Positions 1 through 64,000 of a DNA stretch of 64,000 nt are shown here, piece after piece. The translations under genes were made by a program, and so were the position numbers. The notes below the pieces were generated by a model that saw only the letters and a program-made list of their open reading frames with translations, did not search any database and was not told the DNA's origin. This stretch comes from Dethiobacter alkaliphilus AHT 1 (GTDB lineage Bacteria; Bacillota; Dethiobacteria; Dethiobacterales; Dethiobacteraceae). The stretch is from the NCBI RefSeq assembly GCF_000174415.1, contig NZ_ACJM01000014.1, forward strand, positions 1 through 64,000, in the 5' to 3' direction. How positions within the stretch are numbered: the first letter of the stretch is position 1; each line of letters starts with the position of its first letter.

Positions 1-13
1 GGAGGTATTTTTC

Positions 14-3000
14 ATGCTTAGAGAAGTTGCTGCAGAGCTGCTGGCCTTGCCCTCACTGCAACCCCTGCTGGAGGGATTAAAGGTTAAAAGCCGCTACCAG
101 CTTGTCTACGGACTCGATGAAAGCGCCCGCACCATGCTGATGGCGGCACTGAGGCTCCATACAGACAGGCCGGTATTAATTGTAACCCCGGATCAAACCC
201 ATGCCGGCAGAATATATGAAGATATGCTCTCGGTTTTTAAAGATGAGGATGTTTACCTTTTTCCCGGCAAAGAACTGCTTTATTACAGCAATCTTTTTTC
301 GGAGAGCGGTGATGCGGCGGCGCAAAGAATAGCTGCCATGAAACGTCTGGCCCGTGGCGATAATATTGTGGTGGTGGCCACCGTGTCCGCCATGGTAACC
401 AAGATGCCTCCCTTTGCACCCTGGCAGGAGGCTTGTTTCACTTTACGCCCCGATGATGATATCCCCATTGATGAATTGCTGGGAAAGCTGGTGGATGGCG
501 GATATGAACGGGTGGAAATGGTGGATGTGCAGGGTCAGGTCTCTGTGCGCGGCGGCATTGTTGATATTTACCCCGCCGGGGAACCGTATCCCTACCGGAT
601 TGAGTTCTTCGGAGAAACGGTGGACTCCATCCGTCGCTTTGATCCGGAGAGTCAGCGTTCCCGGGAACGGGTGGATCTGTTAGAGCTGACTCCGGCGCGG
701 GAGTTGGTGGTGACGGCGGCGGAACGTAAAAACGCCCTTTCGGCCCTGGCCAAAGAAGATGCCAAGCTCTCGGAGCAGTTGGCCAAAGGAGTGCGCACCG
801 AGGCGGAAGGAAAGCTGCAGGAAAGACTGGCGGAACATATGGAAAAAATCCGTGAGGAAGTGTATTTCCCCGGGATGGAGCAGTATCTGCTATACTTTTA
901 TGACCAGGCGGCCAAAATAACCGATTATTTTCCCGATAATACCCTGCTTTTTATTGATGAGCCTCAGCGCTGTGAAAATACCGCGGAACAGTTGGTCCGT
1001 GAAATCGGCGAAATGCAAAGTACGCTGTTTGCCCAGGGCGACCTTCCGGCACGGTCGGCAGATATGGTCTGGTCATATAAGAGTTTGCTGGCCAATCTGC
1101 TTACCCAATTGGTGGCCTTTTCCCTTTTTGCCCACAGCAGTGACCATCATCCCTACCGTCGCAGCGTTTCACTCAGTGCCAAACCGGTGCCGAAATTTTT
1201 GGGTCAGTGGGACTTATTTGGAGAAGAGGTGGGCCAATGGCGCCGGCAGGGCTACCGCGTGGTGATTCTTACTTCCTCCAGGCAGCGCAGCACCGGTATT
1301 GTGGAGGTGTTGGCGGAAAAAAATATTCCGGCCCATTATACCCTCTCAGAGCCGGATTTGGCCCAGCGTTCGGTAACGCTTTTGCACGGCAGCCTGGAGA
1401 GCGGTTTTGTGTTGCCGGAGATAAAGTTGGTGCTGTTAACCGAGCAGGATATCCTGCCGCAAAAGAAAAAGAAACGCCGCATCAAAGGTAAAGAAGGGGT
1501 GCGGGTCGGCGACTATCAGGAGCTGCAGGTCGGTGATTTTGTGGTGCATGAGCAGCACGGCATCGGCCAATACCTGGGCTTGCGTACCCTGGATGTGGGC
1601 GGAACGCAACGGGACTATCTTTATATCCAATATTCCGGCAATGATAAATTATATATTCCCATAGAGCAGATTGATGTGGTTCGCAAATATATCGGCGTGG
1701 AAGGGAAAAAGCCTAAAATGTCTGCGCTGGGCGGCGGAGAGTGGAGCCGCGTCAAAGCCCGGGTACAGGCGTCGGTACAGGAGTTGGCCAAGGAGTTATT
1801 GGCGCTCTATGCCGCCCGGGAAACGGAACCGGGCCATGCCTTTTCCCCCGACCATTCCTGGCAGAAAGATTTTGAAGCGGCCTTTCCCTACGAAGAGACA
1901 CCGGATCAGCTGCAGGCCATTGCCGAAGTAAAGCAGGATATGGAAAAGAGTACCGTTACCGATCGGCTGCTATGCGGTGATGTGGGCTATGGAAAAACGG
2001 AAGTGGCTCTGCGCGGAGCCTTTAAGGCTGTAATGGACGACAAGCAGGCCGCATTTCTGGTGCCCACCACGGTGTTGGCCCAGCAGCATTATCATAACTT
2101 CGTAGAAAGGCTGGAAGGGTTTCCCGTTAATGTGGGCATTTTAAGCCGCTTCCAGAGCCCGGCGGAGCAGAAAGAAACCATCAAGGGGTTAAAAGAAGGC
2201 ACCATTGACCTGGTGGTGGGAACACACCGTATTCTCTCCAAGGATATTCGCTTCCGTGACCTGGGCTTTTTGGTGGTGGATGAGGAGCAGCGCTTTGGTG
2301 TGCGCCATAAAGAGCGGATTAAGATGCTTAAGAAAAATCTGGATGTACTGACCATGACCGCCACCCCCATACCCCGCACCCTGCATATGTCTTTGGTGGG
2401 CGTGCGGGACATGAGTGTAATTGAAACCCCGCCGGAAGACCGCTATCCTATTCAGACCTATGTGCTGGAGTATTCCGATGCCCTGATCCGGGAAGCGGTG
2501 ATGCGGGAGCTGAACCGCGGCGGGCAGGTATATTTTGTGCATAACCGGGTGCAGAGTATTAACCGCTGGGCGGCTAAGCTGCAGGAGCTGATGCCGGAAG
2601 TGCGGCTGGCGGTGGCCCATGGCCAGATGCCGGAGGACCGGCTGGAGAAAGTGATGATGGGCTTTTTGGAAGGTGAATATGATGTGCTTTTATCCACCAC
2701 CATAGTGGAGGCGGGCCTTGATATCCCCAATGTAAATACCATTATTATTCAGGATGCCGATAAATTCGGCCTGGCTCAGCTTTATCAGCTGCGCGGCCGG
2801 GTGGGACGCTCCAACCGCATTGCCTATGCTTATCTCACTTACCAGAAAGATAAGGTGCTCACCGAGGTGGCGGAAAAAAGGCTGCAGGCCATTAAAGAAT
2901 TTACCGAACTGGGATCCGGCTTTAAGATTGCCATGCGGGATTTGGAAATTCGGGGCGCCGGCAATATCCTGGGACCGGAACAGCACGGGTTTATGATGGC

Positions 3001-3547
3001 GGTTGGCTTTGATTTGTATGTTAAGCTGCTGGAGGATGCCATCCGCACTTATAAAGGACAGGAAGAAGATACCCGGCAGGAACCGCGCATTGAGATTCAG
3101 GCCGATGCCTATTTGCCCGCCAGCTATATCTCCGATGCCAGGCAAAAAATCGTGTTTTATCAAAAAGTGGCGGCGGTGGAGAGTGTGGAACAAGTACTGG
3201 AGGCCAAAGAAGAACTATGCGACCGGTACGGTCCGCTGCCCGCCGCTGCCGAAAACCTGTTAAACGTAGCGCATGTAAAACTATTGGCCCGGGAATTGTA
3301 TGTTTCGTCGGTCAGTGAGGAAAAAGGGGAAATTCAGATTCGTTTTACCAAGGATTTTACCCTGAGCGGGGACCTGTTGCTCAAGCTGTCTAAACAGTTT
3401 AAGGGGCGTCTCACCGCCGGAACGGGAAAGCAGTTTATCCTGGCCTTCCGTTTGAACACACGCTCTGCCGGCGAGCGGTTGCTGTTTATTTTGGAACTAT
3501 TTGACGAACTGAAAAAGCTTGCAATTAAAGATAATATTCACTTATAA
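14..3547 (+). CDS. mfd: Transcription-repair coupling factor Mfd
   Basis: This ATP-dependent DNA translocase removes stalled RNA polymerase from lesions and recruits UvrA. The 1177-aa length is that of full-length Firmicute Mfd. In order one sees the N-terminal UvrB-homology region (residues 1-330), a basic linker KKKKRR near 490, a CarD-like RNA-polymerase-interaction domain (about 495-570, with VGDFVVHEQHGIG), the helicase motor with Walker A GDVGYGKTE near 655 and DEEQ box near 755, the TRG region with GLDIPN and QLRGRVGRS near 900-930, and the C-terminal autoinhibitory domain. The ATG is preceded by GGAGG right at the window edge. It heads the conserved mfd-spoVT-spoVB block; genes upstream are not visible. 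Confidence 0.98.
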   Translation: MLREVAAELLALPSLQPLLEGLKVKSRYQLVYGLDESARTMLMAALRLHTDRPVLIVTPDQTHAGRIYEDMLSVFKDEDVYLFPGKELLYYSNLFSESGDAAAQRIAAMKRLARGDNIVVVATVSAMVTKMPPFAPWQEACFTLRPDDDIPIDELLGKLVDGGYERVEMVDVQGQVSVRGGIVDIYPAGEPYPYRIEFFGETVDSIRRFDPESQRSRERVDLLELTPARELVVTAAERKNALSALAKEDAKLSEQLAKGVRTEAEGKLQERLAEHMEKIREEVYFPGMEQYLLYFYDQAAKITDYFPDNTLLFIDEPQRCENTAEQLVREIGEMQSTLFAQGDLPARSADMVWSYKSLLANLLTQLVAFSLFAHSSDHHPYRRSVSLSAKPVPKFLGQWDLFGEEVGQWRRQGYRVVILTSSRQRSTGIVEVLAEKNIPAHYTLSEPDLAQRSVTLLHGSLESGFVLPEIKLVLLTEQDILPQKKKKRRIKGKEGVRVGDYQELQVGDFVVHEQHGIGQYLGLRTLDVGGTQRDYLYIQYSGNDKLYIPIEQIDVVRKYIGVEGKKPKMSALGGGEWSRVKARVQASVQELAKELLALYAARETEPGHAFSPDHSWQKDFEAAFPYEETPDQLQAIAEVKQDMEKSTVTDRLLCGDVGYGKTEVALRGAFKAVMDDKQAAFLVPTTVLAQQHYHNFVERLEGFPVNVGILSRFQSPAEQKETIKGLKEGTIDLVVGTHRILSKDIRFRDLGFLVVDEEQRFGVRHKERIKMLKKNLDVLTMTATPIPRTLHMSLVGVRDMSVIETPPEDRYPIQTYVLEYSDALIREAVMRELNRGGQVYFVHNRVQSINRWAAKLQELMPEVRLAVAHGQMPEDRLEKVMMGFLEGEYDVLLSTTIVEAGLDIPNVNTIIIQDADKFGLAQLYQLRGRVGRSNRIAYAYLTYQKDKVLTEVAEKRLQAIKEFTELGSGFKIAMRDLEIRGAGNILGPEQHGFMMAVGFDLYVKLLEDAIRTYKGQEEDTRQEPRIEIQADAYLPASYISDARQKIVFYQKVAAVESVEQVLEAKEELCDRYGPLPAAAENLLNVAHVKLLARELYVSSVSEEKGEIQIRFTKDFTLSGDLLLKLSKQFKGRLTAGTGKQFILAFRLNTRSAGERLLFILELFDELKKLAIKDNIHL

Positions 3548-3584
3548 TTAGGTTATGTCCAAAAACAAAAGGGGAGAGTGTAAC

Positions 3585-4544
3585 ATGTTCTTCAGACAAA
3601 AACGCGTGCTCACAGGGGTGCTGGCAGTTCTTTTGCTGGCGATGCTGGTTGTGGCCGGGTGCGGCGGAAACTCTGCAGCCAATACTGTGGCCAACGTAAA
3701 TGGTGAGGAAATCACCCGCGCTGAACTTGATGCGTATATGAATGTGTTGGCATTGTTTATGCCTGAGCTGCAGCAGATGCTTGAGAGCGAAGAGCTGCGG
3801 GGCATGATTGAAGGCGAGATTTTAAGTGTTATGGTACAAAACGTGGTTGTGGAACAGGCCGCCAAAGATTTGGGGTTATCCGTTTCCGATGAGGAGCTTC
3901 AGGCCGAATATGAAGAATTCAGGGCCATGATGGGCGGCATGTCTGATGAAGATTTCCAGGAAGTACTCAAAGAGTATGACATTAACGAGGAAGACCTGAA
4001 GCAATCTTTGCGTGCCGATGTCTACGTGGACAAACTGGAACAACACTTTGCTTCCGATATCACAGATGAAGACATTCAGGCTTTTATTGATGAAAATCCG
4101 TCTTTTGGCAGACAGCCTGCCACGTTGGAATTAAGCCATATCCTCTTTGATGAAGAGGAAGAGGCGCTGGAAGCGCGGGAGCGTATTCTGGCCGGTGAAG
4201 ATTTTGGCGACCTGGCAGTGGAGCTTTCCCAGGATCCCACGGCACAAAATGAAGGCCATCCCGGCTATCGTGGTTACCTGGGCGATAATATTGCAGAAGA
4301 CACTCAGGATTTCTGGTCAGATTTTATGGAAGGCGCCAACAACATCTCTGAAGACGGAGAAGTGTCCCCACCGGTGGAAACCCAGGGTGGCTGGCATTTG
4401 ATTAAGCTGCATGCCCGCACACCGGAAGTGGAGCTTTCCTTTGAAGAAGCCCGCGAGGATGCTTTTGTTGCTTTAAGTGTGGATCTGATGAACCAGCATC
4501 TGGACGGCGTATTTGCAGCTGCTGAAATCGAAACCACGCTATAG
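3585..4544 (+). CDS. prsA: Foldase lipoprotein, PpiC-type peptidyl-prolyl isomerase (PrsA/SurA-like)
   Basis: This is a 319-aa membrane-anchored extracytoplasmic foldase. The N-terminus is a lipoprotein signal: basic FRQKR, a hydrophobic stretch, then lipobox VVAGC. A SurA-N-like helical region follows (about 30-165), then a parvulin domain (about 175-290) with the typical LSHILF start and GGWHLIKL end. I use the ATG at 3585 rather than an in-frame ATG at 3555, because GGGGAGAG lies just upstream of 3585 and this start gives a proper signal peptide. It is acidic, as is common for exported proteins of salt-adapted bacteria. A PpiC protein between mfd and spoVT is a usual clostridial arrangement. 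The exact clients are unknown. Confidence 0.9.
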   Translation: MFFRQKRVLTGVLAVLLLAMLVVAGCGGNSAANTVANVNGEEITRAELDAYMNVLALFMPELQQMLESEELRGMIEGEILSVMVQNVVVEQAAKDLGLSVSDEELQAEYEEFRAMMGGMSDEDFQEVLKEYDINEEDLKQSLRADVYVDKLEQHFASDITDEDIQAFIDENPSFGRQPATLELSHILFDEEEEALEARERILAGEDFGDLAVELSQDPTAQNEGHPGYRGYLGDNIAEDTQDFWSDFMEGANNISEDGEVSPPVETQGGWHLIKLHARTPEVELSFEEAREDAFVALSVDLMNQHLDGVFAAAEIETTL

Positions 4545-4655
4545 CAAATCTTTTCTAGCGATTCTAATTAAATGAATAAAAGACTTCCCTCCGATATATA
4601 CTATGATTAGAGGTTAAGACTGTAATTCTATGCAGAAAAAGGAGGGGAAGTCTGC

Positions 4656-5210
4656 TTGAAGGCAACAGGTATAGTACGCAGGATCGATGACCTGGGACGT
4701 GTTGTCATCCCCAAAGAGATTCGCAGAACACTGAAAATCCGTGAAGGCGATCCACTGGAAATATTTGTGGACCGGGACGGTGAAGTGATTCTGAAGAAAT
4801 ATTCACCGATTGGTGAATTAGGCGACTTTGCACAGGAGTATGCCGATTCTCTTTATGAGGCTATGGGTCATATTGCTTTAATTGCCGACAGGGATACAAT
4901 AATTGCCGTCGCAGGTGCGCCCAAGAAAGAGTTCATGAATAAACCGCTTTCTCCGGCTGTGGAACAGGTAATGGAAACGCGCAAAAGTATCCATATCGAT
5001 AATACGGCGGAACATAAGTATTATAAGGATGTGGATGAGGATAATGCGCCCAAGTTTGCCGTAGAGGTCATTGCTCCCATTATTTCCGAAGGTGACCCCA
5101 TCGGTGCCGTAATCTTCGGTGCCAAGGACCAAGGCGCCAAGATGGGTGATTTGGAATTGAAGCTGGTAGAAACGGCGGCCGGATTTTTGGCAAAGCAAAT
5201 GGAGCAGTAA
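4656..5210 (+). CDS. spoVT: Stage V sporulation regulator SpoVT (AbrB family)
   Basis: This is a 184-aa forespore transcription regulator. The N-terminal 50 residues form the AbrB/MazE swapped-hairpin DNA-binding fold and match the family almost exactly (GIVRRIDDLGRVVIPKEIRR, then EGDPLEIFVD). The rest is a GAF-like domain ending in AAGFLAKQMEQ, as in Bacillus. The start is TTG, with AAGGAGGGG eight bases upstream, and is supported by the invariant N-terminus. In Bacillus spoVT is under sigma G; I see no convincing sigma G promoter here. The mfd-prsA-spoVT-spoVB order supports the call. Confidence 0.97.
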   Translation: MKATGIVRRIDDLGRVVIPKEIRRTLKIREGDPLEIFVDRDGEVILKKYSPIGELGDFAQEYADSLYEAMGHIALIADRDTIIAVAGAPKKEFMNKPLSPAVEQVMETRKSIHIDNTAEHKYYKDVDEDNAPKFAVEVIAPIISEGDPIGAVIFGAKDQGAKMGDLELKLVETAAGFLAKQMEQ

Positions 5211-5241
5211 CTAATGGCACAAATTGTAAATGTTATCAGGG

Positions 5242-5272
5242 AAGCAGTGACTGCGGTTGCTGCTTTCTTCTC
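5242..5272 (+). terminator. Intrinsic terminator after spoVT
   Basis: AAGCAG (5242-5247) pairs with CTGCTT (5260-5265), with additional pairs inside a short loop, followed by a T-rich run. It separates spoVT from spoVB. Confidence 0.65.
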
Positions 5273-5368
5273 TTATTTACACAAATTCTTCACTGATGGT
5301 TATTTTTCCAACGTGTGTTATAATAATATGAGATTGCAGGGATTAAGTCTTAGCTTCGAGGTGAGGAC

Positions 5369-6985
5369 TTGACAAAGCAATCTTTTCTTAAAGGTGCGGC
5401 AATTTTAACACTGGCCGGTATTTCCGTGCGCTTTGTAGGCGCTTTTTTCCGCATTGTCCTGGCCATGTTCATCGGGGATGAAGGCATTGGCCTTTTCCAG
5501 ATGGCATATCCGGTTTACAGCACACTGCTGGCCGTTTCCACCGCCGGAGTGCCCATTGCCATTTCCAAGCTGGTGGCGGAAAACCTGGCCCGCGGTAATT
5601 ATCGCGGGGCATACAGGACTTTTCGTGTGGCCCTTTCTATCCTGGCTCTCTCCGGCTTTCTGATTTCGGCACTGCTCTATCTGGGAGCTGAATATTTTGC
5701 GGGATTTCTTACCGACCCGCTGGCTTATCTGCCGCTGGTCAGTATTTCACCGGCTATTTTCCTGGTGACAGTGATGTCTGCTTACCGCGGTTTCTTTCAG
5801 GGGCAGCAGCAGATGATGCCCACCGCCATCTCGCAGATTGCCGAACAATTGGGACGGGTGGTTATCGCCCTCCTGCTGGTGCTGTTTTTGTTACCTATGG
5901 GCCTGGAGTATGCCGCTGCCGGGGCCAGCTTCGGCGCTGCTGCCGGTGCATTTTGCGGCCTGTTAATCCTGGTTGTGGTCTGGTTAAGGCAGAAAAAACA
6001 GTTTATGCACCGTCTAAAGAGGCAACGCGTTAAAGATGACGAAAACATTCGTGCCATTATTTACCGGATTTTTGCCCTGTCTGTACCCATTACTTTAGGA
6101 AGCCTGGTAATGCCCTTGATTACCCTGGTGGATTTATCCATTGTGCCGCAGCAGCTAAATGCCGCCGGTTTTGATACTATCCGCGCCAGGGCACTTTATG
6201 GTCAGCTAACAGGCATGGCCACCCCCATTATACATATTCCCACCATTATTACCGTTGCTCTGGCCATATCTTTGGTTCCCGCAATGTCTGAAGCTTTGGC
6301 CTTAAGGAAAAACAGTCTGGTGCGGGAAAGGTCGTATCTGGCTGTACGGATGACGCTATTATTGGGAATTCCATCCGCTGTGGGGTTGTATCTGTTGGCT
6401 GAACCTATAACGGTATTATTATTCGATAATGCGGAAGCGGGCCAGGTTCTGGCGGTGCTGTCCCTGGGAGTGGTTTTTTTAACCCTGTATCAGACCACAT
6501 CCGCCATATTGCAGGGATTGGGCCGGACCATGGACCCGGTAATTACCCTGTTTTGGGGTGCGTTAATTAAAACCGGGCTTACCTGGTACTTAACGGCTTC
6601 CCCGCAGTTACATATCAGAGGCGCTGCCCTGGCTACGGTGATAGGCTTTGGGATAGCGGCCATTCTTAACGTGCAGCGCGTTCAGCGTCTGGCAGATATG
6701 CCGCTGCGCCCGGTGGAGACGCTATTAAAGCCGCTGGTTGCCTCGGTGGGTATGGCGGTGGCTGTGCTGAGTATTTACAGTAATTTTGACCTGCTGCACT
6801 CATTTTTGAGCCCCTCTGCAGCGGAAAAAGGAGTGACGCTGGTTGCCATCATTGTCGGTGCCCTGGCTTATGCTGTATTGCTTTTTCTGCTGGGCGGAAT
6901 ACGGCGGGAAGATCTGCTCCTGCTGCCTAAAATCGGTGAGCCGTTGGTGCGGTTGGCCGAAAAATTCCATTTACTGCGAGGTTAA
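5369..6985 (+). CDS. spoVB: Stage V sporulation protein B / polysaccharide flippase (MOP superfamily)
   Basis: This 538-aa polytopic membrane protein of the MurJ/SpoVB/Wzx group is predicted to have about 14 transmembrane helices. The start (FLKGAAILTLAGISVRFVGAF, broken by a few changes from Bacillus) and the FRIVLAMFIGDEGIGLFQMAYP segment are typical of SpoVB. SpoVB is needed for spore cortex peptidoglycan, probably flipping a lipid-linked precursor. The start is TTG with GAGGTGAGG upstream. It lies between spoVT and mazG as in many Firmicutes, and mazG begins three bases after its stop, so the two are co-transcribed. Confidence 0.93.
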   Translation: MTKQSFLKGAAILTLAGISVRFVGAFFRIVLAMFIGDEGIGLFQMAYPVYSTLLAVSTAGVPIAISKLVAENLARGNYRGAYRTFRVALSILALSGFLISALLYLGAEYFAGFLTDPLAYLPLVSISPAIFLVTVMSAYRGFFQGQQQMMPTAISQIAEQLGRVVIALLLVLFLLPMGLEYAAAGASFGAAAGAFCGLLILVVVWLRQKKQFMHRLKRQRVKDDENIRAIIYRIFALSVPITLGSLVMPLITLVDLSIVPQQLNAAGFDTIRARALYGQLTGMATPIIHIPTIITVALAISLVPAMSEALALRKNSLVRERSYLAVRMTLLLGIPSAVGLYLLAEPITVLLFDNAEAGQVLAVLSLGVVFLTLYQTTSAILQGLGRTMDPVITLFWGALIKTGLTWYLTASPQLHIRGAALATVIGFGIAAILNVQRVQRLADMPLRPVETLLKPLVASVGMAVAVLSIYSNFDLLHSFLSPSAAEKGVTLVAIIVGALAYAVLLFLLGGIRREDLLLLPKIGEPLVRLAEKFHLLRG

Positions 6986-6988
6986 GGT

Positions 6989-8434
6989 ATGAAACGAATC
7001 TATCTGGTGGGCCTGGGGCCGGGAGACCCGCAGGCCCTTACCCTCCGTTCTTTACAAACTCTGGAAAAAGTGAAGAAAGTTTATATCCGGACCCACAGGC
7101 ATCCCGGCGTTTCCATGCTGGACAGGCACAATATTGACTATAAGTCATTGGATTTCTTTTATAAAAAATCCGCCACTTTCGAAGAGACGTACCGTAAAAT
7201 TGCTTTCTTTGTCATTAATGCCGCGCTGCAGCATGGCGAAGTAGCCTATGCGGTTCCCGGCAGCCCTTTTTTCGCGGAAAAAACGGTGGAGCTGATTTTA
7301 AAGAAATCCGCTCTTGCCGGTATTTCCTGCCGGGCACTGCCTGCCGTTTCTTTTGTGGAAGCGGTGAGCGCAGAACTTGGCCTGCCCCGGGAGAAGGAAC
7401 TGGTAGTTCATGATGCGCTGGAGCCGGACAAGCTGTTGGACAACCCGGACAAGCATCTTTTGATTATTCAGGCTTACAACCGCCAGATTGCCTCCCGGGT
7501 CAAGCTCCAACTGGCTACTTTATATCCCGAGGAGCACCGTGTTACCGTAGTCCGTGGTGCAGGCTTAGCGGCCCAAAAGATGATGGTTACCGTACCGCTT
7601 TATGAGCTGGACAGGCTCTCCTTTATAGATCACCTCACCACAATTTATGTGCCGCCCATCGCTTCTTACGGTATTGCGGATTTGCAGCAGGTGATGCGCA
7701 CGCTGCGCAGTGAGGACGGCTGTCCCTGGGATCGCGAGCAGGATCATCATTCCCTAAAGCCCTACCTTTTGGAAGAAGCCTATGAAGTAATTGGCGCCAT
7801 TGACAGCGGCGATAACGACGATTTGTGTGAAGAGTTGGGGGATCTTTTATTGCAGGTAGTCTTTCACTGTCAGATTGCCAATGAAAACCAGGCCTTTGCT
7901 TTTCATGACATTGTGGCGGGCATTACAGAAAAGCTGGTGCGGCGTCATCCCCATGTCTTTGGTCAGGGTGATGCCAAGACCGCTGATGAAGTGGTACGTA
8001 CCTGGCAGCAGATTAAAAAGGATGAAAAGAAGGACAGAAAATCATTATTCACCCTGGAAAACTACCTGCCGTCCCTGCTGCGAGCACAGAAACTGCAGCG
8101 CCAGGCCTCCGGTGTGGGGTTTGACTGGCCCGATGCCCAGGGGGCTTGGGATAAGCTGGCAGAAGAGTTAAAAGAATTAAAAGATGCATATAAAGAGCAG
8201 GATGGGGCTAAAATAAAGGAAGAAATGGGAGATTTACTCTTTGCGGCAGTAAATGTGGCCAGATTCCTGGATGTGGATGCGGAGCAAGCTTTGGCTGCGG
8301 CCACAAACAAATTTTTCACGCGCCTCCGTCACGTGGAAAATAGAGCACGGGATGAAGGGGGAGAGATTGCAGAGTATTCCTTGTCGAAGCTTGACGAATG
8401 GTGGAATGAAGCGAAAAAACGCCTAAATGGTTAA
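6989..8434 (+). CDS. mazG: Tetrapyrrole methylase-MazG fusion, nucleoside triphosphate pyrophosphohydrolase (YabN)
   Basis: This is a 481-aa two-domain protein. Residues 1-225 form a SAM-dependent tetrapyrrole methylase-like domain (YLVGLGPGDPQALT start, VPGSPFF motif). Residues 230-481 carry two MazG repeats; the first has LRSEDGCPWDREQ and the metal-binding EE-x-YE and EELGDLL motifs, the second has KEEMGDLLFA. MazG hydrolyses non-canonical or excess NTPs and lowers ppGpp in other bacteria. The methylase half has no settled function. The same fusion and position occur in Bacillus yabN. Confidence 0.95.
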   Translation: MKRIYLVGLGPGDPQALTLRSLQTLEKVKKVYIRTHRHPGVSMLDRHNIDYKSLDFFYKKSATFEETYRKIAFFVINAALQHGEVAYAVPGSPFFAEKTVELILKKSALAGISCRALPAVSFVEAVSAELGLPREKELVVHDALEPDKLLDNPDKHLLIIQAYNRQIASRVKLQLATLYPEEHRVTVVRGAGLAAQKMMVTVPLYELDRLSFIDHLTTIYVPPIASYGIADLQQVMRTLRSEDGCPWDREQDHHSLKPYLLEEAYEVIGAIDSGDNDDLCEELGDLLLQVVFHCQIANENQAFAFHDIVAGITEKLVRRHPHVFGQGDAKTADEVVRTWQQIKKDEKKDRKSLFTLENYLPSLLRAQKLQRQASGVGFDWPDAQGAWDKLAEELKELKDAYKEQDGAKIKEEMGDLLFAAVNVARFLDVDAEQALAAATNKFFTRLRHVENRARDEGGEIAEYSLSKLDEWWNEAKKRLNG

Positions 8435-8528
8435 AAAAACCTTTGTTTTAGGAAGGATTTGCTAACATTATCGCGAATAAGCTTAAAGTATTCCAAGTAT
8501 TTTAATCACTGTTATAGGAGGGAATTTT

Positions 8529-8801
8529 GTGAACAAGTCTGAACTTATCAGCAATGTTGCGGAAAATGCTGGCTTGACAAAAAAGGACACGGAAAAAGTA
8601 GTGAATGCAATTTTTGACACCATCGGCGATGCTCTGGCAAAAGGTGACAAGGTGCAGGTTATTGGTTTCGGTACCTTTGATGTGCGCGAGCGCAAAGCCC
8701 GTGAGGGACGTAATCCCGCCACCGGCGACACCATTACCATTCCTGCGGTAAAGGTACCTGTCTTTAAAGCAGGTAAAGCTTTAAAGGATACTGTAAAATA
8801 A
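8529..8801 (+). CDS. hup: HU-family DNA-binding protein
   Basis: This 90-aa nucleoid protein has the HU start NKSELI, the signature [21 protein letters not shown] on the DNA-binding arm (broken here for length) and the [16 protein letters not shown] end. The start is GTG with GGAGGGAATTTT upstream. It sits between mazG and the SpoIID-like gene. In Bacillus the S4-domain gene yabO occupies this stretch; no such gene is present here. A strong terminator follows, so it is probably its own unit or the last gene of the mazG unit. Confidence 0.97.
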
Positions 8802-8845
8802 TTATATTACGGGACAAGCTTTCCAGCTACATAGCTGCAAAGACG

Positions 8846-8873
8846 CCAGACTCTCAGAGTCTGGTTTTTTTTT
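8846..8873 (+). terminator. Intrinsic terminator after HU gene
   Basis: CCAGACTCT pairs with AGAGTCTGG, immediately followed by nine T residues. This is a textbook Rho-independent terminator. Confidence 0.9.
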
Positions 8874-8972
8874 ACTGTAGAAAATTATAACGCTTTTGCA
8901 TTTGCAAAAGCTGCAGCGGTATACAGTACTGAAAGGCGCGCGCTGAGGGAACCGAATAAGCGCGCCTTTCTT
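8873..8972 (+). repeat. Two-hairpin intergenic element, copy 1 (tandem with copy 2)
   Basis: Outer stem TACTGTA (8873-8879) pairs with TACAGTA (8922-8928) and encloses the conserved AATTATAACGC box and an inner hairpin GCTTTTGC/GCAAAAGC (8892-8911). A second hairpin AAGGCGCGC/GCGCGCCTT (8933-8968) has an 18-nt loop containing GGAACCGAATA and ends in TTTCTT. Stem sequences differ from other copies but remain paired; loop sequences are shared. It looks like a dispersed structured RNA or a REP/MITE-type element. No family was recognised. Confidence 0.8.
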
Positions 8973-8975
8973 GTG

Positions 8976-9075
8976 TACTGGTAGGAAATTATAACGCTTC
9001 GCAGTTAGCGAAGCTGCTAAGGTAACCAGTATTAAAAAACACGCATTGAAGGAACTGAATAGGCGTGTTTTTTTT
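8976..9075 (+). repeat. Two-hairpin intergenic element, copy 2
   Basis: Outer stem TACTGGT (8976-8982) pairs with ACCAGTA (9025-9031). The inner hairpin is GCTTCGC/GCGAAGC (8996-9014). The second hairpin AAAAACACGC/GCGTGTTTTT (9035-9072) again has an 18-nt loop, with GGAACTGAATA, and runs into a T tract, so it can act as a terminator. It lies 3 nt after copy 1. Together the two copies fill most of the gene-free 8802-9146 interval; the remainder holds nothing I recognise. Confidence 0.8.
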
Positions 9076-9146
9076 ATTTAATTGCTTATATTTTTTTCCT
9101 TCCTTCGAATACTAACAGTACCGAACAAGAAAGAGGAGGCAAAATA

Positions 9147-10178
9147 GTGAGTAAGCAAAAACGATATTTGCTGGCATTGTTGGTGATTATTATGCTAGGT
9201 ACCCTCGTTGCCGGTTGTCCGCAATTGCGCAGGGCGCCGGAGATGATCCCGGCACCGGATCCGGAGCAGGATACACCGCTGGACCCCCGCAGGCCCGCTG
9301 CAGAACCTCCCCCAATTCCGGAGGAGATTGATGCCGGAGATAACCAGGAGCCCCGGTTGCGTGTCTTCATCGCTGAGGAGAATCAGGTAACTGAAATGGA
9401 AATGGAAGAATACCTGATGGGTGTGGTGGCTGCGGAAATGAATCCCGACTGGGATCAGGAGGCGCTGGCTGCTCAGGCCATTATTGCCCGTAGCTTTACT
9501 CTGCAAAAGATTGCCGAGGCCGGCGGAGTCCCTCAGCGAAATGCCCATGCATCCACGGATATCCAGGAGTTTCAGGCCTATAATGCAGACGAAATAAATG
9601 ATAATGTGCGGGAAGCAGTGGAAAGAACCCGCGGACAGGTAGCAGTTCACGGCGGGGAATTTATCCGGGGATGGTTCCATGCTTATGCCGGACCTCGCAC
9701 TGCACTGGCCGATGAAGGACTGGGCTTTGATGGGCCAAACCCACCGTACATCCACATCGTGGACAGCCCGGCCCAGGATATTATCCCGGAAGAGGAAAGG
9801 GACTGGGAAGAAAGCTTCCCCCTTTCTGAGGTGCGTCAAGCTGTCCAATCCATCACCGGAGATGATCCGGGAGAAGTAACCAGTGTGGAAATAGCCGATG
9901 AAGGTCCTTCCGGCCGTGTAACCGTCTTTCGCGTCAATGATGTGGAGGTGCCGGCGCCGGAATTCAGGCTGGCCTTGGGCAGCACCGAGATGCGGGCCAC
10001 CTTTGTGGATGAAATTGAGGTGGAAGGAAACGAACTGGTGATGTCGGGCACAGGCTACGGCCATGGTGTGGGCATGTGCCAGTGGGGTGCCAGGGCCATG
10101 GCCGAGGACGGCCAGAGTGCTGAAGAAATAGTTCAGTACTATTACGATAACATCGAGATAGTGAACCTTTGGGAATAA
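9147..10178 (+). CDS. SpoIID/LytB-domain lipoprotein (amidase-enhancer/lytic transglycosylase-like)
   Basis: This 343-aa exported protein has a lipobox, GTLVAGC. A proline-rich linker (25-65) leads to a SpoIID/LytB domain (about 70-340) with EEYLMGVVAAEMNP and GYGHGVGMCQWGARAMA motifs. The Glu in AAEM corresponds to the catalytic residue of SpoIID, which trims glycan strands during engulfment. Its position between HU and yabP is not that of Bacillus spoIID, so it is a paralogue. Its role in sporulation or cell-wall turnover cannot be settled from sequence. The start is GTG with AAGAGGAGG upstream. It is acidic, matching an extracytoplasmic location. Confidence 0.88.
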   Translation: MSKQKRYLLALLVIIMLGTLVAGCPQLRRAPEMIPAPDPEQDTPLDPRRPAAEPPPIPEEIDAGDNQEPRLRVFIAEENQVTEMEMEEYLMGVVAAEMNPDWDQEALAAQAIIARSFTLQKIAEAGGVPQRNAHASTDIQEFQAYNADEINDNVREAVERTRGQVAVHGGEFIRGWFHAYAGPRTALADEGLGFDGPNPPYIHIVDSPAQDIIPEEERDWEESFPLSEVRQAVQSITGDDPGEVTSVEIADEGPSGRVTVFRVNDVEVPAPEFRLALGSTEMRATFVDEIEVEGNELVMSGTGYGHGVGMCQWGARAMAEDGQSAEEIVQYYYDNIEIVNLWE

Positions 10179-10182
10179 AACG

Positions 10183-10209
10183 AAAAAAGGCGGCCTGGCC
10201 GCCTTTTTT
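10183..10209 (+). terminator. Intrinsic terminator after SpoIID-like gene
   Basis: AAAAAAGGCGG and CCGCCTTTTTT form a perfect stem closed by CCTGG, ending in T6. Confidence 0.9.
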
Positions 10210-10212
10210 CGT

Positions 10213-10240
10213 GCATAAAATCTTGTCCACATCATATTTA
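10213..10240 (+). promoter_or_regulatory. Candidate sigma E promoter of yabPQ
   Basis: GCATAAA and CATATTTA, 13 nt apart, resemble the -35 and -10 of mother-cell sigma E promoters. Bacillus yabPQ is sigma E-controlled, and a terminator lies just upstream. The match is approximate. Confidence 0.4.
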
Positions 10241-10280
10241 TGGAAATAGAACCAACATAGTGAAAAAGGGGGCCATAAAT

Positions 10281-10571
10281 ATGGAGCATTCTTACAGCAA
10301 ACCGCAAAGCAGTCATAAGCTTGTTATTCATAACCGGGAAGTCATGGATGTGACCGGAGTATTACATGTGGACAGCTTTGATGATGAGGAAGTTATTCTG
10401 GAGACAGAACAGGGGCTTCTGGCCATTCGCGGGGAAGATTTACACATTAAACAGCTCAACCTGGAAAAGGGGGAGCTGGGCATTGAGGGCTTGATTTTAG
10501 AGTTGGCATACTCCGACGACAAGCGGTTCCGTGATCGCGGCAAAGGCTTGTTCGAGCGTCTCTTTAAATAG
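10281..10571 (+). CDS. yabP: Sporulation protein YabP (spore coat/cortex morphogenesis)
   Basis: This 96-aa soluble protein of the YabP/YqfC family has the typical HKLVIHNREVMDVTGVLHVD start, VDSFDDEEVILETEQG core and GEDLHIKQLNLEKGEL-x-IEG segment. I start it at the ATG at 10281, which has GGGGG eight bases upstream; a GTG 21 bases earlier overlaps the presumed promoter. In Bacillus yabP is needed for late sporulation, and YabP and the membrane protein YabQ act together. yabQ follows directly. Confidence 0.93.
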   Translation: MEHSYSKPQSSHKLVIHNREVMDVTGVLHVDSFDDEEVILETEQGLLAIRGEDLHIKQLNLEKGELGIEGLILELAYSDDKRFRDRGKGLFERLFK

Positions 10572-10592
10572 GCTAAGCCGGGGGGGATGCCT

Positions 10593-11069
10593 GTGCAAGA
10601 TGCTTTTATTGCCCAACAGGTTCATACATTTGCCCTTACCATAATGCTGGGTCTGCTCATCGGCCTGGGCTATGATATGCTAAGGGCTGTGAAGCGCTTT
10701 ATTCGTTTTTCCCGTGGTATGCAGTTTATCGTGGATTTTCTGTTTTGGCTTTCCGTTACCGTTATGGTTTTTTTGGCGCTGTTGGCCAGTAACTGGGGAG
10801 AAGTGCGGATGTATGTTTTTATCGGCTTAGGCACCGGTGGAATTTTTTATACCCTGATTTTAAGCCGCTTTTGCCATTCCCTCATGGTTAGTATCCTGGA
10901 GAGAATCATTGCCTGCTGGCGATTTGTGACCAGGCCGATACGTGCGGCGTTTAGGGTGATTAAAGCCTTTGGCGTTAAAACGCGTGGGGTGCTGGTGGGT
11001 TGCAAAAAAGGGGCAAGGAATAAAATGGAAAAAATTAAAATTAAGATTAACAGGAAAAAGAAGGAATAA
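10593..11069 (+). CDS. yabQ: Spore cortex biosynthesis protein YabQ
   Basis: This integral membrane protein of about 158 aa has four or so hydrophobic helices in the first 105 residues, then a very basic tail (KIKIKINRKKKE). The QQVHTFALTIMLGLLIGLGYD opening (split for length) with YDMLR is typical of YabQ, which is required for cortex formation. I prefer the GTG at 10593, which has a G-rich ribosome site 5-6 nt upstream. The ATG at 10587 abuts that site directly and is less likely. Confidence 0.9.
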   Translation: MQDAFIAQQVHTFALTIMLGLLIGLGYDMLRAVKRFIRFSRGMQFIVDFLFWLSVTVMVFLALLASNWGEVRMYVFIGLGTGGIFYTLILSRFCHSLMVSILERIIACWRFVTRPIRAAFRVIKAFGVKTRGVLVGCKKGARNKMEKIKIKINRKKKE

Positions 11070-11145
11070 TCACCGGGAGCCGCGAATGAATAGTATGTGC
11101 CATAAGTTAACTTATTGCCGCCCCAGGCGGCAGAAGGGGCGTACT

Positions 11146-11496
11146 ATGAGAGCGGTGACGGCTGCAAAAAGCAAAAATTTAGCATATCTGCCGGGCGCCC
11201 GCGGAGGCCGTCCCTGGCAAAAACGGCTGATTATGGGCCTGATTCTTGTGGTGGTTCTTTATTTTGGCCTGCTCTTTGCTGCACAGTACTGGCGCCTTGT
11301 CCAATTTCGCCAGACACTGGATGAGATTGACGCGCAAATTGCCGGTGCCAGGGCACAGAACGAAGAAATGCAGGCAGAAATTGAACGGCTGCACTCGCCG
11401 GCCTATCTGGAAGAAATGGCGCGACAGGAACTGGGCATGGTCCGTTCCGGAGAATTATTGTTTTTTTTCCAGAAACCGGACAACCTGCCACAGTAA
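11146..11496 (+). CDS. divIC: Septum formation initiator DivIC/FtsB family
   Basis: This 116-aa bitopic division protein has a basic cytoplasmic N-terminus (about 30 aa), one transmembrane helix (about 32-52, LIMGLILVVVLYFGLLFAAQ), then an extracellular coiled coil (55-90) and the conserved PAYLEEMARQELGMVRSGE motif. DivIC/FtsB links FtsL and DivIB/FtsQ in the divisome. The ATG at 11146 has AAGGGGC upstream; an earlier in-frame ATG at 11086 would add 20 residues without similarity. A small GCCGCC/GGCGGC hairpin precedes the start. Confidence 0.92.
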   Translation: MRAVTAAKSKNLAYLPGARGGRPWQKRLIMGLILVVVLYFGLLFAAQYWRLVQFRQTLDEIDAQIAGARAQNEEMQAEIERLHSPAYLEEMARQELGMVRSGELLFFFQKPDNLPQ

Positions 11497-11518
11497 TTTT
11501 ATAAAATGCCCATTATTC

Positions 11519-11546
11519 TTGACAAATGGGTAAAAGCATATATAAT
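11519..11546 (+). promoter_or_regulatory. Sigma A-type promoter of yabR
   Basis: TTGACA (11519-11524), a 16-nt spacer and TATAAT (11541-11546) form a near-consensus housekeeping promoter 37 nt before the yabR start. Confidence 0.8.
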
Positions 11547-11583
11547 TAGGTTAGATAGTATTGCAAGGGGGAATTTTGTTCGT

Positions 11584-11985
11584 ATGTCTTTAGTTGTGGG
11601 CGCCATAGTAGAAGGAGTGGTTACTGGCATCACTCACTTCGGAGCCTTTGTACAGCTTGCCAACGGAGAAACTGGTCTAGTTCACATTTCCGAAGTCGCT
11701 GATTCCTATGTGAAGGATATCAATGAACACCTGCAAAAAAAGGATAAGGTTCAGGTTAAAGTCCTTTCCGTAGACGGAAATGGAAAAATCGGCTTGTCCA
11801 TAAAGCAGGTTAAGAGTGGTGGGGGTGGCCGCGGCCGTGGTTCCCAGAGCAAAGCTTCACGCCTTTCTTTTGAAGATAAGCTCAATAAGTTCATGAAAGA
11901 CAGTGATGAACGGTTGCAGGATTTGCGCCGCAGTACCGAATCCAAGCGAGGCGGTAAAGGATCACCGTTTCGTGTAAACTTATAA
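11584..11985 (+). CDS. yabR: S1 RNA-binding domain protein YabR
   Basis: This 133-aa protein has one S1 OB-fold domain (residues 1-75: VGAIVEGVVTGITHFGAFV, GLVHISEVAD, KVQVKVLSVD, GKIGLSIKQ) and a basic, Gly/Ser/Arg-rich tail that probably adds RNA affinity. It is the YabR/polynucleotide phosphorylase-type S1 protein always found after divIC. The start is set by alignment to the family; AAGGGGGA lies 12-13 nt upstream, a somewhat long spacing. It is transcribed from its own promoter and closed by a strong terminator. Confidence 0.92.
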   Translation: MSLVVGAIVEGVVTGITHFGAFVQLANGETGLVHISEVADSYVKDINEHLQKKDKVQVKVLSVDGNGKIGLSIKQVKSGGGGRGRGSQSKASRLSFEDKLNKFMKDSDERLQDLRRSTESKRGGKGSPFRVNL

Positions 11986-12021
11986 AAAACAAGTATCCCA
12001 TTCGGGATACTTGTTTTTTTT
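11984..12021 (+). terminator. Intrinsic terminator after yabR
   Basis: ACAAGTATCCC/GGGATACTTGT stem with ATTC loop and T8. It overlaps the stop codon. Confidence 0.95.
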
Positions 12022-12113
12022 GCAAATCGGGGACCCTCTGCGAGGACAGGCGGACCTTTTTTCGCATTTTTTTGCAAGATATTGCAGACATTATGACCTG
12101 GAGGGTTGACACT

Positions 12114-13007
12114 ATGCGTCATGCGGCCATTGATATTGGCACAAATTCAGTGCGGCTGCTGGTGGCCGAAGAAAACGGAGGGGCAATGCAGGCTCTGGAC
12201 CGCCAACTGCAAACCACCCGGCTGGGTAGCGGCTTGATGTCTTGCGGCGTTTTGCCTGTACAGGGAAAGGAAAGAACGCAGGAAGCCGTTGCCGCTTTTG
12301 TTCTTAGGGCAAAAGAGTTAAAAGCGGAGAAAATCAGTATTTTTGCCACCAGTGCGCTGCGGGAGGCAGAAGACGGCGCAGCGTTTGCTGTGCAGTTGGA
12401 GGAAGCTATTAACAACTCGGTGGAAATTATCAGTGCCCAAACCGAGGCCCGCTACAGTTATCTGGGAGTTATTAAAAGCCTGGGGGAGCAGGACCGCCTG
12501 GTGTTTGACCTGGGCGGCGGCTCCTGTGAGCTGATTTGGCCTGATGGAGACAGCCTTGCTTATCTTAGCCTGAAAATAGGGGCAGTGTATCTCACCGATG
12601 TATTTTTCCAACAGGACCCTCCTGATGCCGGGGAGGTGGACAAGGCGCGACGATACATCACAGAATGTTTGCAAAAAAATAGTTTTGACCTTAAACCGCT
12701 GGCAGGTGTGGGCGGAACCGTGACCAGTCTGGCTGCCATGGCGCAAAAGCTGGCTGTTTATGATCCGGCAAAGGTTCATGGCTATGCCCTGACCCGGGCA
12801 GAAATAAAAAGCCAGCTGAAAAAAATGCTGGCTTTACCTGTGGCAGAGAGGGGTATGTTACCTGGTATCCGCAAGGATCGCGCTCCTATCTTGCCTGCGG
12901 GTACCCTGGTAATTGATGTTTTGCTGGATATATGTCAGGCTGAAAGCCTGACGGTATCAGAAGGGGATATTCTGCTGGGAGCCCTGTATGCTAACGCATC
13001 AGCATAA
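12114..13007 (+). CDS. ppx: Ppx/GppA family exopolyphosphatase
   Basis: This 297-aa protein of the actin-like ATPase fold has AIDIGTNSVRLLVAE at residues 4-18 (phosphate loop 1), ATSALREAEDG, the FDLGGGSCEL loop and GVGGTVTSLAAMA. It is the short, two-domain form without the HD-type C-terminus, as in many Clostridia. It hydrolyses inorganic polyphosphate or the 5' phosphate of pppGpp; which one cannot be told. The ATG at 12114 has GGAGG seven bases before it. It converges with the DMT transporter gene, overlapping by 17 bp. Confidence 0.9.
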   Translation: MRHAAIDIGTNSVRLLVAEENGGAMQALDRQLQTTRLGSGLMSCGVLPVQGKERTQEAVAAFVLRAKELKAEKISIFATSALREAEDGAAFAVQLEEAINNSVEIISAQTEARYSYLGVIKSLGEQDRLVFDLGGGSCELIWPDGDSLAYLSLKIGAVYLTDVFFQQDPPDAGEVDKARRYITECLQKNSFDLKPLAGVGGTVTSLAAMAQKLAVYDPAKVHGYALTRAEIKSQLKKMLALPVAERGMLPGIRKDRAPILPAGTLVIDVLLDICQAESLTVSEGDILLGALYANASA

Positions 13008-13431
13008 ATTTTGTCCCGATTGCCAGCAGGATAACACCAACGGCCTTTAACCAGGAGAACGGGATTCTTTCCAGTCCAAACAATCCTAAATGATCGATTA
13101 GAATGGCGGTGCCCACCTGGCCCACAATAATGGCTGTTGTGGCCGAGGCGACTCCAACACGGCTGATGCTGGCAACTACGGCATAGATAATTACTACACT
13201 GATAAGCCCCCCCAGGTAAAGGTACCAAGGAGCCTGGGGAACTTTGCTTAAATTGCCCTGGCCAAGCCGGAAAAGAAACAGCAGAATGACCAAAGCAGCC
13301 GCTCCTATAATGTGGACGATAAATGTGGCTTCTAACAGCCCAACTATTTTACCCAGTCCGGTATTCAACGAACCCTGTACCGCCATGGCCACGCCGGCAA
13401 TAAACGCTATTAAAAGAGCAATCAAAAACAT
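12991..13431 (-). CDS. DMT-superfamily small transporter (DUF606/YdcZ family)
   Basis: This 146-aa membrane protein has five hydrophobic helices. The pattern FLIALLIAFIAGVAMAVQGSLN at the start and IILLAIGTKFML-like end are those of the YdcZ/DUF606 family, which has no established substrate. It is encoded against the surrounding genes. Start chosen at 13431: read on the minus strand, GGAAGGAG lies 10 nt before this ATG, while the upstream ATG at 13458 has no ribosome site. It interrupts the ppx-spoIIE neighbourhood and is probably a lineage-specific insertion. Confidence 0.85.
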   Translation of the reverse strand: MFLIALLIAFIAGVAMAVQGSLNTGLGKIVGLLEATFIVHIIGAAALVILLFLFRLGQGNLSKVPQAPWYLYLGGLISVVIIYAVVASISRVGVASATTAIIVGQVGTAILIDHLGLFGLERIPFSWLKAVGVILLAIGTKFMLMR

Positions 13432-13528
13432 TGTATCAAGACTCCTTCCTTTAAACATTACATATTTTGTGCGTCAGGCAAAGCGTCTATGCGGAAAAAA
13501 TTTTCCGGCAAGACTGCTTTTTTTTTTT

Positions 13529-13620
13529 TACCGAAAATTATAACGCTTGGCAGTTTGTGAAGCTGCTAAGGTAAACGGCACTGAAGCGCGTTAAGGAAGT
13601 TGAATAAGCGCCCTTTTCTT
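13529..13620 (+). repeat. Two-hairpin intergenic element, degenerate copy 3
   Basis: It contains AAAATTATAACGCTT, GAAGCTGCTAAGGTAA and GGAAGTTGAATAAGCG in the usual order and spacing. The outer stem is reduced to CCG/CGG, the inner hairpin has two mismatches and the second stem is only GCGC/GCGC. It lies in the leader region of feoB. Confidence 0.75.
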
Positions 13621-13650
13621 GCATATGTATGCCTATGAGGGGGGACGTCA

Positions 13651-15552
13651 ATGAAAACGGTGGCTTTGCTGGGCAACCCCAATGTAGGTAAAAGTGTGCT
13701 CTTCTATCATTTAACAGGTAATTACGTAACCGTTTCCAACTATCCCGGGACAACTGTGGAAATTTCCCGTGGGTTGGCTAACTTATACGGCAAAACACTT
13801 ATGATATATGATACACCGGGGATGTACAGCCTGTCTCCGGTCACAGAAGAAGAAGCGGTGACCCGGCGTCTACTTATGGAAAATCCACCGGATGTGGTGG
13901 TCCATGTGGTGGATGCCAAAAACCTGCCGCGCATGCTGCCGCTTACCCTGGAGCTGATGGATTGCGGTTTTCCGGTGATTTTGGTGCTGAACATGATGGA
14001 TGAAGCGGAAAAGCTGGGTGTACGCATCCACGTTGCTGAACTGGCAACCCGGCTGGGAATCCCTGTATTGGAGGCCGCTTTTGTGGAGGGCCGCGGTACC
14101 CAGATGCTTAAACGCAAGATAAGCCAAATGGTTACTACGGGCAAAAAGGTTACACCACCTGTGCAGGGAGTTTCCGCTGCAGTACAAAGGCTAGGCCAGT
14201 CCCTGAAAGAAAACTATTCTCTGCCCAAAACTATGATAGCCCGTTTTTTGCTGGAAGAAGACCGGGAAATCACAAGCCTGGTACGGAAAAGAGAAGGGCG
14301 CAGCGTAGTGGAACATATCTCGGGACAACAGGATGATAGCCTTCAGTATCATTTCGCCATGCAGCGCCATCAGCAAGCTGAGCAAATCCTGTCCGGTATT
14401 TTTACCATGGGAACCGATAGCAGCCGCGGATGGCTGGACCGCTTCACCCTGAACCCACTGGGCGGATTTTTGGTGACCGCCATGATACTGTATGTGGGGC
14501 TGTACCTTTTGGTAGGCCGTTTTGGCGCAGGCACGCTGGTGGATTTATTGGAAGGAACTCTTTTGGGACAGATGATTATTCCCCAGCTGGTGAGATGGGT
14601 GGAAGCATTTCTCCCCTGGCCGGCGGTACAGGAGTTACTTGCCGGTGAGTTTGGCGTGCTGACATTGGGGTTTCGCTATGCCTTTGGCATTATCTTACCC
14701 ATTGTGGGAACCTTTTTCTTTGTTTTTGCCGTATTGGAGGATACCGGATATTTGCCAAGACTGGCCTATTGGGTTGATCAGTATATGGCAAAGCTGGGCT
14801 TAAACGGCAGAGCAGTCATTCCTTTAACCCTGGGTTTAGGCTGCGGCACCATGGCGGTGCTGGTAACCAGAACACTGGAATCGGCCCGGGAGAGGTTTAT
14901 TGCCACTTTTCTTTTGGCGCTGGCAATCCCCTGCTCAGCGCAGTTAGGATTGATATTAGCCTTATTGTCCGCAGAGCCTGTGTTCTTACTGATATGGGTT
15001 TGTGTGGTGGGTGCAGTCTTTTTGTTTGCCGGGCAAATTCTTCATGCCGTACTGCCGGGGTACCGTCCACCATTTTTTATGGAACTGCCGCCGCTGCGCT
15101 TTCCTTCATTGAATGCAATTTTTCAAAAAACGCTGGCGAGAATGCGCTGGTATTTCCTGGAGATTATCCCCGTTTTTTTGGTGGTAAGCCTGGTTCTGTT
15201 TACGCTGGGGCAGTTGGGGCAGCTAGACCGACTGGCAGCGTTGCTGGCGCCACTTCTGGGCAGGATGGGTTTACCGGACGACCTGTCGTTGGTTTTTCTC
15301 TATGGCTTTTTCCGGCGGGATTATGGTGCAGCCGGGCTCTTTGACCTGTATCGCGGGGGTTTTTTAGACGGTGCTCAACTGTTGGTGGCGGCGGTGGTGC
15401 TGACCCTGTTTTTCCCCTGCCTTGCGCAGCTGGGTGTTATGATTCGCGAGCGCGGTATCGGTATATCCATGTTGATTCTGCTTTTGGTGTCCATTTTGGC
15501 CTTTGGTACCGGCCTGCTTCTCAGCACGGTATTGGGTCTGGCAACTTTTTAG
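13651..15552 (+). CDS. feoB: Ferrous iron transporter FeoB (divergent form)
   Basis: This 633-aa protein has a G-protein domain at the N-terminus: GNPNVGKS (8-15), YPGTT switch (31-35 region), DTPGM and NMMD motifs. A helical linker runs to about residue 250. The membrane part (about 265-633) has two Gate repeats. The membrane core departs from typical FeoB: where most have GFGCNVPA, this has GLGCGTMAVLVTRTLES, and the second half reads IPCSAQL. It is shorter than many FeoBs. feoA follows 11 bp downstream, which supports Fe(II) uptake energised or gated by GTP; another divalent metal is possible. ATG with GAGGGGGG upstream. Confidence 0.88.
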   Translation: MKTVALLGNPNVGKSVLFYHLTGNYVTVSNYPGTTVEISRGLANLYGKTLMIYDTPGMYSLSPVTEEEAVTRRLLMENPPDVVVHVVDAKNLPRMLPLTLELMDCGFPVILVLNMMDEAEKLGVRIHVAELATRLGIPVLEAAFVEGRGTQMLKRKISQMVTTGKKVTPPVQGVSAAVQRLGQSLKENYSLPKTMIARFLLEEDREITSLVRKREGRSVVEHISGQQDDSLQYHFAMQRHQQAEQILSGIFTMGTDSSRGWLDRFTLNPLGGFLVTAMILYVGLYLLVGRFGAGTLVDLLEGTLLGQMIIPQLVRWVEAFLPWPAVQELLAGEFGVLTLGFRYAFGIILPIVGTFFFVFAVLEDTGYLPRLAYWVDQYMAKLGLNGRAVIPLTLGLGCGTMAVLVTRTLESARERFIATFLLALAIPCSAQLGLILALLSAEPVFLLIWVCVVGAVFLFAGQILHAVLPGYRPPFFMELPPLRFPSLNAIFQKTLARMRWYFLEIIPVFLVVSLVLFTLGQLGQLDRLAALLAPLLGRMGLPDDLSLVFLYGFFRRDYGAAGLFDLYRGGFLDGAQLLVAAVVLTLFFPCLAQLGVMIRERGIGISMLILLLVSILAFGTGLLLSTVLGLATF

Positions 15553-15563
15553 GGAGTGATGTT

Positions 15564-15800
15564 ATGGCCAGCCGTATTTCTCTGGATAAATGCCGTGTCG
15601 GGGACACGGGGAAAATCACTGAATTAGGAACTAAAGACCGCACAATCCTTGGTAAACTGATGAGTCTCGGCATAGTTCCGGGGGTGAGGGTGCGCTTGCT
15701 GAGGCGTGGCCCCGGTTTTCTGGTGCAGGCCGGGCACACTAAAGTGGCCTTGGATCAAAGGTTTGCCGCCCATATTATTATGGAAATAAATAGGAGGTAA
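15564..15800 (+). CDS. feoA: FeoA-family SH3-like protein
   Basis: This 78-aa cytosolic partner of FeoB has the FeoA signature LGIVPGVRVRLLRRGPGFLV (reading MSLGIVPG then R-V-R-L) with an SH3-like beta barrel. It is co-transcribed with feoB. Its stop lies one base before the Spo0A-type box of the spoIIE promoter. Confidence 0.92.
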   Translation: MASRISLDKCRVGDTGKITELGTKDRTILGKLMSLGIVPGVRVRLLRRGPGFLVQAGHTKVALDQRFAAHIIMEINRR

Positions 15801-15868
15801 TTTGTCGAAAAGTTTTTTGCTTCCCCTGCCCCGCTTTGACAAATTCCTGTGCATAAAGATTCTATAAT
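15801..15868 (+). promoter_or_regulatory. spoIIE promoter with two Spo0A boxes
   Basis: TTTGTCGAA at 15801-15809 is a perfect 0A box. A second box (TTTGTCAAA on the minus strand, 15835-15843) overlaps the -35. TTGACA (15836-15841) and TATAAT (15863-15868) are separated by 21 bp, the unusual spacing known for Spo0A-activated sigma A promoters of Bacillus spoIIE and spoIIG. Confidence 0.85.
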
Positions 15869-15899
15869 GTGAAGAAGGTGAACATAAAGGGGGGTTCTT

Positions 15900-18074
15900 A
15901 TGCCGGAGCACAGCTCGGTCATTGAGCCGTATGTCAGGGTGAGAAAGACCCGGGAAAAAAAATATGCCAAAGCACTGAAGATGCGCAGGCTGAATTTCCC
16001 CGCTGGACTTATCAGTTGGGAAACGGCCGGTGCGTGCGCTGCATTGGCTCTCTTAACAAACCTTCGTCTGATGGGGGAGTTGGCGCCTTTTGGCCTGGCA
16101 TTCTGGGCTGTGGCGGCGCGGGGAGAGCGGTACCGCCTGCTACTCTATGGGCTAATCGCATTAACAACGGCATTTATTTCAGGCGGGATCCATTTTGCGG
16201 CGGGCATGTTTTTGGCCATGCTGGTATTTGGTTTTCTCAGGTACAAGCTGTCCAGGCCGCGTTTGCCGCTGATAGTTATTGTGGGACTGGCATTGCCTGC
16301 GGGTATGCTACCGGTGGCCTGGCTTAGTCAATTCCATACCTATGATGTATTGCTTTTGGTGCTGGAAGCGATTCTGGCCATGCTTTCTACGGCAGTTTTT
16401 ATGCAGGTATACAGGCACCCACCGGCTAAACTGGCGCCGGACAAGCATATTGAGGGCATTACGTCCTGGATTGTTTTTTTAGGGCTGCTGTTATTGGCCC
16501 TGATGCAGGGAGGCGGGATTTTAACGCAGGTAAGCCATGGTTTGGCACGGCTGATTGTGATGGCGGCAGCTCTGGCCTTTGGGCCGGGGATGGCTGCTGC
16601 CGCCGGTGCGCTGCTGGGCTTTTTCCTGGGCATTCAGGGAGTAGGTTTTATCTGGGCCGGTGTGCTGGCCTTTGCCGGCTTTCTGGCCGGATTGTTCAGA
16701 CCCTACGGTAAAGTGTTTACTGCCGTTGGCTTTCTGCTGGCAACCACGTCGCTGTCCCTTTATATAAGCGGATGGGAATCGGTTCCCATGGAAGCGGCGG
16801 TCACCTCGGCGGCAATAGTGTTTTTCCTCCTGGGGCCTGTCTTTCCTGAGAGGTTGCAGGCCCTGGCTCCTTTTGTCGGTCAGGGGGCGGAGGATGAAGC
16901 AGAAAAAGTACGGGAGCTAACAGCGGTACGCATTAAAGATTATGCTCTTGTTTTCCGGGAACTGGCAGCTGCGTTTCAGCAGGTGGCGGCTCTGGAAAAA
17001 AGAGAAAAGGAGCCGCCCATGGCATCCACGGTGGAGGCGGTGGTGGAGCGGGTCTGCAAGTTCTGCCCGTCACGCCGGCGCTGTTGGGAAAAGGATGCTC
17101 AGCGGACGTATAACGCCATGCTCCGTGTTTTGGCCGACTTAAACAGCGGACAAAATATCCGGGAGATAAAGGGTCCTGATTTCTTTGTGAAAATATGCCG
17201 TAAAAAGGATGACTTTTTACGGGCGGTGCATCTGGTTCATGAGCTGGAATCTTATCAGCAGAACTGTAACATGAGGCTGGAAGAGGGCCGTGAACTGATG
17301 ACAATACAATTAGCGGGGTTATCACAAATTATGTTAGAATTATCTAAAGAAGTTAGACAGGGCGTTGGGGAAATGCATCAGCGCAGCAGACATCAGTTTT
17401 TCCATGTGGAGATTGGCGTGGCGCAGGCAGCCAAAGGGGACGCCGATGTTTGTGGTGACTATTACAGCTATCTTGAACTGCGGGACGGAAAACAGGCTTT
17501 CATTTTAAGCGATGGCATGGGTAACGGCAGCAAGGCTCATCAGGAAAGCCGTTCGGCGGTTCAACTGGTGGAACAGTTATTATTGGCCGGCTTTCGCAAT
17601 GAAGCAGTGGTGCGGACCGTAAATACCATTTTACAGTTGCGTTCCAGCGAAGAAAACTTTGCCACGTTGGATGTGCTTTTGGTGGATACCGAACATGGCG
17701 AGGCTGAATTTTTGAAAATAGGCGCCGCACCCAGTTATCTGCGCCACAGCGGCAGGGTGCGGGAGATTAAAAGCCCCTCGGTACCTTTGGGGATTTTAAA
17801 TGATGTGGAACTAAAACCGGTAAAAATTACTTTGGATGATGACGCGCTGATTGTTATGGCCACAGACGGCATTTTTGAGGTGCTGCCCAGCCAGCCGGAT
17901 TGGCTGAAAAAATCTTTGGCGAGCCACGACTTGCATCACCCGCAGGTTTTGGCCGATGAAGTTATTCACCAGTCCCGGCTTCTCTCAGGCCGTCCTGAAC
18001 TGCGTGACGATGTAACCGTTCTTGTCTGTCGCGCCAAGCGTCTGAAACATAAAATACGGGACCTGGTGTCCTGA
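15900..18074 (+). CDS. spoIIE: Stage II sporulation protein E, membrane PP2C phosphatase
   Basis: This 724-aa protein dephosphorylates SpoIIAA and thereby switches on sigma F in the forespore. Residues 35-310 contain about ten membrane helices. The middle part (315-500) includes a Cys-rich segment CKFCPSRRRCWEKD, also seen in other clostridial SpoIIE. The phosphatase domain is at 500-715, with GDYYSY, ILSDGMGNG, ATDGIFE and RDDVTVLVC providing the metal-binding aspartates. It is about 100 aa shorter than Bacillus SpoIIE. ATG with AAAGGGGGG upstream. The promoter has Spo0A boxes. Confidence 0.96.
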   Translation: MPEHSSVIEPYVRVRKTREKKYAKALKMRRLNFPAGLISWETAGACAALALLTNLRLMGELAPFGLAFWAVAARGERYRLLLYGLIALTTAFISGGIHFAAGMFLAMLVFGFLRYKLSRPRLPLIVIVGLALPAGMLPVAWLSQFHTYDVLLLVLEAILAMLSTAVFMQVYRHPPAKLAPDKHIEGITSWIVFLGLLLLALMQGGGILTQVSHGLARLIVMAAALAFGPGMAAAAGALLGFFLGIQGVGFIWAGVLAFAGFLAGLFRPYGKVFTAVGFLLATTSLSLYISGWESVPMEAAVTSAAIVFFLLGPVFPERLQALAPFVGQGAEDEAEKVRELTAVRIKDYALVFRELAAAFQQVAALEKREKEPPMASTVEAVVERVCKFCPSRRRCWEKDAQRTYNAMLRVLADLNSGQNIREIKGPDFFVKICRKKDDFLRAVHLVHELESYQQNCNMRLEEGRELMTIQLAGLSQIMLELSKEVRQGVGEMHQRSRHQFFHVEIGVAQAAKGDADVCGDYYSYLELRDGKQAFILSDGMGNGSKAHQESRSAVQLVEQLLLAGFRNEAVVRTVNTILQLRSSEENFATLDVLLVDTEHGEAEFLKIGAAPSYLRHSGRVREIKSPSVPLGILNDVELKPVKITLDDDALIVMATDGIFEVLPSQPDWLKKSLASHDLHHPQVLADEVIHQSRLLSGRPELRDDVTVLVCRAKRLKHKIRDLVS

Positions 18075-18079
18075 TGAAG

Positions 18080-18108
18080 GCCCCTCTGCCGAGGGGCTGC
18101 TTTTTTTC
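18080..18108 (+). terminator. Intrinsic terminator after spoIIE
   Basis: GCCCCTC/GAGGGGC stem, TGCC loop, then TGCTTTTTTT. Confidence 0.85.
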
Positions 18109-18209
18109 CTCAAACGCGCTTTTGTTGCTGCAGGAAGGAATTTCCCGGGCTAACGAGAAGAACAATAACGTCGTAGAGTTAAATCGAAATTTTAGGGGAG
18201 GGGCACGGC

Positions 18210-19634
18210 TTGCGGGAAAGGGTTCTGCGGACAATCCAAAAGAATCAGCTGTTTTTACCGGGGCAGAAGGTGGTGGTGGCCGTCTCCGGCGGACCGGACT
18301 CCCTGATGCTTTTGCACGTTCTTTGGGAGTTGTCTGCAAAGCTTGGCATTACTTTGCATGTTGCCCACATACACCACGGCCTGCGCGCCGAGTCCGACCA
18401 AGAAGCTGTGGCGGTAAAAAAGATGGCCCTTGGTTTAGGATTGCCCGTATCAGTTAGCAGGGTGAATGTGGGAAATCGGCGGCAAAAAACCGGCACTTCG
18501 CTACAGGCTACAGCACGGCAGGTCCGCTACGGCGCTCTGGAACGGATTGCGCACAGGGTGGGCGCCGCCTGTATTGCCACCGCCCATCACCGGGATGATC
18601 TGGTGGAGACGCTATTGCTACGCCTTTTGAGCGGTAGCGGCCTGGACGGATTAAAAGGATTTCCCATGCAGCGCGTTTTGCCCTCAGGCCTGTCTGTGGT
18701 TCGTCCCCTCTATGATGTCACCCGGAAGGAAATAGAAGCCTATTGTAGAACCTATAAGCTAAAACCGCTCCACGATCCCACAAATAGGAAGGCTGATTAT
18801 TTGCGAAACCGGGTGCGCCTGCGCCTGTTGCCGTTTTTGGAAAGGGAGTTCGGCAGTCACGTGCGTCAATCCCTGGCCCGGGTGGCGGCTTTGTTGGGGC
18901 AGGACAGTACATTGCTGACAGAGGTAACCTCGGATGCTTTTGCCCGGGTATGTGAGACGGCCGGAAGAAACAGCGTTGTGCTGAACATAAATAAACTTCA
19001 TGCTCTGCCGCCGGCATTGCAGGCCAGGGTTGTGCGCAGTGCTTTGTGGCAAAGCGGCGTCAAGCGCCCCGGACGCCTGCATGTGGAACAGGTGGTGGCC
19101 CTGACGAAAAAAGAGTCGCCTTCAGCTCAATTAACTCTGCCCGATGAAGTCCGGGCCTGGCGGCAATACCACCGGCTCTGTATCGGGCGCCCGGAGGCTG
19201 AGCCACAAATAGAAGGCATTGAAGTGGTGGTGCCGGGACAGACTTGTCTTAAAAGCGTAGGGCAGAAAATCGAGGCAGAAATCCGGCCGGTGCAGGAAGT
19301 GAGCCTGCCGTCCTCAGACAGAAACCAAGCGTGCCTGGACCTGGACCGGCTGAAAATGCCGCTGGTTGTGCGACGGCGCAAGCCGGGAGACCGCATGCAC
19401 CCGTTGGGTGCACCGGGAAAAAGAAAAGTAAAGAAGGTATTGGCCGACAGAAAAGTTCCACGCCGGCAACGTGAAGAAGTGCCCCTGGTATTAAGCGGGG
19501 AAGAAATTGCCTGGCTGGGAGGCGTGGAGATAGCGGAACCTTTTCGTATAACAAAGGATACCAAAAGGGTGCTGCTATTAAGGCTTGATTCTATAAGAGA
19601 AAAGGATGATGCAGAATGTCAGAGAAATACGTAG
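18210..19634 (+). CDS. tilS: tRNA(Ile)-lysidine synthase TilS
   Basis: This 474-aa enzyme converts C34 of the tRNA-Ile CAU anticodon to lysidine. The PP-loop SGGPDS is at residues 26-31, followed by [22 protein letters not shown] and GLDGLKGFP. The C-terminal domains include [13 protein letters not shown] and [11 protein letters not shown]. The start is TTG, with AGGGGAGGGG upstream. hpt overlaps its 3' end by 19 bp, as in most Firmicutes. Confidence 0.95.
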
Positions 19635-20146
19635 AAAAAGTGTTGCTGGACCAAGCCGCAATCAAGGAGAAGGTAGCTGAGTTGGGCCGGCAAATCAGCG
19701 AAGATTATCAGGATAAAGAGCTGCTTATGATTTGCGTGTTAAAGGGAGCGGTGATTTTTCTGGCCGATTTAATGCGGGAGATTTCTATCCCTGTTTCCAT
19801 TGATTTTATGGCGGTTTCTTCGTATGGTGCCTCAACCGAATCCTCGGGAGTGGTGCGAATTCTTAAAGACTTGGATTGCAGTATCGAAAACAGGCACTGC
19901 CTGATTGTGGAAGATATTATAGACAGCGGGCTTACCTTAAAATACCTGGAAGAAAACCTGATGTCCCGCCAACCGGCATCTTTGAAAATTGTTACACTGC
20001 TTGATAAGCCGGAGAGACGCCGTGTGGATATTAAACCTGATTACTGCGGCTTTCGGATTCCCGATGAGTTCGTGGTGGGCTACGGACTTGATTTCGATGA
20101 AAACTACCGCCATTTACCGGAAATCTGTGTGTTGGCTGATAAATAA
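19616..20146 (+). CDS. hpt: Hypoxanthine phosphoribosyltransferase
   Basis: This 176-aa purine-salvage enzyme has the PRPP motif [13 protein letters not shown] (about 99-111), [13 protein letters not shown] and the C-terminal [14 protein letters not shown] loop that recognises the purine. It is translationally coupled to tilS. In most Firmicutes ftsH comes next; here ftsH is 12.4 kb further on. Confidence 0.96.
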
Positions 20147-20165
20147 GAGAGCAGCAAAGAGGAAA

Positions 20166-20198
20166 TACCGGAAATTATAACGCTTTCGCATATACAGC
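20166..20198 (+). repeat. Two-hairpin intergenic element, truncated copy 4
   Basis: Only the 5' part, TACCGGAAATTATAACGCTTTCGCA, split by its own sequence drift, is present; the rest has diverged. A CCGGTA at 20222-20227 could still pair with the initial TACCGG. Confidence 0.55.
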
Positions 20199-20265
20199 GC
20201 CTTTTTGTTGGAACATTCCGGCCGGTACAATTGGCAAGAAGTGAATATAAATAGCAGGGGGTGAT

Positions 20266-21105
20266 ATGTTGTTTAAGAAGATATTGTTGGCCACAGATTT
20301 TTCCCAGTGCGCGGAGCAGCTTTGGAATTGTGCCGGTGAACTTCGGGAGTTGGGAGCAAAAGAGTTGGTGGCCGTTCATGTGGCACCGTTGACCGGCGGC
20401 CGGTTAAGCGACCATGCCAAGGAAAAACTGGACCAACATCTGGCAGAGCTAAAAGATTTGGGATTCGAGGTCCGTTCGCTGGTGCGCACCGGCCCGGCAG
20501 CGCAGGAAATCAGGGATGTGGCGGAGGAAGAAGATGTTGACTTGGTTTTATTGGGTGCCAAAGGGGAAAACCGCATCCGGGAATTTTTCCTGGGCAGCAC
20601 TGCCCGTGACCTGATACGCATTTGTGACAAACCGGTGCTGGTGGAGAAGTTTAAAATGCTGGAAGATGAACAGGAGTGTGCCGCGGTCTGCACCAGGAAA
20701 TTCCGGCGGGTTCTGTTGCCACTGGATTTCTCCGAAGATTCGCTGCGCATTTACGAGTTGGTGCGGGATAAGCTTGCTCCCTGGGTTGATGAAGCGGTGC
20801 TGGCCCATATTGTGGATCAGGGCAGCAGTAAAAAAGTGGTGGAGAAAATGAAGAATGAAGCCCAGGACCGGCTGGCGGCACTGCGCCTGAATCTGGCTGA
20901 TGCGGGCGTAGAGACGGAGATTCGTATTCGGACCGGTATTCCGTCCAAATATCTGGCACAAATTGCCGAAGAGGACGCAGTTACTCTGGTGATGATGCCC
21001 ACCAGGGGAGCGGGAAATGTAACGGAACTGCTCTTGGGCAGTACCGCCGAAAACGTGGCGCGGCACAGTTCGCGTCCGGTGATGTTGTTTCCCGTAAAGA
21101 AGTAA
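20266..21105 (+). CDS. Tandem universal stress protein (two UspA domains)
   Basis: This 279-aa protein has two Usp folds. Domain 1 (1-130) starts KKILLATDFS and has the ATP-binding pattern GAKG-x9-GST. Domain 2 (145-279) starts RRVLLPLDFS and ends with PTRG-x9-GST, where the first Gly of the motif is Pro. ATP binding is therefore likely in domain 1 and less sure in domain 2. Its role (stress or energy signalling) cannot be inferred further. ATG with GGGGGTGAT upstream. It begins the block inserted between hpt and ftsH. Confidence 0.9.
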   Translation: MLFKKILLATDFSQCAEQLWNCAGELRELGAKELVAVHVAPLTGGRLSDHAKEKLDQHLAELKDLGFEVRSLVRTGPAAQEIRDVAEEEDVDLVLLGAKGENRIREFFLGSTARDLIRICDKPVLVEKFKMLEDEQECAAVCTRKFRRVLLPLDFSEDSLRIYELVRDKLAPWVDEAVLAHIVDQGSSKKVVEKMKNEAQDRLAALRLNLADAGVETEIRIRTGIPSKYLAQIAEEDAVTLVMMPTRGAGNVTELLLGSTAENVARHSSRPVMLFPVKK

Positions 21106-21188
21106 TGTCCCTTGCCGTGTTGTCATGAATTGCGCGCTGGATATAATTAACGGGAACTATTTTGCCGGAAGTGGGGAGGGACTATATT

Positions 21189-21449
21189 TTGGAAGTTAAA
21201 ATTCTTGGGGCCGGGTGTTACAACTGCCAGGCGCTGGAGTCCAATGTGATTAACGCCCTGGCAGAGCTGGATCTGGCCGCCGAGGTGGTTAGGATAACGG
21301 AGGCGGGAGAAATAGCCGCCTGCAGCGTTGACGGTGTGCCGGCGCTGATTGTTAACGGCTCTGTAAAGGTCTGTGGCCGTGTGCCGCAGAAGGAAGAAAT
21401 TAAGGAATGGCTAAGGCAAGAGGACAGGCAAGGCGGTAAAGGAAGTTGA
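21189..21449 (+). CDS. Mini-thioredoxin (small CxxC redox protein)
   Basis: This 86-aa protein of the small archaeal/clostridial thioredoxin group has VKILGAGCYNCQALE, with CYNC as the redox site, a cis-Pro in GVPALIVNG, and the one-domain thioredoxin length. The start is TTG at 21189 with GGGGAGGG eight bases upstream; a more upstream TTG (21162) lacks a ribosome site. mobA starts two bases after the stop, so the two are co-transcribed. The partner reductase is not known. Confidence 0.8.
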   Translation: MEVKILGAGCYNCQALESNVINALAELDLAAEVVRITEAGEIAACSVDGVPALIVNGSVKVCGRVPQKEEIKEWLRQEDRQGGKGS

Positions 21450-21451
21450 AG

Positions 21452-22084
21452 ATGAACCCGGCTAAGATGTCGGCGGTGATTCTGGCGGGTGGAAAAAGCT
21501 CCCGCATGGGGCGGGATAAGCTGTTTTTGCCGCTGGGCGGTAAGCCGTTAATTAGTCATGTGCTGGACACATTGCAGGGCCTTTTTGCCGAGTGTATCCT
21601 GGTAACCGACAGGCCCCAGAGTTTCAGTGGCTTTGCCGTTCGTGTCACCGAGGATTTAATCCGCAGGCCGGAAAAAAATTCCCTGGCCGGCATTCATGCC
21701 GGGCTCAGCATGGCCTGCCATGACTATGTGCTGGCAGTTGCCGGGGATATGCCTTTTATAAGCAGGGACGTGCTGCTGTATCTTTGTTCCCGGGGCAGTG
21801 ACGAGGACGTGGTGATTTTCCGGGACGGGCCGCATTTCCAGCCGCTATGTGCCATCTACCACAAAAACTGCCTTCCGCATATTGAAGATATGTTAAACAA
21901 AGGACATTATAAAGTAGCTGACTTTTTCCCCTCTGTGCGGGTCCGGGAGGTGGATGTAAGCAGTCTGCAGTCCCTTGACCCCGGGCGCATTTCCTTTTTC
22001 AATGTAAATGCGCCGGAAGATTACGAGAAAGCCCGGGCCCTTATTGCCGGCAATGATAATTTAGATGAGGGGGGTAAACGGTGA
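21452..22084 (+). CDS. mobA: Molybdenum cofactor guanylyltransferase MobA
   Basis: This 210-aa nucleotidyltransferase has SAVILAGGKSSRMGRDK (residues 7-23) as the GTP-binding loop, and VAGDMPFIS with the metal-binding Asp. MobA joins GMP to Mo/W-pterin to form the bis-MGD cofactor. AOR enzymes use a bis-pterin cofactor without nucleotide, so this protein may serve another molybdo/tungsto-enzyme such as formate dehydrogenase, or other steps. It overlaps mobB by 4 bp. Confidence 0.9.
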   Translation: MNPAKMSAVILAGGKSSRMGRDKLFLPLGGKPLISHVLDTLQGLFAECILVTDRPQSFSGFAVRVTEDLIRRPEKNSLAGIHAGLSMACHDYVLAVAGDMPFISRDVLLYLCSRGSDEDVVIFRDGPHFQPLCAIYHKNCLPHIEDMLNKGHYKVADFFPSVRVREVDVSSLQSLDPGRISFFNVNAPEDYEKARALIAGNDNLDEGGKR

Positions 22085-22575
22085 GTATACCGGTTGTTTC
22101 AGTCGTGGGAAAATCCAACAGCGGCAAAACCAGGTTTATTTGCGGCCTGCTGCCGGAGTTAAAGCGGCGTGGCTACAAAGTGGCTACCATCAAACATGAT
22201 GTTCACGGCTTTGATATCGACAAACCCGGTAAGGATACGTGGAAACACTCCCAGGCCGGAGCGGATACGGTGGTTATTTCCTCCCCTCAGAAAGTGGCCA
22301 TGATTGAGAAAGTGGTACAAGAGCTTACCATGGACGAAGTAATTGACAAAATCCGTGGTGTGGATATCATAATTTCCGAAGGGTACAAGGGTAACCCCAA
22401 GCCAAAAATAGAAATTTTCCGCTCTTCGGTGCACAAAGAGCCGCTGTGCTCGGAAACCGACAATCTGTTGGCCATTGTCAGCGATGTGAGCCCCGATTTG
22501 GGTGTGCCGGTTTTTGCCACCGACGATTATATCGCAGTGGTGAATTTAATTGAAAAAAAGTTTTTACAACGTTAA
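22081..22575 (+). CDS. mobB: Molybdopterin-guanine dinucleotide biosynthesis protein MobB
   Basis: This 164-aa P-loop GTPase has VVGKSNSGKTRF (Walker A, residues 7-18), TIKHDVHGFDID and DIIISEGYKGNPKPKIE. MobB is an accessory protein of MobA. The GTG start overlaps the mobA stop, with GAGGGGGG upstream. A terminator follows. Confidence 0.92.
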   Translation: MSIPVVSVVGKSNSGKTRFICGLLPELKRRGYKVATIKHDVHGFDIDKPGKDTWKHSQAGADTVVISSPQKVAMIEKVVQELTMDEVIDKIRGVDIIISEGYKGNPKPKIEIFRSSVHKEPLCSETDNLLAIVSDVSPDLGVPVFATDDYIAVVNLIEKKFLQR

Positions 22576-22619
22576 CCGACCGCAGCTGCAAGAGCGGTGG
22601 AGACAGCAAATTTTGGAAG

Positions 22620-22650
22620 CAGCCCTGCCAGACAGGGCTGTTTTTCCTTT
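22620..22650 (+). terminator. Intrinsic terminator after mobB
   Basis: CAGCCCTG/CAGGGCTG stem, CCAGA loop, T5CC and further T residues. Confidence 0.9.
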
Positions 22651-22655
22651 TTTTT

Positions 22656-22753
22656 ATACCGGTAAGAAATTATAACTCTCAGTCTGCGAAGCTGCTTAGG
22701 AAACCGGTATCAAAAGCACGCGTTAATGGAACTGAATATGAAGTGCTTTTTTA
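22656..22753 (+). repeat. Two-hairpin intergenic element, copy 5
   Basis: Outer stem ATACCGGT (22656-22663) pairs with ACCGGTAT (22703-22710), perfect 8 bp. The inner hairpin is degenerate (TCTCAG..CTGCGAAGC). The second stem AAAAGCAC (22712-22719)/GTGCTTTT (22743-22750) is perfect, with GGAACTGAATA in the loop. It occupies part of the 22576-23133 gene-free interval, the rest of which holds the mobB terminator, a possible activator site, the sigma-54 promoter and a 150-nt leader. Confidence 0.8.
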
Positions 22754-22786
22754 TGGATATTGATTTTGGATACAGGGAAAATTAAA

Positions 22787-22834
22787 GTGTGCCGAATTGG
22801 GACTAAAGTGTTCCATAGTGTACCAAAACGGGTC
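22787..22834 (+). promoter_or_regulatory. Possible upstream activator site of the alcohol dehydrogenase promoter
   Basis: Three GTGT-x-CC units (22787, 22808, 22818) occur within 50 bp; the first and third are each followed by a GGG seven bases on. They lie about 130-180 bp before the -24 element, the usual place for a sigma-54 activator. The assignment is inference. Confidence 0.35.
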
Positions 22835-22963
22835 AGAATGTCTGGCGCCATCGCCACGCCGGGACAGAATTCTGTTCTAAAAGCGGTTAAATATTGATTT
22901 CCAGAGTATGCTAAGAGCAATAAAAATCCCATTTAGTAGTTAATGTTTTCACTATTTGGAAAA

Positions 22964-22979
22964 TGGCACGGTCCTTGCT
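22964..22979 (+). promoter_or_regulatory. Sigma-54 (-24/-12) promoter of the alcohol dehydrogenase gene
   Basis: TGGCACG-x4-TTGCT matches the RpoN consensus exactly: GG at 22965-22966 and GC at 22977-22978 are 10 bp apart. It leaves a leader of about 145 nt before the ATG. Confidence 0.85.
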
Positions 22980-23133
22980 TCATAGTATTGATACCAACGC
23001 CAACAAGAACAAATGGCATTGCTTTTACGCTAATGAAAGCAGAGCTGCCAGCAATGAGGAGGGATTAAAAGCATTAGTTTGTAAGTCTGTGGATTCCCAA
23101 ACAATGAACTTAAAAAACAAGGAGGAGTAAATT

Positions 23134-24282
23134 ATGACGTATGCTTTTTTTATGCCGACTGTTAACCTGATGGGTGCCGGTTGTGTTAAAGAGGTTGGAG
23201 AACGTGCTAAAATTCTGGGTGCCAAAAAGGCTCTTATTGTAACCGACAAAGACCTGAACAAGCTGGGTCTGGCCGACCAGATTGCCGGATACGTAAAAGA
23301 TGCCGGTATTGAAACCGTGATTTATGACGGTGCCATCCCCAACCCCACCGATACCAACGTTCATGACGGAGAAAAGGTTTATAAAGATGAAAAGTGTGAC
23401 ATGATTATCTCTCTGGGCGGCGGCAGCTCCCATGACTGCGCCAAAGGTATTGGCCTGGTTGTAGGCAACGGCGGCAACATTCGCGACTTCGCCGGTGTAG
23501 ACAAGTCCACCAAGCCCATGCCCCCCATGATTGCTGTTAACACCACTTCCGGTACAGCTTCTGAAATGACACGTTTCTGCATCATCACCAACACTGATAC
23601 CAAGGTTAAAATGGCTATCGTTGACTGGAGAGTTACTCCTCAGGTATCTATAAACGACCCGGAAATCATGGCTAAAATGCCTCGCGGCCTCACCGCAGCC
23701 ACCGGTATGGACGCTCTGACCCATGCTGTGGAAGCTTATGTGTCCACCATTGCCACACCCATCACCGATGCCTGTGCTCTTAAGGCCATTGAGTTGATTT
23801 CCAAGTATCTGCGCAGTGCCGTTGCTTACGGTGACAACATGGAAGCGCGTGACGCCATGACTTACGCTCAGCTCCTTGGAGGTATGGCCTTTAACAACGC
23901 CAGCCTGGGCTACGTACATGCCATGGCTCACCAGCTGGGCGGCTTCTATGACCTGCCCCACGGTGTCTGCAACGCCATCCTGCTGCCACACGTACAGCGC
24001 TTCAACCTGATTGCCAACCCGCAGCGCTTCGTAGATATTGCGGTAGCTATGGGTGAAAACGTAGACGGCCTGTCGGTTCGCGAAGCCGCTGAAAAAGCTT
24101 TGACTGCAATTCAGCAGCTTTCCTCTGATATTGCCATTCCTGCCGGTTTAACCGATCTTAACGTTCAGGAGAAAGATTTCGAAGTTATGGCCAAGAATGC
24201 CATGCAGGATGCCTGCAGCTTCACAAACCCTGTAACCGCTAAGTTGGAAGACGTAATCGGCATCTTCAAAAACTCCATGTAA
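23134..24282 (+). CDS. Iron-containing (group III) alcohol dehydrogenase
   Basis: This 382-aa NAD(P)-dependent alcohol dehydrogenase has GGGSSHDCAKGIG for nucleotide binding (about 94-106). The metal ligands of the family are present: D193 and H197 in GMDALTHAVEAY, H262 in VHAMAHQ and H276 in DLPHGV. Its likely role is interconversion of aldehydes and primary alcohols. Codon use is strongly biased to C-ending codons, as in the aor and fhs genes here, which suggests high expression. A perfect sigma-54 promoter precedes it, and the aldehyde ferredoxin oxidoreductase next door has one too. The pair could reduce acids to alcohols or oxidise alcohols to acids. Confidence 0.93.
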   Translation: MTYAFFMPTVNLMGAGCVKEVGERAKILGAKKALIVTDKDLNKLGLADQIAGYVKDAGIETVIYDGAIPNPTDTNVHDGEKVYKDEKCDMIISLGGGSSHDCAKGIGLVVGNGGNIRDFAGVDKSTKPMPPMIAVNTTSGTASEMTRFCIITNTDTKVKMAIVDWRVTPQVSINDPEIMAKMPRGLTAATGMDALTHAVEAYVSTIATPITDACALKAIELISKYLRSAVAYGDNMEARDAMTYAQLLGGMAFNNASLGYVHAMAHQLGGFYDLPHGVCNAILLPHVQRFNLIANPQRFVDIAVAMGENVDGLSVREAAEKALTAIQQLSSDIAIPAGLTDLNVQEKDFEVMAKNAMQDACSFTNPVTAKLEDVIGIFKNSM

Positions 24283-24297
24283 GCTAAAGGCTTACCA

Positions 24298-24335
24298 AAT
24301 CCAGATGAGGGCCTTGGCCCTTATCTGGATTTTCT
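24298..24335 (+). terminator. Intrinsic terminator after the alcohol dehydrogenase gene
   Basis: AATCCAGAT and ATCTGGATT form the base, AGGGCC/GGCCCT the top, followed by TTTCTTT. Confidence 0.9.
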
Positions 24336-24399
24336 TTCACTAAAACAGCGTGCCTTTTCCCAAATTCCCTAAAAGTTATTCTTATCACATTGACAGTCA

Positions 24400-24415
24400 T
24401 GGTACGCATCTTGCA
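24400..24415 (+). promoter_or_regulatory. Sigma-54 (-24/-12) promoter of aor
   Basis: TGGTACG-x4-TTGCA matches the RpoN consensus with correct GG-to-GC spacing, 54 bp before the aor ATG. Confidence 0.82.
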
Positions 24416-24468
24416 TAATAATATAGAGAGATTACCATAAACCAATGAGAGACAGGAGGAATTGTTTC

Positions 24469-26265
24469 ATGGGTTCTGTATTGGGTAAAATTTTGAGGGT
24501 TAACCTCACAACCGGGGAAGTTAAAAAAGAAGAACTGTCTAACGAACAAGCAAAAGCTTTTATCGGCGGCAGGGGTCTGGGCGGCAAAATGCTGGCGGAT
24601 GAAATCCCCGTCGGTATCGATGCGCTGTCTGAAGAGAACAAGCTGTTCTTTATCACCGGGCCGTTGAGCGGTACCGCCGCTCCCACCGGCGGCCGTTATA
24701 TGGTGGTCACCAAGTCTCCGCTAAATGACGTTATCGCATCTTCTAACTCCGGCGGTTTCTGGGGCGCTGAGTTAAAGTTTGCCGGGTATGACATGCTGAT
24801 TGTGGAAGGTAAAGCAGATGCACCGGTATACATCAGCATTAAGGACGATGTCGTTGAAGTTAAGCCTGCCGACCATGTCTGGGGCAAAAACACCAATGAA
24901 ACCACCGATATGCTGCTGGAAGAATTTGGCGATGCCAAAGCACGGGTAGCCAACATTGGCACCGCCGGTGAGCAGCTTTCCCGTATTGCCTGTATCATGA
25001 ATGACCGCTCGCGTGCTGCCGGTCGTTCCGGTGTTGGTGCTGTGATGGGTTCCAAGAACCTGAAAGCCATCGTTGTCCGCGGCAGCGGTAAAGTAGAAGT
25101 AGCCGAGCCTGAAAAGTTCAAGGCTACCATAAAAGATGCCATGGCCAAAATTAAAGCCAATGGTGTAACCGGTGAAGGGCTGCCCGCATATGGTACAGCC
25201 ATCCTGGTTAATATTATCAACGAAGCCGGCATTTTTCCCACCAATAACTTCCAGTATGGAACTTTTGCCCAGGCTGATGAAATTTCCGGTGAGGCTATTG
25301 CCGAGAAGTATATGATTAAAAAGGATCCCTGTTTCCGCTGCCCCATCGCCTGCGGCCGTTATTGTGAAGTTGACGGTGAACAAGGTGGCGGCCCGGAATA
25401 CGAAACAGTTTGGGCTTTTGGCAGTGACTGCGGTGTTGGAGACCTGAAATCAATCATTAAAGCCAACAACGCCTGTAACGAAGTGGGTGTAGACACCATT
25501 TCCGCCGGAGCCACCATTGCGGCAGCCATGGAGCTTTACCAGCGCGGCCTGGTAAAAGAAGAAGAGCTGGCCGGTGGCCCCGATCTCAAGTGGGGTAACA
25601 GTGAAGCTGTTATCGAATGGGTAAAGCGTATGAGCGACAAAGATGGTTTCGGTGCCAAGCTGGCCATGGGTTCTGCCCGCCTGACCGAATCGTACGGCGC
25701 TCCCGAAGTTTCCATGGCGGTTAAGAAGCTTGAACTGCCTGCCTATGACCCCCGTGGTCTGATGGGACATGGTCTGAACTATGCTACTGCAAACCGTGGT
25801 GGTTGTCACGTCCGTGGCTACATGGTTTCCCCGGAGATTCTGGGTCTGCCGGAAGCTTTGGACCGTTTCTCCCTGGAAGGAAAAGCTGAATGGGTGAAAA
25901 TTTTCCAGGACCTCACTGCTGCCATTGACAGCTCTGGTCTCTGCCTGTTTACTTCCTTTGCCCTGGGTGCACAGGACTACGCAGATCTTCTGACCTATGC
26001 TACAGGGTTTGAGTATACTGCTGAAAGTGTCCTGGAAGCAGGAGACCGCTGCAATAATGTAGAGCGTCTCTTCAATCTGGCTGAAGGATACACTGCCGCG
26101 GATGATACGCTGCCGAAGCGTTTCCTGGAAGATTCTTTGCCTGAAGGTGCTACCAAAGGTAAGGTTTTCCCTCTGGATCAGCTGCTGCCCAAGTATTATG
26201 AAGTTCGCGGCTGGGGCGCCGACGGGGTTCCCACCGAAGATAAGAAGAAAGCGCTTGGGCTCTAA
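24469..26265 (+). CDS. aor: Aldehyde ferredoxin oxidoreductase (tungsten-dependent type)
   Basis: This 598-aa enzyme interconverts aldehydes and carboxylic acids with ferredoxin, using a W-bis-pterin and one [4Fe-4S] cluster. The cluster ligands are C288, C291 and C295 (CFRCPIAC) and C492 (SSGLCLF), nearly the numbering of the Pyrococcus enzyme. The N-terminal domain has GGRGLGGKML and the GPLSGTAAPTGGRYMV pterin loop. I use the ATG at 24469 with AGGAGG upstream; an ATG at 24445 overlaps the ribosome site. With fhs elsewhere in the window, this enzyme fits reduction of acetate to acetaldehyde by reduced ferredoxin, followed by the neighbouring alcohol dehydrogenase, or the reverse. The tungstate transporter tupABC at the window end matches its metal need. 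Confidence 0.95.
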   Translation: MGSVLGKILRVNLTTGEVKKEELSNEQAKAFIGGRGLGGKMLADEIPVGIDALSEENKLFFITGPLSGTAAPTGGRYMVVTKSPLNDVIASSNSGGFWGAELKFAGYDMLIVEGKADAPVYISIKDDVVEVKPADHVWGKNTNETTDMLLEEFGDAKARVANIGTAGEQLSRIACIMNDRSRAAGRSGVGAVMGSKNLKAIVVRGSGKVEVAEPEKFKATIKDAMAKIKANGVTGEGLPAYGTAILVNIINEAGIFPTNNFQYGTFAQADEISGEAIAEKYMIKKDPCFRCPIACGRYCEVDGEQGGGPEYETVWAFGSDCGVGDLKSIIKANNACNEVGVDTISAGATIAAAMELYQRGLVKEEELAGGPDLKWGNSEAVIEWVKRMSDKDGFGAKLAMGSARLTESYGAPEVSMAVKKLELPAYDPRGLMGHGLNYATANRGGCHVRGYMVSPEILGLPEALDRFSLEGKAEWVKIFQDLTAAIDSSGLCLFTSFALGAQDYADLLTYATGFEYTAESVLEAGDRCNNVERLFNLAEGYTAADDTLPKRFLEDSLPEGATKGKVFPLDQLLPKYYEVRGWGADGVPTEDKKKALGL

Positions 26266-26276
26266 GCTTAAAGCCA

Positions 26277-26314
26277 CAGGAGGGCTTTTCCGTTTAGGAA
26301 AAGTCCTCTTTTTC
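26277..26314 (+). terminator. Intrinsic terminator after aor
   Basis: AGGAGGGCTTTTCC pairs with GGAAAAGTCCTCT (one mismatch), GTTTA loop, T5. Confidence 0.85.
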
Positions 26315-26410
26315 CAAACTTATGCCATATCCTCGTTGTTGGCTGCAATGCCAGCATGTGGCGATTGTTTGCCATTCCCGGGTATGGTAATATGTTCTTA
26401 AGAGGTGATG

Positions 26411-26638
26411 ATGGTGCAGATTACTGTAAAGCTTTTTGCTACCTTGCGTAATAACCGTTTTAAAGTGGATATCCGGGAGTACCCGGAGGGAACCACGGTG
26501 CTGCAGGTGGCGGAAGATTTGGAGATTCCTGAAGAAGAGCTGGCCATCACCATGGTAAACGGTATCCTGTTAGATGTTAAGCATGTGTTGCAGGACGGCG
26601 ATACCCTAGCTCTTTTCCCGCCGGTGGGGGGCGGTTGA
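26411..26638 (+). CDS. MoaD/ThiS-like sulfur carrier
   Basis: This 75-aa beta-grasp protein ends in PPVGGG, with the terminal Gly-Gly needed for adenylation and thiocarboxylate formation. VQITVKLFATLRN is a MoaD-like start. It supplies sulfur for the pterin dithiolene. The first ATG (26408) and second ATG (26411) are both possible; the second has better spacing to AAGAGG. It is followed one base later by the adenylyltransferase, its expected partner. It may be dedicated to the tungstopterin of AOR. Confidence 0.88.
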   Translation: MVQITVKLFATLRNNRFKVDIREYPEGTTVLQVAEDLEIPEEELAITMVNGILLDVKHVLQDGDTLALFPPVGGG

Positions 26639-26639
26639 T

Positions 26640-27458
26640 GTGCACCAACTGCAGGGTTTTTTGACCAGTCATGCCCCTGACGGTCTGCTCCCATGGGGAG
26701 CGCAGGAAGAGTCGGCAGAACGCTTTGGCCTGACACTGCATCAGGTGGAGGAAGCAGCGCTGGCGGCCGGTATATTGCCAGCACGCTATCAGCGTAACGG
26801 CAAAACCCTCTCCGTGGAGCAGCAATACAAGCTTTTTAAAAGCCGGGTGGCTGTGATCGGCTGCGGCGGCCTGGGCGGCTATATTCTTGAGGAATTAGCG
26901 CGCCTGGGCGTAGGAGATATTGTGGCGGTGGATTTCGATGTGTTTGAAGAACACAATCTAAACCGCCAGCTTCTTTCCTGCCCCGACGAAATAGGGCGCC
27001 TAAAGGTGGATGCAGCAGCAGAGCGCGTGGCAAAAATAAATCCGGCAGTGAAATTCACCGCTTTCAGCGAGGCTTTTGCCACTGAAAACGGGCCTGTTAT
27101 ACTGGAGGGCGTCCAGGTAGCTGTTGATGCTCTGGACAGTGTGGGAGCCCGCCTGACGTTAGCCGATATTTGTAATGAGTTAAAGCTACCGTTTGTACAC
27201 GGGGCAATATGTGGCTGGTACGGGCAGGTAGCTACCCAATATCCCGGAGATGCCGTTGTTGAAAAATTGTATCGCTCCTGCACTGAGGATAAGGGCATGG
27301 AAAAAATATACGGCAACCCTTCGTTTACGCCGGCAGTAATTGCCAGTCTGCAGGTGGCGGAAGTATGTAAGGTTCTGCTTGGCCAGGGTGAGACTTTACG
27401 CCGCAGGGTTCTTTATCTTAATTTACTGGACATGGAACTGGAGGAGTTACAGCTATGA
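26640..27458 (+). CDS. ThiF/MoeB/HesA family adenylyltransferase
   Basis: This 272-aa E1-like enzyme adenylates the C-terminal Gly of the carrier encoded just upstream. Residues 1-60 form a helical extension not found in MoeB. The Rossmann part starts VAVIGCGGLGGYILEELARLG (split by the dinucleotide-type motif GCGGLGG), with D-x-V-x-x-x-N-L-N-R-Q for ATP and GDIVAVDFD. The four zinc cysteines of classical MoeB are not apparent, so it belongs to the HesA/MoeB-like group often beside aor genes. GTG start. The regulator gene overlaps its end by 4 bp. Confidence 0.85.
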   Translation: MHQLQGFLTSHAPDGLLPWGAQEESAERFGLTLHQVEEAALAAGILPARYQRNGKTLSVEQQYKLFKSRVAVIGCGGLGGYILEELARLGVGDIVAVDFDVFEEHNLNRQLLSCPDEIGRLKVDAAAERVAKINPAVKFTAFSEAFATENGPVILEGVQVAVDALDSVGARLTLADICNELKLPFVHGAICGWYGQVATQYPGDAVVEKLYRSCTEDKGMEKIYGNPSFTPAVIASLQVAEVCKVLLGQGETLRRRVLYLNLLDMELEELQL

Positions 27459-29323
27459 GCAGAGTTTGGCAGCGCTTTGTGGCCGGGGAAGCCAGTCCAC
27501 AAGAAGTTTCTCCCGTGATATACCGCTCCTGGCAGCGCAGCAAACAACGCGAGCTCAGCCATAAACGAGTATATAATGATGAAATATTGCCGGCAGCGCT
27601 ATTAAATGAACGTTGTCTGGAACACGAAGACCTGGTACGGGCCGGGAAGCCGGTGTTGCCCTATCTGTACCGCTTTTTGGAAGGCTCCAACAATATAGTG
27701 ATGTTGTGTGATGACCAGGGATATATTCTGGATTCCCTGGGCGACCCTCCCTTTATCAACAAAGCCCAGCAGGTTCACCTGTCCCCCGGCGCCAACTGGA
27801 GTGAGGCTGTGCGGGGAACCAACGCCATCGGTACTGTTCTGGTGGAAAAAGTTCCGCTGCAAGTATTGGGTTGGGAACACTATGTGGAGCAAAACCATGT
27901 GCTGAATTGCTGGGCCGCACCAATCTGTAATGCCGATGGTGACGTGGTGGGCGTTTTGGACGTTTCCGGTGAAGCGGGGATTGAGCGTGGTATGGAGCGC
28001 CTGGCGGAAGTGGTGTTAATGGGCGCCAAACTCATTGAACAGAGCCTTCATCTCACTGAACTGCAGCGTGATTTTCATTTTGCCAGGCAGGGAATTGAGA
28101 AAGCCGGTGAAATGATGCGCGATGGCTTTATCGCCATTGACAGTCGCGGCATTATTACCGAAATAAACCGGGAAGGTGCAAAGCTGCTGGGCCGTAAACG
28201 GGAAGAGCTGGTGGGGCACCTGGCTGCCGATGTGTTTGATAACCGGCGCTGGTCCTTTAACGGCAAGTCCCTTTATATGCAATCCTCAGAAAGCGATAAC
28301 CTGACTTCACGTCTGGTTAAGGTAACTGATGAGCAGGGGGCACCCATGGGTGCCATTGGCGTACTTAGCCCCGCCCCCCGGGAAGAAAGAAGTCAGGAAA
28401 CCATGTGGGTTGGCCGCAGCCAGGCTACGCAAAGCGTGTTCAGCCGGGCAGATAAGGCGGCGCAGACCTCTTCCACCGTATTAATACAGGGGGAAAGCGG
28501 TACGGGCAAAGAGATTGTGGCTCGCTATCTCCATCAGCAAAGCCCGCGGCATAATAAGCCCTTTGTGGCCATAAACTGTGCGGCCATTCCCGCCACTCTT
28601 ATTGAAAGTGAATTATTTGGTTATGCCGACGGTGCATTTACCGGCGCCAAAAAGGGCGGCGCCCCCGGGAAGTTCGAAGTGGCCCAGGGGGGAACGGTAT
28701 TCCTGGATGAGATAGGTGATATGCCCTCCAATGTACAGGCCTCGCTTTTGCGGGTGCTGCAGGAGCGGGAAGTGGTACGCATCGGAGACAGTCGGCCCCG
28801 TCCGGTAGATGTGCGGGTTGTGGCGGCTACCAACCGCGACCTGTCCACCAGGATTGAGCAGGGGGATTTTCGCCTGGATTTATACTATCGCCTTAAAGTG
28901 GTGACCATTGATGTGCCGCCGCTGAGCCGGAGGCTCGATGATATCTACGACCTTGTTCCCTATTTTGTTAAAAAAATATGCCGGGCCTCCGGCAGGGAAC
29001 CAATGGGGGTCACCGATGAAGTTTATGAGGCATTGCTTAATTACCACTGGCCCGGCAATATCCGGGAGTTGGAAAACTGTATGGAGAGCATGGTGGCCAT
29101 GGCGGAGCATTCATATCTGACCACCGATGACCTGCCTGCTGAAATTGCCAAAAACGTCAGCGCAGTCTCCTGCGGTGAAACACTGTTGGAGCAGCAGACC
29201 AAAAAAGCCATTATGCAGGCTTTGGCCGAAACTAACGGTAAAATTGCCCCTGCTGCCAGACTGCTGGGAATCGGCAGAACCACACTGTATCGGAAAATCG
29301 AGGAACTGGGCATTAAGTCCTGA
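27455..29323 (+). CDS. Sigma-54-dependent transcription activator (AcoR-like: GAF-PAS-AAA+-Fis)
   Basis: This 622-aa enhancer-binding protein has an AcoR-type N-terminus with a GAF-like sensor (about 55-190; GTNAIGT motif), a PAS domain (about 215-305; [17 protein letters not shown]), and an AAA+ domain (about 315-545) with Walker A GESGTGKE near 346, the sigma-54 contact loop GAFTGA near 392, Walker B FLDEIGDM and arginine finger region. A Fis-type HTH follows (about 590-618, [17 protein letters not shown]). It is in one operon with moaD-moeB-like upstream and moaA-MOSC downstream. The two sigma-54 promoters at adh and aor are its obvious targets. The inducer is unknown; AcoR relatives sense small carbonyl compounds or electron state. 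Confidence 0.93.
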
Positions 29324-29340
29324 AGAACGGAGGAAAAAAG

Positions 29341-30327
29341 ATGGCCACATTGCTGGATCCATTGGGCAGGAAGCTGGAATATTTGCGGGTTTCAGTGGTG
29401 GACAGCTGCAATTTGCGTTGTTTTTATTGTTCTCCCGGAGAATCCTGCAAACCGCGCAGTTTACGCGGGCAGTTGAGCCGTGAGCATATTGTGCGGGCTG
29501 TAACCGCTGCAGCCAAGGCGGGTATTAAAAAAGTCCGGCTTACCGGGGGAGAGCCGCTGGTTCGCAGGGATATTGTAGGACTGGTACACGATATTGCCCA
29601 AATAGAAGGTATCGAAGACTTAAGCCTGACCACCAACGGAACCCTGCTTAAGGACCTGGCTGAGCCCTTGGCTGCGGCCGGCCTGAAACGGGTCAACATT
29701 TCTCTGGATTCGCTGGATGGCCATAACTTTGAACAGATAACCTGCGGCGGGCAGCTGCAGGCCACGCTGGATGGAATTGACGCCGCCTTTGATGCCGGAC
29801 TTACACCGGTGAAAATTAACATGGTGGTTATGAAAGACTTAAACCACCATGAGGTGGAAAATTTTGCGAAATTAACACTGGACAGGGATATTCATGTTCG
29901 GTTTATTGAGTATATGCCCATGCTAGGCCAGGATGATGTCTGGAGGAGGCACTATTTGCCTTCGTCGGAAATCATGGAGCTGTGCAATGGTGTGCTGCCA
30001 ATGGAAGCGGTTCCCGAAGAGGATCTTAACGGCCCGGCAAGAAATTTCCGTTTTCCGGATGCTGTGGGGCTATTGGGCTTCATTACACCGGTTAGCCAGC
30101 ATTTTTGTGCCAACTGCAACCGTTTGCGACTCACCAGCGACGGCAAGCTGAAACCCTGCCTGTTTTCCGCAAACGAAATTGATTTGCAGCCCGCCCTGGC
30201 AGCAAATGCAGATTTGGGCCCTTATTACCAAAGCGCAGCGCAGAACAAGCCTGCCAACTCCGATGTCAGTCCGGCGTCCCAGGGATCTGCCTGTGGGCCG
30301 CAGGGCATGGTAGAGATTGGCGGATAA
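29341..30327 (+). CDS. moaA: GTP 3',8-cyclase MoaA
   Basis: This 328-aa radical-SAM enzyme makes the first pterin-pathway intermediate from GTP. The N-terminal cluster is C23-x3-C27-x2-C30 (SCNLRCFYC), followed by the GGEPL motif. The C-terminal cluster uses the cysteines in HFCANCNRLRLTSDG-KLKPC (about 256, 259, 273). The protein ends in Gly-Gly, which is needed for catalysis in MoaA. ATG with CGGAGG upstream. moaC, moaE and moeA are not in this window. Confidence 0.95.
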   Translation: MATLLDPLGRKLEYLRVSVVDSCNLRCFYCSPGESCKPRSLRGQLSREHIVRAVTAAAKAGIKKVRLTGGEPLVRRDIVGLVHDIAQIEGIEDLSLTTNGTLLKDLAEPLAAAGLKRVNISLDSLDGHNFEQITCGGQLQATLDGIDAAFDAGLTPVKINMVVMKDLNHHEVENFAKLTLDRDIHVRFIEYMPMLGQDDVWRRHYLPSSEIMELCNGVLPMEAVPEEDLNGPARNFRFPDAVGLLGFITPVSQHFCANCNRLRLTSDGKLKPCLFSANEIDLQPALAANADLGPYYQSAAQNKPANSDVSPASQGSACGPQGMVEIGG

Positions 30328-30340
30328 CAGGAGGATGGAT

Positions 30341-30784
30341 ATGGCAAAGATTGCAGCCGTCTCGGTCAGTGAAAAAAAAGGTATGCGTAAAACCAATGTG
30401 GATGAAGTATTTCTGGCAGTGGAGCATGGAATAAAAGGAGATGCCCATGCCGGAGACTGGCACCGCCAGGTTAGCCTGCTGGCTAAAGAAAGCATTGAAA
30501 AAATGCAGAAAATGGGCCTGGATGTCAAAGCCGGCGATTTTGCCGAGAACCTGACCACCGAGGGAATAGAGCTGACAGCCCTTCCGGTGGGAACCAGGCT
30601 AAACATCGGGGAAGACGTCTTGGTGGAGGTCACCCAGATCGGCAAAGTGTGTCATGACCGCTGCGCAATTTATTATCAGGCGGGAGACTGCGTCATGCCC
30701 AGAGAAGGAATCTTTGTCCGCGTGCTGGCAGGAGGCCGTGTGTCACCGGGAGACGCTATACAGGTCTTGGAGCAACAACAATAA
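30341..30784 (+). CDS. MOSC-domain protein
   Basis: This 147-aa stand-alone MOSC domain has GIKGDAHAGDWHRQVSLLA at the start, DFAENLTTEGIEL in the middle, and the conserved cysteine in the KVCHDRCAIYYQAGDC stretch, expected to carry sulfur or bind the cofactor. MOSC proteins act in sulfur transfer or Mo/W-pterin handling. ATG at 30341 with AGGAGGAT upstream. It is the last gene of the moaD-to-MOSC operon, followed by a terminator. Confidence 0.9.
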   Translation: MAKIAAVSVSEKKGMRKTNVDEVFLAVEHGIKGDAHAGDWHRQVSLLAKESIEKMQKMGLDVKAGDFAENLTTEGIELTALPVGTRLNIGEDVLVEVTQIGKVCHDRCAIYYQAGDCVMPREGIFVRVLAGGRVSPGDAIQVLEQQQ

Positions 30785-30800
30785 AGAGCAAGCCGATAAG

Positions 30801-30822
30801 CCGCCCTTCCGGGCGGTTTTTT
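30801..30822 (+). terminator. Intrinsic terminator after MOSC gene
   Basis: CCGCCC/GGGCGG stem, TTCC loop, T6. Confidence 0.92.
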
Positions 30823-30996
30823 GCGCCATCTTGGGCTCAGATCCTGAAATTGAAAGGGTATTGAATTGCAGGAATTAGCACAAATGTGGCGAAACTATGT
30901 CTGGTAAGGATAATTAGTGGCAAAAGACTGCTCTTTTGTTACAAATGTACCGGCTGGTTTCAGATAAAATTTCAAGGACAGGGGACTGTGACTGCA

Positions 30997-32319
30997 ATGA
31001 ACAGGGCGACATGGGTTTTATCTTTTTGTGCAATGTTGAGTATTCTTCTGCTGACAGGTTGTGGGAGCGAGGAGACTGTGGCCACGGAAAATCCCGAATC
31101 TTTGCCCAGGCAAACGGTGGATTCGTCGGCATTTTCTTCGGCAGGACAGTGCCAGTACTGTCATATCGAAATTTATCAGCAGTGGCAGGGCTCGGCCCAT
31201 GCCCGGTCTTTTATAAATCCGCTTTATAGGCAACAGTTAGCCAGGGTAAGCAATGAATCGCAGGGAGCTGCCGATGAATTCTGCGTCAGCTGCCATGCCC
31301 CAATAGGTTGGCTGACAGAGCAAATTCCGCCCATTGACGGTGAAGGAACAGATGCGGTAGCCCAGCAGGGAGTCAGCTGCGATTTATGCCATGCCATAAC
31401 CGAGGTTCCCCAGGTGGGAAATGCCGGTTTCCGTGTTTCCCCGGGGAAGGTTAAGTATGGCCCCTTTGACGATGCTCTGCAGTCGGCCATGCATGAAAGC
31501 GAATATAAGAGAATCTATTCTCAGGCTGAATATTGTGGCGCCTGCCATGAGATAATACATCCGGAAAACGGCCTGGTGTTATCATCAACGTACAGCGAAT
31601 GGAAAGCCGGTCCATATGGCTCCCGCCGGATTCAGTGTCAGGACTGCCACATGACCCCGGGGCCGGGAGTAGAGAAGCCAAATCCGGGAGTGGCGGCCAC
31701 CGGCGCCCCCAAGGTGCGGGACCATATTTCCACCCACTATATGCCGGGAACCAATGTGTTTGGCTCTAAACAGGCCGGCTTTGAAGATCATGCCGCCCTG
31801 GCCGAAGAAACTCTGCAGTCTGCGGCGGTGATTTTTTTAGGCTTGCCCGACGGTCTTACACCTTATCAGCCGGCGCGAGTCAACATTCGCATCCGTAACG
31901 ACGGAGCCGGTCATTATTTGCCCACCGGCCTGTCTGTGTTTAATGATATGTGGGTGGAGATGGTGGTCACCGATGAGCAGGGAAGCGTTGTTTTTCAAAG
32001 TGGAGTTACCGGCAGTGACGGAACCATTCCCGAGGACAGTATCGTTTTTGGGACAACGTTTGCCGATGCGGCTGGCAACGAAACCGATAATCTCTGGGAG
32101 GCGGCCCGGGTGCTAAGCGATAACCGGATCCCTCCTCAGAAGTATGTAGATGAATTCATTGAGATTCCCGGCCTGTCACGCCCGGGTACCGTGGACATCA
32201 AGGTGCGACTGTTATACCGCAACATAACACCGCAGGGAGCCAAAGAGCTGGGAATCGACATAGCCGATATTCCTGTAACGGAGATGGCTTCAGCCGGCGG
32301 CAAGATTCAAGTCCGATAA
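30997..32319 (+). CDS. Pentaheme c-type cytochrome lipoprotein
   Basis: This 440-aa exported protein has a signal peptide with lipobox LLTGC (about 18-22). Five CXXCH haem-binding motifs occur: CQYCH, CVSCH, CDLCH, CGACH and CQDCH, all in the first 230 residues, with distal His residues in EIYQQWQGSAHARSF and similar segments as in the cytochrome c554/multihaem group. The C-terminal 200 residues form a beta-rich domain without haem motifs. It should sit on the outer face of the membrane and carry electrons to or from an extracellular or membrane partner. No partner oxidoreductase or haem-ligation (Ccs) gene is nearby. It has its own leader after a terminator. The ATG at 30997 has AGGGGAC 10 nt upstream. 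Confidence 0.9.
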   Translation: MNRATWVLSFCAMLSILLLTGCGSEETVATENPESLPRQTVDSSAFSSAGQCQYCHIEIYQQWQGSAHARSFINPLYRQQLARVSNESQGAADEFCVSCHAPIGWLTEQIPPIDGEGTDAVAQQGVSCDLCHAITEVPQVGNAGFRVSPGKVKYGPFDDALQSAMHESEYKRIYSQAEYCGACHEIIHPENGLVLSSTYSEWKAGPYGSRRIQCQDCHMTPGPGVEKPNPGVAATGAPKVRDHISTHYMPGTNVFGSKQAGFEDHAALAEETLQSAAVIFLGLPDGLTPYQPARVNIRIRNDGAGHYLPTGLSVFNDMWVEMVVTDEQGSVVFQSGVTGSDGTIPEDSIVFGTTFADAAGNETDNLWEAARVLSDNRIPPQKYVDEFIEIPGLSRPGTVDIKVRLLYRNITPQGAKELGIDIADIPVTEMASAGGKIQVR

Positions 32320-32331
32320 TTTGTATCCAGC

Positions 32332-32361
32332 AAGCATGCGTGCCTAGAGGCACGCATGCTT
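32332..32361 (+). terminator. Terminator-like hairpin after cytochrome gene
   Basis: Perfect 13-bp stem AAGCATGCGTGCC/GGCACGCATGCTT with TAGA loop; the T tract is poor (TGTGCTTTCTT). Confidence 0.7.
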
Positions 32362-32371
32362 GTGCTTTCTT

Positions 32372-32468
32372 ATGCTGGAAATTATAACGCTTCGCAGTTT
32401 GCGAAGCTGCTAAGGTAACCAGCATTGAAACGCACGCGTCGAGGGAACTGAATAAGCGTACCTTTCTT
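32372..32468 (+). repeat. Two-hairpin intergenic element, copy 6
   Basis: Outer stem ATGCTGG (32372-32378)/CCAGCAT (32419-32425), inner hairpin GCTTCGCA/TGCGAAGC, and second hairpin with GAGGGAACTGAATA loop and an imperfect stem. It ends in CCTTTCTT, about 40 bp before the ftsH promoter. Confidence 0.8.
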
Positions 32469-32508
32469 AAAGAAACCTTAAAGAAATTTATTGTAGCTGT
32501 ATGAAATC

Positions 32509-32537
32509 TTGTCGCTTCAGTTAATATATGTTACAAT
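32509..32537 (+). promoter_or_regulatory. Sigma A-type promoter of ftsH
   Basis: TTGTCG (32509-32514), 17-nt spacer, TACAAT (32532-32537). Confidence 0.7.
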
Positions 32538-32582
32538 GACTTGACGGGAGATTTTGGGCCTTTAGAGAGGGGGCAATTTAAC

Positions 32583-34541
32583 TTGAATAGATTTGTCAGG
32601 CAGGCGACTTTTTACCTGCTGATTCTATTAATCGCGGTAGTAATTATTCAGTATCTCAGTGCAGCACCTGAGGGACCTGAGGAGCTGACCTATACACGTT
32701 TTATTGAACTGGTAGAGGCTGAACAGGTTGAAAGGGTAGAGATAGAAGGCAGAGAAATTACCGGAGAGTTGCGCGATGGGACCGAGTTTCAGTCCTTTAA
32801 CCTAGAAGGAGATCAGCTCTTTGAGCGTTTGGAAGGCAAGGGGATTGAGGTGACCGGGAGAGCTCCGGCTGAGCCGGCTTGGTGGGCCAGTCTGGCCACT
32901 TTCATGATTCCACTGGTTATCATCATGGTGATCTTTTTTCTCTTTATGCAGCAAAGCCAGGGCGGCGGCAACCGGGTAATGAACTTCGGTAAGTCCAAGG
33001 CCCGCTTGCATGACGGCTCCCGGAAAAGCGTTACCTTTAACGATGTAGCCGGAGCAGATGAGGAAAAAGCCGAGCTTGTGGAAATAGTAGAGTTTCTTAA
33101 AGAGCCGCGGAAGTTTATTGAGTTGGGTGCAAGAATACCTAAAGGTGTACTGCTTGTGGGCCCTCCGGGCACCGGTAAGACTCTTATTGCCCGGGCTGTG
33201 GCCGGTGAGGCCGGGGTACCGTTTTTCAGTATTTCCGGTTCCGACTTTGTGGAAATGTTTGTGGGTGTGGGTGCTTCCCGTGTGCGTGACCTGTTTGAAA
33301 ACGCCAAGAAAAGTGCACCTTGCATTATCTTTATTGATGAGATTGACGCCGTGGGCCGTCAGCGTGGTGCCGGGCTTGGCGGTGGCCATGATGAGCGGGA
33401 ACAAACTCTAAACCAATTGCTGGTGGAGATGGACGGCTTTGATGCCAACGAAGGAATTATCATTATTGCCGCTACAAACCGTCCCGATATTCTGGACCCG
33501 GCGCTTTTGAGGCCGGGACGTTTTGACCGTCAGGTTACGGTGACGCTTCCTGATGTGCGGGGCAGGGAAGAGATTCTCGGTGTTCATGCACGCAACAAGC
33601 CGCTGCAGCCCGATGTTGATTTGAGCGTGATTGCCCGGCGTTCGCCCGGTTTTAGCGGAGCGGACCTGGAAAACGTAATTAACGAAGGGGCTCTTTTGGC
33701 CGGCCGCCGCAGTAAAAAACTGATTAGCATGTCGGAGCTGGAAGAAGCTATTGAGAGGGTTGTGGCCGGTACGGAGAAAAAAAGCCGGGTCATCAGCGAT
33801 TTTGAGAAAAAAATCGTGGCTTATCATGAAGCGGGCCATGCGTTGGTAGGTTATATTCTCCCCAATACGGATCCGGTGCACAAAGTGTCTATTATTCCCC
33901 GGGGACGCTCCGGCGGCTATACACTGATGCTCCCGGAACAGGACCGCTACTATATGACTAAGTCAGAGTTGGTCTCCCGCATCACCACTTTGCTGGGAGG
34001 ACGGGTGGCGGAAAAGATTGTGCTGGATGAGATTTCCACCGGAGCACAAAACGATTTGGAGCGAGCCACTTCCATTGTGAGGCAGATGATTATGGAGTAC
34101 GGCATGAGCGATGAGCTTGGCCCCATAACATTAGGCCGTCGGCAGCAGGAACAGGTGTTTTTGGGACGGGATTTGACCCGGGATCGTGACTTTTCTGAAG
34201 ATATTGCCCGTGCCATCGATATGGAAATTCGCGCCACCATTGATGCCAGCTATAAACACGCGGAAGAAATAATCACTAATAACCGGGATAAGCTAAACCG
34301 TATTGCTGAAGCTTTGATGGATCAGGAAACACTGGATGCTGTGGAAATTGCCGCCCTTATAGAGGGTAAGGACTTGTCAGAGGTTAAAAGCAAACGGCAG
34401 GCTGAGCAGGCTGATGCTGAAAATGCAGGTCAGGACACTGTCCAGTCCCAGCCCGGACGGTCGGTAACGGCAAAGAGTGATTCCGTTTCCGTGATGATCA
34501 ATGAAAAGAAAATAGATTCTGAAACAAATAAGTCTGAGTAA
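32583..34541 (+). CDS. ftsH: ATP-dependent zinc metalloprotease FtsH
   Basis: This 652-aa membrane AAA+ protease degrades misfolded membrane proteins and selected regulators. Two transmembrane helices (about 7-25 and 97-117) flank an extracytoplasmic segment. The AAA+ domain has GPPGTGKT near 195, [13 protein letters not shown] and the [23 protein letters not shown] (20 residues). The Zn site is HEAGH near 415. The C-terminus is a non-conserved acidic tail. The start is TTG at 32583 with AGAGGGGG upstream, giving the family start [14 protein letters not shown]. It normally follows hpt; here a 12-kb metabolic block separates them. Confidence 0.97.
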
Positions 34542-34544
34542 ATA

Positions 34545-34573
34545 AATACCTGCCTATTCCGGCAGGTATTTTT
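34545..34573 (+). terminator. Intrinsic terminator after ftsH
   Basis: AATACCTGCC/GGCAGGTATT stem with TATTCC loop and T3-5. Confidence 0.9.
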
Positions 34574-34762
34574 ATGTGGAAAAACATAACCCGTTTTAAC
34601 CGGGGCACAATATACAGGTAAGCATCCTGAGAAGATTGTAGAACATTGGCACTTGGACAACATGCGAAAAAATTCAGAAATTAAGCAGGAGAATCTTGGG
34701 GTGCGTAGAAATTAATTGAAAGGTATCAAAAAAACAGAATTCTATATGGGAGGGAATAATTA

Positions 34763-36526
34763 ATGGTACTTGACCCCACCAAGCACGCGGACTGGGAAAT
34801 CGCCGAAGAGGCAGAGTCGAGAATGAAAACGGTCTATCAACTTCGGGACGAGCTGGGGCTGGAGGAGAAGGAACTCCTGCCTTATGGCCATTACGTAGCA
34901 AAGGTTGACTTTGCTAAAGTTTTAGATCGTTTAAAGGATCGTCCTGATGGCAAATACATAGATGTGACCGCCATCACCCCGACTCCCCTGGGTGAAGGGA
35001 AGTCTACTTCCACCATGGGCCTGACACAGGGTCTGGGTAAGCGTGGTAAGAACGTTATCGCCACCATCCGGCAGCCATCCGGCGGCCCCACAATGAACGT
35101 TAAGGGTTCTGCAGCAGGCGGCGGCCTGTCACAGTGCATTCCCCTGACTCCGTTCTCCCTGGGCCTGACCGGTGACATCAACGCCATCATGAATGCTCAT
35201 AACCTGGGTATGGTTGCGTTGACATCCCGTCTGCAGCACGAGTTTAACTCCACTGATGCTTTTCTGGAAAGAGGCAACCTGAAGCGCTTAAACATTGATC
35301 CCCGCAACGTAGAAATGAAGTGGATCATTGACTTCTGCGCCCAGGCTCTGCGCAACATCATCATCGGCCTCGGCGGACGTCGCGACGGCTTTATGATGAG
35401 CTCCGGTTTTGCCATTGCCGTATCCTCTGAAGTTATGGCGATTCTTTCCGTTGCCAAAGACTTAAAAGATATGCGCGAGCGCATGGGCAAAATTGTTGTA
35501 GCCTACGACAAGAGGGGTAACCCGGTTACCACCGGTGACCTGGAAGTTGACGGCGCCATGACTGCCTGGATGGTAGAAGCGCTGAACCCGAACCTGATGC
35601 AAACTCTGGAAGGACAACCTACCTTCGTTCATGCCGGTCCCTTCGCCAACATTGCCATCGGTCAGTCCTCCATTATCGCTGACCGCGTAGCATTGAAGCT
35701 GGGTGACTATGTTGTGACCGAGTCCGGTTTCGCCGCCGACATCGGCTTCGAGAAGTTCTGGAACCTGAAGTGCCGCATGTCCGGCCTGACCCCGAACTGC
35801 GCCGTTGTTGTGGCAACCATCCGTGCTCTGAAAGCCCACGGTGGTGCTCCGCTACCCATGCCCGGCCAGCCTCTTGATCCGGCCTACAGCAAAGAGCATG
35901 TTGAGTGGGTGGAAAAAGGTTGTGAAAACCTCATTCATCACATTAACACCGTTAAGAAAGCGGGTATCAACCCCGTTGTTTGCATTAACGCATTCCATAC
36001 CGATACCGACAACGAAATTAAAGCCGTTCGTCGTCTGGCTGAAGATGCCGGTGCCCGTGTTGCTCTTTCCAAGCACTGGCAGTATGGCGGAGAAGGCGCC
36101 CTGGAGTTTGCCGACGCCGTTATCGAAGCCTGCAACGAGCCTAACGACTTTAAGTACCTCTATGAGCTGGAAACTCCGCTGCGTGAGCGCATTGAGCTCA
36201 TCGCCAAGGAAGTTTACGGTGCTGACGGCGTAGAGTATACTCCGGAAGCTATGGAGAAGGCTGTGCGTATGGAAAAAGATCCCGAAATCCAGAAGCTGGG
36301 TACCTGCATGGTTAAGACCCATCTGTCCCTCACCGACAATCCCATGCTAAAAGGCGTTCCCGGTGGCTGGAAGCTGCGCATCCGCGACATCCTGACCTAT
36401 CAGGGCGCAGGCTTTGTGGTCCCCGTGGCCGGTGCCATCTCTCTGATGCCCGGTACTGCTGCTAACCCGGCATACCGCCGCATTGATGTGGACACCGAAA
36501 CCGGTAAAGTAGAAGGTTTATTCTAA
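34763..36526 (+). CDS. fhs: Formate-tetrahydrofolate ligase
   Basis: This 587-aa enzyme makes 10-formyl-THF from formate, THF and ATP, the first folate step of the methyl branch of the Wood-Ljungdahl pathway. It has the ATP loop [13 protein letters not shown] (about 73-85), [19 protein letters not shown] and EKFWNLKCR motifs. It is about 30 aa longer than the common 556-aa form owing to an N-terminal extension and internal inserts, as in some Clostridia. Codon bias is strong, which suggests high expression. GGGAGGG precedes the ATG. The 189-bp upstream region shows no clear promoter. A TGGCAC there lacks a matching -12 element. Confidence 0.97.
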
Positions 36527-36570
36527 AAAAATAAAACCGAAGATAAGCGGTTTTAACTACTTTGAATGTC

Positions 36571-36592
36571 CCGGGCCCGTTTACGGGCCCGG
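36571..36592 (+). other. Perfect GC hairpin between fhs and riboswitch
   Basis: CCGGGCCCG/CGGGCCCGG with TTTA loop and no T tract. It may stabilise the fhs mRNA 3' end or terminate weakly. Confidence 0.6.
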
Positions 36593-36600
36593 ACAACTTT

Positions 36601-36691
36601 GCAGAGTAGGTGGCATGCGTTAAGTGCTAAGGGATGGGAAGTTGCCCTTAGACGAAAGGTTTATCCTGCGATATGTCACCGCATCCACTGC
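36601..36691 (+). promoter_or_regulatory. Tetrahydrofolate riboswitch (THF-I class)
   Basis: The four helices of the class can be drawn. P1 is GCAG (36601-36604)/CTGC (36688-36691), P2 GTGGCAT/ATGTCAC, P3 CTAAGGG/CCCTTAG and P4 AGG/CCT. Conserved single strands GAGTAG, GCGTTAAGTG, GGGATGGGAAGTTG, GACGAA and CCGCATCCACT are all present in order. A terminator follows, so THF binding probably reduces readthrough into the 36813 gene. Confidence 0.9.
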
Positions 36692-36710
36692 CGCACTCAC
36701 AGAGTAGAGG

Positions 36711-36766
36711 CCTCTTTTCTCTCAGGTGTGGCGACTCTGCCATCCTAAGAGAAGAGAGGTTTTTTT
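36711..36766 (+). terminator. Terminator / expression platform of the THF riboswitch
   Basis: CCTCTTTTCTCT (36711-36722) pairs with AGAGAAGAGAGG (36748-36759) with one G-U pair, with further pairing inside the loop (TGGC/GCCA), followed by T7. Confidence 0.85.
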
Positions 36767-36767
36767 A

Positions 36768-36800
36768 TACCGGCAGGAAATTAACAGCATTACCCCGGTA
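36768..36800 (+). repeat. Remnant of the two-hairpin intergenic element
   Basis: TACCGG (36768-36773) and CCGGTA (36795-36800) enclose GGAAATTAACAGC, a shortened version of the element with the inner hairpin lost. It runs into the ribosome site of the next gene. Confidence 0.45.
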
Positions 36801-36812
36801 GGAGGACTGTAA

Positions 36813-37166
36813 ATGGAAGTTGAACTGATGCAAATTGAAAATCTGGCTCAGGCCAAAGAAGCCATTGCCAGTGTAGGTGCCAGCCCGGTAAGTGTGAACA
36901 TTATGGCGCCCAAAGCGGTGTTCCGTGTAATTAAAGTGACGGGGGTTTCTGCCACCGCCGCCAACATTCTCAAGCAGGAGATGTTATCCAAAGGCGGGGA
37001 TGCGGCGGTCCACGCCGGTGTGGTAAACTGCCGCCAGAGTAAAAGTGATGTGATTCTGATGGGGACCGTAAAACAGTACCGGCAGGTCATTAAAAGCCTG
37101 CACATCCAGCCGGTGGGCCTGCCAAAGCTGGCGGACAAACTAAAAAAACTGCTGAACGAAGGCTAG
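36813..37166 (+). CDS. Free-standing protein resembling the N-terminal domain of clostridial FolP
   Basis: This 117-aa protein has KAVFRVIKV, TAANILKQEMLSKGGDAAVH (20 residues), VVNCRQSKSDVILMGT and QYRQVIKSLHIQPVGLPKLADKL-type segments. From memory, these are the landmarks of the roughly 120-aa region preceding the TIM barrel in dihydropteroate synthases of many Clostridia. Here no barrel follows: the gene stops and a non-coding repeat comes next. The THF riboswitch just upstream independently links it to folate. A regulatory or binding role for pterin or folate is possible; catalytic residues of DHPS are not in this part. ATG with GGAGGA upstream. Confidence 0.65.
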   Translation: MEVELMQIENLAQAKEAIASVGASPVSVNIMAPKAVFRVIKVTGVSATAANILKQEMLSKGGDAAVHAGVVNCRQSKSDVILMGTVKQYRQVIKSLHIQPVGLPKLADKLKKLLNEG

Positions 37167-37203
37167 TTTTGTTGACAAAGGCTCATACAATCCTTACAAT
37201 GAA

Positions 37204-37301
37204 AAATGGGACAGGGGGACAGGTTCCTTGTCCCACATTTCTGTTTTATATGGTTACCTGCGTTTAAAAAAATGGGACAGTTGACCTGTCCCCTTGTCCC
37301 G
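37204..37301 (+). repeat. Paired GGGACAGG repeats (REPIN-like)
   Basis: AATGGGACAGGGGGACAGG at 37205 onwards and AATGGGACAGTTGACCTGTCC at 37271 onwards, split by other bases, each form imperfect palindromes with TTGTCCC. Such GGGACAGG/CCTGTCCC units are widespread REP-like repeats mobilised by TnpA-REP (RAYT) transposases. No such transposase is in the window. Shorter traces occur near 39124 and 48825. Confidence 0.6.
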
Positions 37302-37309
37302 GAGGGAAA

Positions 37310-38287
37310 ATGAAAGAGACGTTATTGGCGATTTTAAAAGAACACTCCGGTGCGTATGTGTCCGGTGAGGAGTTAAGTAACAGGATGCAAGTCAGCCGGA
37401 CTGCGGTGTGGAAGCATATTGGCGGTCTGCGCGAGGAAGGCTACGAAATAGAGTCTGCTCCACGGCTGGGTTACCGCCTGGTGGCGGTGCCCGATTTGCT
37501 ATTGCCGCTGGAGATACAGGATGGCCTGAAAACTGCAGTGATGGGCAAGAAAGTCTATCATTACCGTGAAGTTGATTCCACCAACCGGGCGGCCCGGGAG
37601 TTGGCCAGGGCGGGAGAAGCGGAAGGCACCGTGGTGTTGGCGGAGGCGCAGTCTGCCGGACGCGGCAGGCTGGGACGGGCCTGGAATTCGCCCTGCGGCG
37701 GGATTTGGCTGTCTCTGATTCTTCGCCCCAAACTTCCGCCGTATAAAGCGCAACTGTTAACGTTGATGGCTGCAGTAGCCGCCACCGAGGCCACAGCAGC
37801 AGTTTCAGCGGTCACGCCGGGGATTAAATGGCCAAACGACTTAATGATAAACGGTAAGAAGCTTGCCGGGATTCTTACGGAAGTATCTGCGGAAATGGAG
37901 CAGTTGAACTATATCGTGCTGGGTTTGGGGATCAATGCCAATATACCGGCAGATTGGTTTGCCGGTGAACTGGAGCAGATTGCCACATCTATAATGGCCC
38001 AATCAGGTGAAGCCGTTAGCAGGGTCGCCTGGGTTCAGGCATTTTTGCGCAATATGGAGCAGGAATATATGCAGGCGGAACAAATTGGTTTTGAAGATGT
38101 ACTAAAGCGCTGGCGCCGCTATTCGGTCACCTTGGGTAAAGGGGTGGATGTGCAGTTGGCGGATCACCGGGAGTCCGGTACAGCGGTGGATATCGACGAG
38201 CAGGGAGCCCTTCTGGTCCGGACGGAATCGGGAGTGAAAACTTTTTGGGCCGGTGATGTTTCCCTGCGGCCTGATGACGGCAAATAG
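37310..38287 (+). CDS. birA: Biotin-protein ligase / biotin operon repressor BirA
   Basis: This 325-aa protein has an N-terminal winged HTH (1-60; SGEELSNRMQVSRTAVWKHI, 20 residues), the catalytic domain (75-265) with the biotinyl-AMP loop GRGRLGRAW and KWPNDLMINGKKLAGIL-type strand, and a C-terminal SH3-like domain. It attaches biotin to carboxylases and, through the HTH, probably represses biotin genes. It is followed 12 bp later by coaX, the usual pairing. Confidence 0.95.
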   Translation: MKETLLAILKEHSGAYVSGEELSNRMQVSRTAVWKHIGGLREEGYEIESAPRLGYRLVAVPDLLLPLEIQDGLKTAVMGKKVYHYREVDSTNRAARELARAGEAEGTVVLAEAQSAGRGRLGRAWNSPCGGIWLSLILRPKLPPYKAQLLTLMAAVAATEATAAVSAVTPGIKWPNDLMINGKKLAGILTEVSAEMEQLNYIVLGLGINANIPADWFAGELEQIATSIMAQSGEAVSRVAWVQAFLRNMEQEYMQAEQIGFEDVLKRWRRYSVTLGKGVDVQLADHRESGTAVDIDEQGALLVRTESGVKTFWAGDVSLRPDDGK

Positions 38288-38299
38288 GAGGTTTAACGC

Positions 38300-39067
38300 A
38301 TGCTTCTGGCAGTGGATGTAGGCAATACTAACATAGTACTGGGAGTATATCAGGGCAGGGATTTGAAAGTATCCTGGCGGGTCTCAACAAACCGGTTGCA
38401 GACCGGGGACGAATACGGGGTAATTTTAAAAAATCTCTTTGTGCAGGCGGGAGTGGATGACCGGGATCTTACCGGAATGATTGTTTCTTCCGTGGTGCCT
38501 CCACTGATGTTTTCTCTGCAGGAAATGGCTAATCGTTATTTTGGCCTTGAACCGCTGGTTGTGGGGCCCGGAATGAAAACAGGCCTTAACATCTCGGTGG
38601 AAAACCCCAGGGAAGTAGGCGCGGATCGCATTGTAAACGCTGTGGCAGCCATTGAGCTGTACGGTGCGCCGCTAATCATCGTAGATTTTGGTACAGCCAC
38701 CACCTTTGACGCCATCTCTGAGCAAGGCCATTACCTGGGTGGAGCCATTGCGCCGGGAATCAGCATCTCCACTGAAGCACTCTTTCAACGTGCGGCAAAA
38801 CTGCCTCGGGTAGAATTGGCTGTGCCCAAGCGGGTTATCGGCCGCGATACCATAACCAGTATGCAGTCCGGTATTATTTACGGCTTTGTAGGACAGGTGG
38901 ACGGAATAGTACGCAAAATGATTCCGGAATTTCCCACCCGGCCCAAGGTTATTGCCACCGGCGGCCTGGCGGAACTCATCGCCCGGGAATCTGAAGCATT
39001 GGAAATTATTAACCCGCTGCTTACCCTGGAGGGGCTGCGTATTATCCATGAACGCAACCGGCAGTAA
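38300..39067 (+). CDS. coaX: Type III pantothenate kinase
   Basis: This 255-aa enzyme catalyses the first step of CoA synthesis. The ASKHA fold motifs are [16 protein letters not shown] (residues 2-17), [18 protein letters not shown] (about 129-137) and [11 protein letters not shown] with AGGAGG upstream. birA-coaX is a common Firmicute operon, and coaX after ftsH (here with fhs and birA between) is the Bacillus-like order. Confidence 0.96.
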
Positions 39068-39141
39068 AATTTTCCAGCCAAAAAGAGGATATTTAACAAT
39101 AATGTCGAATACGTAGCAGTAAACGGGACAGGGGGATTTTT

Positions 39142-39303
39142 ATGCCCTATAAAATCTGTACGTACTGCGGAAAAGCCTCATACTCTGCTGCGGAATCTCC
39201 GTCGGTTAAGTGGCTTTGCCCTTACTGTGACAAAGATATTTCACATGTGGAAGGGCTCACATCCCTGCCGCAAAAAGAAGATAGTGAAGGGCACGAACAA
39301 TAG
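39142..39303 (+). CDS. Small zinc-ribbon protein (53 aa)
   Basis: MPYKICTYCGKASYSA starts a 53-aa protein with two CXXC knuckles, CTYC (6-9) and CPYC (26-29), 16 residues apart, a classical zinc ribbon, and a charged tail. A weak G-rich ribosome site (CAGGGGG) precedes the ATG, and the stop lies inside a terminator hairpin, so it is a compact single unit. The function is unknown; rubredoxin-like or nucleic-acid-binding roles are possible. Confidence 0.75.
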   Translation: MPYKICTYCGKASYSAAESPSVKWLCPYCDKDISHVEGLTSLPQKEDSEGHEQ

Positions 39304-39324
39304 GACCTGGCGGGTCCTATTTCC
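39299..39324 (+). terminator. Intrinsic terminator overlapping the zinc-ribbon stop
   Basis: AATAGGACC/GGTCCTATT with TGGCG loop, then TTCC. Confidence 0.7.
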
Positions 39325-39354
39325 GTGTTAGATAATAAATGACAGGATGTGGAT

Positions 39355-40575
39355 TTGTTGGCAGCTAAGTTCCGGGTAATTATAACTGTGGTTGTATTAC
39401 TGTTTTATACCGGTACAGCCATGGCGGAACCGGTGGTGCAATCCACCGCCGCCATTTTGATAAATAGCAGAACCGGAGAAGTGCTCTGGGAAAAGAATTC
39501 TCATCAGCAAATGTTTCCGGCCAGCATCACTAAAATCCTTACCACCATTTTGCTTTTGGAAAACGCTGCAGAAGATGAGGTGGCGGTGGCCAGTGAATTG
39601 GCGGAAAAAACCCGTGGATCTTCTCTGTATCTGCGCCGGGGTCAGGAACTTACCGTGGAGGATTTGTTGTATGCTCTGATGCTGCGGTCGGCCAACGATG
39701 GTTCTGTGGTGGCGGCGGAACTGGTGTCCGGCAGTGTGGATAGTTTCGCCCAATTGATGAACCAGAAGGCCAGGCAGGCCGGAGCTATAAACAGTACTTT
39801 TACCAACCCCCACGGTCTTCCCGATGAGAACCACCTGACAACCGCCTATGATATGGCCATGATCACCCGCTATGCAATGCAAAATCAGCGTTTTCGTGAT
39901 TTGGCGGCGACGCAGCGTCACACCATCGTCTGGCCGGAAGGCGAGGATTCGTACCTGATTAACCGCATCCCCCTGCTTTCAACCTATGAGGGCATGCTGG
40001 GTATTAAGACCGGCTACACCACGCCGGCGGGGCGCACCTTTGTGGGTGCTGCACAACGGGATGGCCTGGAGCTGATAACAGTGGTTCTGCAGGCCAGCGG
40101 CAATGAACTGTGGGATGACACGGTGGCCCTTTTGGATTATGGTTTTGACAATTTCACCATGGTACAGCCTGTTGTGCAGGGTGATATAATGCATACCACG
40201 GAAGTTCGTTTTGGTGATGCGGTAAGCTTACAGGCAGCCGATAGTTTTGAGTTAACCCGGCCCGTTAATAACAAAGAGGTTGATATGGAGATAAAAGTCG
40301 CTGAGGTACAGGCACCGGTGAACAAAGGTGACCACATCGGTGAGGTGGTAATTGTTGCCGATGGGCAAGAGGTGGGCACAATTTCGCTTTTGGCTGCTGA
40401 TTCTGTGCAGAGAGCCCTTTTGACCACGCCCCGCTTTTGGCTGTTGTCCAGTTCACTGGCCGTTGTCATGCTTTTGGTGCGTAAAGCAATCAGGCGGCGT
40501 AGAACCAAAAAAAGCGGTTTAAAAGAAGGTTATCGGAGATATAAAAAAGAAAAGTTAGATTATAGGTTATTTTAG
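39355..40575 (+). CDS. D-alanyl-D-alanine carboxypeptidase (PBP5/DacF type)
   Basis: This exported serine DD-carboxypeptidase of about 406 aa trims peptidoglycan pentapeptides. It has a signal peptide ending AMA-EP, SxxK in ASITK (active Ser), SAN in RSANDGS, and KTG in GIKTGYTTPAG. A beta-rich C-terminal domain follows, then a transmembrane helix and very basic tail (WLLSSSLAVVML, then RRRRTKKS), unusual for this group, which normally ends in an amphipathic helix. Start is uncertain: the TTG at 39355 has AGGA seven bases upstream; a GTG at 39349 is too close to it. Confidence 0.9.
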   Translation: MLAAKFRVIITVVVLLFYTGTAMAEPVVQSTAAILINSRTGEVLWEKNSHQQMFPASITKILTTILLLENAAEDEVAVASELAEKTRGSSLYLRRGQELTVEDLLYALMLRSANDGSVVAAELVSGSVDSFAQLMNQKARQAGAINSTFTNPHGLPDENHLTTAYDMAMITRYAMQNQRFRDLAATQRHTIVWPEGEDSYLINRIPLLSTYEGMLGIKTGYTTPAGRTFVGAAQRDGLELITVVLQASGNELWDDTVALLDYGFDNFTMVQPVVQGDIMHTTEVRFGDAVSLQAADSFELTRPVNNKEVDMEIKVAEVQAPVNKGDHIGEVVIVADGQEVGTISLLAADSVQRALLTTPRFWLLSSSLAVVMLLVRKAIRRRRTKKSGLKEGYRRYKKEKLDYRLF

Positions 40576-40594
40576 AGAGAAGGGGAGGATAATT

Positions 40595-41221
40595 ATGAAG
40601 ATCTTGGCGATTAATGGCAGTCACCGCAAGGGTAAGAATACTGCGGAGATGCTAAATACTGTATTGGCGGAAGCAGAGGCTCAAGGCGTGGAAACGGAAT
40701 TGGTTGAACTGATGGACTATGAGATCAAAGAGTGCATATCCTGTAATAAGTGCCTGTTTAAGCCGGAGTGTAGCATCAAGGATGATGACATGGATAAGCT
40801 GTACGAAAAAATGCGTGAAGCCGACGGAATTGTTTTTGGTTCGCCCGTCTATTTTTCCAATGTAACGGGGCGGATGAAGGATTTTATAGATCGCAGCCGC
40901 CCGCTGCATATGGTGGCCAATGAGCTGGATGGCAAGGTTGGCGGCGCGGTGGTGCATGCCGACTTACGTAACGGCGGTCAGGAGCTGGCACTGGCAATCC
41001 TCAATGCTTATATGCAGGGACAGGGAATGCTGGTGTCCTCCGATAGAGGCGCAGATGAAGGGATTGTGAACACAGGAGCCATGGGAACTAAGTTTGCCTC
41101 CTGTGAAGAGGGTAAGATGCGTTTTGTCAAAAGAGTAACCCAGGATGAAGTGGCGCTGACGTCCTGTCAGCGGCTAGGCCGCAATATGGCCAAGCTTGTC
41201 CAGCGACTGGGCGCAGAATAG
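40595..41221 (+). CDS. Iron-sulfur flavoprotein (NADPH-dependent FMN reductase-like)
   Basis: This 208-aa flavodoxin-fold protein has KILAINGSHRKGKNTAEML (phosphate loop of FMN) and FGSPVYFSNVTG. A compact cysteine motif C-x2-C-x2-C-x5-C (CISCNKCLFKPEC, about 48-60) matches the [4Fe-4S] site of archaeal and clostridial Isf proteins, which take electrons from ferredoxin and reduce small oxidants. ATG with GGGGAGGA upstream. No partner is adjacent. Confidence 0.88.
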   Translation: MKILAINGSHRKGKNTAEMLNTVLAEAEAQGVETELVELMDYEIKECISCNKCLFKPECSIKDDDMDKLYEKMREADGIVFGSPVYFSNVTGRMKDFIDRSRPLHMVANELDGKVGGAVVHADLRNGGQELALAILNAYMQGQGMLVSSDRGADEGIVNTGAMGTKFASCEEGKMRFVKRVTQDEVALTSCQRLGRNMAKLVQRLGAE

Positions 41222-41268
41222 CGAATTGGTTACTATTTCGAATTATTAGAACCGGGACAATTGTCCTG

Positions 41269-41382
41269 ATGAAGTTTGCAGGGATTTTCTAAAGCATTAC
41301 GAATAGATTATAGCAAGGGGGAGCAACAAGACCAGTCATCAAGTCGTTGGTTTGCACCCTATCAAACTGCTATAAACTTCAT
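41269..41382 (+). ncRNA. Structured leader RNA upstream of the Mrp locus (candidate riboswitch)
   Basis: Nested helices can be drawn. ATGAAGT (41269-41275) pairs with ACTTCAT (41376-41382). TTATAGCA (41308-41315) pairs with TGCTATAA (41368-41375). Within this are AGGG (41316-41319)/CCCT (41357-41360), then CAAC-AA-GAC (41324-41332) with GTC-GTTG (41343-41349) around a 10-nt loop. A strong terminator follows at 41400. The layout is that of a cis-regulatory RNA. I do not recognise the class; ion-sensing riboswitches are the natural comparison given the downstream genes. Confidence 0.55.
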
Positions 41383-41399
41383 GAAATAATGGGTAAATT

Positions 41400-41444
41400 A
41401 AGCTTCCTCTTAATACTATGTATAAGAGGGAGCTTTGTTTTTTT
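41400..41444 (+). terminator. Strong terminator in front of mrpB (probable attenuator)
   Basis: AAGCTTCCTCTTA pairs with TAAGAGGGAGCTT (13 bp, one G-U) followed by TTTGTTTTTTTT. It lies 42 bp before the first mrp start and after the folded leader. Readthrough would be required to express the locus unless a promoter lies between. Confidence 0.88.
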
Positions 41445-41485
41445 ACACTTATATGTGAATGAGGTCACAAAAAAGGGGGAGCAGC

Positions 41486-41821
41486 TTGCAAAATACACTT
41501 CTTTACGTGGTTTCCCGTTATGTGGTGCCGGTGATGCAGATTTATGGCCTGTATATCATCTTTCACGGCCATGAAGCTCCGGGCGGAGGTTTTGCCGGCG
41601 GAATGGTACTGGGGATTGGGTTGGTTTTGTATTCACTGGTCTTTGGCCTGAGTGAAGGCCAAAAACGGGTTCCCTTCGATTTGGCCATGGTGGGGGGGAT
41701 TATCCTGATAGTTACCATTTTTGCTGAAATTCTCATCGGCCATGTATTTGAGATTGGCATTGGACTTATAGTGGCTTTGGTTGCTCTGTCAATTTTTTCA
41801 ACACTGGTGGAGGAGGTGTGA
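41486..41821 (+). CDS. mrpB: Mrp antiporter subunit MrpB
   Basis: This 111-aa protein has about four transmembrane helices. The signature FHGHEAPGGGFAGGMVLG (about 25-42) is that of MrpB/MnhB. The TTG start has AGGGGGAG upstream. It opens an uninterrupted run of overlapping genes mrpB-C-D-E-F-G. Canonical mrp operons begin with the long mrpA, absent here. Confidence 0.93.
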   Translation: MQNTLLYVVSRYVVPVMQIYGLYIIFHGHEAPGGGFAGGMVLGIGLVLYSLVFGLSEGQKRVPFDLAMVGGIILIVTIFAEILIGHVFEIGIGLIVALVALSIFSTLVEEV

Positions 41822-41825
41822 CCGC

Positions 41826-42200
41826 TTGGATGTAATATCCCGGATTGTTCAGAATTATCCTTATTTTGTCTCTGTGGTGCTGTTTTGTATCGGCATCTAC
41901 ACTGTACTGTCCCGTTCTAATCTGATGAAAAAAATAATCGGGATTAACATTATGGGCAACGCCATCTTCCTGTTTTTGATTGCAGCAGCCAATATCCGTG
42001 GTGGCGTGGCACCAATCCATGATGGTCAACTTCCGGAGGGGGTGCATTACGTTAATCCTCTACCGGCGGCGCTGGTTCTTACCGGCATTGTTGTGGCTCT
42101 CAGCGTAACAGCCTTTGCCTTAAGCATAGTGGTAAAGCTGTATCAGTATTATGGAACCATTGAAGCAGACGAAATCCTTGAGATAAGGAGCTGCGACTAA
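41826..42200 (+). CDS. mrpC: Mrp antiporter subunit MrpC (NuoK-like)
   Basis: This 124-aa, three-helix protein is homologous to complex I NuoK. It has GINIMGNAIFLFLIAAA and LPAALVLTGIVVALSVTAFAL, the latter a hallmark of MrpC/NuoK. TTG start with GGAGGAGG eight bases upstream. It shares one base with the mrpD start. Confidence 0.93.
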   Translation: MDVISRIVQNYPYFVSVVLFCIGIYTVLSRSNLMKKIIGINIMGNAIFLFLIAAANIRGGVAPIHDGQLPEGVHYVNPLPAALVLTGIVVALSVTAFALSIVVKLYQYYGTIEADEILEIRSCD

Positions 42201-43693
42201 TGTTTGAACTTTTGGATACACATCCGCCGGTGTTGGTATTGTTAGTGCTGATGGCCGCTTTTCTGATGCCTGCATTTGCTCATTTCGGACGCAAAGCCTG
42301 CGGCCCGGCCGCCGTTTTAACCATGGTTGCCGCTTTTATTTACAGTTTGCATTTTGCCCTTATTACCCGTGACGGTCAAACTATCGCCTATTCGGTAATG
42401 GGCTGGGATGCTCCCTGGGGCATTGAAGTAATTATCGAACCTTTTTCCGCATTTATGCTGCTTGTTATTAGCGCTGTTTGTCTGGTAATCATGATTTACA
42501 GTATGAGTTCCCTGGGGCGGGAAATCCCGGCAAGCGGCATCGGCTGGTATTATACCACTTTCTTATTGTTGGTTGGTTCCATGATGGGAATGGTGATGAC
42601 CAATGATTTGTTTAATATGTATGTGTTCATTGAAGTAACCGGGATTGCCGCCTGTGCACTGGTGCTGGCCAAAGGAGGGCGCCTGGCCACCGAAGCATCA
42701 TTTAAATATCTGCTGCTGGCCACTGTGGGCTCCGGTTTTGTATTGACTGGAATCGCCCTGATTTATGTGATAACCGGTAATCTGAATATCAGCTTTGTTG
42801 CCGCAGAGTTTGCTCTGGTGTATCCGCAGTATCCGTATTTGATTTGGACAGTGCTTAGCTTCTTCCTGGTGGGCTTTGGTATAAAGTCGGCACTCTTTCC
42901 TCTTCACGTCTGGTTACCCGATGCTCACTCCTCAGCCCCCACCACTTCCAGCGCCGTCCTGTCCGGCCTGGTGGTAAAAGCATACATTGTTGCATTGGCA
43001 AAATTTTATTTCCAGATTTTTGGTTTTGATTTGTTGGATCAGATTTTTATCCGCCATATGATTTTAATTATGGCCACCGGGGCCATATTAGGCGGCTCCA
43101 TGTTTGCCTTCGTGCAGTTGGATCTAAAAAGGCGCCTGGCATATTCCAGTGTGGCTCAGATAGGCTACATTTTCCTGGGGCTTGGATTGTCCAGTCCCAT
43201 TGGCCTGGCGGCGGGCATCTTACACATCTTTAATCACGCCGTTATGAAGGCATGTCTCTTTTTGGCAGCAGGTGCCATTTACCGCCAAACCGGTGAGAAA
43301 CGGGTGAACCGTTTGCAGGGCCTGGCCTTTCAGATGCCCATCACCATGTTTGCCTTTAGTATTGCCGCCCTTTCCATGGTGGGGCTGCCCCTCTTTAGCG
43401 GATTTATATCCAAGTGGTACCTGGCCCTGGGCAGTATTGAGGCGGGAATGCCCATGTTTGTAGGACTGATCATCTTAAGTGGATTACTAAACGCCAGTTA
43501 TTTTCTGCCCATTGTCTGGCAGGCGTTTTTCGTGGTGGATGAGCAGGAACCCAAAACGTTTACCATGGATAAAATTCCTGTTTCCATGTCCGTTTCCTTG
43601 GTTGTGCTGGCCATGGCGGTTATCTATTTTGGTATCAATCCCGAGTTCCCGCTGGCCTTGGCAACAAAAGCTGTGGGGGTCTTACTGCATTAG
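42200..43693 (+). CDS. mrpD: Mrp antiporter subunit MrpD (NuoM/N-like), antiporter subunit 1 of 7
   Basis: This 497-aa protein of about 14 transmembrane helices belongs to the proton-translocating antiporter family. The TM5 glutamate is in YVFIEVTGI, the TM7 lysine in GFGIKSALFPLHVWLPDAHS (20 residues), and another lysine in VVKAYIV. It lies within the canonical C-D-E gene order and so is the orthologue of classical MrpD. Confidence 0.95.
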   Translation: MFELLDTHPPVLVLLVLMAAFLMPAFAHFGRKACGPAAVLTMVAAFIYSLHFALITRDGQTIAYSVMGWDAPWGIEVIIEPFSAFMLLVISAVCLVIMIYSMSSLGREIPASGIGWYYTTFLLLVGSMMGMVMTNDLFNMYVFIEVTGIAACALVLAKGGRLATEASFKYLLLATVGSGFVLTGIALIYVITGNLNISFVAAEFALVYPQYPYLIWTVLSFFLVGFGIKSALFPLHVWLPDAHSSAPTTSSAVLSGLVVKAYIVALAKFYFQIFGFDLLDQIFIRHMILIMATGAILGGSMFAFVQLDLKRRLAYSSVAQIGYIFLGLGLSSPIGLAAGILHIFNHAVMKACLFLAAGAIYRQTGEKRVNRLQGLAFQMPITMFAFSIAALSMVGLPLFSGFISKWYLALGSIEAGMPMFVGLIILSGLLNASYFLPIVWQAFFVVDEQEPKTFTMDKIPVSMSVSLVVLAMAVIYFGINPEFPLALATKAVGVLLH

Positions 43694-43705
43694 GGAGGTG
43701 GTTTA

Positions 43706-44218
43706 ATGTACTATATTCGGGCAATTATTGACAAAAAGGGGTTTCTGATGATTGTTTGCATTTTGCTGGGGTTCTGGTTTTTAATGACCCCTTCGCTGGA
43801 TGCGTACAACGTGATTGTGGGTATCGGTTGTGCATTGGGAGTTACGTATTTCTGGAACACCGACTTGTTTAAGCCCGGGGAGCCCATGGGTTTTAAGCCG
43901 CTGCAGCTGTTCAAACTGTTTTATTATTTAGTATTGCTTGTCTTTAACATTGTTGTAGCCAATATCCAGGTGGCGCGTATTGTGCTAAGTAGGGATATGC
44001 CAATTTCACCCGGTTTTATTGTGGTGAAAACAAAACTTACCCGAGAACTTACCCGGACCCTGTATTCCAACTCCATTACCCTTACACCCGGGACCGTCAC
44101 CATTAACCTGAAAGATGACCGGCTGCTTGTTCACGCCCTGACAAAAGAAGCGGCGGATAATGTCTCCGATTGGTATATGCAGGATAAACTGCGGGAAGTT
44201 GAGGTGATCAACGAATGA
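43706..44218 (+). CDS. mrpE: Mrp antiporter subunit MrpE
   Basis: This 170-aa protein has two or three N-terminal helices and a soluble C-terminus with TLYSNSITLTPGTVTI, the MrpE signature. Start ATG with GGAGGTGG upstream. It overlaps mrpF by 4 bp (ATGA). Confidence 0.94.
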   Translation: MYYIRAIIDKKGFLMIVCILLGFWFLMTPSLDAYNVIVGIGCALGVTYFWNTDLFKPGEPMGFKPLQLFKLFYYLVLLVFNIVVANIQVARIVLSRDMPISPGFIVVKTKLTRELTRTLYSNSITLTPGTVTINLKDDRLLVHALTKEAADNVSDWYMQDKLREVEVINE

Positions 44219-44481
44219 TTCAACTCAGCCTGGAAGGGGTTTTCCTGGGGCTTGTAGTTTTGTCGTTTCTGGCCCTGTACCGCATCATCTGGGGTCCACA
44301 TGCCTCAGACCGCATTTTGGGCACCAACGTGGTGTTAACCAATGTAATTATGGCCATTATCATTCTGGCACATATCTTTGAGAACTACACCTACCTGGAT
44401 GTGGCGTATGTTTATGTGCTCAGTGCTTTTGTAGGCACAATCTGTGTCATGAAAAGTCTGGGGAAGGGGAAATTGTCATGA
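44215..44481 (+). CDS. mrpF: Mrp antiporter subunit MrpF
   Basis: This 88-aa, three-helix protein has YRIIWGPHASDRILGTN, the conserved MrpF loop. It overlaps mrpE and mrpG by 4 bp on each side. Confidence 0.94.
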   Translation: MIQLSLEGVFLGLVVLSFLALYRIIWGPHASDRILGTNVVLTNVIMAIIILAHIFENYTYLDVAYVYVLSAFVGTICVMKSLGKGKLS

Positions 44482-44852
44482 CCTTACTCTATGAGTTGGC
44501 GGTAAGTTTTTTACTCTGGGCCGGACTGTTCTTTCTCTTTGTGGGTACTGTGGGCCTAATCCGTTTGCCCGATTTATATACCCGCATGCATGCCACTTCC
44601 AAGTGCGATACGCTGGGGGTCGGGCTGATTTTGCTGGCCATGATGACGCAAGTGTCCGGCTATAATGCCATGATTAAACTGGCTATTATCTGGGCCTTTA
44701 TCTGGTCCATCAATCCATTGGTTGCACACATCATCGGTTATGTGGCTTATCTGCGGGATGAAGAGCATGTGCCGGAAACATTTTTTATTGACTGTTACGA
44801 TTCTCCCTACCCTGGTAAGGAGATGGCGGGAAAGGAGGATGTCCATGCCTGA
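44478..44852 (+). CDS. mrpG: Mrp antiporter subunit MrpG
   Basis: This 124-aa, three-helix protein has the MrpG signature GTVGLIRLPDLYTRMHATSK (20 residues) followed by CDTLGVGLIL. Its 3' end overlaps the next gene by 8 bp. Confidence 0.94.
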   Translation: MTLLYELAVSFLLWAGLFFLFVGTVGLIRLPDLYTRMHATSKCDTLGVGLILLAMMTQVSGYNAMIKLAIIWAFIWSINPLVAHIIGYVAYLRDEEHVPETFFIDCYDSPYPGKEMAGKEDVHA

Positions 44853-45084
44853 TTGGCTGGTTTTCATTCTGCTGACATTTCTGATTGTAGCGGCTCTGGG
44901 AGTGGTATTTATCCGCAGCCTGCTCTATGCCGTTATCATTTTCGGCGGGTTTTCCCTGGTTATGGCTCTGCTTTGGCAGCACTTTAACGCTCCGGATATT
45001 GCCATTACCGAAGCTGCGGTGGGCGTGGGCACCACAGTGCTGATGGTGGCGGTGGTTACCAGGGTAAGGGGGGAAGAGCAGTGA
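44845..45084 (+). CDS. DUF4040 subunit (MbhD-like; equivalent of MrpA C-terminal part 1)
   Basis: This 79-aa, two- to three-helix protein has LYAVIIFGGFSLVMALLWQ and APDIAITEAAVGVGTTVLMV, the conserved DUF4040 segment that in classical MrpA is fused after the NuoL-like part and in membrane-bound hydrogenases is the separate subunit MbhD. AAAGGAGGAT precedes the ATG. Being free-standing, it places this locus nearer to Mbh/Mbx-type modules than to classical Mrp. Confidence 0.88.
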   Translation: MPDWLVFILLTFLIVAALGVVFIRSLLYAVIIFGGFSLVMALLWQHFNAPDIAITEAAVGVGTTVLMVAVVTRVRGEEQ

Positions 45085-45407
45085 AAGCACTTTTTAACGT
45101 GTTGATTGTTTTGCTTTTGGTGTTGATTGGTTATATGCTGCTGATGACCGTCAGTGAAATCCCCCCTTACGGTGAAGTTGATGTGCCGGCCAATAATTAT
45201 GTCCCCCAGCGGTATGTGGAGCAGGGGTATGAGGAGACGGGGGGCCATAACCTGGTAGCCAATATTATCGTGGCTTATCGGGCCTATGATACTCTGGTTG
45301 AAATTACCGTATTGTTTGTAGCAGTTATTGCCATCTTCCTGTGCTTAAAGACCGGGCACCCTGTGGAGCATAAGGAGGACGGTTGTTCTCAGAAAACAAC
45401 GCTATAA
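45081..45407 (+). CDS. MbhE-like subunit (equivalent of MrpA C-terminal part 2)
   Basis: This 108-aa protein has an N-terminal helix, a polar segment, then NLVANIIVAYRAYDTLVEIT (20 residues) and a second helix. The DTLVEITVLF stretch is the MbhE/MrpA C-terminal signature. GTG start overlapping the DUF4040 stop by 4 bp. With the preceding gene it reconstitutes the piece of MrpA lacking from the MrpD-like proteins that follow. Confidence 0.85.
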   Translation: MKALFNVLIVLLLVLIGYMLLMTVSEIPPYGEVDVPANNYVPQRYVEQGYEETGGHNLVANIIVAYRAYDTLVEITVLFVAVIAIFLCLKTGHPVEHKEDGCSQKTTL

Positions 45408-45464
45408 GAGCAATATTTATAAAAGATGTTACAGCGCAAATGATTTGTAAGGGAGTGGGCGTAA

Positions 45465-46940
45465 ATGTCTGACCCTCTACTCATTCTGGGTGCGATTATT
45501 TGCCCTATGGTGGGCGCGTTGCTTTTGGCGTTGGTTCCGGAGGAAAATAACCGGGTCCGTAATCCATTGGCTGTTCTCACTGCAGTGATTACCGCCTCCT
45601 TTGTAGTCACCCTGTTTGTGCGTGTGCTAAACGGTGCTGTGCCCGCTGTCCATGTGATAACACTGATGAGGGGGTTGGATATAGTTTTCAGGGTGGATCC
45701 CCTGGCAGCGGCTTTTTCCACATTGGCCTCGGTGTTATGGGTATTTGCCGCCCTGTACTCCACCGGTTATATGGCCCATGAGCATAACCGCCGCCGTTAT
45801 TTTACTTTCTATATTCTTTCCCTGGGTGCTACCATGGGGATTGCCTTTTCCGCTAACCTGTTTACGCTATATTTATGTTACGAATTTCTCACCATCTTTA
45901 CGTATCCATTGGTAATTCATGCCGGAAACGCCGAAGCACAGGCCGCCGGTAAGCGCTATATTATTTACAGTTTCCTGGGAGCGGGACTGATATTGTCGGC
46001 CATTGTGATGACCGCCGGTGCGGTGGGAACCATCACCTTTGCTTCCGGCGGCATATTAACGGTGGCAGACGGCCCCGCCCACTATCTACAGCTCATTTTC
46101 CTCTGTTTTATTTTGGGGTTTGGCGTAAAAGCTGCCATTATGCCTTTGCATGCCTGGCTGCCGGCAGCCATGGCGGCGCCTACTCCCGTCAGTGCATTGT
46201 TACACGCCGTGGCAGTGGTAAAGTCAGGGATCTTTGGCATTCTGCGTGCCATGTATTCTGTTTTTGGTGTGGAAACCCTGGGGGAGCTAAGCCTGGGTTT
46301 GTTTGTGGTGGTTATAGCCAGTATCACCATTGTTTCCGCTTCACTTATAGCGCTGCGTCAGGATGCTCTGAAACGCCGATTGGCCTATTCCACCATCAGC
46401 CAGTTAAGTTATATTATTTTGGGGGCCGGCCTGCTCTCAGTGGCGGGAGCCACCGGTGGGATGCTGCACATGATTAATCATGCCCTTTTAAAAATCACCT
46501 TGTTCTTCTGCGCCGGTGCAATAATTACGGTGACCGGGAAGAAGAAAATCAGTGAACTAAACGGCGTTGGGGTGCGCATGCCGCTGACCATGATGGCTTT
46601 TACCGTAGGTAGTATCGGCATGGTGGGAATTTTGCCTGTTAACGGCTTTATCTCCAAGCTCTATCTGTTGCAGGGCAGTTTGGATGCCGGTATGTTGGCG
46701 GTTATCGCCGTACTTGTTGTCAGCGCTATATTAAATGCTTTATACTTTTTTCCCATTGTGATTACAGCGTTTTTCCGTCAGGGAGCTTTTGAACGGGCCA
46801 AAGGCCCGGAAGCTCCGCTTACCATGCTGGTGCCGGTATGTGTTTTGGCGGTGATTTGCATAGTGCTGGGCATCAAACCCGATCTGACAATTCCGTTTGT
46901 GCGCAGTATGGTTGATTTTCTAATGCCCTTAGCGATGTAA
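45465..46940 (+). CDS. NuoL/MrpA-type antiporter subunit 2 of 7
   Basis: This 491-aa protein has about 14 helices. Essential-type residues are present: Glu in LCYEFLTI (TM5), Lys in GFGVKAAIMPLHAWLP (TM7), Lys in AVVKSGIFG (TM8) and Lys in NGFISKLYLL (TM12). The PTPVSALLHAV stretch is NuoL/MrpA-like. It closely resembles subunit 4 (48891), for example in RYFTFYILSLGATMGIAFSA versus RFFTFYILALSATMGVAFSA, so the two come from a duplication. Confidence 0.92.
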   Translation: MSDPLLILGAIICPMVGALLLALVPEENNRVRNPLAVLTAVITASFVVTLFVRVLNGAVPAVHVITLMRGLDIVFRVDPLAAAFSTLASVLWVFAALYSTGYMAHEHNRRRYFTFYILSLGATMGIAFSANLFTLYLCYEFLTIFTYPLVIHAGNAEAQAAGKRYIIYSFLGAGLILSAIVMTAGAVGTITFASGGILTVADGPAHYLQLIFLCFILGFGVKAAIMPLHAWLPAAMAAPTPVSALLHAVAVVKSGIFGILRAMYSVFGVETLGELSLGLFVVVIASITIVSASLIALRQDALKRRLAYSTISQLSYIILGAGLLSVAGATGGMLHMINHALLKITLFFCAGAIITVTGKKKISELNGVGVRMPLTMMAFTVGSIGMVGILPVNGFISKLYLLQGSLDAGMLAVIAVLVVSAILNALYFFPIVITAFFRQGAFERAKGPEAPLTMLVPVCVLAVICIVLGIKPDLTIPFVRSMVDFLMPLAM

Positions 46941-46961
46941 TAAAACGAAAGGGTGATTATT

Positions 46962-48755
46962 GTGACTCTGCTGCTTGTACCGGTTTGGGCCCCGGTGGTT
47001 ACAGCGGTGGTGCTGCTATTTCTGCCGGCCAGGGTCAGGCGTGTATTTATTGGCCTTTCTCTGGTGCCGGTAGGCGCCGTGGCTGTGGCGCTGTTGGCCG
47101 GAGTGGATTTGGGCGGCCAGGTTACTGTCTTTGCTTCCGCTTTCCAGCAGCAAACGGGAGTGTCATTTTTGTCATTTAGCCTGCACCCCATTGGTGGTAT
47201 TGCCCTGCTTGGCTTTACCATGGTTATTCCGCTGGGCATGCTTTTTGGGTTGGAAGTATCCACAAAAGCCCAGCAGGCGGTGGCTCTTTGTGCACTGGCC
47301 GGTGCGGCAGGGGTAGCCTTGGCAGACAATTTTCTCACATTCCTGTTTTTCTGGGAAGTGCTAAGCATCACTTCGGCAACCATGATCTTTTTGCGCCGCA
47401 CAGAGCAGGCAGTTAAGATGGCCTACCGGGTATTATTTTTGCAACTGTTGGGTGGGCTGGCTCTGACGGTGGGCATAGTATTGCATTATCATGCCACAGG
47501 GTCCTTTGCCATGACAGCTCCTGCAGCGGGCTTGCCCTTTTTCATTGCCGGCATTGGTGTAAAGGCGGCCTTTCTCCCACTGCATGTCTGGGTGCCCTGG
47601 GGGTATCCGGTGGCACCGTTTTCCGCCAGTGTTCTGCTGGCAGCACTCTGTACAAAGGCCGGTGTTTTTGCAGTGGCCCGTATCTTGCCGGCGTCGGAAG
47701 GCATAGCACTGATGGGTGCTTTGATGGCCATTGTTGCCGTCAGTTTTGCCCTGGTTCAGCATGATATGCGGCGTCTCTTATCCGTTCACATTGTCAGCCA
47801 GGTGGGCTATATGGTGGCCGCTATAGGGCTGGGCAATTACTATGGAGTGGACGGCGGACTGCTGCATATGGCTAATAACATGGTCTATAAAGCTTTGTTA
47901 TTTATGTGCGCCGGCGCAGTTCTCTACTGTACCGGAACGGAAGATCTGCATCAACTGCACCATCCTCCTAAAGGGGAAGAGGGCCCTCCTCTCTGGCGGT
48001 CATTGCCGCTGGTTACCGTGGGGGCAGTGGTTGGTGCGCTGGCCATTGCCGGTACTCCGCTGTTTAACGGGTATATCAGTAAATATCTTATAAAAAATGC
48101 CTCCTACGGTGTGGAGCCGGTGGAAACGATTTTACTGGTTGCCGGTGTGGGGACGGCCTTATCTTTCACCAAGTTTATCTACTTCGGTTTTTATAAGGCC
48201 CAGGCCAGGGTTTTGCGCCCGCCCAGAACCACTATGACGGTAGCTATCATGATTTCGGCTGCCGCCTGTGTTCTGTTTGGTGTCTACCCACAGGCTTTGC
48301 AGGTGCTGTTGCCGCACCAATCCGCCCTGAATGTTTATTCTATGCAGGGAATTTTCGTTTCCCTGCAGGTAATAGCTGTGGCGGTGGGTGTGTTTGCTTT
48401 GATGAAAAATATACTGGAAAGGGGGATTCATGCGCCACAATGGGCCAACGGTTTGGCGCAGATTGCCGCCGGCACAGCCCATTCTGCTGCAACCGGAACG
48501 GTTCATTTGGTGGACTATATCACCGGCGGTATGCAGCAGTTGGTTTCCGGCGCCGGGGATTTGAGCTTTAAGGCCATCTTCCGCATGTTTCAGAAACTTG
48601 ATTACCAGCCGGGAGAGTCCAGATTTTTTCGTTTCATCAATGTCAGAAACCTGGAATTTGACGTCATGCTTGTGATAGTCATTTTCGGAGTGCTGGCGGT
48701 TTGGTATCTGTTTATGACACTGGAAATACAAATTATTCATACCAACCCGTTTTAA
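46962..48755 (+). CDS. NuoL-type antiporter subunit 3 of 7 with C-terminal extension
   Basis: This protein of about 597 aa has the antiporter core with Glu in LFFWEVLSI, Lys in GIGVKAAFLPLHVWVP and Lys in NGYISKYLI. After residue 450 it adds about 140 aa: an amphipathic stretch (NGLAQIAAGTAHSAATGTVH, 20 residues) and a last transmembrane helix. This resembles the lateral helix of NuoL/HyfB that spans neighbouring subunits. The GTG at 46962 has AAAGGG about nine bases upstream; a GTG at 46953 is too close. Confidence 0.9.
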   Translation: MTLLLVPVWAPVVTAVVLLFLPARVRRVFIGLSLVPVGAVAVALLAGVDLGGQVTVFASAFQQQTGVSFLSFSLHPIGGIALLGFTMVIPLGMLFGLEVSTKAQQAVALCALAGAAGVALADNFLTFLFFWEVLSITSATMIFLRRTEQAVKMAYRVLFLQLLGGLALTVGIVLHYHATGSFAMTAPAAGLPFFIAGIGVKAAFLPLHVWVPWGYPVAPFSASVLLAALCTKAGVFAVARILPASEGIALMGALMAIVAVSFALVQHDMRRLLSVHIVSQVGYMVAAIGLGNYYGVDGGLLHMANNMVYKALLFMCAGAVLYCTGTEDLHQLHHPPKGEEGPPLWRSLPLVTVGAVVGALAIAGTPLFNGYISKYLIKNASYGVEPVETILLVAGVGTALSFTKFIYFGFYKAQARVLRPPRTTMTVAIMISAAACVLFGVYPQALQVLLPHQSALNVYSMQGIFVSLQVIAVAVGVFALMKNILERGIHAPQWANGLAQIAAGTAHSAATGTVHLVDYITGGMQQLVSGAGDLSFKAIFRMFQKLDYQPGESRFFRFINVRNLEFDVMLVIVIFGVLAVWYLFMTLEIQIIHTNPF

Positions 48756-48890
48756 CAAGCCGGCATCCGGTGTTTTGTTGCCAGAATACACTTATCCGGA
48801 TATAGAGCTGGGAAATGGGAGGGTACTGTCCCCAAAAGGGCGGCGCCCTCTTTGTGGTGTAGTAAACTTCTGTTGCTTAGGAGGGAGTCT

Positions 48891-50357
48891 ATGTTGATAT
48901 CGCCGTTTTGGGCCATTTTGGTCCCGGCATGCGGTGGTGGTTTGATTGCTCTTGTTAAGGAGCATCAGGCCCGTGCCAGAAATGCACTTGCCGTCATTAT
49001 TGCCTTAATCACATTTCTGATAGTGGCGCCGGCCCTCCCTGTGGTATTGCAAGGAGAAACCATCACCTGGACTGCAGTACAGATTACACAGGGCTTAAGC
49101 ATTTCCTTTGCAGTGGAGCCTCTGGGCGTGCTGTTTGCCGTTTTGGCATCCCTGTTGTGGGTGTTTGCCGCCATTTATGCCACCGGTTATATGGGCCATG
49201 AGTATCACTGCCGGCGTTTTTTTACCTTCTATATTCTGGCATTAAGTGCTACCATGGGTGTGGCATTTTCTGCAAACCTGTTTACCATGTATCTTTTTTA
49301 TGAATATCTGGCCTTAATTACATATCCGCTGGTTATTCACGCCCAGACCCGGGAGGCCTATGCGGCGGGTACCAAATATATTATTTATTGTTTTGTCAGC
49401 GGAGCCATGGTTTTTCTCACCATGTTCATTTTCGGCGGAATTGGAGAAAGCCTGACCTTTAGTACTGCCGGCATCTTTGGCTCCGTTCTGGAGAGTCATG
49501 CACTTACTTTATGGATTATGTTTTTTATTGCGGTGATGGGGTTTGGTGTCAAAGCCGCCATAATGCCGCTTCATTCCTGGCTTCCTTCGGCCATGGTGGC
49601 GCCTACACCGGTTAGCGCCCTTTTGCATGCAGTTGCTATAGTTAAGACAGGAATTTTTGGAATCTTACGTGTTATGTTCTATCTTTACGGGGTGGAAGCA
49701 CTGCAGTATCTGGGTGTAACCAATATCCTGGCGGCCATTGTGGTACTCACCATCATTATTGCATCGGTATTGGCCATTCGTCAGGAAAAGCTTAAATCAC
49801 GGCTGGCCTACTCCACCATCGGCCAGTTGGGCTATATCACCCTGGGAGCGGCTATGCTCTCCCCGTACGGTTTGACCGGCGGCATAGTGCACATCATCAA
49901 TCATGCTTTCCTTAAAATCGTGTTGTTCTTCTGTGCCGGAGCTATTATTACACAGACCGGCGCCAAATATCTGGAGCAGTTAAACGGCATTGGAAAACGG
50001 ATGCCTTATACCATGTTTTTCTTCTCTTTGGCCAGTATCGGTCTTATCGGAGTTCTTCCACTGGCAGGGTATGTCAGCAAACTGTACCTCTTGGGCGGTA
50101 GTATTGAATCCGGCCTGCCCATTCTTGGATTTGTCCTGTTAACCAGCGCTATTCTCAATTCAATCTATTATTTCCCCATCATCATCCGGGCTTATTTTTC
50201 CGAAGGATCGTACTCTGCTCCCCAGGGATTGGAAAGCCCGCCTGCCATGTTTATTCCCACTGCGGTTTTAACGGTGATGTGCTTTGTGTTTGGATTTTAT
50301 GCTCAGCAGACCACTCTCCCGCTGGTTAATCTGATTGTTGCCTCCATATTCCAATAG
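48891..50357 (+). CDS. NuoL/MrpA-type antiporter subunit 4 of 7
   Basis: This 488-aa paralogue of subunit 2 keeps Glu in LFYEYLALI, Lys in GFGVKAAIMPLHSWLP and Lys in AIVKTGIFG. A 135-bp gap with a trace of the GGGACAG repeat and a small hairpin separates it from the previous gene, the largest gap in the locus, so an internal promoter or RNA processing site is possible. ATG with TAGGAGGGA upstream. Confidence 0.92.
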   Translation: MLISPFWAILVPACGGGLIALVKEHQARARNALAVIIALITFLIVAPALPVVLQGETITWTAVQITQGLSISFAVEPLGVLFAVLASLLWVFAAIYATGYMGHEYHCRRFFTFYILALSATMGVAFSANLFTMYLFYEYLALITYPLVIHAQTREAYAAGTKYIIYCFVSGAMVFLTMFIFGGIGESLTFSTAGIFGSVLESHALTLWIMFFIAVMGFGVKAAIMPLHSWLPSAMVAPTPVSALLHAVAIVKTGIFGILRVMFYLYGVEALQYLGVTNILAAIVVLTIIIASVLAIRQEKLKSRLAYSTIGQLGYITLGAAMLSPYGLTGGIVHIINHAFLKIVLFFCAGAIITQTGAKYLEQLNGIGKRMPYTMFFFSLASIGLIGVLPLAGYVSKLYLLGGSIESGLPILGFVLLTSAILNSIYYFPIIIRAYFSEGSYSAPQGLESPPAMFIPTAVLTVMCFVFGFYAQQTTLPLVNLIVASIFQ

Positions 50358-50378
50358 CGAAAGGAGTTGTAGACAAAT

Positions 50379-51842
50379 ATGAACACAATTCTCTGGCAAC
50401 CGTGGGCAGCCATAGGAGTTTTGGCCGTGTCCGCCCTGATGGTATGGCTTGGCGGCGAGAAAAACCATAAAACAGGTTCAGCTCTTTCGCTGTGTTCGCT
50501 TACCGCCGCATTTGTTATTTTGGTCACTTTAGTCAAAAGCGTTCTGGCCGGGGAGCGGCTTGGTGCTACTTTAGATATGCTGCCGCCTTTTGGCCTGTCA
50601 ATACAAATAGATCTTCTCAGCCTTTCGCTGGCGCTATTGTTTCTCTTTTGCGGTGCAGTTCTTGCATTATATACCGCAACCTACCCGCTGAAACAGGGAT
50701 ACCGTCGCTTTAAGGCCATATTTCTCTTTATCCTGGCCTGTGCCACCGGGGTGGTACTGGCAGGGGACCTGCTTACGCTGTTTCTCTTCTTTGAAGCCAT
50801 GTCCCTCTCCTTTTTCCTGCTGGTTATCCACCATCGTACCCGTGAAGCCGTGGCCGCTACAATGAAATTTCTGTACATGACGGTGGGAGGCAGTGTGCTC
50901 TACTTTATGGCCCTGGCAGTGGTTTTTGTGCAGTCACAGAATTTTTCCTGGCAGGACGGCGGGTTTATGACGGCTGGAGCGTATACCTCGCTGGCCTTTG
51001 TGGGTTTTGCCATCGCCTTTGGCATGAAGGCAGGGATGTTTCCGCTTCATCTGTGGATGGCAGACGTATATGGGCAGGCGCCTCCGCCGGCGGTGGCGCT
51101 GTCGTCTATGATAATGCTGAAAACCGGGGCCTATGGCATGATTCGTATCTTTCATCAGGTATTCGGTGTGGAATTAATCCGTGAGCAGGGTTGGCATGTG
51201 GTAATCCTGGTCCTGGCCATCATCTCCATCATCTATGGTTCCCTCTGCGCCTTTGCTGAGCGGGACCTGCCCCGTCGCCTGGCATATTCAGGTATTGCTC
51301 AGCTGGGATATATCCTGTTTGGCATATCTCTTTTAACCTCCGAAGCCCTCATTGGCGGAGTCTATCATATTATGGGCCACGCCATGATGAAAGGAACACT
51401 GCTTTTATGTGCCGGCGCCATACTAGCTAAAACCGGGAAGCGAAAAATTGCCGATTTGGCCGGGATCGGCTGGCAGATGCCGCTGACCATGAGCTGCTTT
51501 TCCTTTGCGGCTCTTACTGCGGTGGGTTTGCCACCCATGAATATTTTTATTAGTAAGTGGTATTTAAGCCTGGGAGCCCTGGTTAATGAACAGCCGCTTT
51601 TGATTCTGATTCTGCTTTTAAGCAGTGTAATGAATGCCGCTTATTACCTGCCCATTGCCTTTACGGCATTCTTTGGCGAAAGAAACCGGGATTTACACGC
51701 TTCACTGCTTTGGGACCGGTTGCCGCTGGGGATGTGGGTTTCCATGCTTCTTTTGGCCATAGGTAGTGTGGCATTTGGCCTGGGAGCTGAAAATGTGCCG
51801 CTAAATTGGGCGCAAAACATTGCCGCCGCTTTCTTCAACTAA
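50379..51842 (+). CDS. NuoM/MrpD-type antiporter subunit 5 of 7
   Basis: This 487-aa protein keeps Glu in LFFEAMSLS, Lys in AFGMKAGMFPLHLWMADVYG (20 residues), Lys in MLKTGAYG and Lys in IFISKWYLSL. The loop after TM7 has ADVYGQAPPPAVA instead of the usual PDAHxxAPxxxSA, a difference from its neighbours. ATG with GAAAGGAG upstream. Confidence 0.92.
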   Translation: MNTILWQPWAAIGVLAVSALMVWLGGEKNHKTGSALSLCSLTAAFVILVTLVKSVLAGERLGATLDMLPPFGLSIQIDLLSLSLALLFLFCGAVLALYTATYPLKQGYRRFKAIFLFILACATGVVLAGDLLTLFLFFEAMSLSFFLLVIHHRTREAVAATMKFLYMTVGGSVLYFMALAVVFVQSQNFSWQDGGFMTAGAYTSLAFVGFAIAFGMKAGMFPLHLWMADVYGQAPPPAVALSSMIMLKTGAYGMIRIFHQVFGVELIREQGWHVVILVLAIISIIYGSLCAFAERDLPRRLAYSGIAQLGYILFGISLLTSEALIGGVYHIMGHAMMKGTLLLCAGAILAKTGKRKIADLAGIGWQMPLTMSCFSFAALTAVGLPPMNIFISKWYLSLGALVNEQPLLILILLLSSVMNAAYYLPIAFTAFFGERNRDLHASLLWDRLPLGMWVSMLLLAIGSVAFGLGAENVPLNWAQNIAAAFFN

Positions 51843-51864
51843 GCTGACAAAGGAGGGATATAGT

Positions 51865-53331
51865 TTGCATTTATTGCCGGGAATTACTGTTATAGTGCCG
51901 TTTATCTTTGCCATATTCCTGCTTGTTTTCTGCCGACGAAATGAAGCTGCCATGAAAGTGATGGCCCTTGCCGGTTCCGTTCTTTCATTTCTGTCCAGTG
52001 CGGTCATGCTCCCCGCATTGGCAAGCGGGCAGACATTGGGAACCGGTATGCATTATATGTCATTTCCCCTGGCCATATCATTTCAGGCCGATGGGATCAG
52101 CATTTTCTTTGCCGTTATCTTTTCCTTTTGTTTTATGTTGGCGTTTATCTATTCCTTTGGTTACCTTGGCCATGGGCACGGAAAGCTGCGCTACTATGTG
52201 CTGATGTTGTGTTCCCAGGGTTCCATTCTGGGGGTGGTAATGGCCTATTCCCTGTTTGGGCTCTTTCTCTTCTTTGAGTTGATGGCCATCATCTCCTACG
52301 TACTTGTCATCCATGAAGAGGATGATAAGGCCATGTATGCCGGCTCCAAATATCTGTTTATGACCATCGTAGCCGGCTTGGCCATTTTCTTTGGCCTGGC
52401 AGTGACCTACTTTTTAGGCGGCCGGCTGGATTTTGTCGCCGGAGGATATATTGAAGCTTCACCTCTTGTAGGCTACGCCTTATTTGCTTTTTTGATAGGC
52501 TTTGGGCTTAAGGCCGGGATGTTTCCTCTTCATATCTGGCTGCCCGATGCACACCCTGCCGCTCCCGCTGCGGTAAGCGCCCTATTATCCGGCTGCATGA
52601 TCAAAACCGGCGCTTACGGATTCATCCGGTTGATACATTATGTGTTCACTGTGGAGGCGGTGCAAAGCATCGGCTTTGATACCATCCTGCTTTGGCTTTC
52701 TGTAATAACTATTCTGTTAGGCTCGGCGTTGGCACTGCAGCAGGACCAATTAAAAAGACGGTTGGCCTACTCCAGCGTGGCCCAGATTGGTTATGTGCTG
52801 CTGGGAATTGCCATGCTTTCCGAACAGGCCCTGATGGGGGCACTGTTTCATATTTTCTCCCATGCGCTGATGAAAGGAGCCCTCTTTCTCTGCGCCGGGG
52901 CCATTATGGTGCAGACCGGCAAAAAGTATATCAGTGAAATGCGGGGAATTGGCTATGAAATGCCGGTGACCATGCTGGCCTTTACTCTGGCGGCGGTTAC
53001 AATGGTGGGAATCCCCCCGTTTAATGCCTTTATCAGTAAATGGCACCTGGCCATGGCGTCGTTGGATAGCGGCCAGACATTCCTGGTAGCAGTGTTGATT
53101 GTCAGCAGTCTGCTAAACGCCCTGTACTATTTTCCCATCGTGGTTAATGCTTTCTTCGCCCGGGACGTGATGGAGCCGGGCAGCAAAAAAAGGCACTGGC
53201 TGCGAGATGAGGTGCCTGCCGGGATGGTGTGGTCCACAGCACTTTTGGCAGTACTCTGTGTAGCCTTTGCCTTTATACAACCCCACTGGCCGGTGGTATT
53301 TGCCGCCAAAATTTCAGCGGTAATCTTTTAA
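51865..53331 (+). CDS. NuoM/MrpD-type antiporter subunit 6 of 7
   Basis: This 488-aa protein keeps Glu in LFFELMAII, Lys in GFGLKAGMFPLHIWLPDAH, Lys in MIKTGAYG and Lys in AFISKWHLA. It is closest in pattern to subunits 5 and 7. TTG start at 51865 with AAAGGAGGG upstream; the longer in-frame version would overlap the end of the previous gene. Confidence 0.91.
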   Translation: MHLLPGITVIVPFIFAIFLLVFCRRNEAAMKVMALAGSVLSFLSSAVMLPALASGQTLGTGMHYMSFPLAISFQADGISIFFAVIFSFCFMLAFIYSFGYLGHGHGKLRYYVLMLCSQGSILGVVMAYSLFGLFLFFELMAIISYVLVIHEEDDKAMYAGSKYLFMTIVAGLAIFFGLAVTYFLGGRLDFVAGGYIEASPLVGYALFAFLIGFGLKAGMFPLHIWLPDAHPAAPAAVSALLSGCMIKTGAYGFIRLIHYVFTVEAVQSIGFDTILLWLSVITILLGSALALQQDQLKRRLAYSSVAQIGYVLLGIAMLSEQALMGALFHIFSHALMKGALFLCAGAIMVQTGKKYISEMRGIGYEMPVTMLAFTLAAVTMVGIPPFNAFISKWHLAMASLDSGQTFLVAVLIVSSLLNALYYFPIVVNAFFARDVMEPGSKKRHWLRDEVPAGMVWSTALLAVLCVAFAFIQPHWPVVFAAKISAVIF

Positions 53332-53367
53332 CTGTTTGAATATAGTACACTAAGGGAGGGAGAAAAT

Positions 53368-55752
53368 GTGTTTAGTGCAGCGTCTGTCCCGCAAGAATCC
53401 GCGGCTATTCCCAGTTTTTTGCCGGTAATTTTAATCCTGCTGCCGGTGGCGGGAGTGGTGGCGCGGGGTCTGATCTCCCAGTCTACAGGACATAGCGCAG
53501 GCCTTTTTAACCGCTACCGCGTGAGAAAGGCGGATTTATTCAGCAGTGAGTTTGTGGTGGCCATAATTTTTATTGGTTTGTGGCTCTATACCGTTTTGGG
53601 CCAGAGGTCATTTACAGCGGCGGTGCCCCTAACCGGCACTTTGCCCGGCTCCGAACTGTTAAGTGATATTACCCCGCTTTTGGTGGTGCTGCTGCCCTTT
53701 GCCGGTGCCCTGATTTCCGGACTCATCGGCCGCTCTAATAAGGATATACGTGATTGTGTGGCAACCTGTACCGCTTTTTTAACCTGTGTGTTGGCCATTT
53801 CCATGTATCCAATGGTGGCCGCCGGTGAGGTTAGCTACGCATTACCGGAATTTATGGGCCTTGGCCTTTTGTTCCGGGTAGATTTTTTTGGGTTTGTCTT
53901 TGCCGTAATGGCTTCTTTCATCTGGTTTTTAGCTACCTTTTATTCCGGTGAATACATGCGCCATGAGCATGCTTCCACGCGCTACTATGTATTTTTGCTG
54001 CTGTCGCTTGGCGGAACACTGGGTGTATTTCTGGCCGGCGACTTCCTCAGTTTGTTCCTGTTTTTCGAAGCCATGACCCTGTTCTCGTATGTGTTGGTGG
54101 TTCACGCACAAAGCGAAGAGGCGATGGCTGCGGGGCGCAACTATCTTTACATGGGTATTTTCGGTGGGCTGTGTCTCTTGGTGGCCATCATGATGGTAAC
54201 CATGCATGCCGGAACCACTGCCATTGCCCCGGGCCTTGAATCCCTGGCAGATATGGGTACCATGGGATATGTGGCGGCCGCACTGTTTTTTATCGGCTTT
54301 GGAATTAAAGCGGGGGCGGCGCCGCTGCATATCTGGTTGCCGCAAGCCCATCCGGTGGCACCCACCCCGGCCAGCGCATTGCTCTCAGGGATTATGATTA
54401 AAACCGGGGCATACGGCATTATCCGGGTATTTACCTTGTTGTATACTCCGGCGCAAGGGGAATCACCCCTGTGGTATACCACAGAACAGTTTGGCTATGC
54501 CTTGATCTGGTTTGGAATGGTCACCATGTTTACCGCAGCTGTCCTGGCCTTGGTACAGCGCCACGCCAAGCGGGTATTGGCATACAGCAGTGTGAGTCAA
54601 ATGGGCTACATCCTGATGGGCATAGGAGCTGCGGCTTATCTGGGCTTTGACGGAGCCATAGGTTTTGCCGGTTGGGCGTATCATATCTTAAACCACGCCT
54701 TCTTCAAATCGGCCATGTTTTTAATGGTGGGTGCCATTTACCTGCGAACCCACAGCCTGGATTACAGTAAAGTAGGGGGGCTGTGGCGCAGATTTCCCGT
54801 CACCGCTGCGGCATTTTTGGTGGCAGGTGCCGCAATTGCCGGAGTGCCCGGTTTTAACGGGTATGTCAGTAAAACTTTGCTTCACCACGCCATTGTGGAT
54901 GCCTGGCAGGCTCAGGGTGTTACTTCCCTGTGGTATGCAGAAAAGATTTTTACCATCACCGGTGGCCTCACCGTGTGCTATATTGCCCGGCTTTTTTACT
55001 CACTGTTTTTGGGCCCGGCCAGGGATGGAACTCATAAGTATGCCCGGGAAACGTTTTTGGAGCGCACCATTTTTGCCGGCTTTGCCGCTTTCCTGCTCTA
55101 CGGCGGGCTGGCCTACAGCAATGTGATTGAACGGGTGATTCTGCCCATGAGCAGCGGTTTTGTCTATAACGATTATTACCTGAATTATGTGGCAAAAACC
55201 GGTGTCTGGAATGTGGAGGATTTGTCCGCCATTTTCATCTCCCTGGGTATAGGCGCCGTCACCTTTATCCTGCTGTCCCGCATTGATTTCGCGCTTCCCC
55301 TGCCGCAAAAGCTCAGTGTGGAACGGCTAATCTATAAGCCGGTTCTTAACTTTTCCGTTAACATGTTTATGGCGGTGGGAAGGGGGATTGAGTTCGTTAC
55401 TGAAGGAGTGTTGGTGGGCAGTGTGCGGCCCAGTGTATTTCTGGCACGTTTAGCAGGCAGCGCTGATGCAGGCCTGTTGCCCCGGGTGGGAGAAGCTGTG
55501 CTGCTTGGCCTGACGCAAATGCGGGAGTCCGTTTATACGTATGTGGTGAGCATGGTGCACGAAGTGCAGGTATATACCCGGGAGGCGGAATGGGTGGCAT
55601 TTTTCACCATGATTAAACTGGATTACAACCACCGGGGAGATCATCTGTATAAGAAGCTGACACTGATGAACCTGGACCTTTGCCTGTTTATCATCATTGT
55701 CACTTTAGTGATAGTTTTCAGTCTGCGCTTCTTAACCCTGATGGTTCCGTAA
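53368..55752 (+). CDS. Large NuoL/HyfB-type antiporter subunit 7 of 7
   Basis: This 794-aa protein is the largest of the set. It has extra N-terminal helices (1-100), then the antiporter core with Glu in LFFEAMTLF, Lys in GFGIKAGAAPLHIWLP, Lys in MIKTGAYG and Lys in NGYVSKTLL, and a C-terminal extension (about 640-794) with a long amphipathic segment and final helix, as in HyfB or NuoL lateral helices. It may cap the array. GTG start with AAGGGAGGGAG upstream. A strong hairpin lies just after its stop. Confidence 0.91.
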   Translation: MFSAASVPQESAAIPSFLPVILILLPVAGVVARGLISQSTGHSAGLFNRYRVRKADLFSSEFVVAIIFIGLWLYTVLGQRSFTAAVPLTGTLPGSELLSDITPLLVVLLPFAGALISGLIGRSNKDIRDCVATCTAFLTCVLAISMYPMVAAGEVSYALPEFMGLGLLFRVDFFGFVFAVMASFIWFLATFYSGEYMRHEHASTRYYVFLLLSLGGTLGVFLAGDFLSLFLFFEAMTLFSYVLVVHAQSEEAMAAGRNYLYMGIFGGLCLLVAIMMVTMHAGTTAIAPGLESLADMGTMGYVAAALFFIGFGIKAGAAPLHIWLPQAHPVAPTPASALLSGIMIKTGAYGIIRVFTLLYTPAQGESPLWYTTEQFGYALIWFGMVTMFTAAVLALVQRHAKRVLAYSSVSQMGYILMGIGAAAYLGFDGAIGFAGWAYHILNHAFFKSAMFLMVGAIYLRTHSLDYSKVGGLWRRFPVTAAAFLVAGAAIAGVPGFNGYVSKTLLHHAIVDAWQAQGVTSLWYAEKIFTITGGLTVCYIARLFYSLFLGPARDGTHKYARETFLERTIFAGFAAFLLYGGLAYSNVIERVILPMSSGFVYNDYYLNYVAKTGVWNVEDLSAIFISLGIGAVTFILLSRIDFALPLPQKLSVERLIYKPVLNFSVNMFMAVGRGIEFVTEGVLVGSVRPSVFLARLAGSADAGLLPRVGEAVLLGLTQMRESVYTYVVSMVHEVQVYTREAEWVAFFTMIKLDYNHRGDHLYKKLTLMNLDLCLFIIIVTLVIVFSLRFLTLMVP

Positions 55753-55758
55753 TAATGT

Positions 55759-55799
55759 ATTCCCTGTGGAGCACAGCAGTGCTGTGCGCCACAGGGAAT
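55759..55799 (+). terminator. Long hairpin after the antiporter locus
   Basis: ATTCCCTGTGG/CCACAGGGAAT (11 bp) continued by CACAGC/GCTGTG with AGT loop. There is no T tract; instead it runs directly into a partial copy of the intergenic element. Confidence 0.65.
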
Positions 55800-55826
55800 T
55801 ATAACGCTTTGCAGTCAGCAAAGCAA
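55797..55826 (+). repeat. Two-hairpin intergenic element, partial copy 7
   Basis: GAATTATAACGCTTTGC then GCAAAGC: the conserved box plus inner hairpin (GCTTTGC/GCAAAGC) remain, the second hairpin is missing. Confidence 0.6.
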
Positions 55827-55900
55827 AAATTTACCGTATAAATTTACAGAAAATTGTGATAATATAGAAGTGAGTTTGGTTTCTAAAAATGGAGGTTGTT

Positions 55901-56347
55901 ATGAGCCTGTTTCGACGCAATATTGAAATCGATATTAATCCCGGCACTGATGGCCAATTAATTCTAATAACCACTCTTACCGATATTTATCATGATATCC
56001 GCCTGACTTTACAGATATCCAGTGTTACCTATGAGATTACGGAAGCATCTCTGGATATGAACCGCATTCCCCATCCGGACTGTCCTGCCATTGAAGCCAA
56101 GGTGACACGGCTTAAAGGAGCCCAGGTGGGGCCCGGTTTTACAAAACAGGTGCTTTCTGTTTTGGGTGGAGAAAAGGGATGCCCCAATCTGACAAATCTG
56201 GTGATGCTCTCAGCCCCGCTGGCCATGAATGCGGCAGCAGTGTTAAAGCAGAAAGAGGAAAATCTTTCAGAGGCAGAGATGGATGCCTTGTGGCAAAAGG
56301 TGTTGGGCGGTGTTTGTGTTGCCTATCCCAGGCAAGAGGGAGAGTAG
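55901..56347 (+). CDS. DUF2889-like protein
   Basis: This 148-aa soluble protein has LTDIYHDIRLTLQI, R-x-P-HPDCP, LKGAQVGPGFTKQVLSVLGG and EKGCPNLTNLV. These are landmarks of DUF2889, a family of unknown function with conserved Cys and His that could bind metal. ATG at 55901 with GGAGG five bases upstream. It is followed within 6 bp by a tiny membrane protein gene, suggesting one operon. Confidence 0.75.
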   Translation: MSLFRRNIEIDINPGTDGQLILITTLTDIYHDIRLTLQISSVTYEITEASLDMNRIPHPDCPAIEAKVTRLKGAQVGPGFTKQVLSVLGGEKGCPNLTNLVMLSAPLAMNAAAVLKQKEENLSEAEMDALWQKVLGGVCVAYPRQEGE

Positions 56348-56352
56348 AGTGC

Positions 56353-56484
56353 ATGGGCAAAAAATTAACAAAACGGCAAAGAACTGTATTGACACTAAGC
56401 AGCATTTTACTGGCCATAGCGTCGTTTATCGGGTTGCTGATGGGCCTGGCTTTGCTGTACTATTTTTTTGATTTCCTGCTTTAG
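56353..56484 (+). CDS. 43-aa single-helix membrane protein
   Basis: A basic N-terminus (MGKKLTKRQR) is followed by one long hydrophobic helix ending in DFLL. AGAGGGAGAG precedes the ATG by about nine bases. The gene lies 5 bp after the DUF2889 gene. Length and architecture match the 42-aa gene at 56587. The function is unknown; small subunits of membrane complexes look like this. Confidence 0.6.
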   Translation: MGKKLTKRQRTVLTLSSILLAIASFIGLLMGLALLYYFFDFLL

Positions 56485-56586
56485 CGTTTGGGGCAAATGT
56501 CTCTTGTTATATAAAGTTGCACCATGTATCATGATAGATGTCACCGACAAGTGTCATGGGCAGATGTCCCTAGAAGGGGTGGTCAG

Positions 56587-56715
56587 ATGAAAAGAAAACC
56601 TCCAAGCACAAAGTTGTCCCTGAAGAGTTTTGCCATTGCTGTAGGGTCTTATCTCGGGCTGTTTGTGGTGTTAAGTGCTGTTTTTTACCTGTTGAATTAC
56701 CTGTTTTTACTTTGA
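56587..56715 (+). CDS. 42-aa single-helix membrane protein
   Basis: Basic start (MKRKPPSTK) and one hydrophobic helix (about 14-42) ending NYLFLL. AGAAGGGG lies upstream. It resembles the 43-aa protein at 56353 (both have a GLF/GLL turn and an aromatic tail), so the two may be paralogues. The 102 bp between them contain four TGTC repeats of unclear meaning. Confidence 0.55.
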   Translation: MKRKPPSTKLSLKSFAIAVGSYLGLFVVLSAVFYLLNYLFLL

Positions 56716-56721
56716 AACATG

Positions 56722-56755
56722 AAGCCGGACTGGGTTTTCCAGTCCGGCTTTTATT
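56722..56755. terminator. Terminator between convergent genes
   Basis: AAGCCGGACTGG/CCAGTCCGGCTT, 12-bp perfect stem with GTTTT loop and T3-ATT. It can serve the + strand small gene and, in part, the - strand SulP gene. Confidence 0.85.
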
Positions 56756-56757
56756 GA

Positions 56758-58362
56758 CTATAATCCAATTTCTTGCTTCGTTTGTGTCATGGCTTCTTCT
56801 ACAGTACCGTTATTGCGGGTCCAGATGTCTTCAAAGACATTGCAGGCAACCAAGGGAGAATTTTCTCCTTTACCAGGCTGACATGATGACCAGTTTTCCT
56901 CCAGTGCGGCGGCTTGCACACGACCGCCCTGTTTTTCATAGCTTTCCTGCCAGGAATTAAGAGCTTCACAGCCGGCATGGTCCAGATAACGCAAAGCAAG
57001 ATGTATTTTAACTTCTTCAGAGGGAGGAATGTCGGCAAGCCGGGAGGTAAGTTTGGGGATTCCTGCAAAAGTGAGTGCCCCGGAGATGGTTACATGCCAT
57101 GCCCCCCCGCTCTTCTCAATGGCGATATCCATGCGGGTAAGTTTCCAAAGCAGTCTGATTAAAGCCGCTGCAAGCCCGATGCCCAACCCAGCCAGCAGAT
57201 TTATACCAACTATGGCAATTACGGTTATCAGGTAAACAATCATTTCCTGATACCTTCTCAGCTCGGTTACATGGTGAAAGTTAACTAACTGAATACCGGT
57301 GTACACCAAAAGGCCTGCTAAGACGGACAGGGGAATACTGGTAACCAGGCCGGGCAGCAATACAACAAAGATAAGAATCCATAATCCGTGAAGGATTGCC
57401 GAAGCCCTTGTTTTCGCTCCCGCAGAAATGCTTGCTTTACTCCGTACAATAACCCCGGTAATAGGCAGTCCTCCTAGCAAACCGGAAATGGTATTGCCGG
57501 CACCCTGAGCCATTAGTTCTTTATGCAGGCAGCAGCGAGGGCCGGTATGAAGCTTATCGGTGGCTACTGCACAAAGCAGGGATTCGGCACTGGCTACTAA
57601 GGTAAGCACGAAAATTCCTGCCACAAATGTTGTGTAATTTCCCGTGGGCAAAACCGGTAGGCTAATGGAGGCAAAAAGATTGCCGCCGGCCAGCTCCACC
57701 CTGGGTATGTTCATCCCAAAAGCCAGGGAGACAATGGTGGCAATAACTACAGCGGCCAGAGAACCGGGGATAATCTGCATGCGCCTCAGCTTTATCTTCG
57801 GCCAAAACACCAGAATCCCTATGGTAAGGAGGCCAAGAACCGTCGTGGCCGGATCCAGGTTAATTATGGATCCCGGGAGGGCCAGCAGGTTCTCGGTTCC
57901 TCCCCCCGCCGGTGCTGCTCCCAGAACCACATGGGCCTGGGAAAGGGCAATGAGGATACCGATGGCAGCCAGCATTCCGTGAAGTACCGCCGGGGAGATG
58001 GCCATGGCCAGCGGTGCAACCCCCAATTTACCCAGGATTATCTGCAGTATCCCGGCACTTACAGTCATAGCGCTGGTTACCTCCCAGCCAAATTGCTGAA
58101 CCAAACCAAAAATAATTACAGTTAGCCCGGCGGCCGGTCCGCTGACCTGCATTGGTGCACCACCCAGCGCGCCTACCACAATGCCACCCACAACAGCGGC
58201 GATAACACCTGCCATCAATGGAGCGCCGGAGGCCAGTGCTATGCCCAGGGATAGGGGAAGCGCCACCAGGAATGTGACCAGGGAGGCCGGTAGGTCCGTT
58301 TTTATTGTGCTGCTAAATTCAGCTATCCAGGGTCCCTTTTGCGGGGAATTATTAGCGGCCAA
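56758..58362 (-). CDS. SulP-family anion transporter with STAS domain
   Basis: This 534-aa protein has about 12-14 helices followed by a C-terminal STAS domain (about 410-490). Membrane signatures include LGIALASGAPLMAGVIAAVV (20 residues), GAGNTISGLLGGLPITGVI and the SLLCAVATDKLH loop. Family members carry bicarbonate, sulfate or dicarboxylates, often with Na+ or H+. The STAS segment reads YLDHAGCEAL, lacking the Ser/Thr found in anti-sigma antagonists. TTG start, with AAGGAGGT upstream. Its neighbour on the other side of the terminator is the Na+/H+ antiporter region, so Na+-coupled bicarbonate uptake is an attractive but unproven idea. Confidence 0.88.
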   Translation of the reverse strand: MAANNSPQKGPWIAEFSSTIKTDLPASLVTFLVALPLSLGIALASGAPLMAGVIAAVVGGIVVGALGGAPMQVSGPAAGLTVIIFGLVQQFGWEVTSAMTVSAGILQIILGKLGVAPLAMAISPAVLHGMLAAIGILIALSQAHVVLGAAPAGGGTENLLALPGSIINLDPATTVLGLLTIGILVFWPKIKLRRMQIIPGSLAAVVIATIVSLAFGMNIPRVELAGGNLFASISLPVLPTGNYTTFVAGIFVLTLVASAESLLCAVATDKLHTGPRCCLHKELMAQGAGNTISGLLGGLPITGVIVRSKASISAGAKTRASAILHGLWILIFVVLLPGLVTSIPLSVLAGLLVYTGIQLVNFHHVTELRRYQEMIVYLITVIAIVGINLLAGLGIGLAAALIRLLWKLTRMDIAIEKSGGAWHVTISGALTFAGIPKLTSRLADIPPSEEVKIHLALRYLDHAGCEALNSWQESYEKQGGRVQAAALEENWSSCQPGKGENSPLVACNVFEDIWTRNNGTVEEAMTQTKQEIGL

Positions 58363-58451
58363 TTTTAAAATCTACCTCCTTGATAGTAACCAAAGCTTTT
58401 TATTAGTATACCATAAAAAGCTAAATTGCAGCAATATTCTGAAAATTATGC

Positions 58452-58485
58452 TCAAAAAAGTACCGGAGTTATTCATCCGGTACTT
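58452..58485 (-). terminator. Terminator of the Rieske-glutaredoxin-FTR operon
   Basis: On the minus strand AAGTACCGG/CCGGTACTT with a 10-nt loop is followed by T6. It overlaps the stop codon of the last gene. Confidence 0.85.
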
Positions 58486-58810
58486 CACTGGCTGGAACCT
58501 GGCGCAGAGTGGAGGGATCCTCCACATCCTTATGGATAAACAGACCGCACCAGCACTGTTTCATGAAATCAAAGTGTTTGCGGTGAAACGGAATACAAGG
58601 ACAAACGATTTTCATGTCCTCTTCCCGGCGTCCCACAGTACTTTGGCAGGGACAAAAAGGGCTGCCGTATTTCCGTTCAATATGTACCTGTTGCTCCAGC
58701 AGAAAGTCCACCATTTCAGCATCGGGATTAAACTTATACCCTAAGGCATCCACCACTTTGCTGTGCCAGGCACGAAACATTTCCTTGCGCCGTGCGATAT
58801 CTGTATCCAT
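58469..58810 (-). CDS. Ferredoxin:thioredoxin reductase catalytic-subunit-like protein
   Basis: This 113-aa protein carries the FTR-beta pattern CPC-x14-CPC-x13-CWC (about 53-86), giving ligands for one [4Fe-4S] cluster plus the adjacent redox disulfide. FTR passes electrons from ferredoxin to thioredoxin-like proteins; in anaerobes stand-alone catalytic chains work with rubredoxin- or glutaredoxin-like partners. It follows the glutaredoxin gene by 3 bp, which suggests that glutaredoxin is its partner. No variable (alpha) chain is seen. Confidence 0.88.
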   Translation of the reverse strand: MDTDIARRKEMFRAWHSKVVDALGYKFNPDAEMVDFLLEQQVHIERKYGSPFCPCQSTVGRREEDMKIVCPCIPFHRKHFDFMKQCWCGLFIHKDVEDPSTLRQVPASEVPDE

Positions 58811-58813
58811 TGG

Positions 58814-59059
58814 TTATACTCCCAGCAAATCACTTAATCTTTCTTCATTAAATCCCACAACGTGCCGGTCTCCATGGACAACCACCGGAAACTGGCTGGA
58901 CCCGGTCAGCTCTTTTACTTCTTTAACTAACTTATCCCGCTCTTCTCCTTCGGCTAAATCAACGTCAACATAATCGTAATCAATGTTTTTCTCTGCCAGC
59001 CATTTTTTGGTACGCTGACAGTGAAAGCAAGTGCTTAAAGCATAAAGAAATGGTTTCAT
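58814..59059 (-). CDS. Glutaredoxin-like protein
   Basis: This 81-aa glutaredoxin fold has CFHC at 11-14, GSSQFPVVVHGDRHVVGF with cis-Pro, and the short size of NrdH/Grx-type redoxins. Its ATG overlaps the Rieske stop by 4 bp. It is probably the redox partner of the FTR-like protein. Confidence 0.9.
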   Translation of the reverse strand: MKPFLYALSTCFHCQRTKKWLAEKNIDYDYVDVDLAEGEERDKLVKEVKELTGSSQFPVVVHGDRHVVGFNEERLSDLLGV

Positions 59060-59376
59060 TTTGTATCCTCCAATTTAACTAAAATTTCCCCGTTTTCTAC
59101 CTTTACAGGGTATACGGGAATTTTTATTTCCGGTGCTGCTGTGAATTCCCCGCAGCGGATATCAAAAACCCAGTCGTGACAAGGACAGGTAAGTAAATAC
59201 CCGTCTAAAGTCCCGCGGTGCATCATGCAGCCCAGATGGGGGCATTGATTGTGCAGGGCATAAATCTCCTGACCCACCCGCGCCAGCAAAACCGGCAAGC
59301 CTTTAATTTTGGCTTTTGCCGTTTTACCTTCCGGCAAATCCTCTGCTTTGATCATGGTAACGTCCCAATGGTTCAT
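59056..59376 (-). CDS. Rieske [2Fe-2S] ferredoxin
   Basis: This 106-aa soluble Rieske protein has CPHLGCMMH (about 45-53) and CPCHDWVFD (about 64-72), supplying Cys-His pairs for the 2Fe-2S cluster. It resembles NirD/BphF-type ferredoxins. ATG with GGAGGG upstream on the minus strand. It is the first gene of a three-gene redox operon. Confidence 0.92.
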   Translation of the reverse strand: MNHWDVTMIKAEDLPEGKTAKAKIKGLPVLLARVGQEIYALHNQCPHLGCMMHRGTLDGYLLTCPCHDWVFDIRCGEFTAAPEIKIPVYPVKVENGEILVKLEDTK

Positions 59377-59426
59377 GATACCCTCCAGTGGCGAATGTGT
59401 TCTTGGCGCAAGTTAATCATACGCTT

Positions 59427-59455
59427 ATTATACCATAATACTGCTTAGATAAATT
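59427..59455 (-). promoter_or_regulatory. Possible promoter of the Rieske operon
   Basis: On the minus strand TATAAT (59432-59427) has a weak TTTATC 17 nt upstream. It would leave a leader of about 45 nt. Confidence 0.4.
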
Positions 59456-59475
59456 AATAACGCCTTACATCAAAC

Positions 59476-59526
59476 TGGACAAACCATAACCGCTTGGATA
59501 TAATGACAACGAACTGACCTTCGTTG
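59476..59526 (+). promoter_or_regulatory. MATE gene promoter with inverted-repeat operator
   Basis: TGGACA (59476-59481), a 17-nt spacer and TATAAT (59499-59504) form a good sigma A promoter. CAACGAA (59507-59513) and TTCGTTG (59520-59526), 6 nt apart, form a perfect inverted repeat covering the expected start of transcription, where a repressor would bind. Confidence 0.7.
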
Positions 59527-59557
59527 ATAAAGTTGCGGATGAAACCAGAGGTATATT

Positions 59558-60943
59558 ATGGCTACCAACAAACCTGCAGACATGGGGACTGACAGTATCC
59601 CCAGGCTTCTTGTGCGTTTTTCACTGCCGGCCACTCTGGCCATGGTGGTGAATGCTTCTTACAATATTATTGACACCATCTTTGTGGGGCGTCTGGGAAG
59701 CGATGCCATTGCCGCTTTGTCCGTATCTTTTCCCATTCAGATGCTTCTTGGAGCCCTGGCCATTGGTACCGGCGTGGGAGTGGGCTCTCTCATTTCCCGC
59801 TCATTGGGAGCGGGAAAGAATGAGGATGCTGCCACCGCCGCCGGTCAGGTAATCACTCTGTCATTTTTGTTTGGCTTGTTTGCCACAATCCTGGGGTTAC
59901 TGTATCTGCGGCCTATTCTGCTGCTATTTGGCGCCAGACCGGAAATTCTGGAGCTTACCGCCAGTTACATGGCGGTGATTGCCAATGGTGCGGTACTGCT
60001 TTTTATGATTATGATTCTTAATCATTCCATCCGGGCCGAGGGCAATGCCATGCTCCCCATGACGGTAATGATTCTCTCTGCCGTGACCAATATTGCTCTG
60101 GACCCTATCTTTATTTTTGTTTTGGATATGGGTGTTCAGGGTGCGGCGGTGGCCACGGTAATTTCCAAAGTAATAGGTGTGGCCATGCTGCTCCATTATT
60201 ACCTGGCCAAAAAAAGTGTGCTGCGTGTGCGCCTTACCCATCTTTTACCCGACCTGCGGATTATAACTGATATTTACCGGGTAGGACTCCCCATGTTATT
60301 TATTCAGCTAGGCGCAAACATTGCCCTGATTTGGGCTAACCGCCTTTTGGGAAGCTATGGTGTGGTGCCCATTGCGGTACTGGGGATAATAGTGCGCCTG
60401 CAGTTGTTTGCCTTTATGCCGGCCATTGGCATTGCCCAGGGGCTCTTACCCATCATCGGCTATAACTTTGGCGCCGGTAAACTGGAGCGGATTCGGGAGG
60501 CCATGCTTAAAGGCAGCGTGGTGGCAACGGCTTTTACCGCGGTAAGCGGCTTGTCCTTTTTTCTCTTCCCCGGCTTTTTTTTAAGAATTTTCAGTGCGGA
60601 GCCGGAACTATTGGCTGTGGGGGAGACGGCGGTAAGGATAATGGTATCCATGTACCCTCTATTGGGTATTCAGACCACTGCCATCGTCTTTTTTCAGGCC
60701 ATCGGTAAAGGGATGCCTTCTTTGTGGCTATCCCTTTTGCGCCAGTTCTTTCTCTTTATAATCTTTATGATGATTCTGGAGCGGTACTTTGGCCTGACGG
60801 GTATATGGTTTGCCATGCCGCTGGCAGATCTGTTGGCATTTATTCTCACCGTATTTATGGTGCTGCGGGAATTCCGCAAGTACGGCATTCCACTGTTGGC
60901 CCGTACTAACAAAAAGCGGCCAGTCCGTGACGGGGAGGTTTAA
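59558..60943 (+). CDS. MATE-family efflux transporter
   Basis: This 461-aa, 12-helix multidrug/toxin exporter has PRLLVRFSLPATLAMVVNAS (20 residues), NIIDTIFVGRLGSDAIAAL and GLLPIIGYNFGAGK, which are typical of the Na+- or H+-driven DinF/NorM branch. The stop is 5 bp before the tungstate-type regulator gene, so the two are probably co-transcribed from the 59476 promoter. The substrate is unknown. Confidence 0.92.
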   Translation: MATNKPADMGTDSIPRLLVRFSLPATLAMVVNASYNIIDTIFVGRLGSDAIAALSVSFPIQMLLGALAIGTGVGVGSLISRSLGAGKNEDAATAAGQVITLSFLFGLFATILGLLYLRPILLLFGARPEILELTASYMAVIANGAVLLFMIMILNHSIRAEGNAMLPMTVMILSAVTNIALDPIFIFVLDMGVQGAAVATVISKVIGVAMLLHYYLAKKSVLRVRLTHLLPDLRIITDIYRVGLPMLFIQLGANIALIWANRLLGSYGVVPIAVLGIIVRLQLFAFMPAIGIAQGLLPIIGYNFGAGKLERIREAMLKGSVVATAFTAVSGLSFFLFPGFFLRIFSAEPELLAVGETAVRIMVSMYPLLGIQTTAIVFFQAIGKGMPSLWLSLLRQFFLFIIFMMILERYFGLTGIWFAMPLADLLAFILTVFMVLREFRKYGIPLLARTNKKRPVRDGEV

Positions 60944-60948
60944 AGCAT

Positions 60949-62025
60949 ATGGGTGACTGGGAAGTTTCCCTGAACCTGGGAGAAAAGATTCCGGGGAAAG
61001 AACTGCTTTTGCTCTTGGAAAAAATAGATAAGACCGGCTCCCTCAACAGAGCGGTGGAGGAGGCCGGTGTTTCCTACCGCTATGGCTGGGGCCTTCTAAA
61101 CCGTGCAGAAGAAGCGCTGGGCAAGGCTTTGGTGATGCGGCAGGCCGGCGGCAGTGCCGGAGGCGGAACCACGCTTACACCGGCAGGTAAGAAACTGCTG
61201 GGGCATATGCAGGCGCTGCAGCGGGAAGTTCAGGGGCAGTTGGCCGCTTTGTTTACCCATGAAGATGAACAGCCTGAGCGCCATCTGGTGCTGGCCAGTA
61301 CCATGGAGCCGGTGGTGACCGGCCTTTTGGATGTTTTGGAACAGGCCTATTTGCAGGAGACCGGTATAACTGTACGCCATATTGCCGCCGGCAGCGGGCA
61401 GGCCATGGCCATGGCCAAAGCCGGGCGGGTGGACCTGATTCTTACCCATGCACCGGAGCTGGAAGAAGAGTTTGTGGCCCATGGCTGGGGAGTGGGGCGT
61501 ATACCGGTGATGGGCAATGACTTTGTCCTGGTTGGCCCTGTGGCGGATCCGGCAGGTACGGCCAAAGCACAAAGCGCTGCGGCGGCTTTTAAATCAATTT
61601 CCCAGGCCAAACAGATTTTTATCAGTCGCGGAGACCAATCCGGCACCCATTTGGCGGAGCAAAAAATCTGGCGGCAGGCAGGTATAAATCCAGCCGGTTG
61701 TGCCTGGTACACAGAAGCGCGCAACACACTGGGCAATTATGGTATGCTGCAGCGGGCTGCAGAACTGGGCGGGTATACGTTGGTGGACCGGGCCAGTTTT
61801 ACAACGGGATACAGTGAGGAAAAAATGGCTATCCTCTTTGCCAAAGACCCGCTTTTGGAGAACATTTTTTGCGCCATACCTGTTAGCCGCAAGAAAGCAG
61901 CTGTGAATCAGGATGGAGCGGAGTCTTTTGCTGCCTGGCTTACGTCTTCCACTGCCGTGGGGATAATCTTTGATTTTGGCAGGAAGGAATATGGTGAGCC
62001 GTTATTTACTCCTTATAAGCAATAA
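60949..62025 (+). CDS. ModE-type HTH fused to TupA-like binding domain; probable tungstate/molybdate regulator
   Basis: This 358-aa cytoplasmic protein has no signal peptide. Residues 1-95 form a ModE/LysR-type winged HTH (GSLNRAVEEAGVSYRYGWGL, 20 residues, then LTPAGKKLL). Residues 110-358 form a type-2 periplasmic-binding-like fold related to the TupA encoded next door: compare ISRGDQSGTHLAEQKIWRQA here with ISRGDESGTHVKEKALWQKA in TupA. The simplest reading is an oxyanion-sensing regulator that binds the palindrome over the tupA promoter. It could respond to another ligand. ATG with GGGAGG upstream. Confidence 0.85.
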   Translation: MGDWEVSLNLGEKIPGKELLLLLEKIDKTGSLNRAVEEAGVSYRYGWGLLNRAEEALGKALVMRQAGGSAGGGTTLTPAGKKLLGHMQALQREVQGQLAALFTHEDEQPERHLVLASTMEPVVTGLLDVLEQAYLQETGITVRHIAAGSGQAMAMAKAGRVDLILTHAPELEEEFVAHGWGVGRIPVMGNDFVLVGPVADPAGTAKAQSAAAAFKSISQAKQIFISRGDQSGTHLAEQKIWRQAGINPAGCAWYTEARNTLGNYGMLQRAAELGGYTLVDRASFTTGYSEEKMAILFAKDPLLENIFCAIPVSRKKAAVNQDGAESFAAWLTSSTAVGIIFDFGRKEYGEPLFTPYKQ

Positions 62026-62058
62026 TCTTTCGTCCTGCAAAAATATACATAACGGATA

Positions 62059-62114
62059 TTGACAGAACCGGTCAGCCGGGATATAATCGCTATGCACCAC
62101 GGTGCATAGCGATT
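62059..62114 (+). promoter_or_regulatory. tupABC promoter covered by a 28-bp palindromic operator
   Basis: TTGACA (62059-62064), 17-nt spacer and TATAAT (62082-62087) are consensus. AATCGCTATGCACC (62085-62098) and GGTGCATAGCGATT (62101-62114) are a perfect 14-bp inverted repeat with a 2-nt spacer that begins inside the -10. The ends ATCGCTAT...ATAGCGAT recall the arms of ModE operators. Confidence 0.88.
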
Positions 62115-62132
62115 GCTTTTGGAGGCCTTTAG

Positions 62133-62981
62133 ATGAAAAAATTACCGGTTTTACTGCTTTTAATAATGATAGTTGTCGTATTAGGGGTTGCCGGATGTGG
62201 CGATGATGGTTCTTCTGCAGCTGCTAAATCCTCAAATTCTGCACAGGGGAGAATACTTTTGGCTACCACCACCAGCACATATGATTCCGGCCTGCTTGAT
62301 TATCTACTGCCTTCATTTGAAAAATTGCACGGAGTGGATGTACAGGTTGTCTCTTTGGGAACTGGCCAGGCACTGGAAGTGGGTAAAAACGGCGATGTTG
62401 ACGTGGTGTTGGTTCATGCCCGGGAAGCGGAACTGGCCATGGTCCATCAGGGCCATTATGTGGACCGCCACGATGTAATGTACAATGATTTCATTATTGC
62501 GGGTCCGGACAGCGATCCGGCCGACCTGCGGCAGCTTACAGATATTGAAGAAGTATTTGCTGCTATAGCCGGACAGCAAGTACCCTTTATTTCCCGCGGC
62601 GATGAATCGGGGACCCACGTTAAGGAAAAGGCCCTTTGGCAAAAGGCCGGAATCTCCCCACTGGGAGACTGGTATGTGGATACCGGGGCCGGTATGGGGG
62701 ACACACTGCGCATGGCAGATGAGATGGAAGGATATATCCTCACCGATCGCGCCACGTTCCTCTCCATGCAGGACAGGCTGGAGTTGGCCATTGTTTTTGA
62801 GGGCGCAGAGGAACTTTTAAATCAATATGGCGTAATGGCCGTAAATCCGGATAACTATTCCGGCATTAATTACCAAGGGGCCATGCAGCTAATTGAATAT
62901 TTAATTTCTGAGGATGGCCAAAAAATGATTTCAGATTTTAAGCCATATGGAGAAACGCTCTTTTTCCCCAATGCGCAATAG
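62133..62981 (+). CDS. tupA: Tungstate-binding lipoprotein TupA
   Basis: This 282-aa ABC-transporter substrate-binding lipoprotein has lipobox GVAGC and the TupA signature TTTSTYDSGLLDYLLPSF followed by VSLGTGQALE and DVVLVHA. TupA binds tungstate far more tightly than molybdate in characterised cases. ATG with GGAGGCC upstream. It is first in tupABC. Confidence 0.94.
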   Translation: MKKLPVLLLLIMIVVVLGVAGCGDDGSSAAAKSSNSAQGRILLATTTSTYDSGLLDYLLPSFEKLHGVDVQVVSLGTGQALEVGKNGDVDVVLVHAREAELAMVHQGHYVDRHDVMYNDFIIAGPDSDPADLRQLTDIEEVFAAIAGQQVPFISRGDESGTHVKEKALWQKAGISPLGDWYVDTGAGMGDTLRMADEMEGYILTDRATFLSMQDRLELAIVFEGAEELLNQYGVMAVNPDNYSGINYQGAMQLIEYLISEDGQKMISDFKPYGETLFFPNAQ

Positions 62982-62993
62982 AAAGGACCTGCT

Positions 62994-63683
62994 ATGGCAG
63001 ACGCACTTCGGCAAGCAATAAACATGTTAATATTTTTTGACCCCGACCTTTACCAGATTATTTTCCTGACGTTATATGTATCGGGGAGTGCAGTAATTTT
63101 AGCGGCATTAATCGGAGTTCCGGCAGGAACGTGGTTGGGGATGCAGCCGCCACGTAAGGTGCGCTTTTTAACCCTATTTATCTATACATTGATGGGGCTA
63201 CCCCCGGTGGTAGGGGGGTTGGTGGTTTTTATGCTCTTATCCCGCCGTGGCATGCTGGGCTTTTTGGGGCTTTTATACACTCCAACGGCCATGATTATTG
63301 CTCAGGTTTTGCTGGCTGTCCCCATAATTATCGGGTTAACGTCGGTGGCTGTTCGCAGTAAAGGAAAAGAAATGCAGGAAACGCTGCTTTCCTTGGGGGC
63401 AGAACGCAGATTGATTTTATGGACCATTATGCGTGAGGCGCGGTTTGGCATTCTTGGTGCTCTCATTGCCGGGTTTGGCCGAATCATTGCCGAAGTTGGG
63501 GCGGTAATCATGGTGGGTGGTAATATTGCAGGCAGGACAAGGGTTATGACAACTGCCATTGTTCTGGAAGTGGGGATGGGTAATATGGCATTTGCCCTGG
63601 CACTGGGTTTGATACTTTTGGTCATAGCGTTTGCTATTTATGCAGTTCTGTATAGAATTCAGTCAGGAGGCAGCGATGAATAA
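62994..63683 (+). CDS. tupB: Tungstate ABC transporter permease TupB
   Basis: This 229-aa, five- to six-helix permease has the LGAERRLILWTIMREARFGI segment (20 residues) that docks on the ATPase (EAA-like loop), and GFGRIIAEVGAVIMVGGNI. It overlaps the tupC start by 7 bp. Confidence 0.94.
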   Translation: MADALRQAINMLIFFDPDLYQIIFLTLYVSGSAVILAALIGVPAGTWLGMQPPRKVRFLTLFIYTLMGLPPVVGGLVVFMLLSRRGMLGFLGLLYTPTAMIIAQVLLAVPIIIGLTSVAVRSKGKEMQETLLSLGAERRLILWTIMREARFGILGALIAGFGRIIAEVGAVIMVGGNIAGRTRVMTTAIVLEVGMGNMAFALALGLILLVIAFAIYAVLYRIQSGGSDE

Positions 63684-64000
63684 AACCTCCATAATTACGG
63701 TAAAAAACCTGACCAAGCGATACAACAAAAAGGAAGTGCTCTGCATTTCTGAACTCAATGCTCTCCACGGCCGCATTTTAGGCTTAATCGGCCCCAGTGG
63801 TGCGGGAAAAAGCACCTTGCTGCGCATCCTTAACATGCTGGAGGAGCCTACCACCGGTGAGGTTTCTTATTTACAGCAACCGGCACCTGTCTCGCAGACC
63901 GGCAAACTACAGTTGCGGCGAAAAATGACAATGGTTTTTCAGAAAGCGGCACTCTTGGACACCTCGGTCTACAATAATGTGGCTTTTGGCCTCCAAGCCC
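63677..64000 (+). CDS. tupC: Tungstate ABC transporter ATPase TupC (3' end beyond window)
   Basis: The first 108 residues are visible. Walker A is GPSGAGKST (39-47), and the Q-loop lies in MTMVFQKAALLD. The signature motif and Walker B are cut off by the window edge. ATG with CAGGAGGCAG upstream. Confidence 0.93.

Follow-up and report, generated by a model that had tools for sequence, protein, structure and literature searches.

A structured repeat of about 101 nt, dispersed through the genome of Dethiobacter alkaliphilus, is a miniature, gene-less mobile element and not a fixed regulatory RNA, as indicated by its setting behind intrinsic terminators and by the empty places found in related genomes; that it is a mobile element targeted to terminators we regard as very probable. 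The element runs from TACYGG to TTTCTTR and comprises two adjacent stem-loops. It is dispersed, prefers one kind of target, lies in one orientation relative to it, keeps a conserved structure and has precise ends at one empty site. We propose, with somewhat less than even confidence in the whole, that it is a non-autonomous element which moves as folded single-stranded DNA, with the help of a guide and of an enzyme supplied in trans.

Copies in the window and in related genomes

Within stem 1, TACYGGT/ACCRGTA, lie an inner hairpin and two conserved loops, AAATTATAAC and GCTAAGG, and stem 2, GAAAxGCACGC/GCGTGCyTTTC, carries a conserved GGNAACYGAATA loop; a GTAG is present in only part of the copies. 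In the window (the whole 64-kb stretch analysed), direct reading and a covariance model revealed five full-plan copies and three remnants, all on the forward strand. The sequence-only reading had claimed about eight copies, which holds for these five, at 8873, 8976, 13529, 22657 and 32373, each a match to the model; those at 20166, 36768 and 55797 are partial and lie outside the model matches. Its pairing of outer stems with exact complements was borne out by direct reading (TACTGTA/TACAGTA, TACTGGT/ACCAGTA, ATACCGGT/ACCGGTAT and ATGCTGG/CCAGCAT).

In the first full copy (8873-8973), the outer stem TACTGTA/TACAGTA encloses the inner hairpin, and hairpin 2 leads into TTTCTT, with G as the last base. 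A guide-like central motif, CTGAAA (8929-8934), lies between its two hairpins and is partly complementary to the right end, TTTCTTG (8967-8973). Immediately 5' of this copy is an intrinsic-terminator-like hairpin with a T-run (8839-8872; arms 8839-8854 and 8856-8871), its presumed target. A second full copy (8976-9076) follows in tandem on the 3' side, the two model matches being 3 bases apart. The copy at 13529-13621 is nearly full, with a decayed outer stem, and that at 22657-22753 is full, with right end TTTTTTA and central motif TCAAAA; a full copy of short form, in which the GTAG-like spacer is missing, occupies 32373-32469. By direct reading the latter two are preceded by terminator-like hairpins, one with a T-run (22619-22656) and one with a T-rich tail (32332-32372). 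Among the remnants, 20166-20190 retains the left end and box before it breaks off, with no T-run in front; 55797-55824 retains only the box and inner hairpin; and 36768-36783 is a left end only, abutting the T-run that follows a THF riboswitch. There, between 36600 and 36783, the riboswitch (RF01831), a terminator-like hairpin with T-run and the remnant succeed one another ahead of an ORF at 36813, and the riboswitch expression platform seems to have been the remnant's landing site. The genes beside the window copies are unrelated (MazG, HU, SpoIID, FeoB, MobB, cytochrome c, FtsH and Usp).

A covariance model and counts genome-wide and in relatives had been suggested as checks on the repeat. 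The D. alkaliphilus genome that carries the window (G000; 3,112,004 bases in 34 contigs) contains the 12-mer AAATTATAACGC 45 times, against 3 for the reversed control. A covariance model built from 15 copies (R1; cut-off E<=0.01) gave 115 matches in this genome, at 113 distinct places, two matches being antisense shadows (C12:30534 and C10:39313); 88 of the 115 were 84-106 nt long, and the remainder were shortened or carried inserts. The uniform orientation noted earlier holds inside the window, but the genome-wide matches divide into 69 on the plus and 46 on the minus strand. In genomes of three further genera from this family, the matches number 92, 21 (G010) and 16 (G002). R1 found matches in 8 of 39 genomes, G000 included, and a further model, R2, found them in 7 of 97 genomes of the class, all from one family; the R1 match in G031 was not recovered with R2. 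Four of the family's 19 genomes are element-rich (G000, G001, G010 and G002), and three others (G006, G008 and G015) have a single weak match each. Several copies stand at contig ends in G001 (C40, C226, C444, C38 and C128), so that its assembly has probably been broken by the repeat and its copies undercounted. Phage, plasmid and viral collections, queried with one copy or one exact pattern, gave no match, and the papers found in a literature search do not describe the element.

The element lies directly behind intrinsic terminators

Copies were parsed by length, start, central motif and flank, which 72 of the 115 matches in G000 and 53 of 89 in relatives allowed; removal of 13 tandem copies left 112. 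A hairpin with a T-run (<= -8 kcal/mol, with five T in eight) lay upstream of 83 of these 112; among control stretches taken 350-400 nt upstream the count was 1 of 108, and among shuffles it was 2 of 60. The orientation of the element relative to the hairpin and T-run was constant. TTTNTTR marks the left flank and TTTCTTR the right end. Tandem copies, separated by 0-3 bases, have in front of them the first copy's hairpin 2, which is terminator-like. Against our reading stands the L220 copy of G001, which is situated within an AT-rich stretch and not behind a T-run.

None of the 115 matches in G000 fell inside a gene, according to a simple codon-score gene finder. The upstream gene was codirectional in 86 of 108 scored cases and the downstream gene in 84 of 107, while the other 23 of 107 downstream genes were convergent, some within 10 nt. 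One copy lies inside an rRNA operon (L184 772-868, on G000:C31), between 23S rRNA, whose match ends at 765, and 5S rRNA (914-1030). Another (L048; G000:C1:77535-79065), without the usual T-run, is followed by a tnpB match at a distance of about 1.2 kb. In our reading, gene terminators serve the mobile element as safe landing sites, a niche that group IIC introns are known to use.

Occupied and empty sites

Twenty places in G000 could be compared with G010 or G001 DNA in which both flanking genes are adjacent. The relatives lacked the element, as checked with the models, at 15 of the 20 and carried a copy at 5, which rules out strict vertical inheritance; one of the 15 (C13:86505) may retain a decayed left end, and at a few of them the length of the intergenic gap differs much. 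At C7:171215, beside what by eye is a ribosomal protein L31 gene, removal of 101 nt, including the last base R, made the alignment with G010 free of gaps across the junction, whereas assigning R to the flank cost a one-base gap. No target duplication or loss was seen at this site, the only empty one that is clean at base resolution; C3:35357 and L231 have indels close to the junction, and this reliance on one site counts against our reading. At C2:12739/L190 and C18:42875/L193, like terminators in two genera are followed by elements of different subfamilies, which suggests that one target has been used repeatedly. The copy at C15:22650 is truncated in G000 but full in G001, and seems to be an old insertion that both share.

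The same ends and the same clean site, without target duplication, could also be produced by site-specific recombination, in which the element, in circular form, would be joined by a recombinase to a site consisting of a hairpin and TTTYTTR, so that TTTYTTR is left at both ends. Published work has suggested recombination of this kind, with a TTTAT motif, for the Bacillus cereus bcr repeats, and it would suit both the TTTNTTR on the left with TTTCTTR on the right and the tandem arrays, whose copies lie 0-3 bases apart. The left targets are variable, however, and the strong covariation of both hairpins, set out below, points to recognition as a single strand; we consider recombination unlikely.

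A guide-like central motif and a proposed mechanism

The central YTGAAA, which immediately precedes hairpin 2, covaries with the right end TTTCTTR. Where the Y after stem 1 was C, the R after TTTCTT was G in 50 of 55 copies; where it was T, the partner was A in 47 of 63 (the remaining right-end bases being G 4, C 3 and T 9); and a G was accompanied by G in 5 of 6. Two bases past Y, G was found with C in the tail in 98 of 103 copies, and A (n=22) with T in 10 and C in 7 (central G/A against tail C/T, Fisher p 5e-8). The base left of the element, which would belong to the target in a transposition model, weakly follows the same rule: central C was preceded by 23 G and 15 A, and central T by 15 G and 32 A (Fisher p 0.0096; p 0.031 when stratified by genome set). 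This correlation is weak, and within single genome sets it was not significant (p 0.11 and 0.19), a modest result that tells against our explanation.

In the explanation that we favour, the element inserts immediately behind an intrinsic terminator's T-run, in a single orientation and with neither duplication nor loss of target. It would move as folded single-stranded DNA, cleaved at each end behind a sequence resembling TTTYTTR, and be acted on in trans by an enzyme encoded elsewhere. The central YTGAAA would pair with the element's own right end and help to select a matching target, by analogy with the guides of IS200/IS605 elements; in IS608, according to published accounts, guides at the hairpin bases pair with the cleavage sites and with the target. 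A single motif between the hairpins could serve right end and target alike. The stronger version, with one central guide for both and a mover other than a Y1 transposase, an IS110 recombinase, a TnpB partner or a reverse transcriptase, we put forward as a speculation that is unlikely to hold. With paired changes in its middle, at its end and perhaps in its target, this very small element offers a way to test a guide-based rule of insertion.

Candidate mobilising enzymes

Matches to Y1_Tnp were found in G000 (5), G001 (2) and G002 (2), and also in element-free genomes; G010 yielded no Y1 transposase even at E<=10, despite its 21 copies. G000, G001 and G002 were not found to share any closely related Y1 protein, in a comparison for which three proteins of element-free genomes (L089, L090 and L101) had been taken in the wrong frame, and none of the five Y1 genes in G000 had an element copy less than about 1.5 kb away. 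Only one Y1 transposase of that genome is of the short IS200 type, and it has a glycine riboswitch match (L031 1-104, on G000:C22) in its vicinity. IS110 was not found in G000 or G001, nor TnpB in G001; RVT_1 had no match in G002, which has 16 copies, and only a broken one in G001. Each of these four candidates (Y1 transposase, TnpB, IS110 and reverse transcriptase) is lacking in one or more of the element-rich genomes, and the mobiliser was not identified among them, although a candidate enzyme could have been lost after the element spread or lie outside the incomplete assemblies. No autonomous copy with a gene between the halves was found among the orphan right halves and left-only copies, which are decayed or fused to terminators. 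These two results, the missing mobilising gene (with Y1 absent from G010) and the missing gene-bearing copy, weigh against our explanation, as does the left end of IS608, which as described has no outer stem enclosing an inner hairpin.

A retroposon would require a different enzyme: a transcript ending at the terminator-like hairpin 2 would be inserted behind terminators by a reverse transcriptase, in the manner of group IIC introns. Those introns are reported to sit 3' of intrinsic terminators, which they recognise in the form of single-stranded DNA hairpins; the element's hairpin 2 with its TTTCTT resembles a terminator, and group II introns are carried by G000 and G010. The distribution of RVT_1 described above is contrary to this route; moreover 5' truncation does not predominate, left-only fragments being by eye at least as frequent as right-only ones, and no terminator was seen by eye at the 3' end or the putative 5' end of the G000 intron. 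We therefore rank the retroposon a little below recombination in probability.

Covariation indicates single-strand structure

In a structure-fitted alignment of 103 sequences (A5), double changes occurred in 20 of 24 pairs, with 250 double-change cells compared with 63 in shuffles and at most 42 with the helices slid. In A6, a MAFFT alignment of 60 chosen sequences that was blind to structure, 17 of 24 pairs and 118 two-sided pair-keeping cells were found, against 27.6 when shuffled and at most 15 when slid; kinship among copies inflates such double-change counts. The covariation of outer and second stems around conserved loops, noticed at first in the window copies, was thus seen in both alignments. 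One-sided G.T forms were rare in the stems: once the poorly paired x.y position was set aside, the A5 stem cells comprised 2079 Watson-Crick, 44 G.T, 64 A.C and 73 other combinations (binomial p 0.067 for G.T versus A.C, in the direction of A.C > G.T), both minor classes being ones that misalignment could raise. Selection on RNA pairing would be expected to favour G.T over A.C, and the counts therefore argue against RNA-level selection on individual copies; we read this as a stem structure needed in the active lineage, followed by neutral decay after insertion. In tRNAs drawn by ARAGORN, 39 of 666 pairs were G.T; in the element, 44 of the 2123 standard pairs were (x.y again left out). For A.C mismatches the tRNAs are unusable as a control because ARAGORN draws only standard pairs. 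In one degenerate right half (L291 1551-1721; G000:C13:58050-58220), loop units resembling GAGGAAACTGAA form a threefold repeat.

The sequence-only reading had proposed selection on RNA or single-stranded DNA structure, and had named no RNA family; the preference for terminators and the mobility had escaped it. Rfam gave no match to the element above gathering thresholds, its sole gathering-level match in the window being the THF riboswitch; relaxed E-values at 8860-9085 gave six sub-threshold matches, none near a gathering score. Single-strand structure was upheld by the 118 cells against 27.6, but its RNA version is disfavoured by the precise insertions at terminators, the convergent downstream genes, the themeless neighbours and the lack of excess of G.T (44) over A.C (64), and the single-stranded-DNA alternative fits the data better. 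A regulatory RNA (a leader, a 3'UTR element or a small RNA) held in place by selection is accordingly very unlikely: its covarying stems and conserved loops, the terminator-like second hairpin, the codirectional downstream genes and the copies shared by two genera at five orthologous places would suit it, but position is not kept at 15 of 20 places, copies occur in tandem, and the shared places may hold different subfamilies behind a like terminator (C2:12739, L190). Strong stem covariation in a bacterial repeat thus need not imply a functional RNA.

Relation to known systems

The element was compared with known systems as they are described in the published record (PMC5934647, PMC3733652, PMC7290912, PMC6542083, PMC2229807, PMC3240598 and PMC8266576). 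A MITE with terminal inverted repeats was rejected, the ends TACYGG and TTTCTTR not being inverted and the clean site lacking a duplication. REP sequences and REPINs are likewise dispersed, structured, extragenic repeats and are thought, in those sources, to be moved by HUH enzymes (RAYT, TnpAREP), but they measure 20-40 bp compared with 101 nt here; a REP/RAYT system was also rejected, as no copies flank the five Y1 loci of G000 and GTAG at the hairpin foot is not constant. Group IIC introns, by published accounts, share insertion directly 3' of intrinsic terminators, the hairpin being recognised, whereas the element is far shorter and, with no Rfam match, without group II ribozyme domains, and reverse transcriptase has no match in element-bearing G002.

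The bcr repeats of the Bacillus cereus group are gene-less, interspersed and 100-400 bp long, with 11 to 130 copies of bcr1. Like the Dethiobacter element they are lineage-restricted and end in a short T-rich motif, and the accounts consulted name no mobiliser for them; they differ, on a comparison by description only, in that the Dethiobacter element has terminator targets and two covarying hairpins. The ends-only (PATE-like) derivatives of IS200/IS605, as described, share hairpins, insertion 3' of a short target, absence of duplication and guide-like complementarity. Correspondingly, the element lies 3' of a short sequence (TTTNTTR) without target duplication at the one gap-free empty site, and its putative guide, YTGAAA, stands 5' of the right hairpin and covaries with the right end TTTCTTR. 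It departs from them in having its guide between the hairpins and in ends that are absent from the surroundings of the five Y1 genes of G000; neither a parent IS bearing such ends nor a Y1 in element-rich G010 was found. The element, then, represents a new family of miniature, structured mobile elements that target terminators, and its mechanism is most likely single-strand and guide-assisted.

Follow-up and report, generated by a model that had tools for sequence, protein, structure and literature searches.

A Mrp operon of Dethiobacter alkaliphilus with seven antiporter-like subunits, most likely an antiporter with additional or interchangeable gears

An Mrp operon of the soda-lake bacterium Dethiobacter alkaliphilus AHT 1 encodes seven antiporter-like subunits in place of the usual two. 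That observation is real, and, judging by sequence, the operon most likely specifies an antiporter in which "gears" have been added or can be exchanged. The reading I favor, to which I would give a probability of about one half, is that this anaerobic natronophile has a secondary cation/proton antiporter of the Mrp type (CPA3) in expanded form, lacking any redox module, in which one base would accept alternative arms.

How the number of antiporter-like subunits relates to ion stoichiometry is an open question in Mrp, MBH, and complex I. Loci of the kind described here contain three, five, six, or seven such subunits and no redox module to complicate matters; as a natural series they would permit a direct test of the question. 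An antiporter with a higher ratio, if it exists, would account for the exclusion of Na+ by low-energy anaerobes at pH 9-10 with a small proton motive force.

The locus comprises 14 genes, all on one strand, from 41459 or 41486 to 55752 of the window (the whole stretch of 64,000 nucleotides that was analyzed). Most neighboring genes overlap or are separated by very short gaps. The features are:

41459..41821, + strand: mrpB-like (MnhB); NCBIfam MnhB models, E down to 5.6e-15; similar to Listeria MrpB; alternative start TTG at 41486, with GGGGGAG upstream
41826..42200, + strand: mrpC (NuoK-like); Listeria MrpC, 5.5e-14, and a weak NuoK match; exact start uncertain, the frame being open from 41781
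42200..43693, + strand: mrpD (D), proximal antiporter-like subunit, 497 aa; PF00361; clusters with Mrp D subunits of related loci; key Glu/Lys kept
43706..44218, + strand: mrpE; SITLTPGT kept, aligned to ALLITLTPGT of Listeria MrpE
44215..44481, + strand: mrpF; Asp of GPxxSDR kept in comparison with Listeria Mrp
44478..44852, + strand: mrpG (MnhG); PF03334; comparison with Listeria Mrp
44836..45084, + strand: X, DUF4040/MbhD-like piece, part of the MrpA C-terminus; NF009159, 1.2e-19; aligns to Listeria MrpA 630-679
45081..45407, + strand: Y, MbhE-like piece, part of the MrpA C-terminus; NF009161, 5.8e-19; aligns to Listeria MrpA 718-789
45465..46940, + strand: N1, MrpA/NuoL type (TM8 Lys and His), 491 aa, without a lateral helix
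46953..48755, + strand: N2, 600 aa, lateral-helix-like segment and C-terminal anchor; last gene of the three-pump core
48756..48890, no strand: intergenic gap, 135 bp; two weak terminator-like stems, no more than chance expectation
48891..50357, + strand: N3, 488 aa, relative of N1 (53% identity); ATG after GGAGGGAG; the longest reading frame runs from 48852 (501 aa)
50379..51842, + strand: N4, 487 aa, marker of the array module; orthologue group in 31 genomes of a single class
51820..53331, + strand: N5, 503 aa; the real start may be further downstream
53368..55752, + strand: N6, 794 aa, terminal subunit of the array; AlphaFold2 model with pLDDT 76

This arrangement, mrpB to mrpG followed by split MrpA C-terminal pieces and six further large subunits, had been described in a first-pass annotation of the DNA, and both the order and the sizes are borne out by reading frames and profile matches. 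A genome-wide search for PF00361 proteins finds exactly seven at this locus and four elsewhere. The small-subunit set of Mrp/CPA3 is complete (MrpB, C, E, F, and G, besides MrpD and the MrpA C-terminal region, the last spread over two genes), and by sequence this complete cation-handling set, D included, would be the base. The locus differs from the classical Mrp in that the latter has just two antiporter-like subunits, MrpA and MrpD. Alignment to E. coli NuoL, NuoM, and NuoN finds the TM5 Glu and the TM7 Lys in all seven subunits, as the annotation had claimed, and the TM8 and TM12 Lys as well; N1 and N3 additionally possess the TM8 His of MrpA/NuoL. In a tree of antiporter-like subunits, N3, N4, and N5 each form a supported orthologue clade. 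Promoter and terminator scans of the locus gave numbers of sites not above those in shuffles.

Then there is the evidence from related genomes. Whether the same gene order is found elsewhere had been posed as a question, and it is: many related genomes have these genes in this order, so the pattern is not a matter of chance. All 31 genomes with the N4 orthologue belong to one class of Bacillota, to which, as far as sampled, the N3-N6 array is confined. Every one of them has Mrp genes, and MnhG (PF03334) is found in 31 of 31, as opposed to 40 of 67 other members of the class (Fisher p = 5e-6).

The gene arrangements indicate that the seven-pump locus is composed of two modules, a three-pump core and a four-subunit array. 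N1-N2, joined with D, makes a three-pump Mrp known also from Peptoclostridium and haloarchaea, and would by sequence be the short arm. N3-N4-N5-N6 is a conserved array that lies behind Mrp genes, opposite Mrp genes, or alone. It follows N1-N2 in the window and in L013 (where the end of the contig cuts the locus upstream of mrpG), follows EFG-X-Y without N1-N2 in L009/L120, and lies opposite a three-pump Mrp in L019, L020, L109, and L110. Stand-alone N6-N3-N4-N5-N6 operons occur in L016/L123 and L024/L121, where the nearest several kb contain no Mrp genes, and in L111-L113 related arrays lack Mrp genes adjacent upstream. Seven pumps of a membership different from that in the window are found in L010/L119, and at least seven in L116. 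The gap between N2 and N3, the widest in the locus (135 bp with the ATG at 48891 taken as the start of N3), coincides with the module boundary. The earlier picture of a single array was right as to its seven subunits; it missed the division into two modules, the arrays without adjacent Mrp genes, and the tails on both N2 and N6.

Those tails are lateral-helix-like, that of N6 being about 77 residues the longer. Within this operon, 192 residues separate the TM12 Lys from the tail anchor in N2 and 269 do so in N6; the comparable spacing in MrpA and NuoL, from the TM12 Lys to the last TM helix, is about 186-190. N6 opens with an N-terminal extension, about 95 aa long and containing two hydrophobic helices, followed by an antiporter core, a long lateral-helix-like segment (about 638-770), and a C-terminal anchor. 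Its model places about 94 helical residues between the last two TM helices, and the best fold match of the model in the PDB is MrpA. The counterpart in N2 is a helix of 51 residues, taken from a weak model (pLDDT 60, nine sequences) that was used for helix boundaries only. The anchor motif unites N2 and N6 and is missing from Rnf-linked relatives closer to N6. Among the subunits of this group that terminate an Mrp or an array, 53 of 55 have it, as against none of 10 Rnf-linked sisters and none of 18 outgroups, as judged by a regular expression composed after inspection of the sequences, which replaced an earlier, stricter version.

Scaling of the lateral helix with pump number was dropped as a general rule, because the same type of tail occurs with different numbers of pumps (the N6 tail is equally long in five- and seven-pump loci, and the first N6 of L010, in the position D-N5-N6, has the 269-residue spacing of N6 in the window) and the tails of Rnf-linked three-pump loci are longer still. 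Helix length per neighbor, calibrated on NuoL and MrpA, was not robust. The lack of a simple relation between tail length and the pump number of a locus counts against the alternative-arm view. Further, a simple two-arm model leaves unexplained several loci (L116, L117) in which a single run contains, or may contain, three or more subunits with tails.

I propose that N2 and N6 close the arms by means of their tails and that the anchor motif they share docks at one common site, so that the base could take either arm, with three pumps as D-N1-N2 or five as D-N3-N4-N5-N6. Driven by the membrane potential, the base would let H+ in from outside in exchange for Na+ from the cytoplasm, where antiport, ion, and stoichiometry are all taken from homology. 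The H+/Na+ ratio would rise with the number of pump subunits per cation site (2 H+ per Na+ are proposed for two subunits in the Mrp structure paper), and with the ratio raised, expulsion of Na+ would still be possible at a small proton motive force. More tentatively, and with the odds somewhat against it, one may imagine a gear-changing antiporter, in which a single Mrp base takes arms of D+2, D+4, or all seven. Its H+/Na+ ratios would then vary and be unusually high, and array modules encoded apart from the base could still attach to it.

An altogether different view, offered in the annotation as one of two, is that the locus encodes the membrane arm of a redox-driven pump, with its catalytic module elsewhere in the genome. 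The fold and many subunits are indeed common to MBH, MBS, and complex I, and a second Mrp locus of this genome lies directly behind rnfAB, so that Mrp-type subunits might conceivably be joined to a redox pump in the group. The seven-pump locus is distinct from the Rnf-linked one, however, and profile search found no PF00346 (the NuoD/group-4 large subunit) in the genome, which is 99.5% complete, nor in 30 of the 31 N4-carrying genomes of the class; the control search was positive in 11 of 14 reference genomes, including E. coli, T. maritima, and M. jannaschii. NuoH gave no match above cut-off in the genome, and a sub-threshold match, attributable to chance or remote similarity, falls inside N2. 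The window has no NuoB/C/D/H/I-like gene (the lone complex-I-like match is MrpC/NuoK), in agreement with the annotation, which saw no catalytic subunits at the locus. No HyfG/HyfI-like reading frames lie near the array, and to the question whether complex-I or hydrogenase genes ever join it, the answer is that none adjoin in any locus read. A published analysis of the D. alkaliphilus genome found no energy-converting hydrogenase (PMC10376724). By these results the locus belongs neither to complex I (NDH-1) nor to group 4 (MBH/Ech/Hyf/MBS-type), and redox partners of both types elsewhere in the genome are rejected. With PF00346 absent from the genome and from nearly all carriers, and with no adjoining redox module in any locus read, a membrane arm is disfavored, already largely refuted for complex-I and group-4 modules, and most improbable. 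The other reading in the annotation, an oversized secondary antiporter array, is supported by the complete Mrp cation module and by the absence of a complex-I/group-4 module from the genome and from the surroundings of the array in relatives.

If the locus encodes an antiporter, all seven pumps might be stacked on one base as D-N1-N2-N3-N4-N5-N6, yielding a very high H+/Na+ ratio, with the lateral helix of N2 bracing N1-D and that of N6 bracing N5-N4-N3. The single strand with its overlaps and very short gaps fits this idea, as do the residues kept in all seven subunits, the recurrence in L013 (up to its contig end), and the seven or more pumps of L010/L119 and L116. So does the N-terminal extension of N6, present in the window, L010, L011 (its upstream part out of view), and L013, and missing in the five-pump loci L009/L015. 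Against a single stack stand the occurrence of N3-N6 without N1-N2 and without adjacent Mrp genes, the two tail-bearing terminal subunits with one shared anchor motif, the position of the widest gap between the modules, and an N6 tail no longer in seven-pump than in five-pump loci. On this mixed genomic evidence the stack is possible but less favored, and I think it unlikely; by sequence, alternative arms (D+2 and D+4 on one Mrp base) are favored over it. Less likely still would be two separate complexes. One would be a three-pump Mrp of the ordinary kind (B-G, X, Y, D, N1, N2), the other an autonomous N3-N6 array of four or five subunits needing no Mrp small subunits, in the manner of single MrpA/D-like antiporters reported to function alone. 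Nt-Nha of Natranaerobius and MrpA of Methanosarcina are reported to be active without the full Mrp set (PMC5703873), and the stand-alone operons and the arrays of L111-L113 point the same way. Yet the N4-bearing genomes all hold Mrp genes, and N6 has the C-terminal anchor motif of the Mrp-terminal N2 and its counterparts in other loci. Taken together, the two modules, the array without adjacent Mrp genes, and the tails on N2 and N6 make a pair of alternative arms, or a pair of complexes, no less likely than a single array of seven pumps.

The complexes known from the literature contain between one and four antiporter-like subunits (PMC7419157), and a search of open-access text found none of this size or composition, as the annotation had supposed; published work on D. 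alkaliphilus mentions an ordinary multi-subunit Mrp alone. The Mrp of Bacillus pseudofirmus/Anoxybacillus (PDB 7qru, 6z16) has the same B, C, D, E, F, G, and MrpA C-terminal region and the same Glu/Lys, and its MrpA is the solved structure closest to N6. It differs in having two antiporter-like subunits rather than seven; here the MrpA C-terminus has genes of its own, two subunits bear lateral-helix-like tails, and the gene order is B-C-D-E-F-G-X-Y-N1-N6. MBH and MBS (PDB 6cfw, 6u8y) share the Mrp-derived small subunits, the DUF4040/MbhE split, and an MbhH-type antiporter-like subunit, but they have a catalytic module, absent from this locus and genome. Complex I with a fourth antiporter-like subunit (Chadwick et al. 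2018, as cited in PMC7419157) likewise gained such subunits in evolution; it is a redox enzyme, whereas the present locus has more of them and no redox module. Also related are the three-pump split-MrpA operons of Peptoclostridium plasmid EAL2_808p, a Halomicrococcus plasmid, and the C4 locus of D. alkaliphilus itself, which have E, F, G (annotated in Peptoclostridium), DUF4040, MnhB, C, D, and then a further pair of antiporter-like proteins, the second of which is extended at its C-terminus, but lack the N3-N4-N5-N6 array. Finally, mrpCD1D2EFGAB of Aphanothece halophytica, a proven Na+/H+ antiporter (PMC5703873), has an extra MrpD, one additional subunit as against five in the D. alkaliphilus locus.

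The locus consists of 14 closely packed genes on one strand:

41459 (or TTG 41486)-41821, +, mrpB
to 42200, +, mrpC
42200-43693, +, mrpD
43706-44852, +, mrpE, mrpF and mrpG
44836-45084, +, X, short DUF4040-like gene, corresponds to part of the MrpA C-terminus
45081-45407, +, Y, short MbhE-like gene, corresponds to part of the MrpA C-terminus
45465-55752, +, N1 to N6, antiporter-like proteins

Junctions are mostly overlaps or shorter than 60 bp, except for the 135-bp gap between N2 and N3. The genome (3,112,004 bases, 34 contigs, 99.5% complete) encodes 11 antiporter-like proteins by PF00361 search: MrpD and N1-N6 in this locus, three more from a second Mrp locus (contig C4) and a single orphan on contig C2. 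The first-pass annotation had described a Mrp-like locus with seven antiporter subunits, all keeping the TM5 Glu and TM7 Lys, and both claims hold: aligned with E. coli NuoL, NuoM and NuoN, 7/7 keep that Glu and the Lys of TM7, TM8 and TM12. The same alignment places a TM8 His, typical of MrpA and NuoL, in N1 and N3. Stretches of MrpE, MrpF and MrpG with residues important in Bacillus (PMC5703873) are recognisable in alignment with Listeria Mrp. By sequence, the window encodes a complete Mrp base (B, C, D, E, F, G, X, Y), and the homology of the subunits is established at the same level.

The locus is an expanded form of known Mrp-type systems. Mrp has two antiporter-like subunits and the split-MrpA Mrp of anaerobes three, as does complex I, and passages of PMC7419157 cite complex I variants with four; here there are seven. 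A cyanobacterial Mrp has one extra MrpD (PMC5703873). The open-access literature yielded no description of five to seven such subunits in one locus, nor of a stand-alone antiporter array. The draft genome of D. alkaliphilus AHT1 was reported to hold a Na+-type ATPase and one mrp cluster, DealDRAFT_2487-2497 (PMC5609068).

Two readings had been offered at the outset: a secondary antiporter array, or the membrane arm of an enzyme whose redox part lies elsewhere. PF00346, which covers NuoD and group-4 large subunits and matched 11 of 14 reference genomes in a control, has no match in this genome, and the sole match to NuoH (PF00146) is sub-threshold and lies inside N2. A later paper found no energy-converting hydrogenase in D. 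alkaliphilus (PMC10376724). Of 98 class members, 31 have an orthologue of N4, the marker of the array N3-N4-N5-N6; these score above 640 bits, and the next match reaches 585. Six of the 98 have PF00346, and one of these six (G015) has N4, with PF00346 on another contig; the other 30 N4 carriers lack it. As first noted, catalytic subunits are missing from the locus. ORFs resembling those of E. coli Nuo/Hyf are confined to distant loci whose antiporter-like genes are unrelated (L057, L058, L060, L065, L068), or are RnfB/RnfC-like genes beside C4-type loci. Gene order was also compared in relatives, and in the loci read neither a NuoBCDHI-type nor a hydrogenase module adjoins N3-N6, nor does any Nuo/Hyf-type catalytic gene, save one short, weakly matching ferredoxin-like ORF 4.7 kb downstream in L043/L115. 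Because PF00346 is absent, NuoH sub-threshold and the array without adjoining catalytic genes, the redox-arm reading is disfavoured, though sequence leaves room for a redox partner of some unknown kind. The other reading stands: the locus is very probably a secondary antiporter of some assembly.

The phylogeny that had been called for, a tree of 209 antiporter-like proteins, makes N3, N4 and N5 each a supported orthologue group (0.99-1.0) and unites the array N6 proteins (0.997), within which the branches are less well supported. Several Dethiobacter MAGs are among the closest named relatives of N6. N1 is closely related to N3, with 53% identity. The three-pump core, D-N1-N2, has the same composition as operons of Peptoclostridium and Halomicrococcus. 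The array follows N1-N2 in the window and L013, directly follows BCDEFGXY in L009/L120 (five pumps) and, in a different order, in L053/L124, and follows N1-N2-N5-N6 in L116, where the contig stops at N4 after at least seven pumps. L010/L119 has seven pumps, D-N5-N6-N3-N4-N5-N6. In L019, L020, L109 and L110, N6-N3-N4-N5-N6 is divergent from a three-pump Mrp. The same five genes stand alone in L016 (9971-18996) and L024 (9830-18870), as in L123 and L121, with no Mrp gene within several kb; in L016 and L024 they adjoin tatC-like and lnt-like genes, named from the start of their sequences only. In L012 (6732-15029; also L117) the array contains a short piece of N5 together with several N6-like ORFs that vary in length, possibly decaying or recombining copies. 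Among 398 sampled genomes of the phylum, N4 is confined to this class. All 31 N4 genomes have mnhG, as do 40 of the remaining 67 (Fisher p = 5e-6, a value that ignores the kinship of these genomes). This speaks for an array that works together with a Mrp base.

N2 and N6 have a C-terminal extension ending in a final TM helix, like NuoL and MrpA, in which an amphipathic lateral helix braces the subunits next to it (PMC7419157). Between its last two TM helices the N6 model (pLDDT 76) has helices at 651-683, 687-699 and 705-752, and its best fold matches are MrpA chains (7qru_A, 9a6h_A, 6z16_A) and NuoL-type chains; the weaker N2 model (pLDDT 60) has one helix, 496-546. Directly before the last TM helix lies an anchor motif, LDYQPGESRFFRFINVRNLEF in N2 and LDYNHRGDHLYKKLTLMNLDL in N6. 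It ends 192 residues after the TM12 Lys in N2 and 269 after it in N6; measured to the last TM helix, the comparable spacing is 190 for E. coli NuoL and 186 for Listeria MrpA. Spacing across relatives falls into narrow groups: 180-192 in most N2-type proteins, 217-220 in the terminal subunit of the divergent three-pump Mrp operons, and 269-276 or 292-295 in most array N6 proteins. The motif, defined after inspection of the sequences and to be taken as a hypothesis, occurs in 53 of 55 Mrp- or array-terminal subunits of the group (one of the two exceptions is cut by a contig end), in 0/10 Rnf-linked or C2 relatives and in 0/18 outgroup proteins. In the tree, those Rnf-linked and C2 relatives lie closer to N6 than N2 does. 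Because N2 and N6 share a motif that N6's closer relatives lack, the tail appears to follow the complex rather than phylogeny, suggesting a common docking site for N2 and N6. N6 also has an N-terminal extension (53368-53655, about 95 aa, two predicted helices), common to N6 of L010 (second copy), L011 and L013 and missing in the five-pump L009 and L015.

I propose, with a probability of about 0.5, that one base takes either of two alternative arms, D-N1-N2 or D-N3-N4-N5-N6. A single stack of seven pumps would suit the way the operon is built and the fact that loci with seven pumps recur, yet it sits badly with the separability of N3-N6 and with two equivalent tails, and I think it rather unlikely. 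That the array is autonomous, separate from Mrp, seems quite improbable: the stand-alone operons fit, but the anchor motif common to N2 and N6 and the perfect co-occurrence with Mrp genes do not. L116 and L117 have three tail-bearing subunits, certain or possible, in one run and are explained by none of the three in simple form.

In the proposed Mrp mechanism, two H+ enter per Na+ expelled, successive antiporter-like subunits are coupled electrostatically, and the one cation site is at the base (PMC7419157). More pumps per cation site would raise the H+/Na+ ratio; arm exchange, stoichiometry and direction are what I infer. As illustrative arithmetic, assume a membrane potential of -180 mV, an inside 1.5 pH units more acid and Na+ 30-fold lower inside. 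The proton motive force would be about -92 mV and the Na+ gradient would cost about 267 mV per Na+: two protons (184 mV) would fall short, and three (276 mV) or five (460 mV) would be enough.

Two neighbours lie 3' of the operon. A DUF2889 gene on the same strand (55889-56347), which may be functionally linked to it, has similar genes after the array in L010, L012 and L118. A SulP-family anion transporter gene (56758-58362, minus) faces the operon, as a similar gene does in L010.

The second Mrp operon, with three pumps (L071, C4:118000-136000, at 5846-15556), comes directly after rnfA-rnfB, here with moaC between them. Eight related loci (L033, L034, L036-L039, L045, L048) likewise have RnfB/RnfC-like genes upstream of antiporter genes of the C4 type. 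Locus tags of Ca. Contubernalis show the same adjacency, on which the passages of PMC10608574 concerned make no comment; it may mark Rnf-Mrp coupling. The terminal subunit of this operon (L071 5846-8044, minus) and the orphan copy on C2 (L072 7224-9572, minus) each carry, ahead of the last TM helix, a long hydrophilic tail made of short repeats of the FDSSINDAYEKSG..ARRMAEGTE type.
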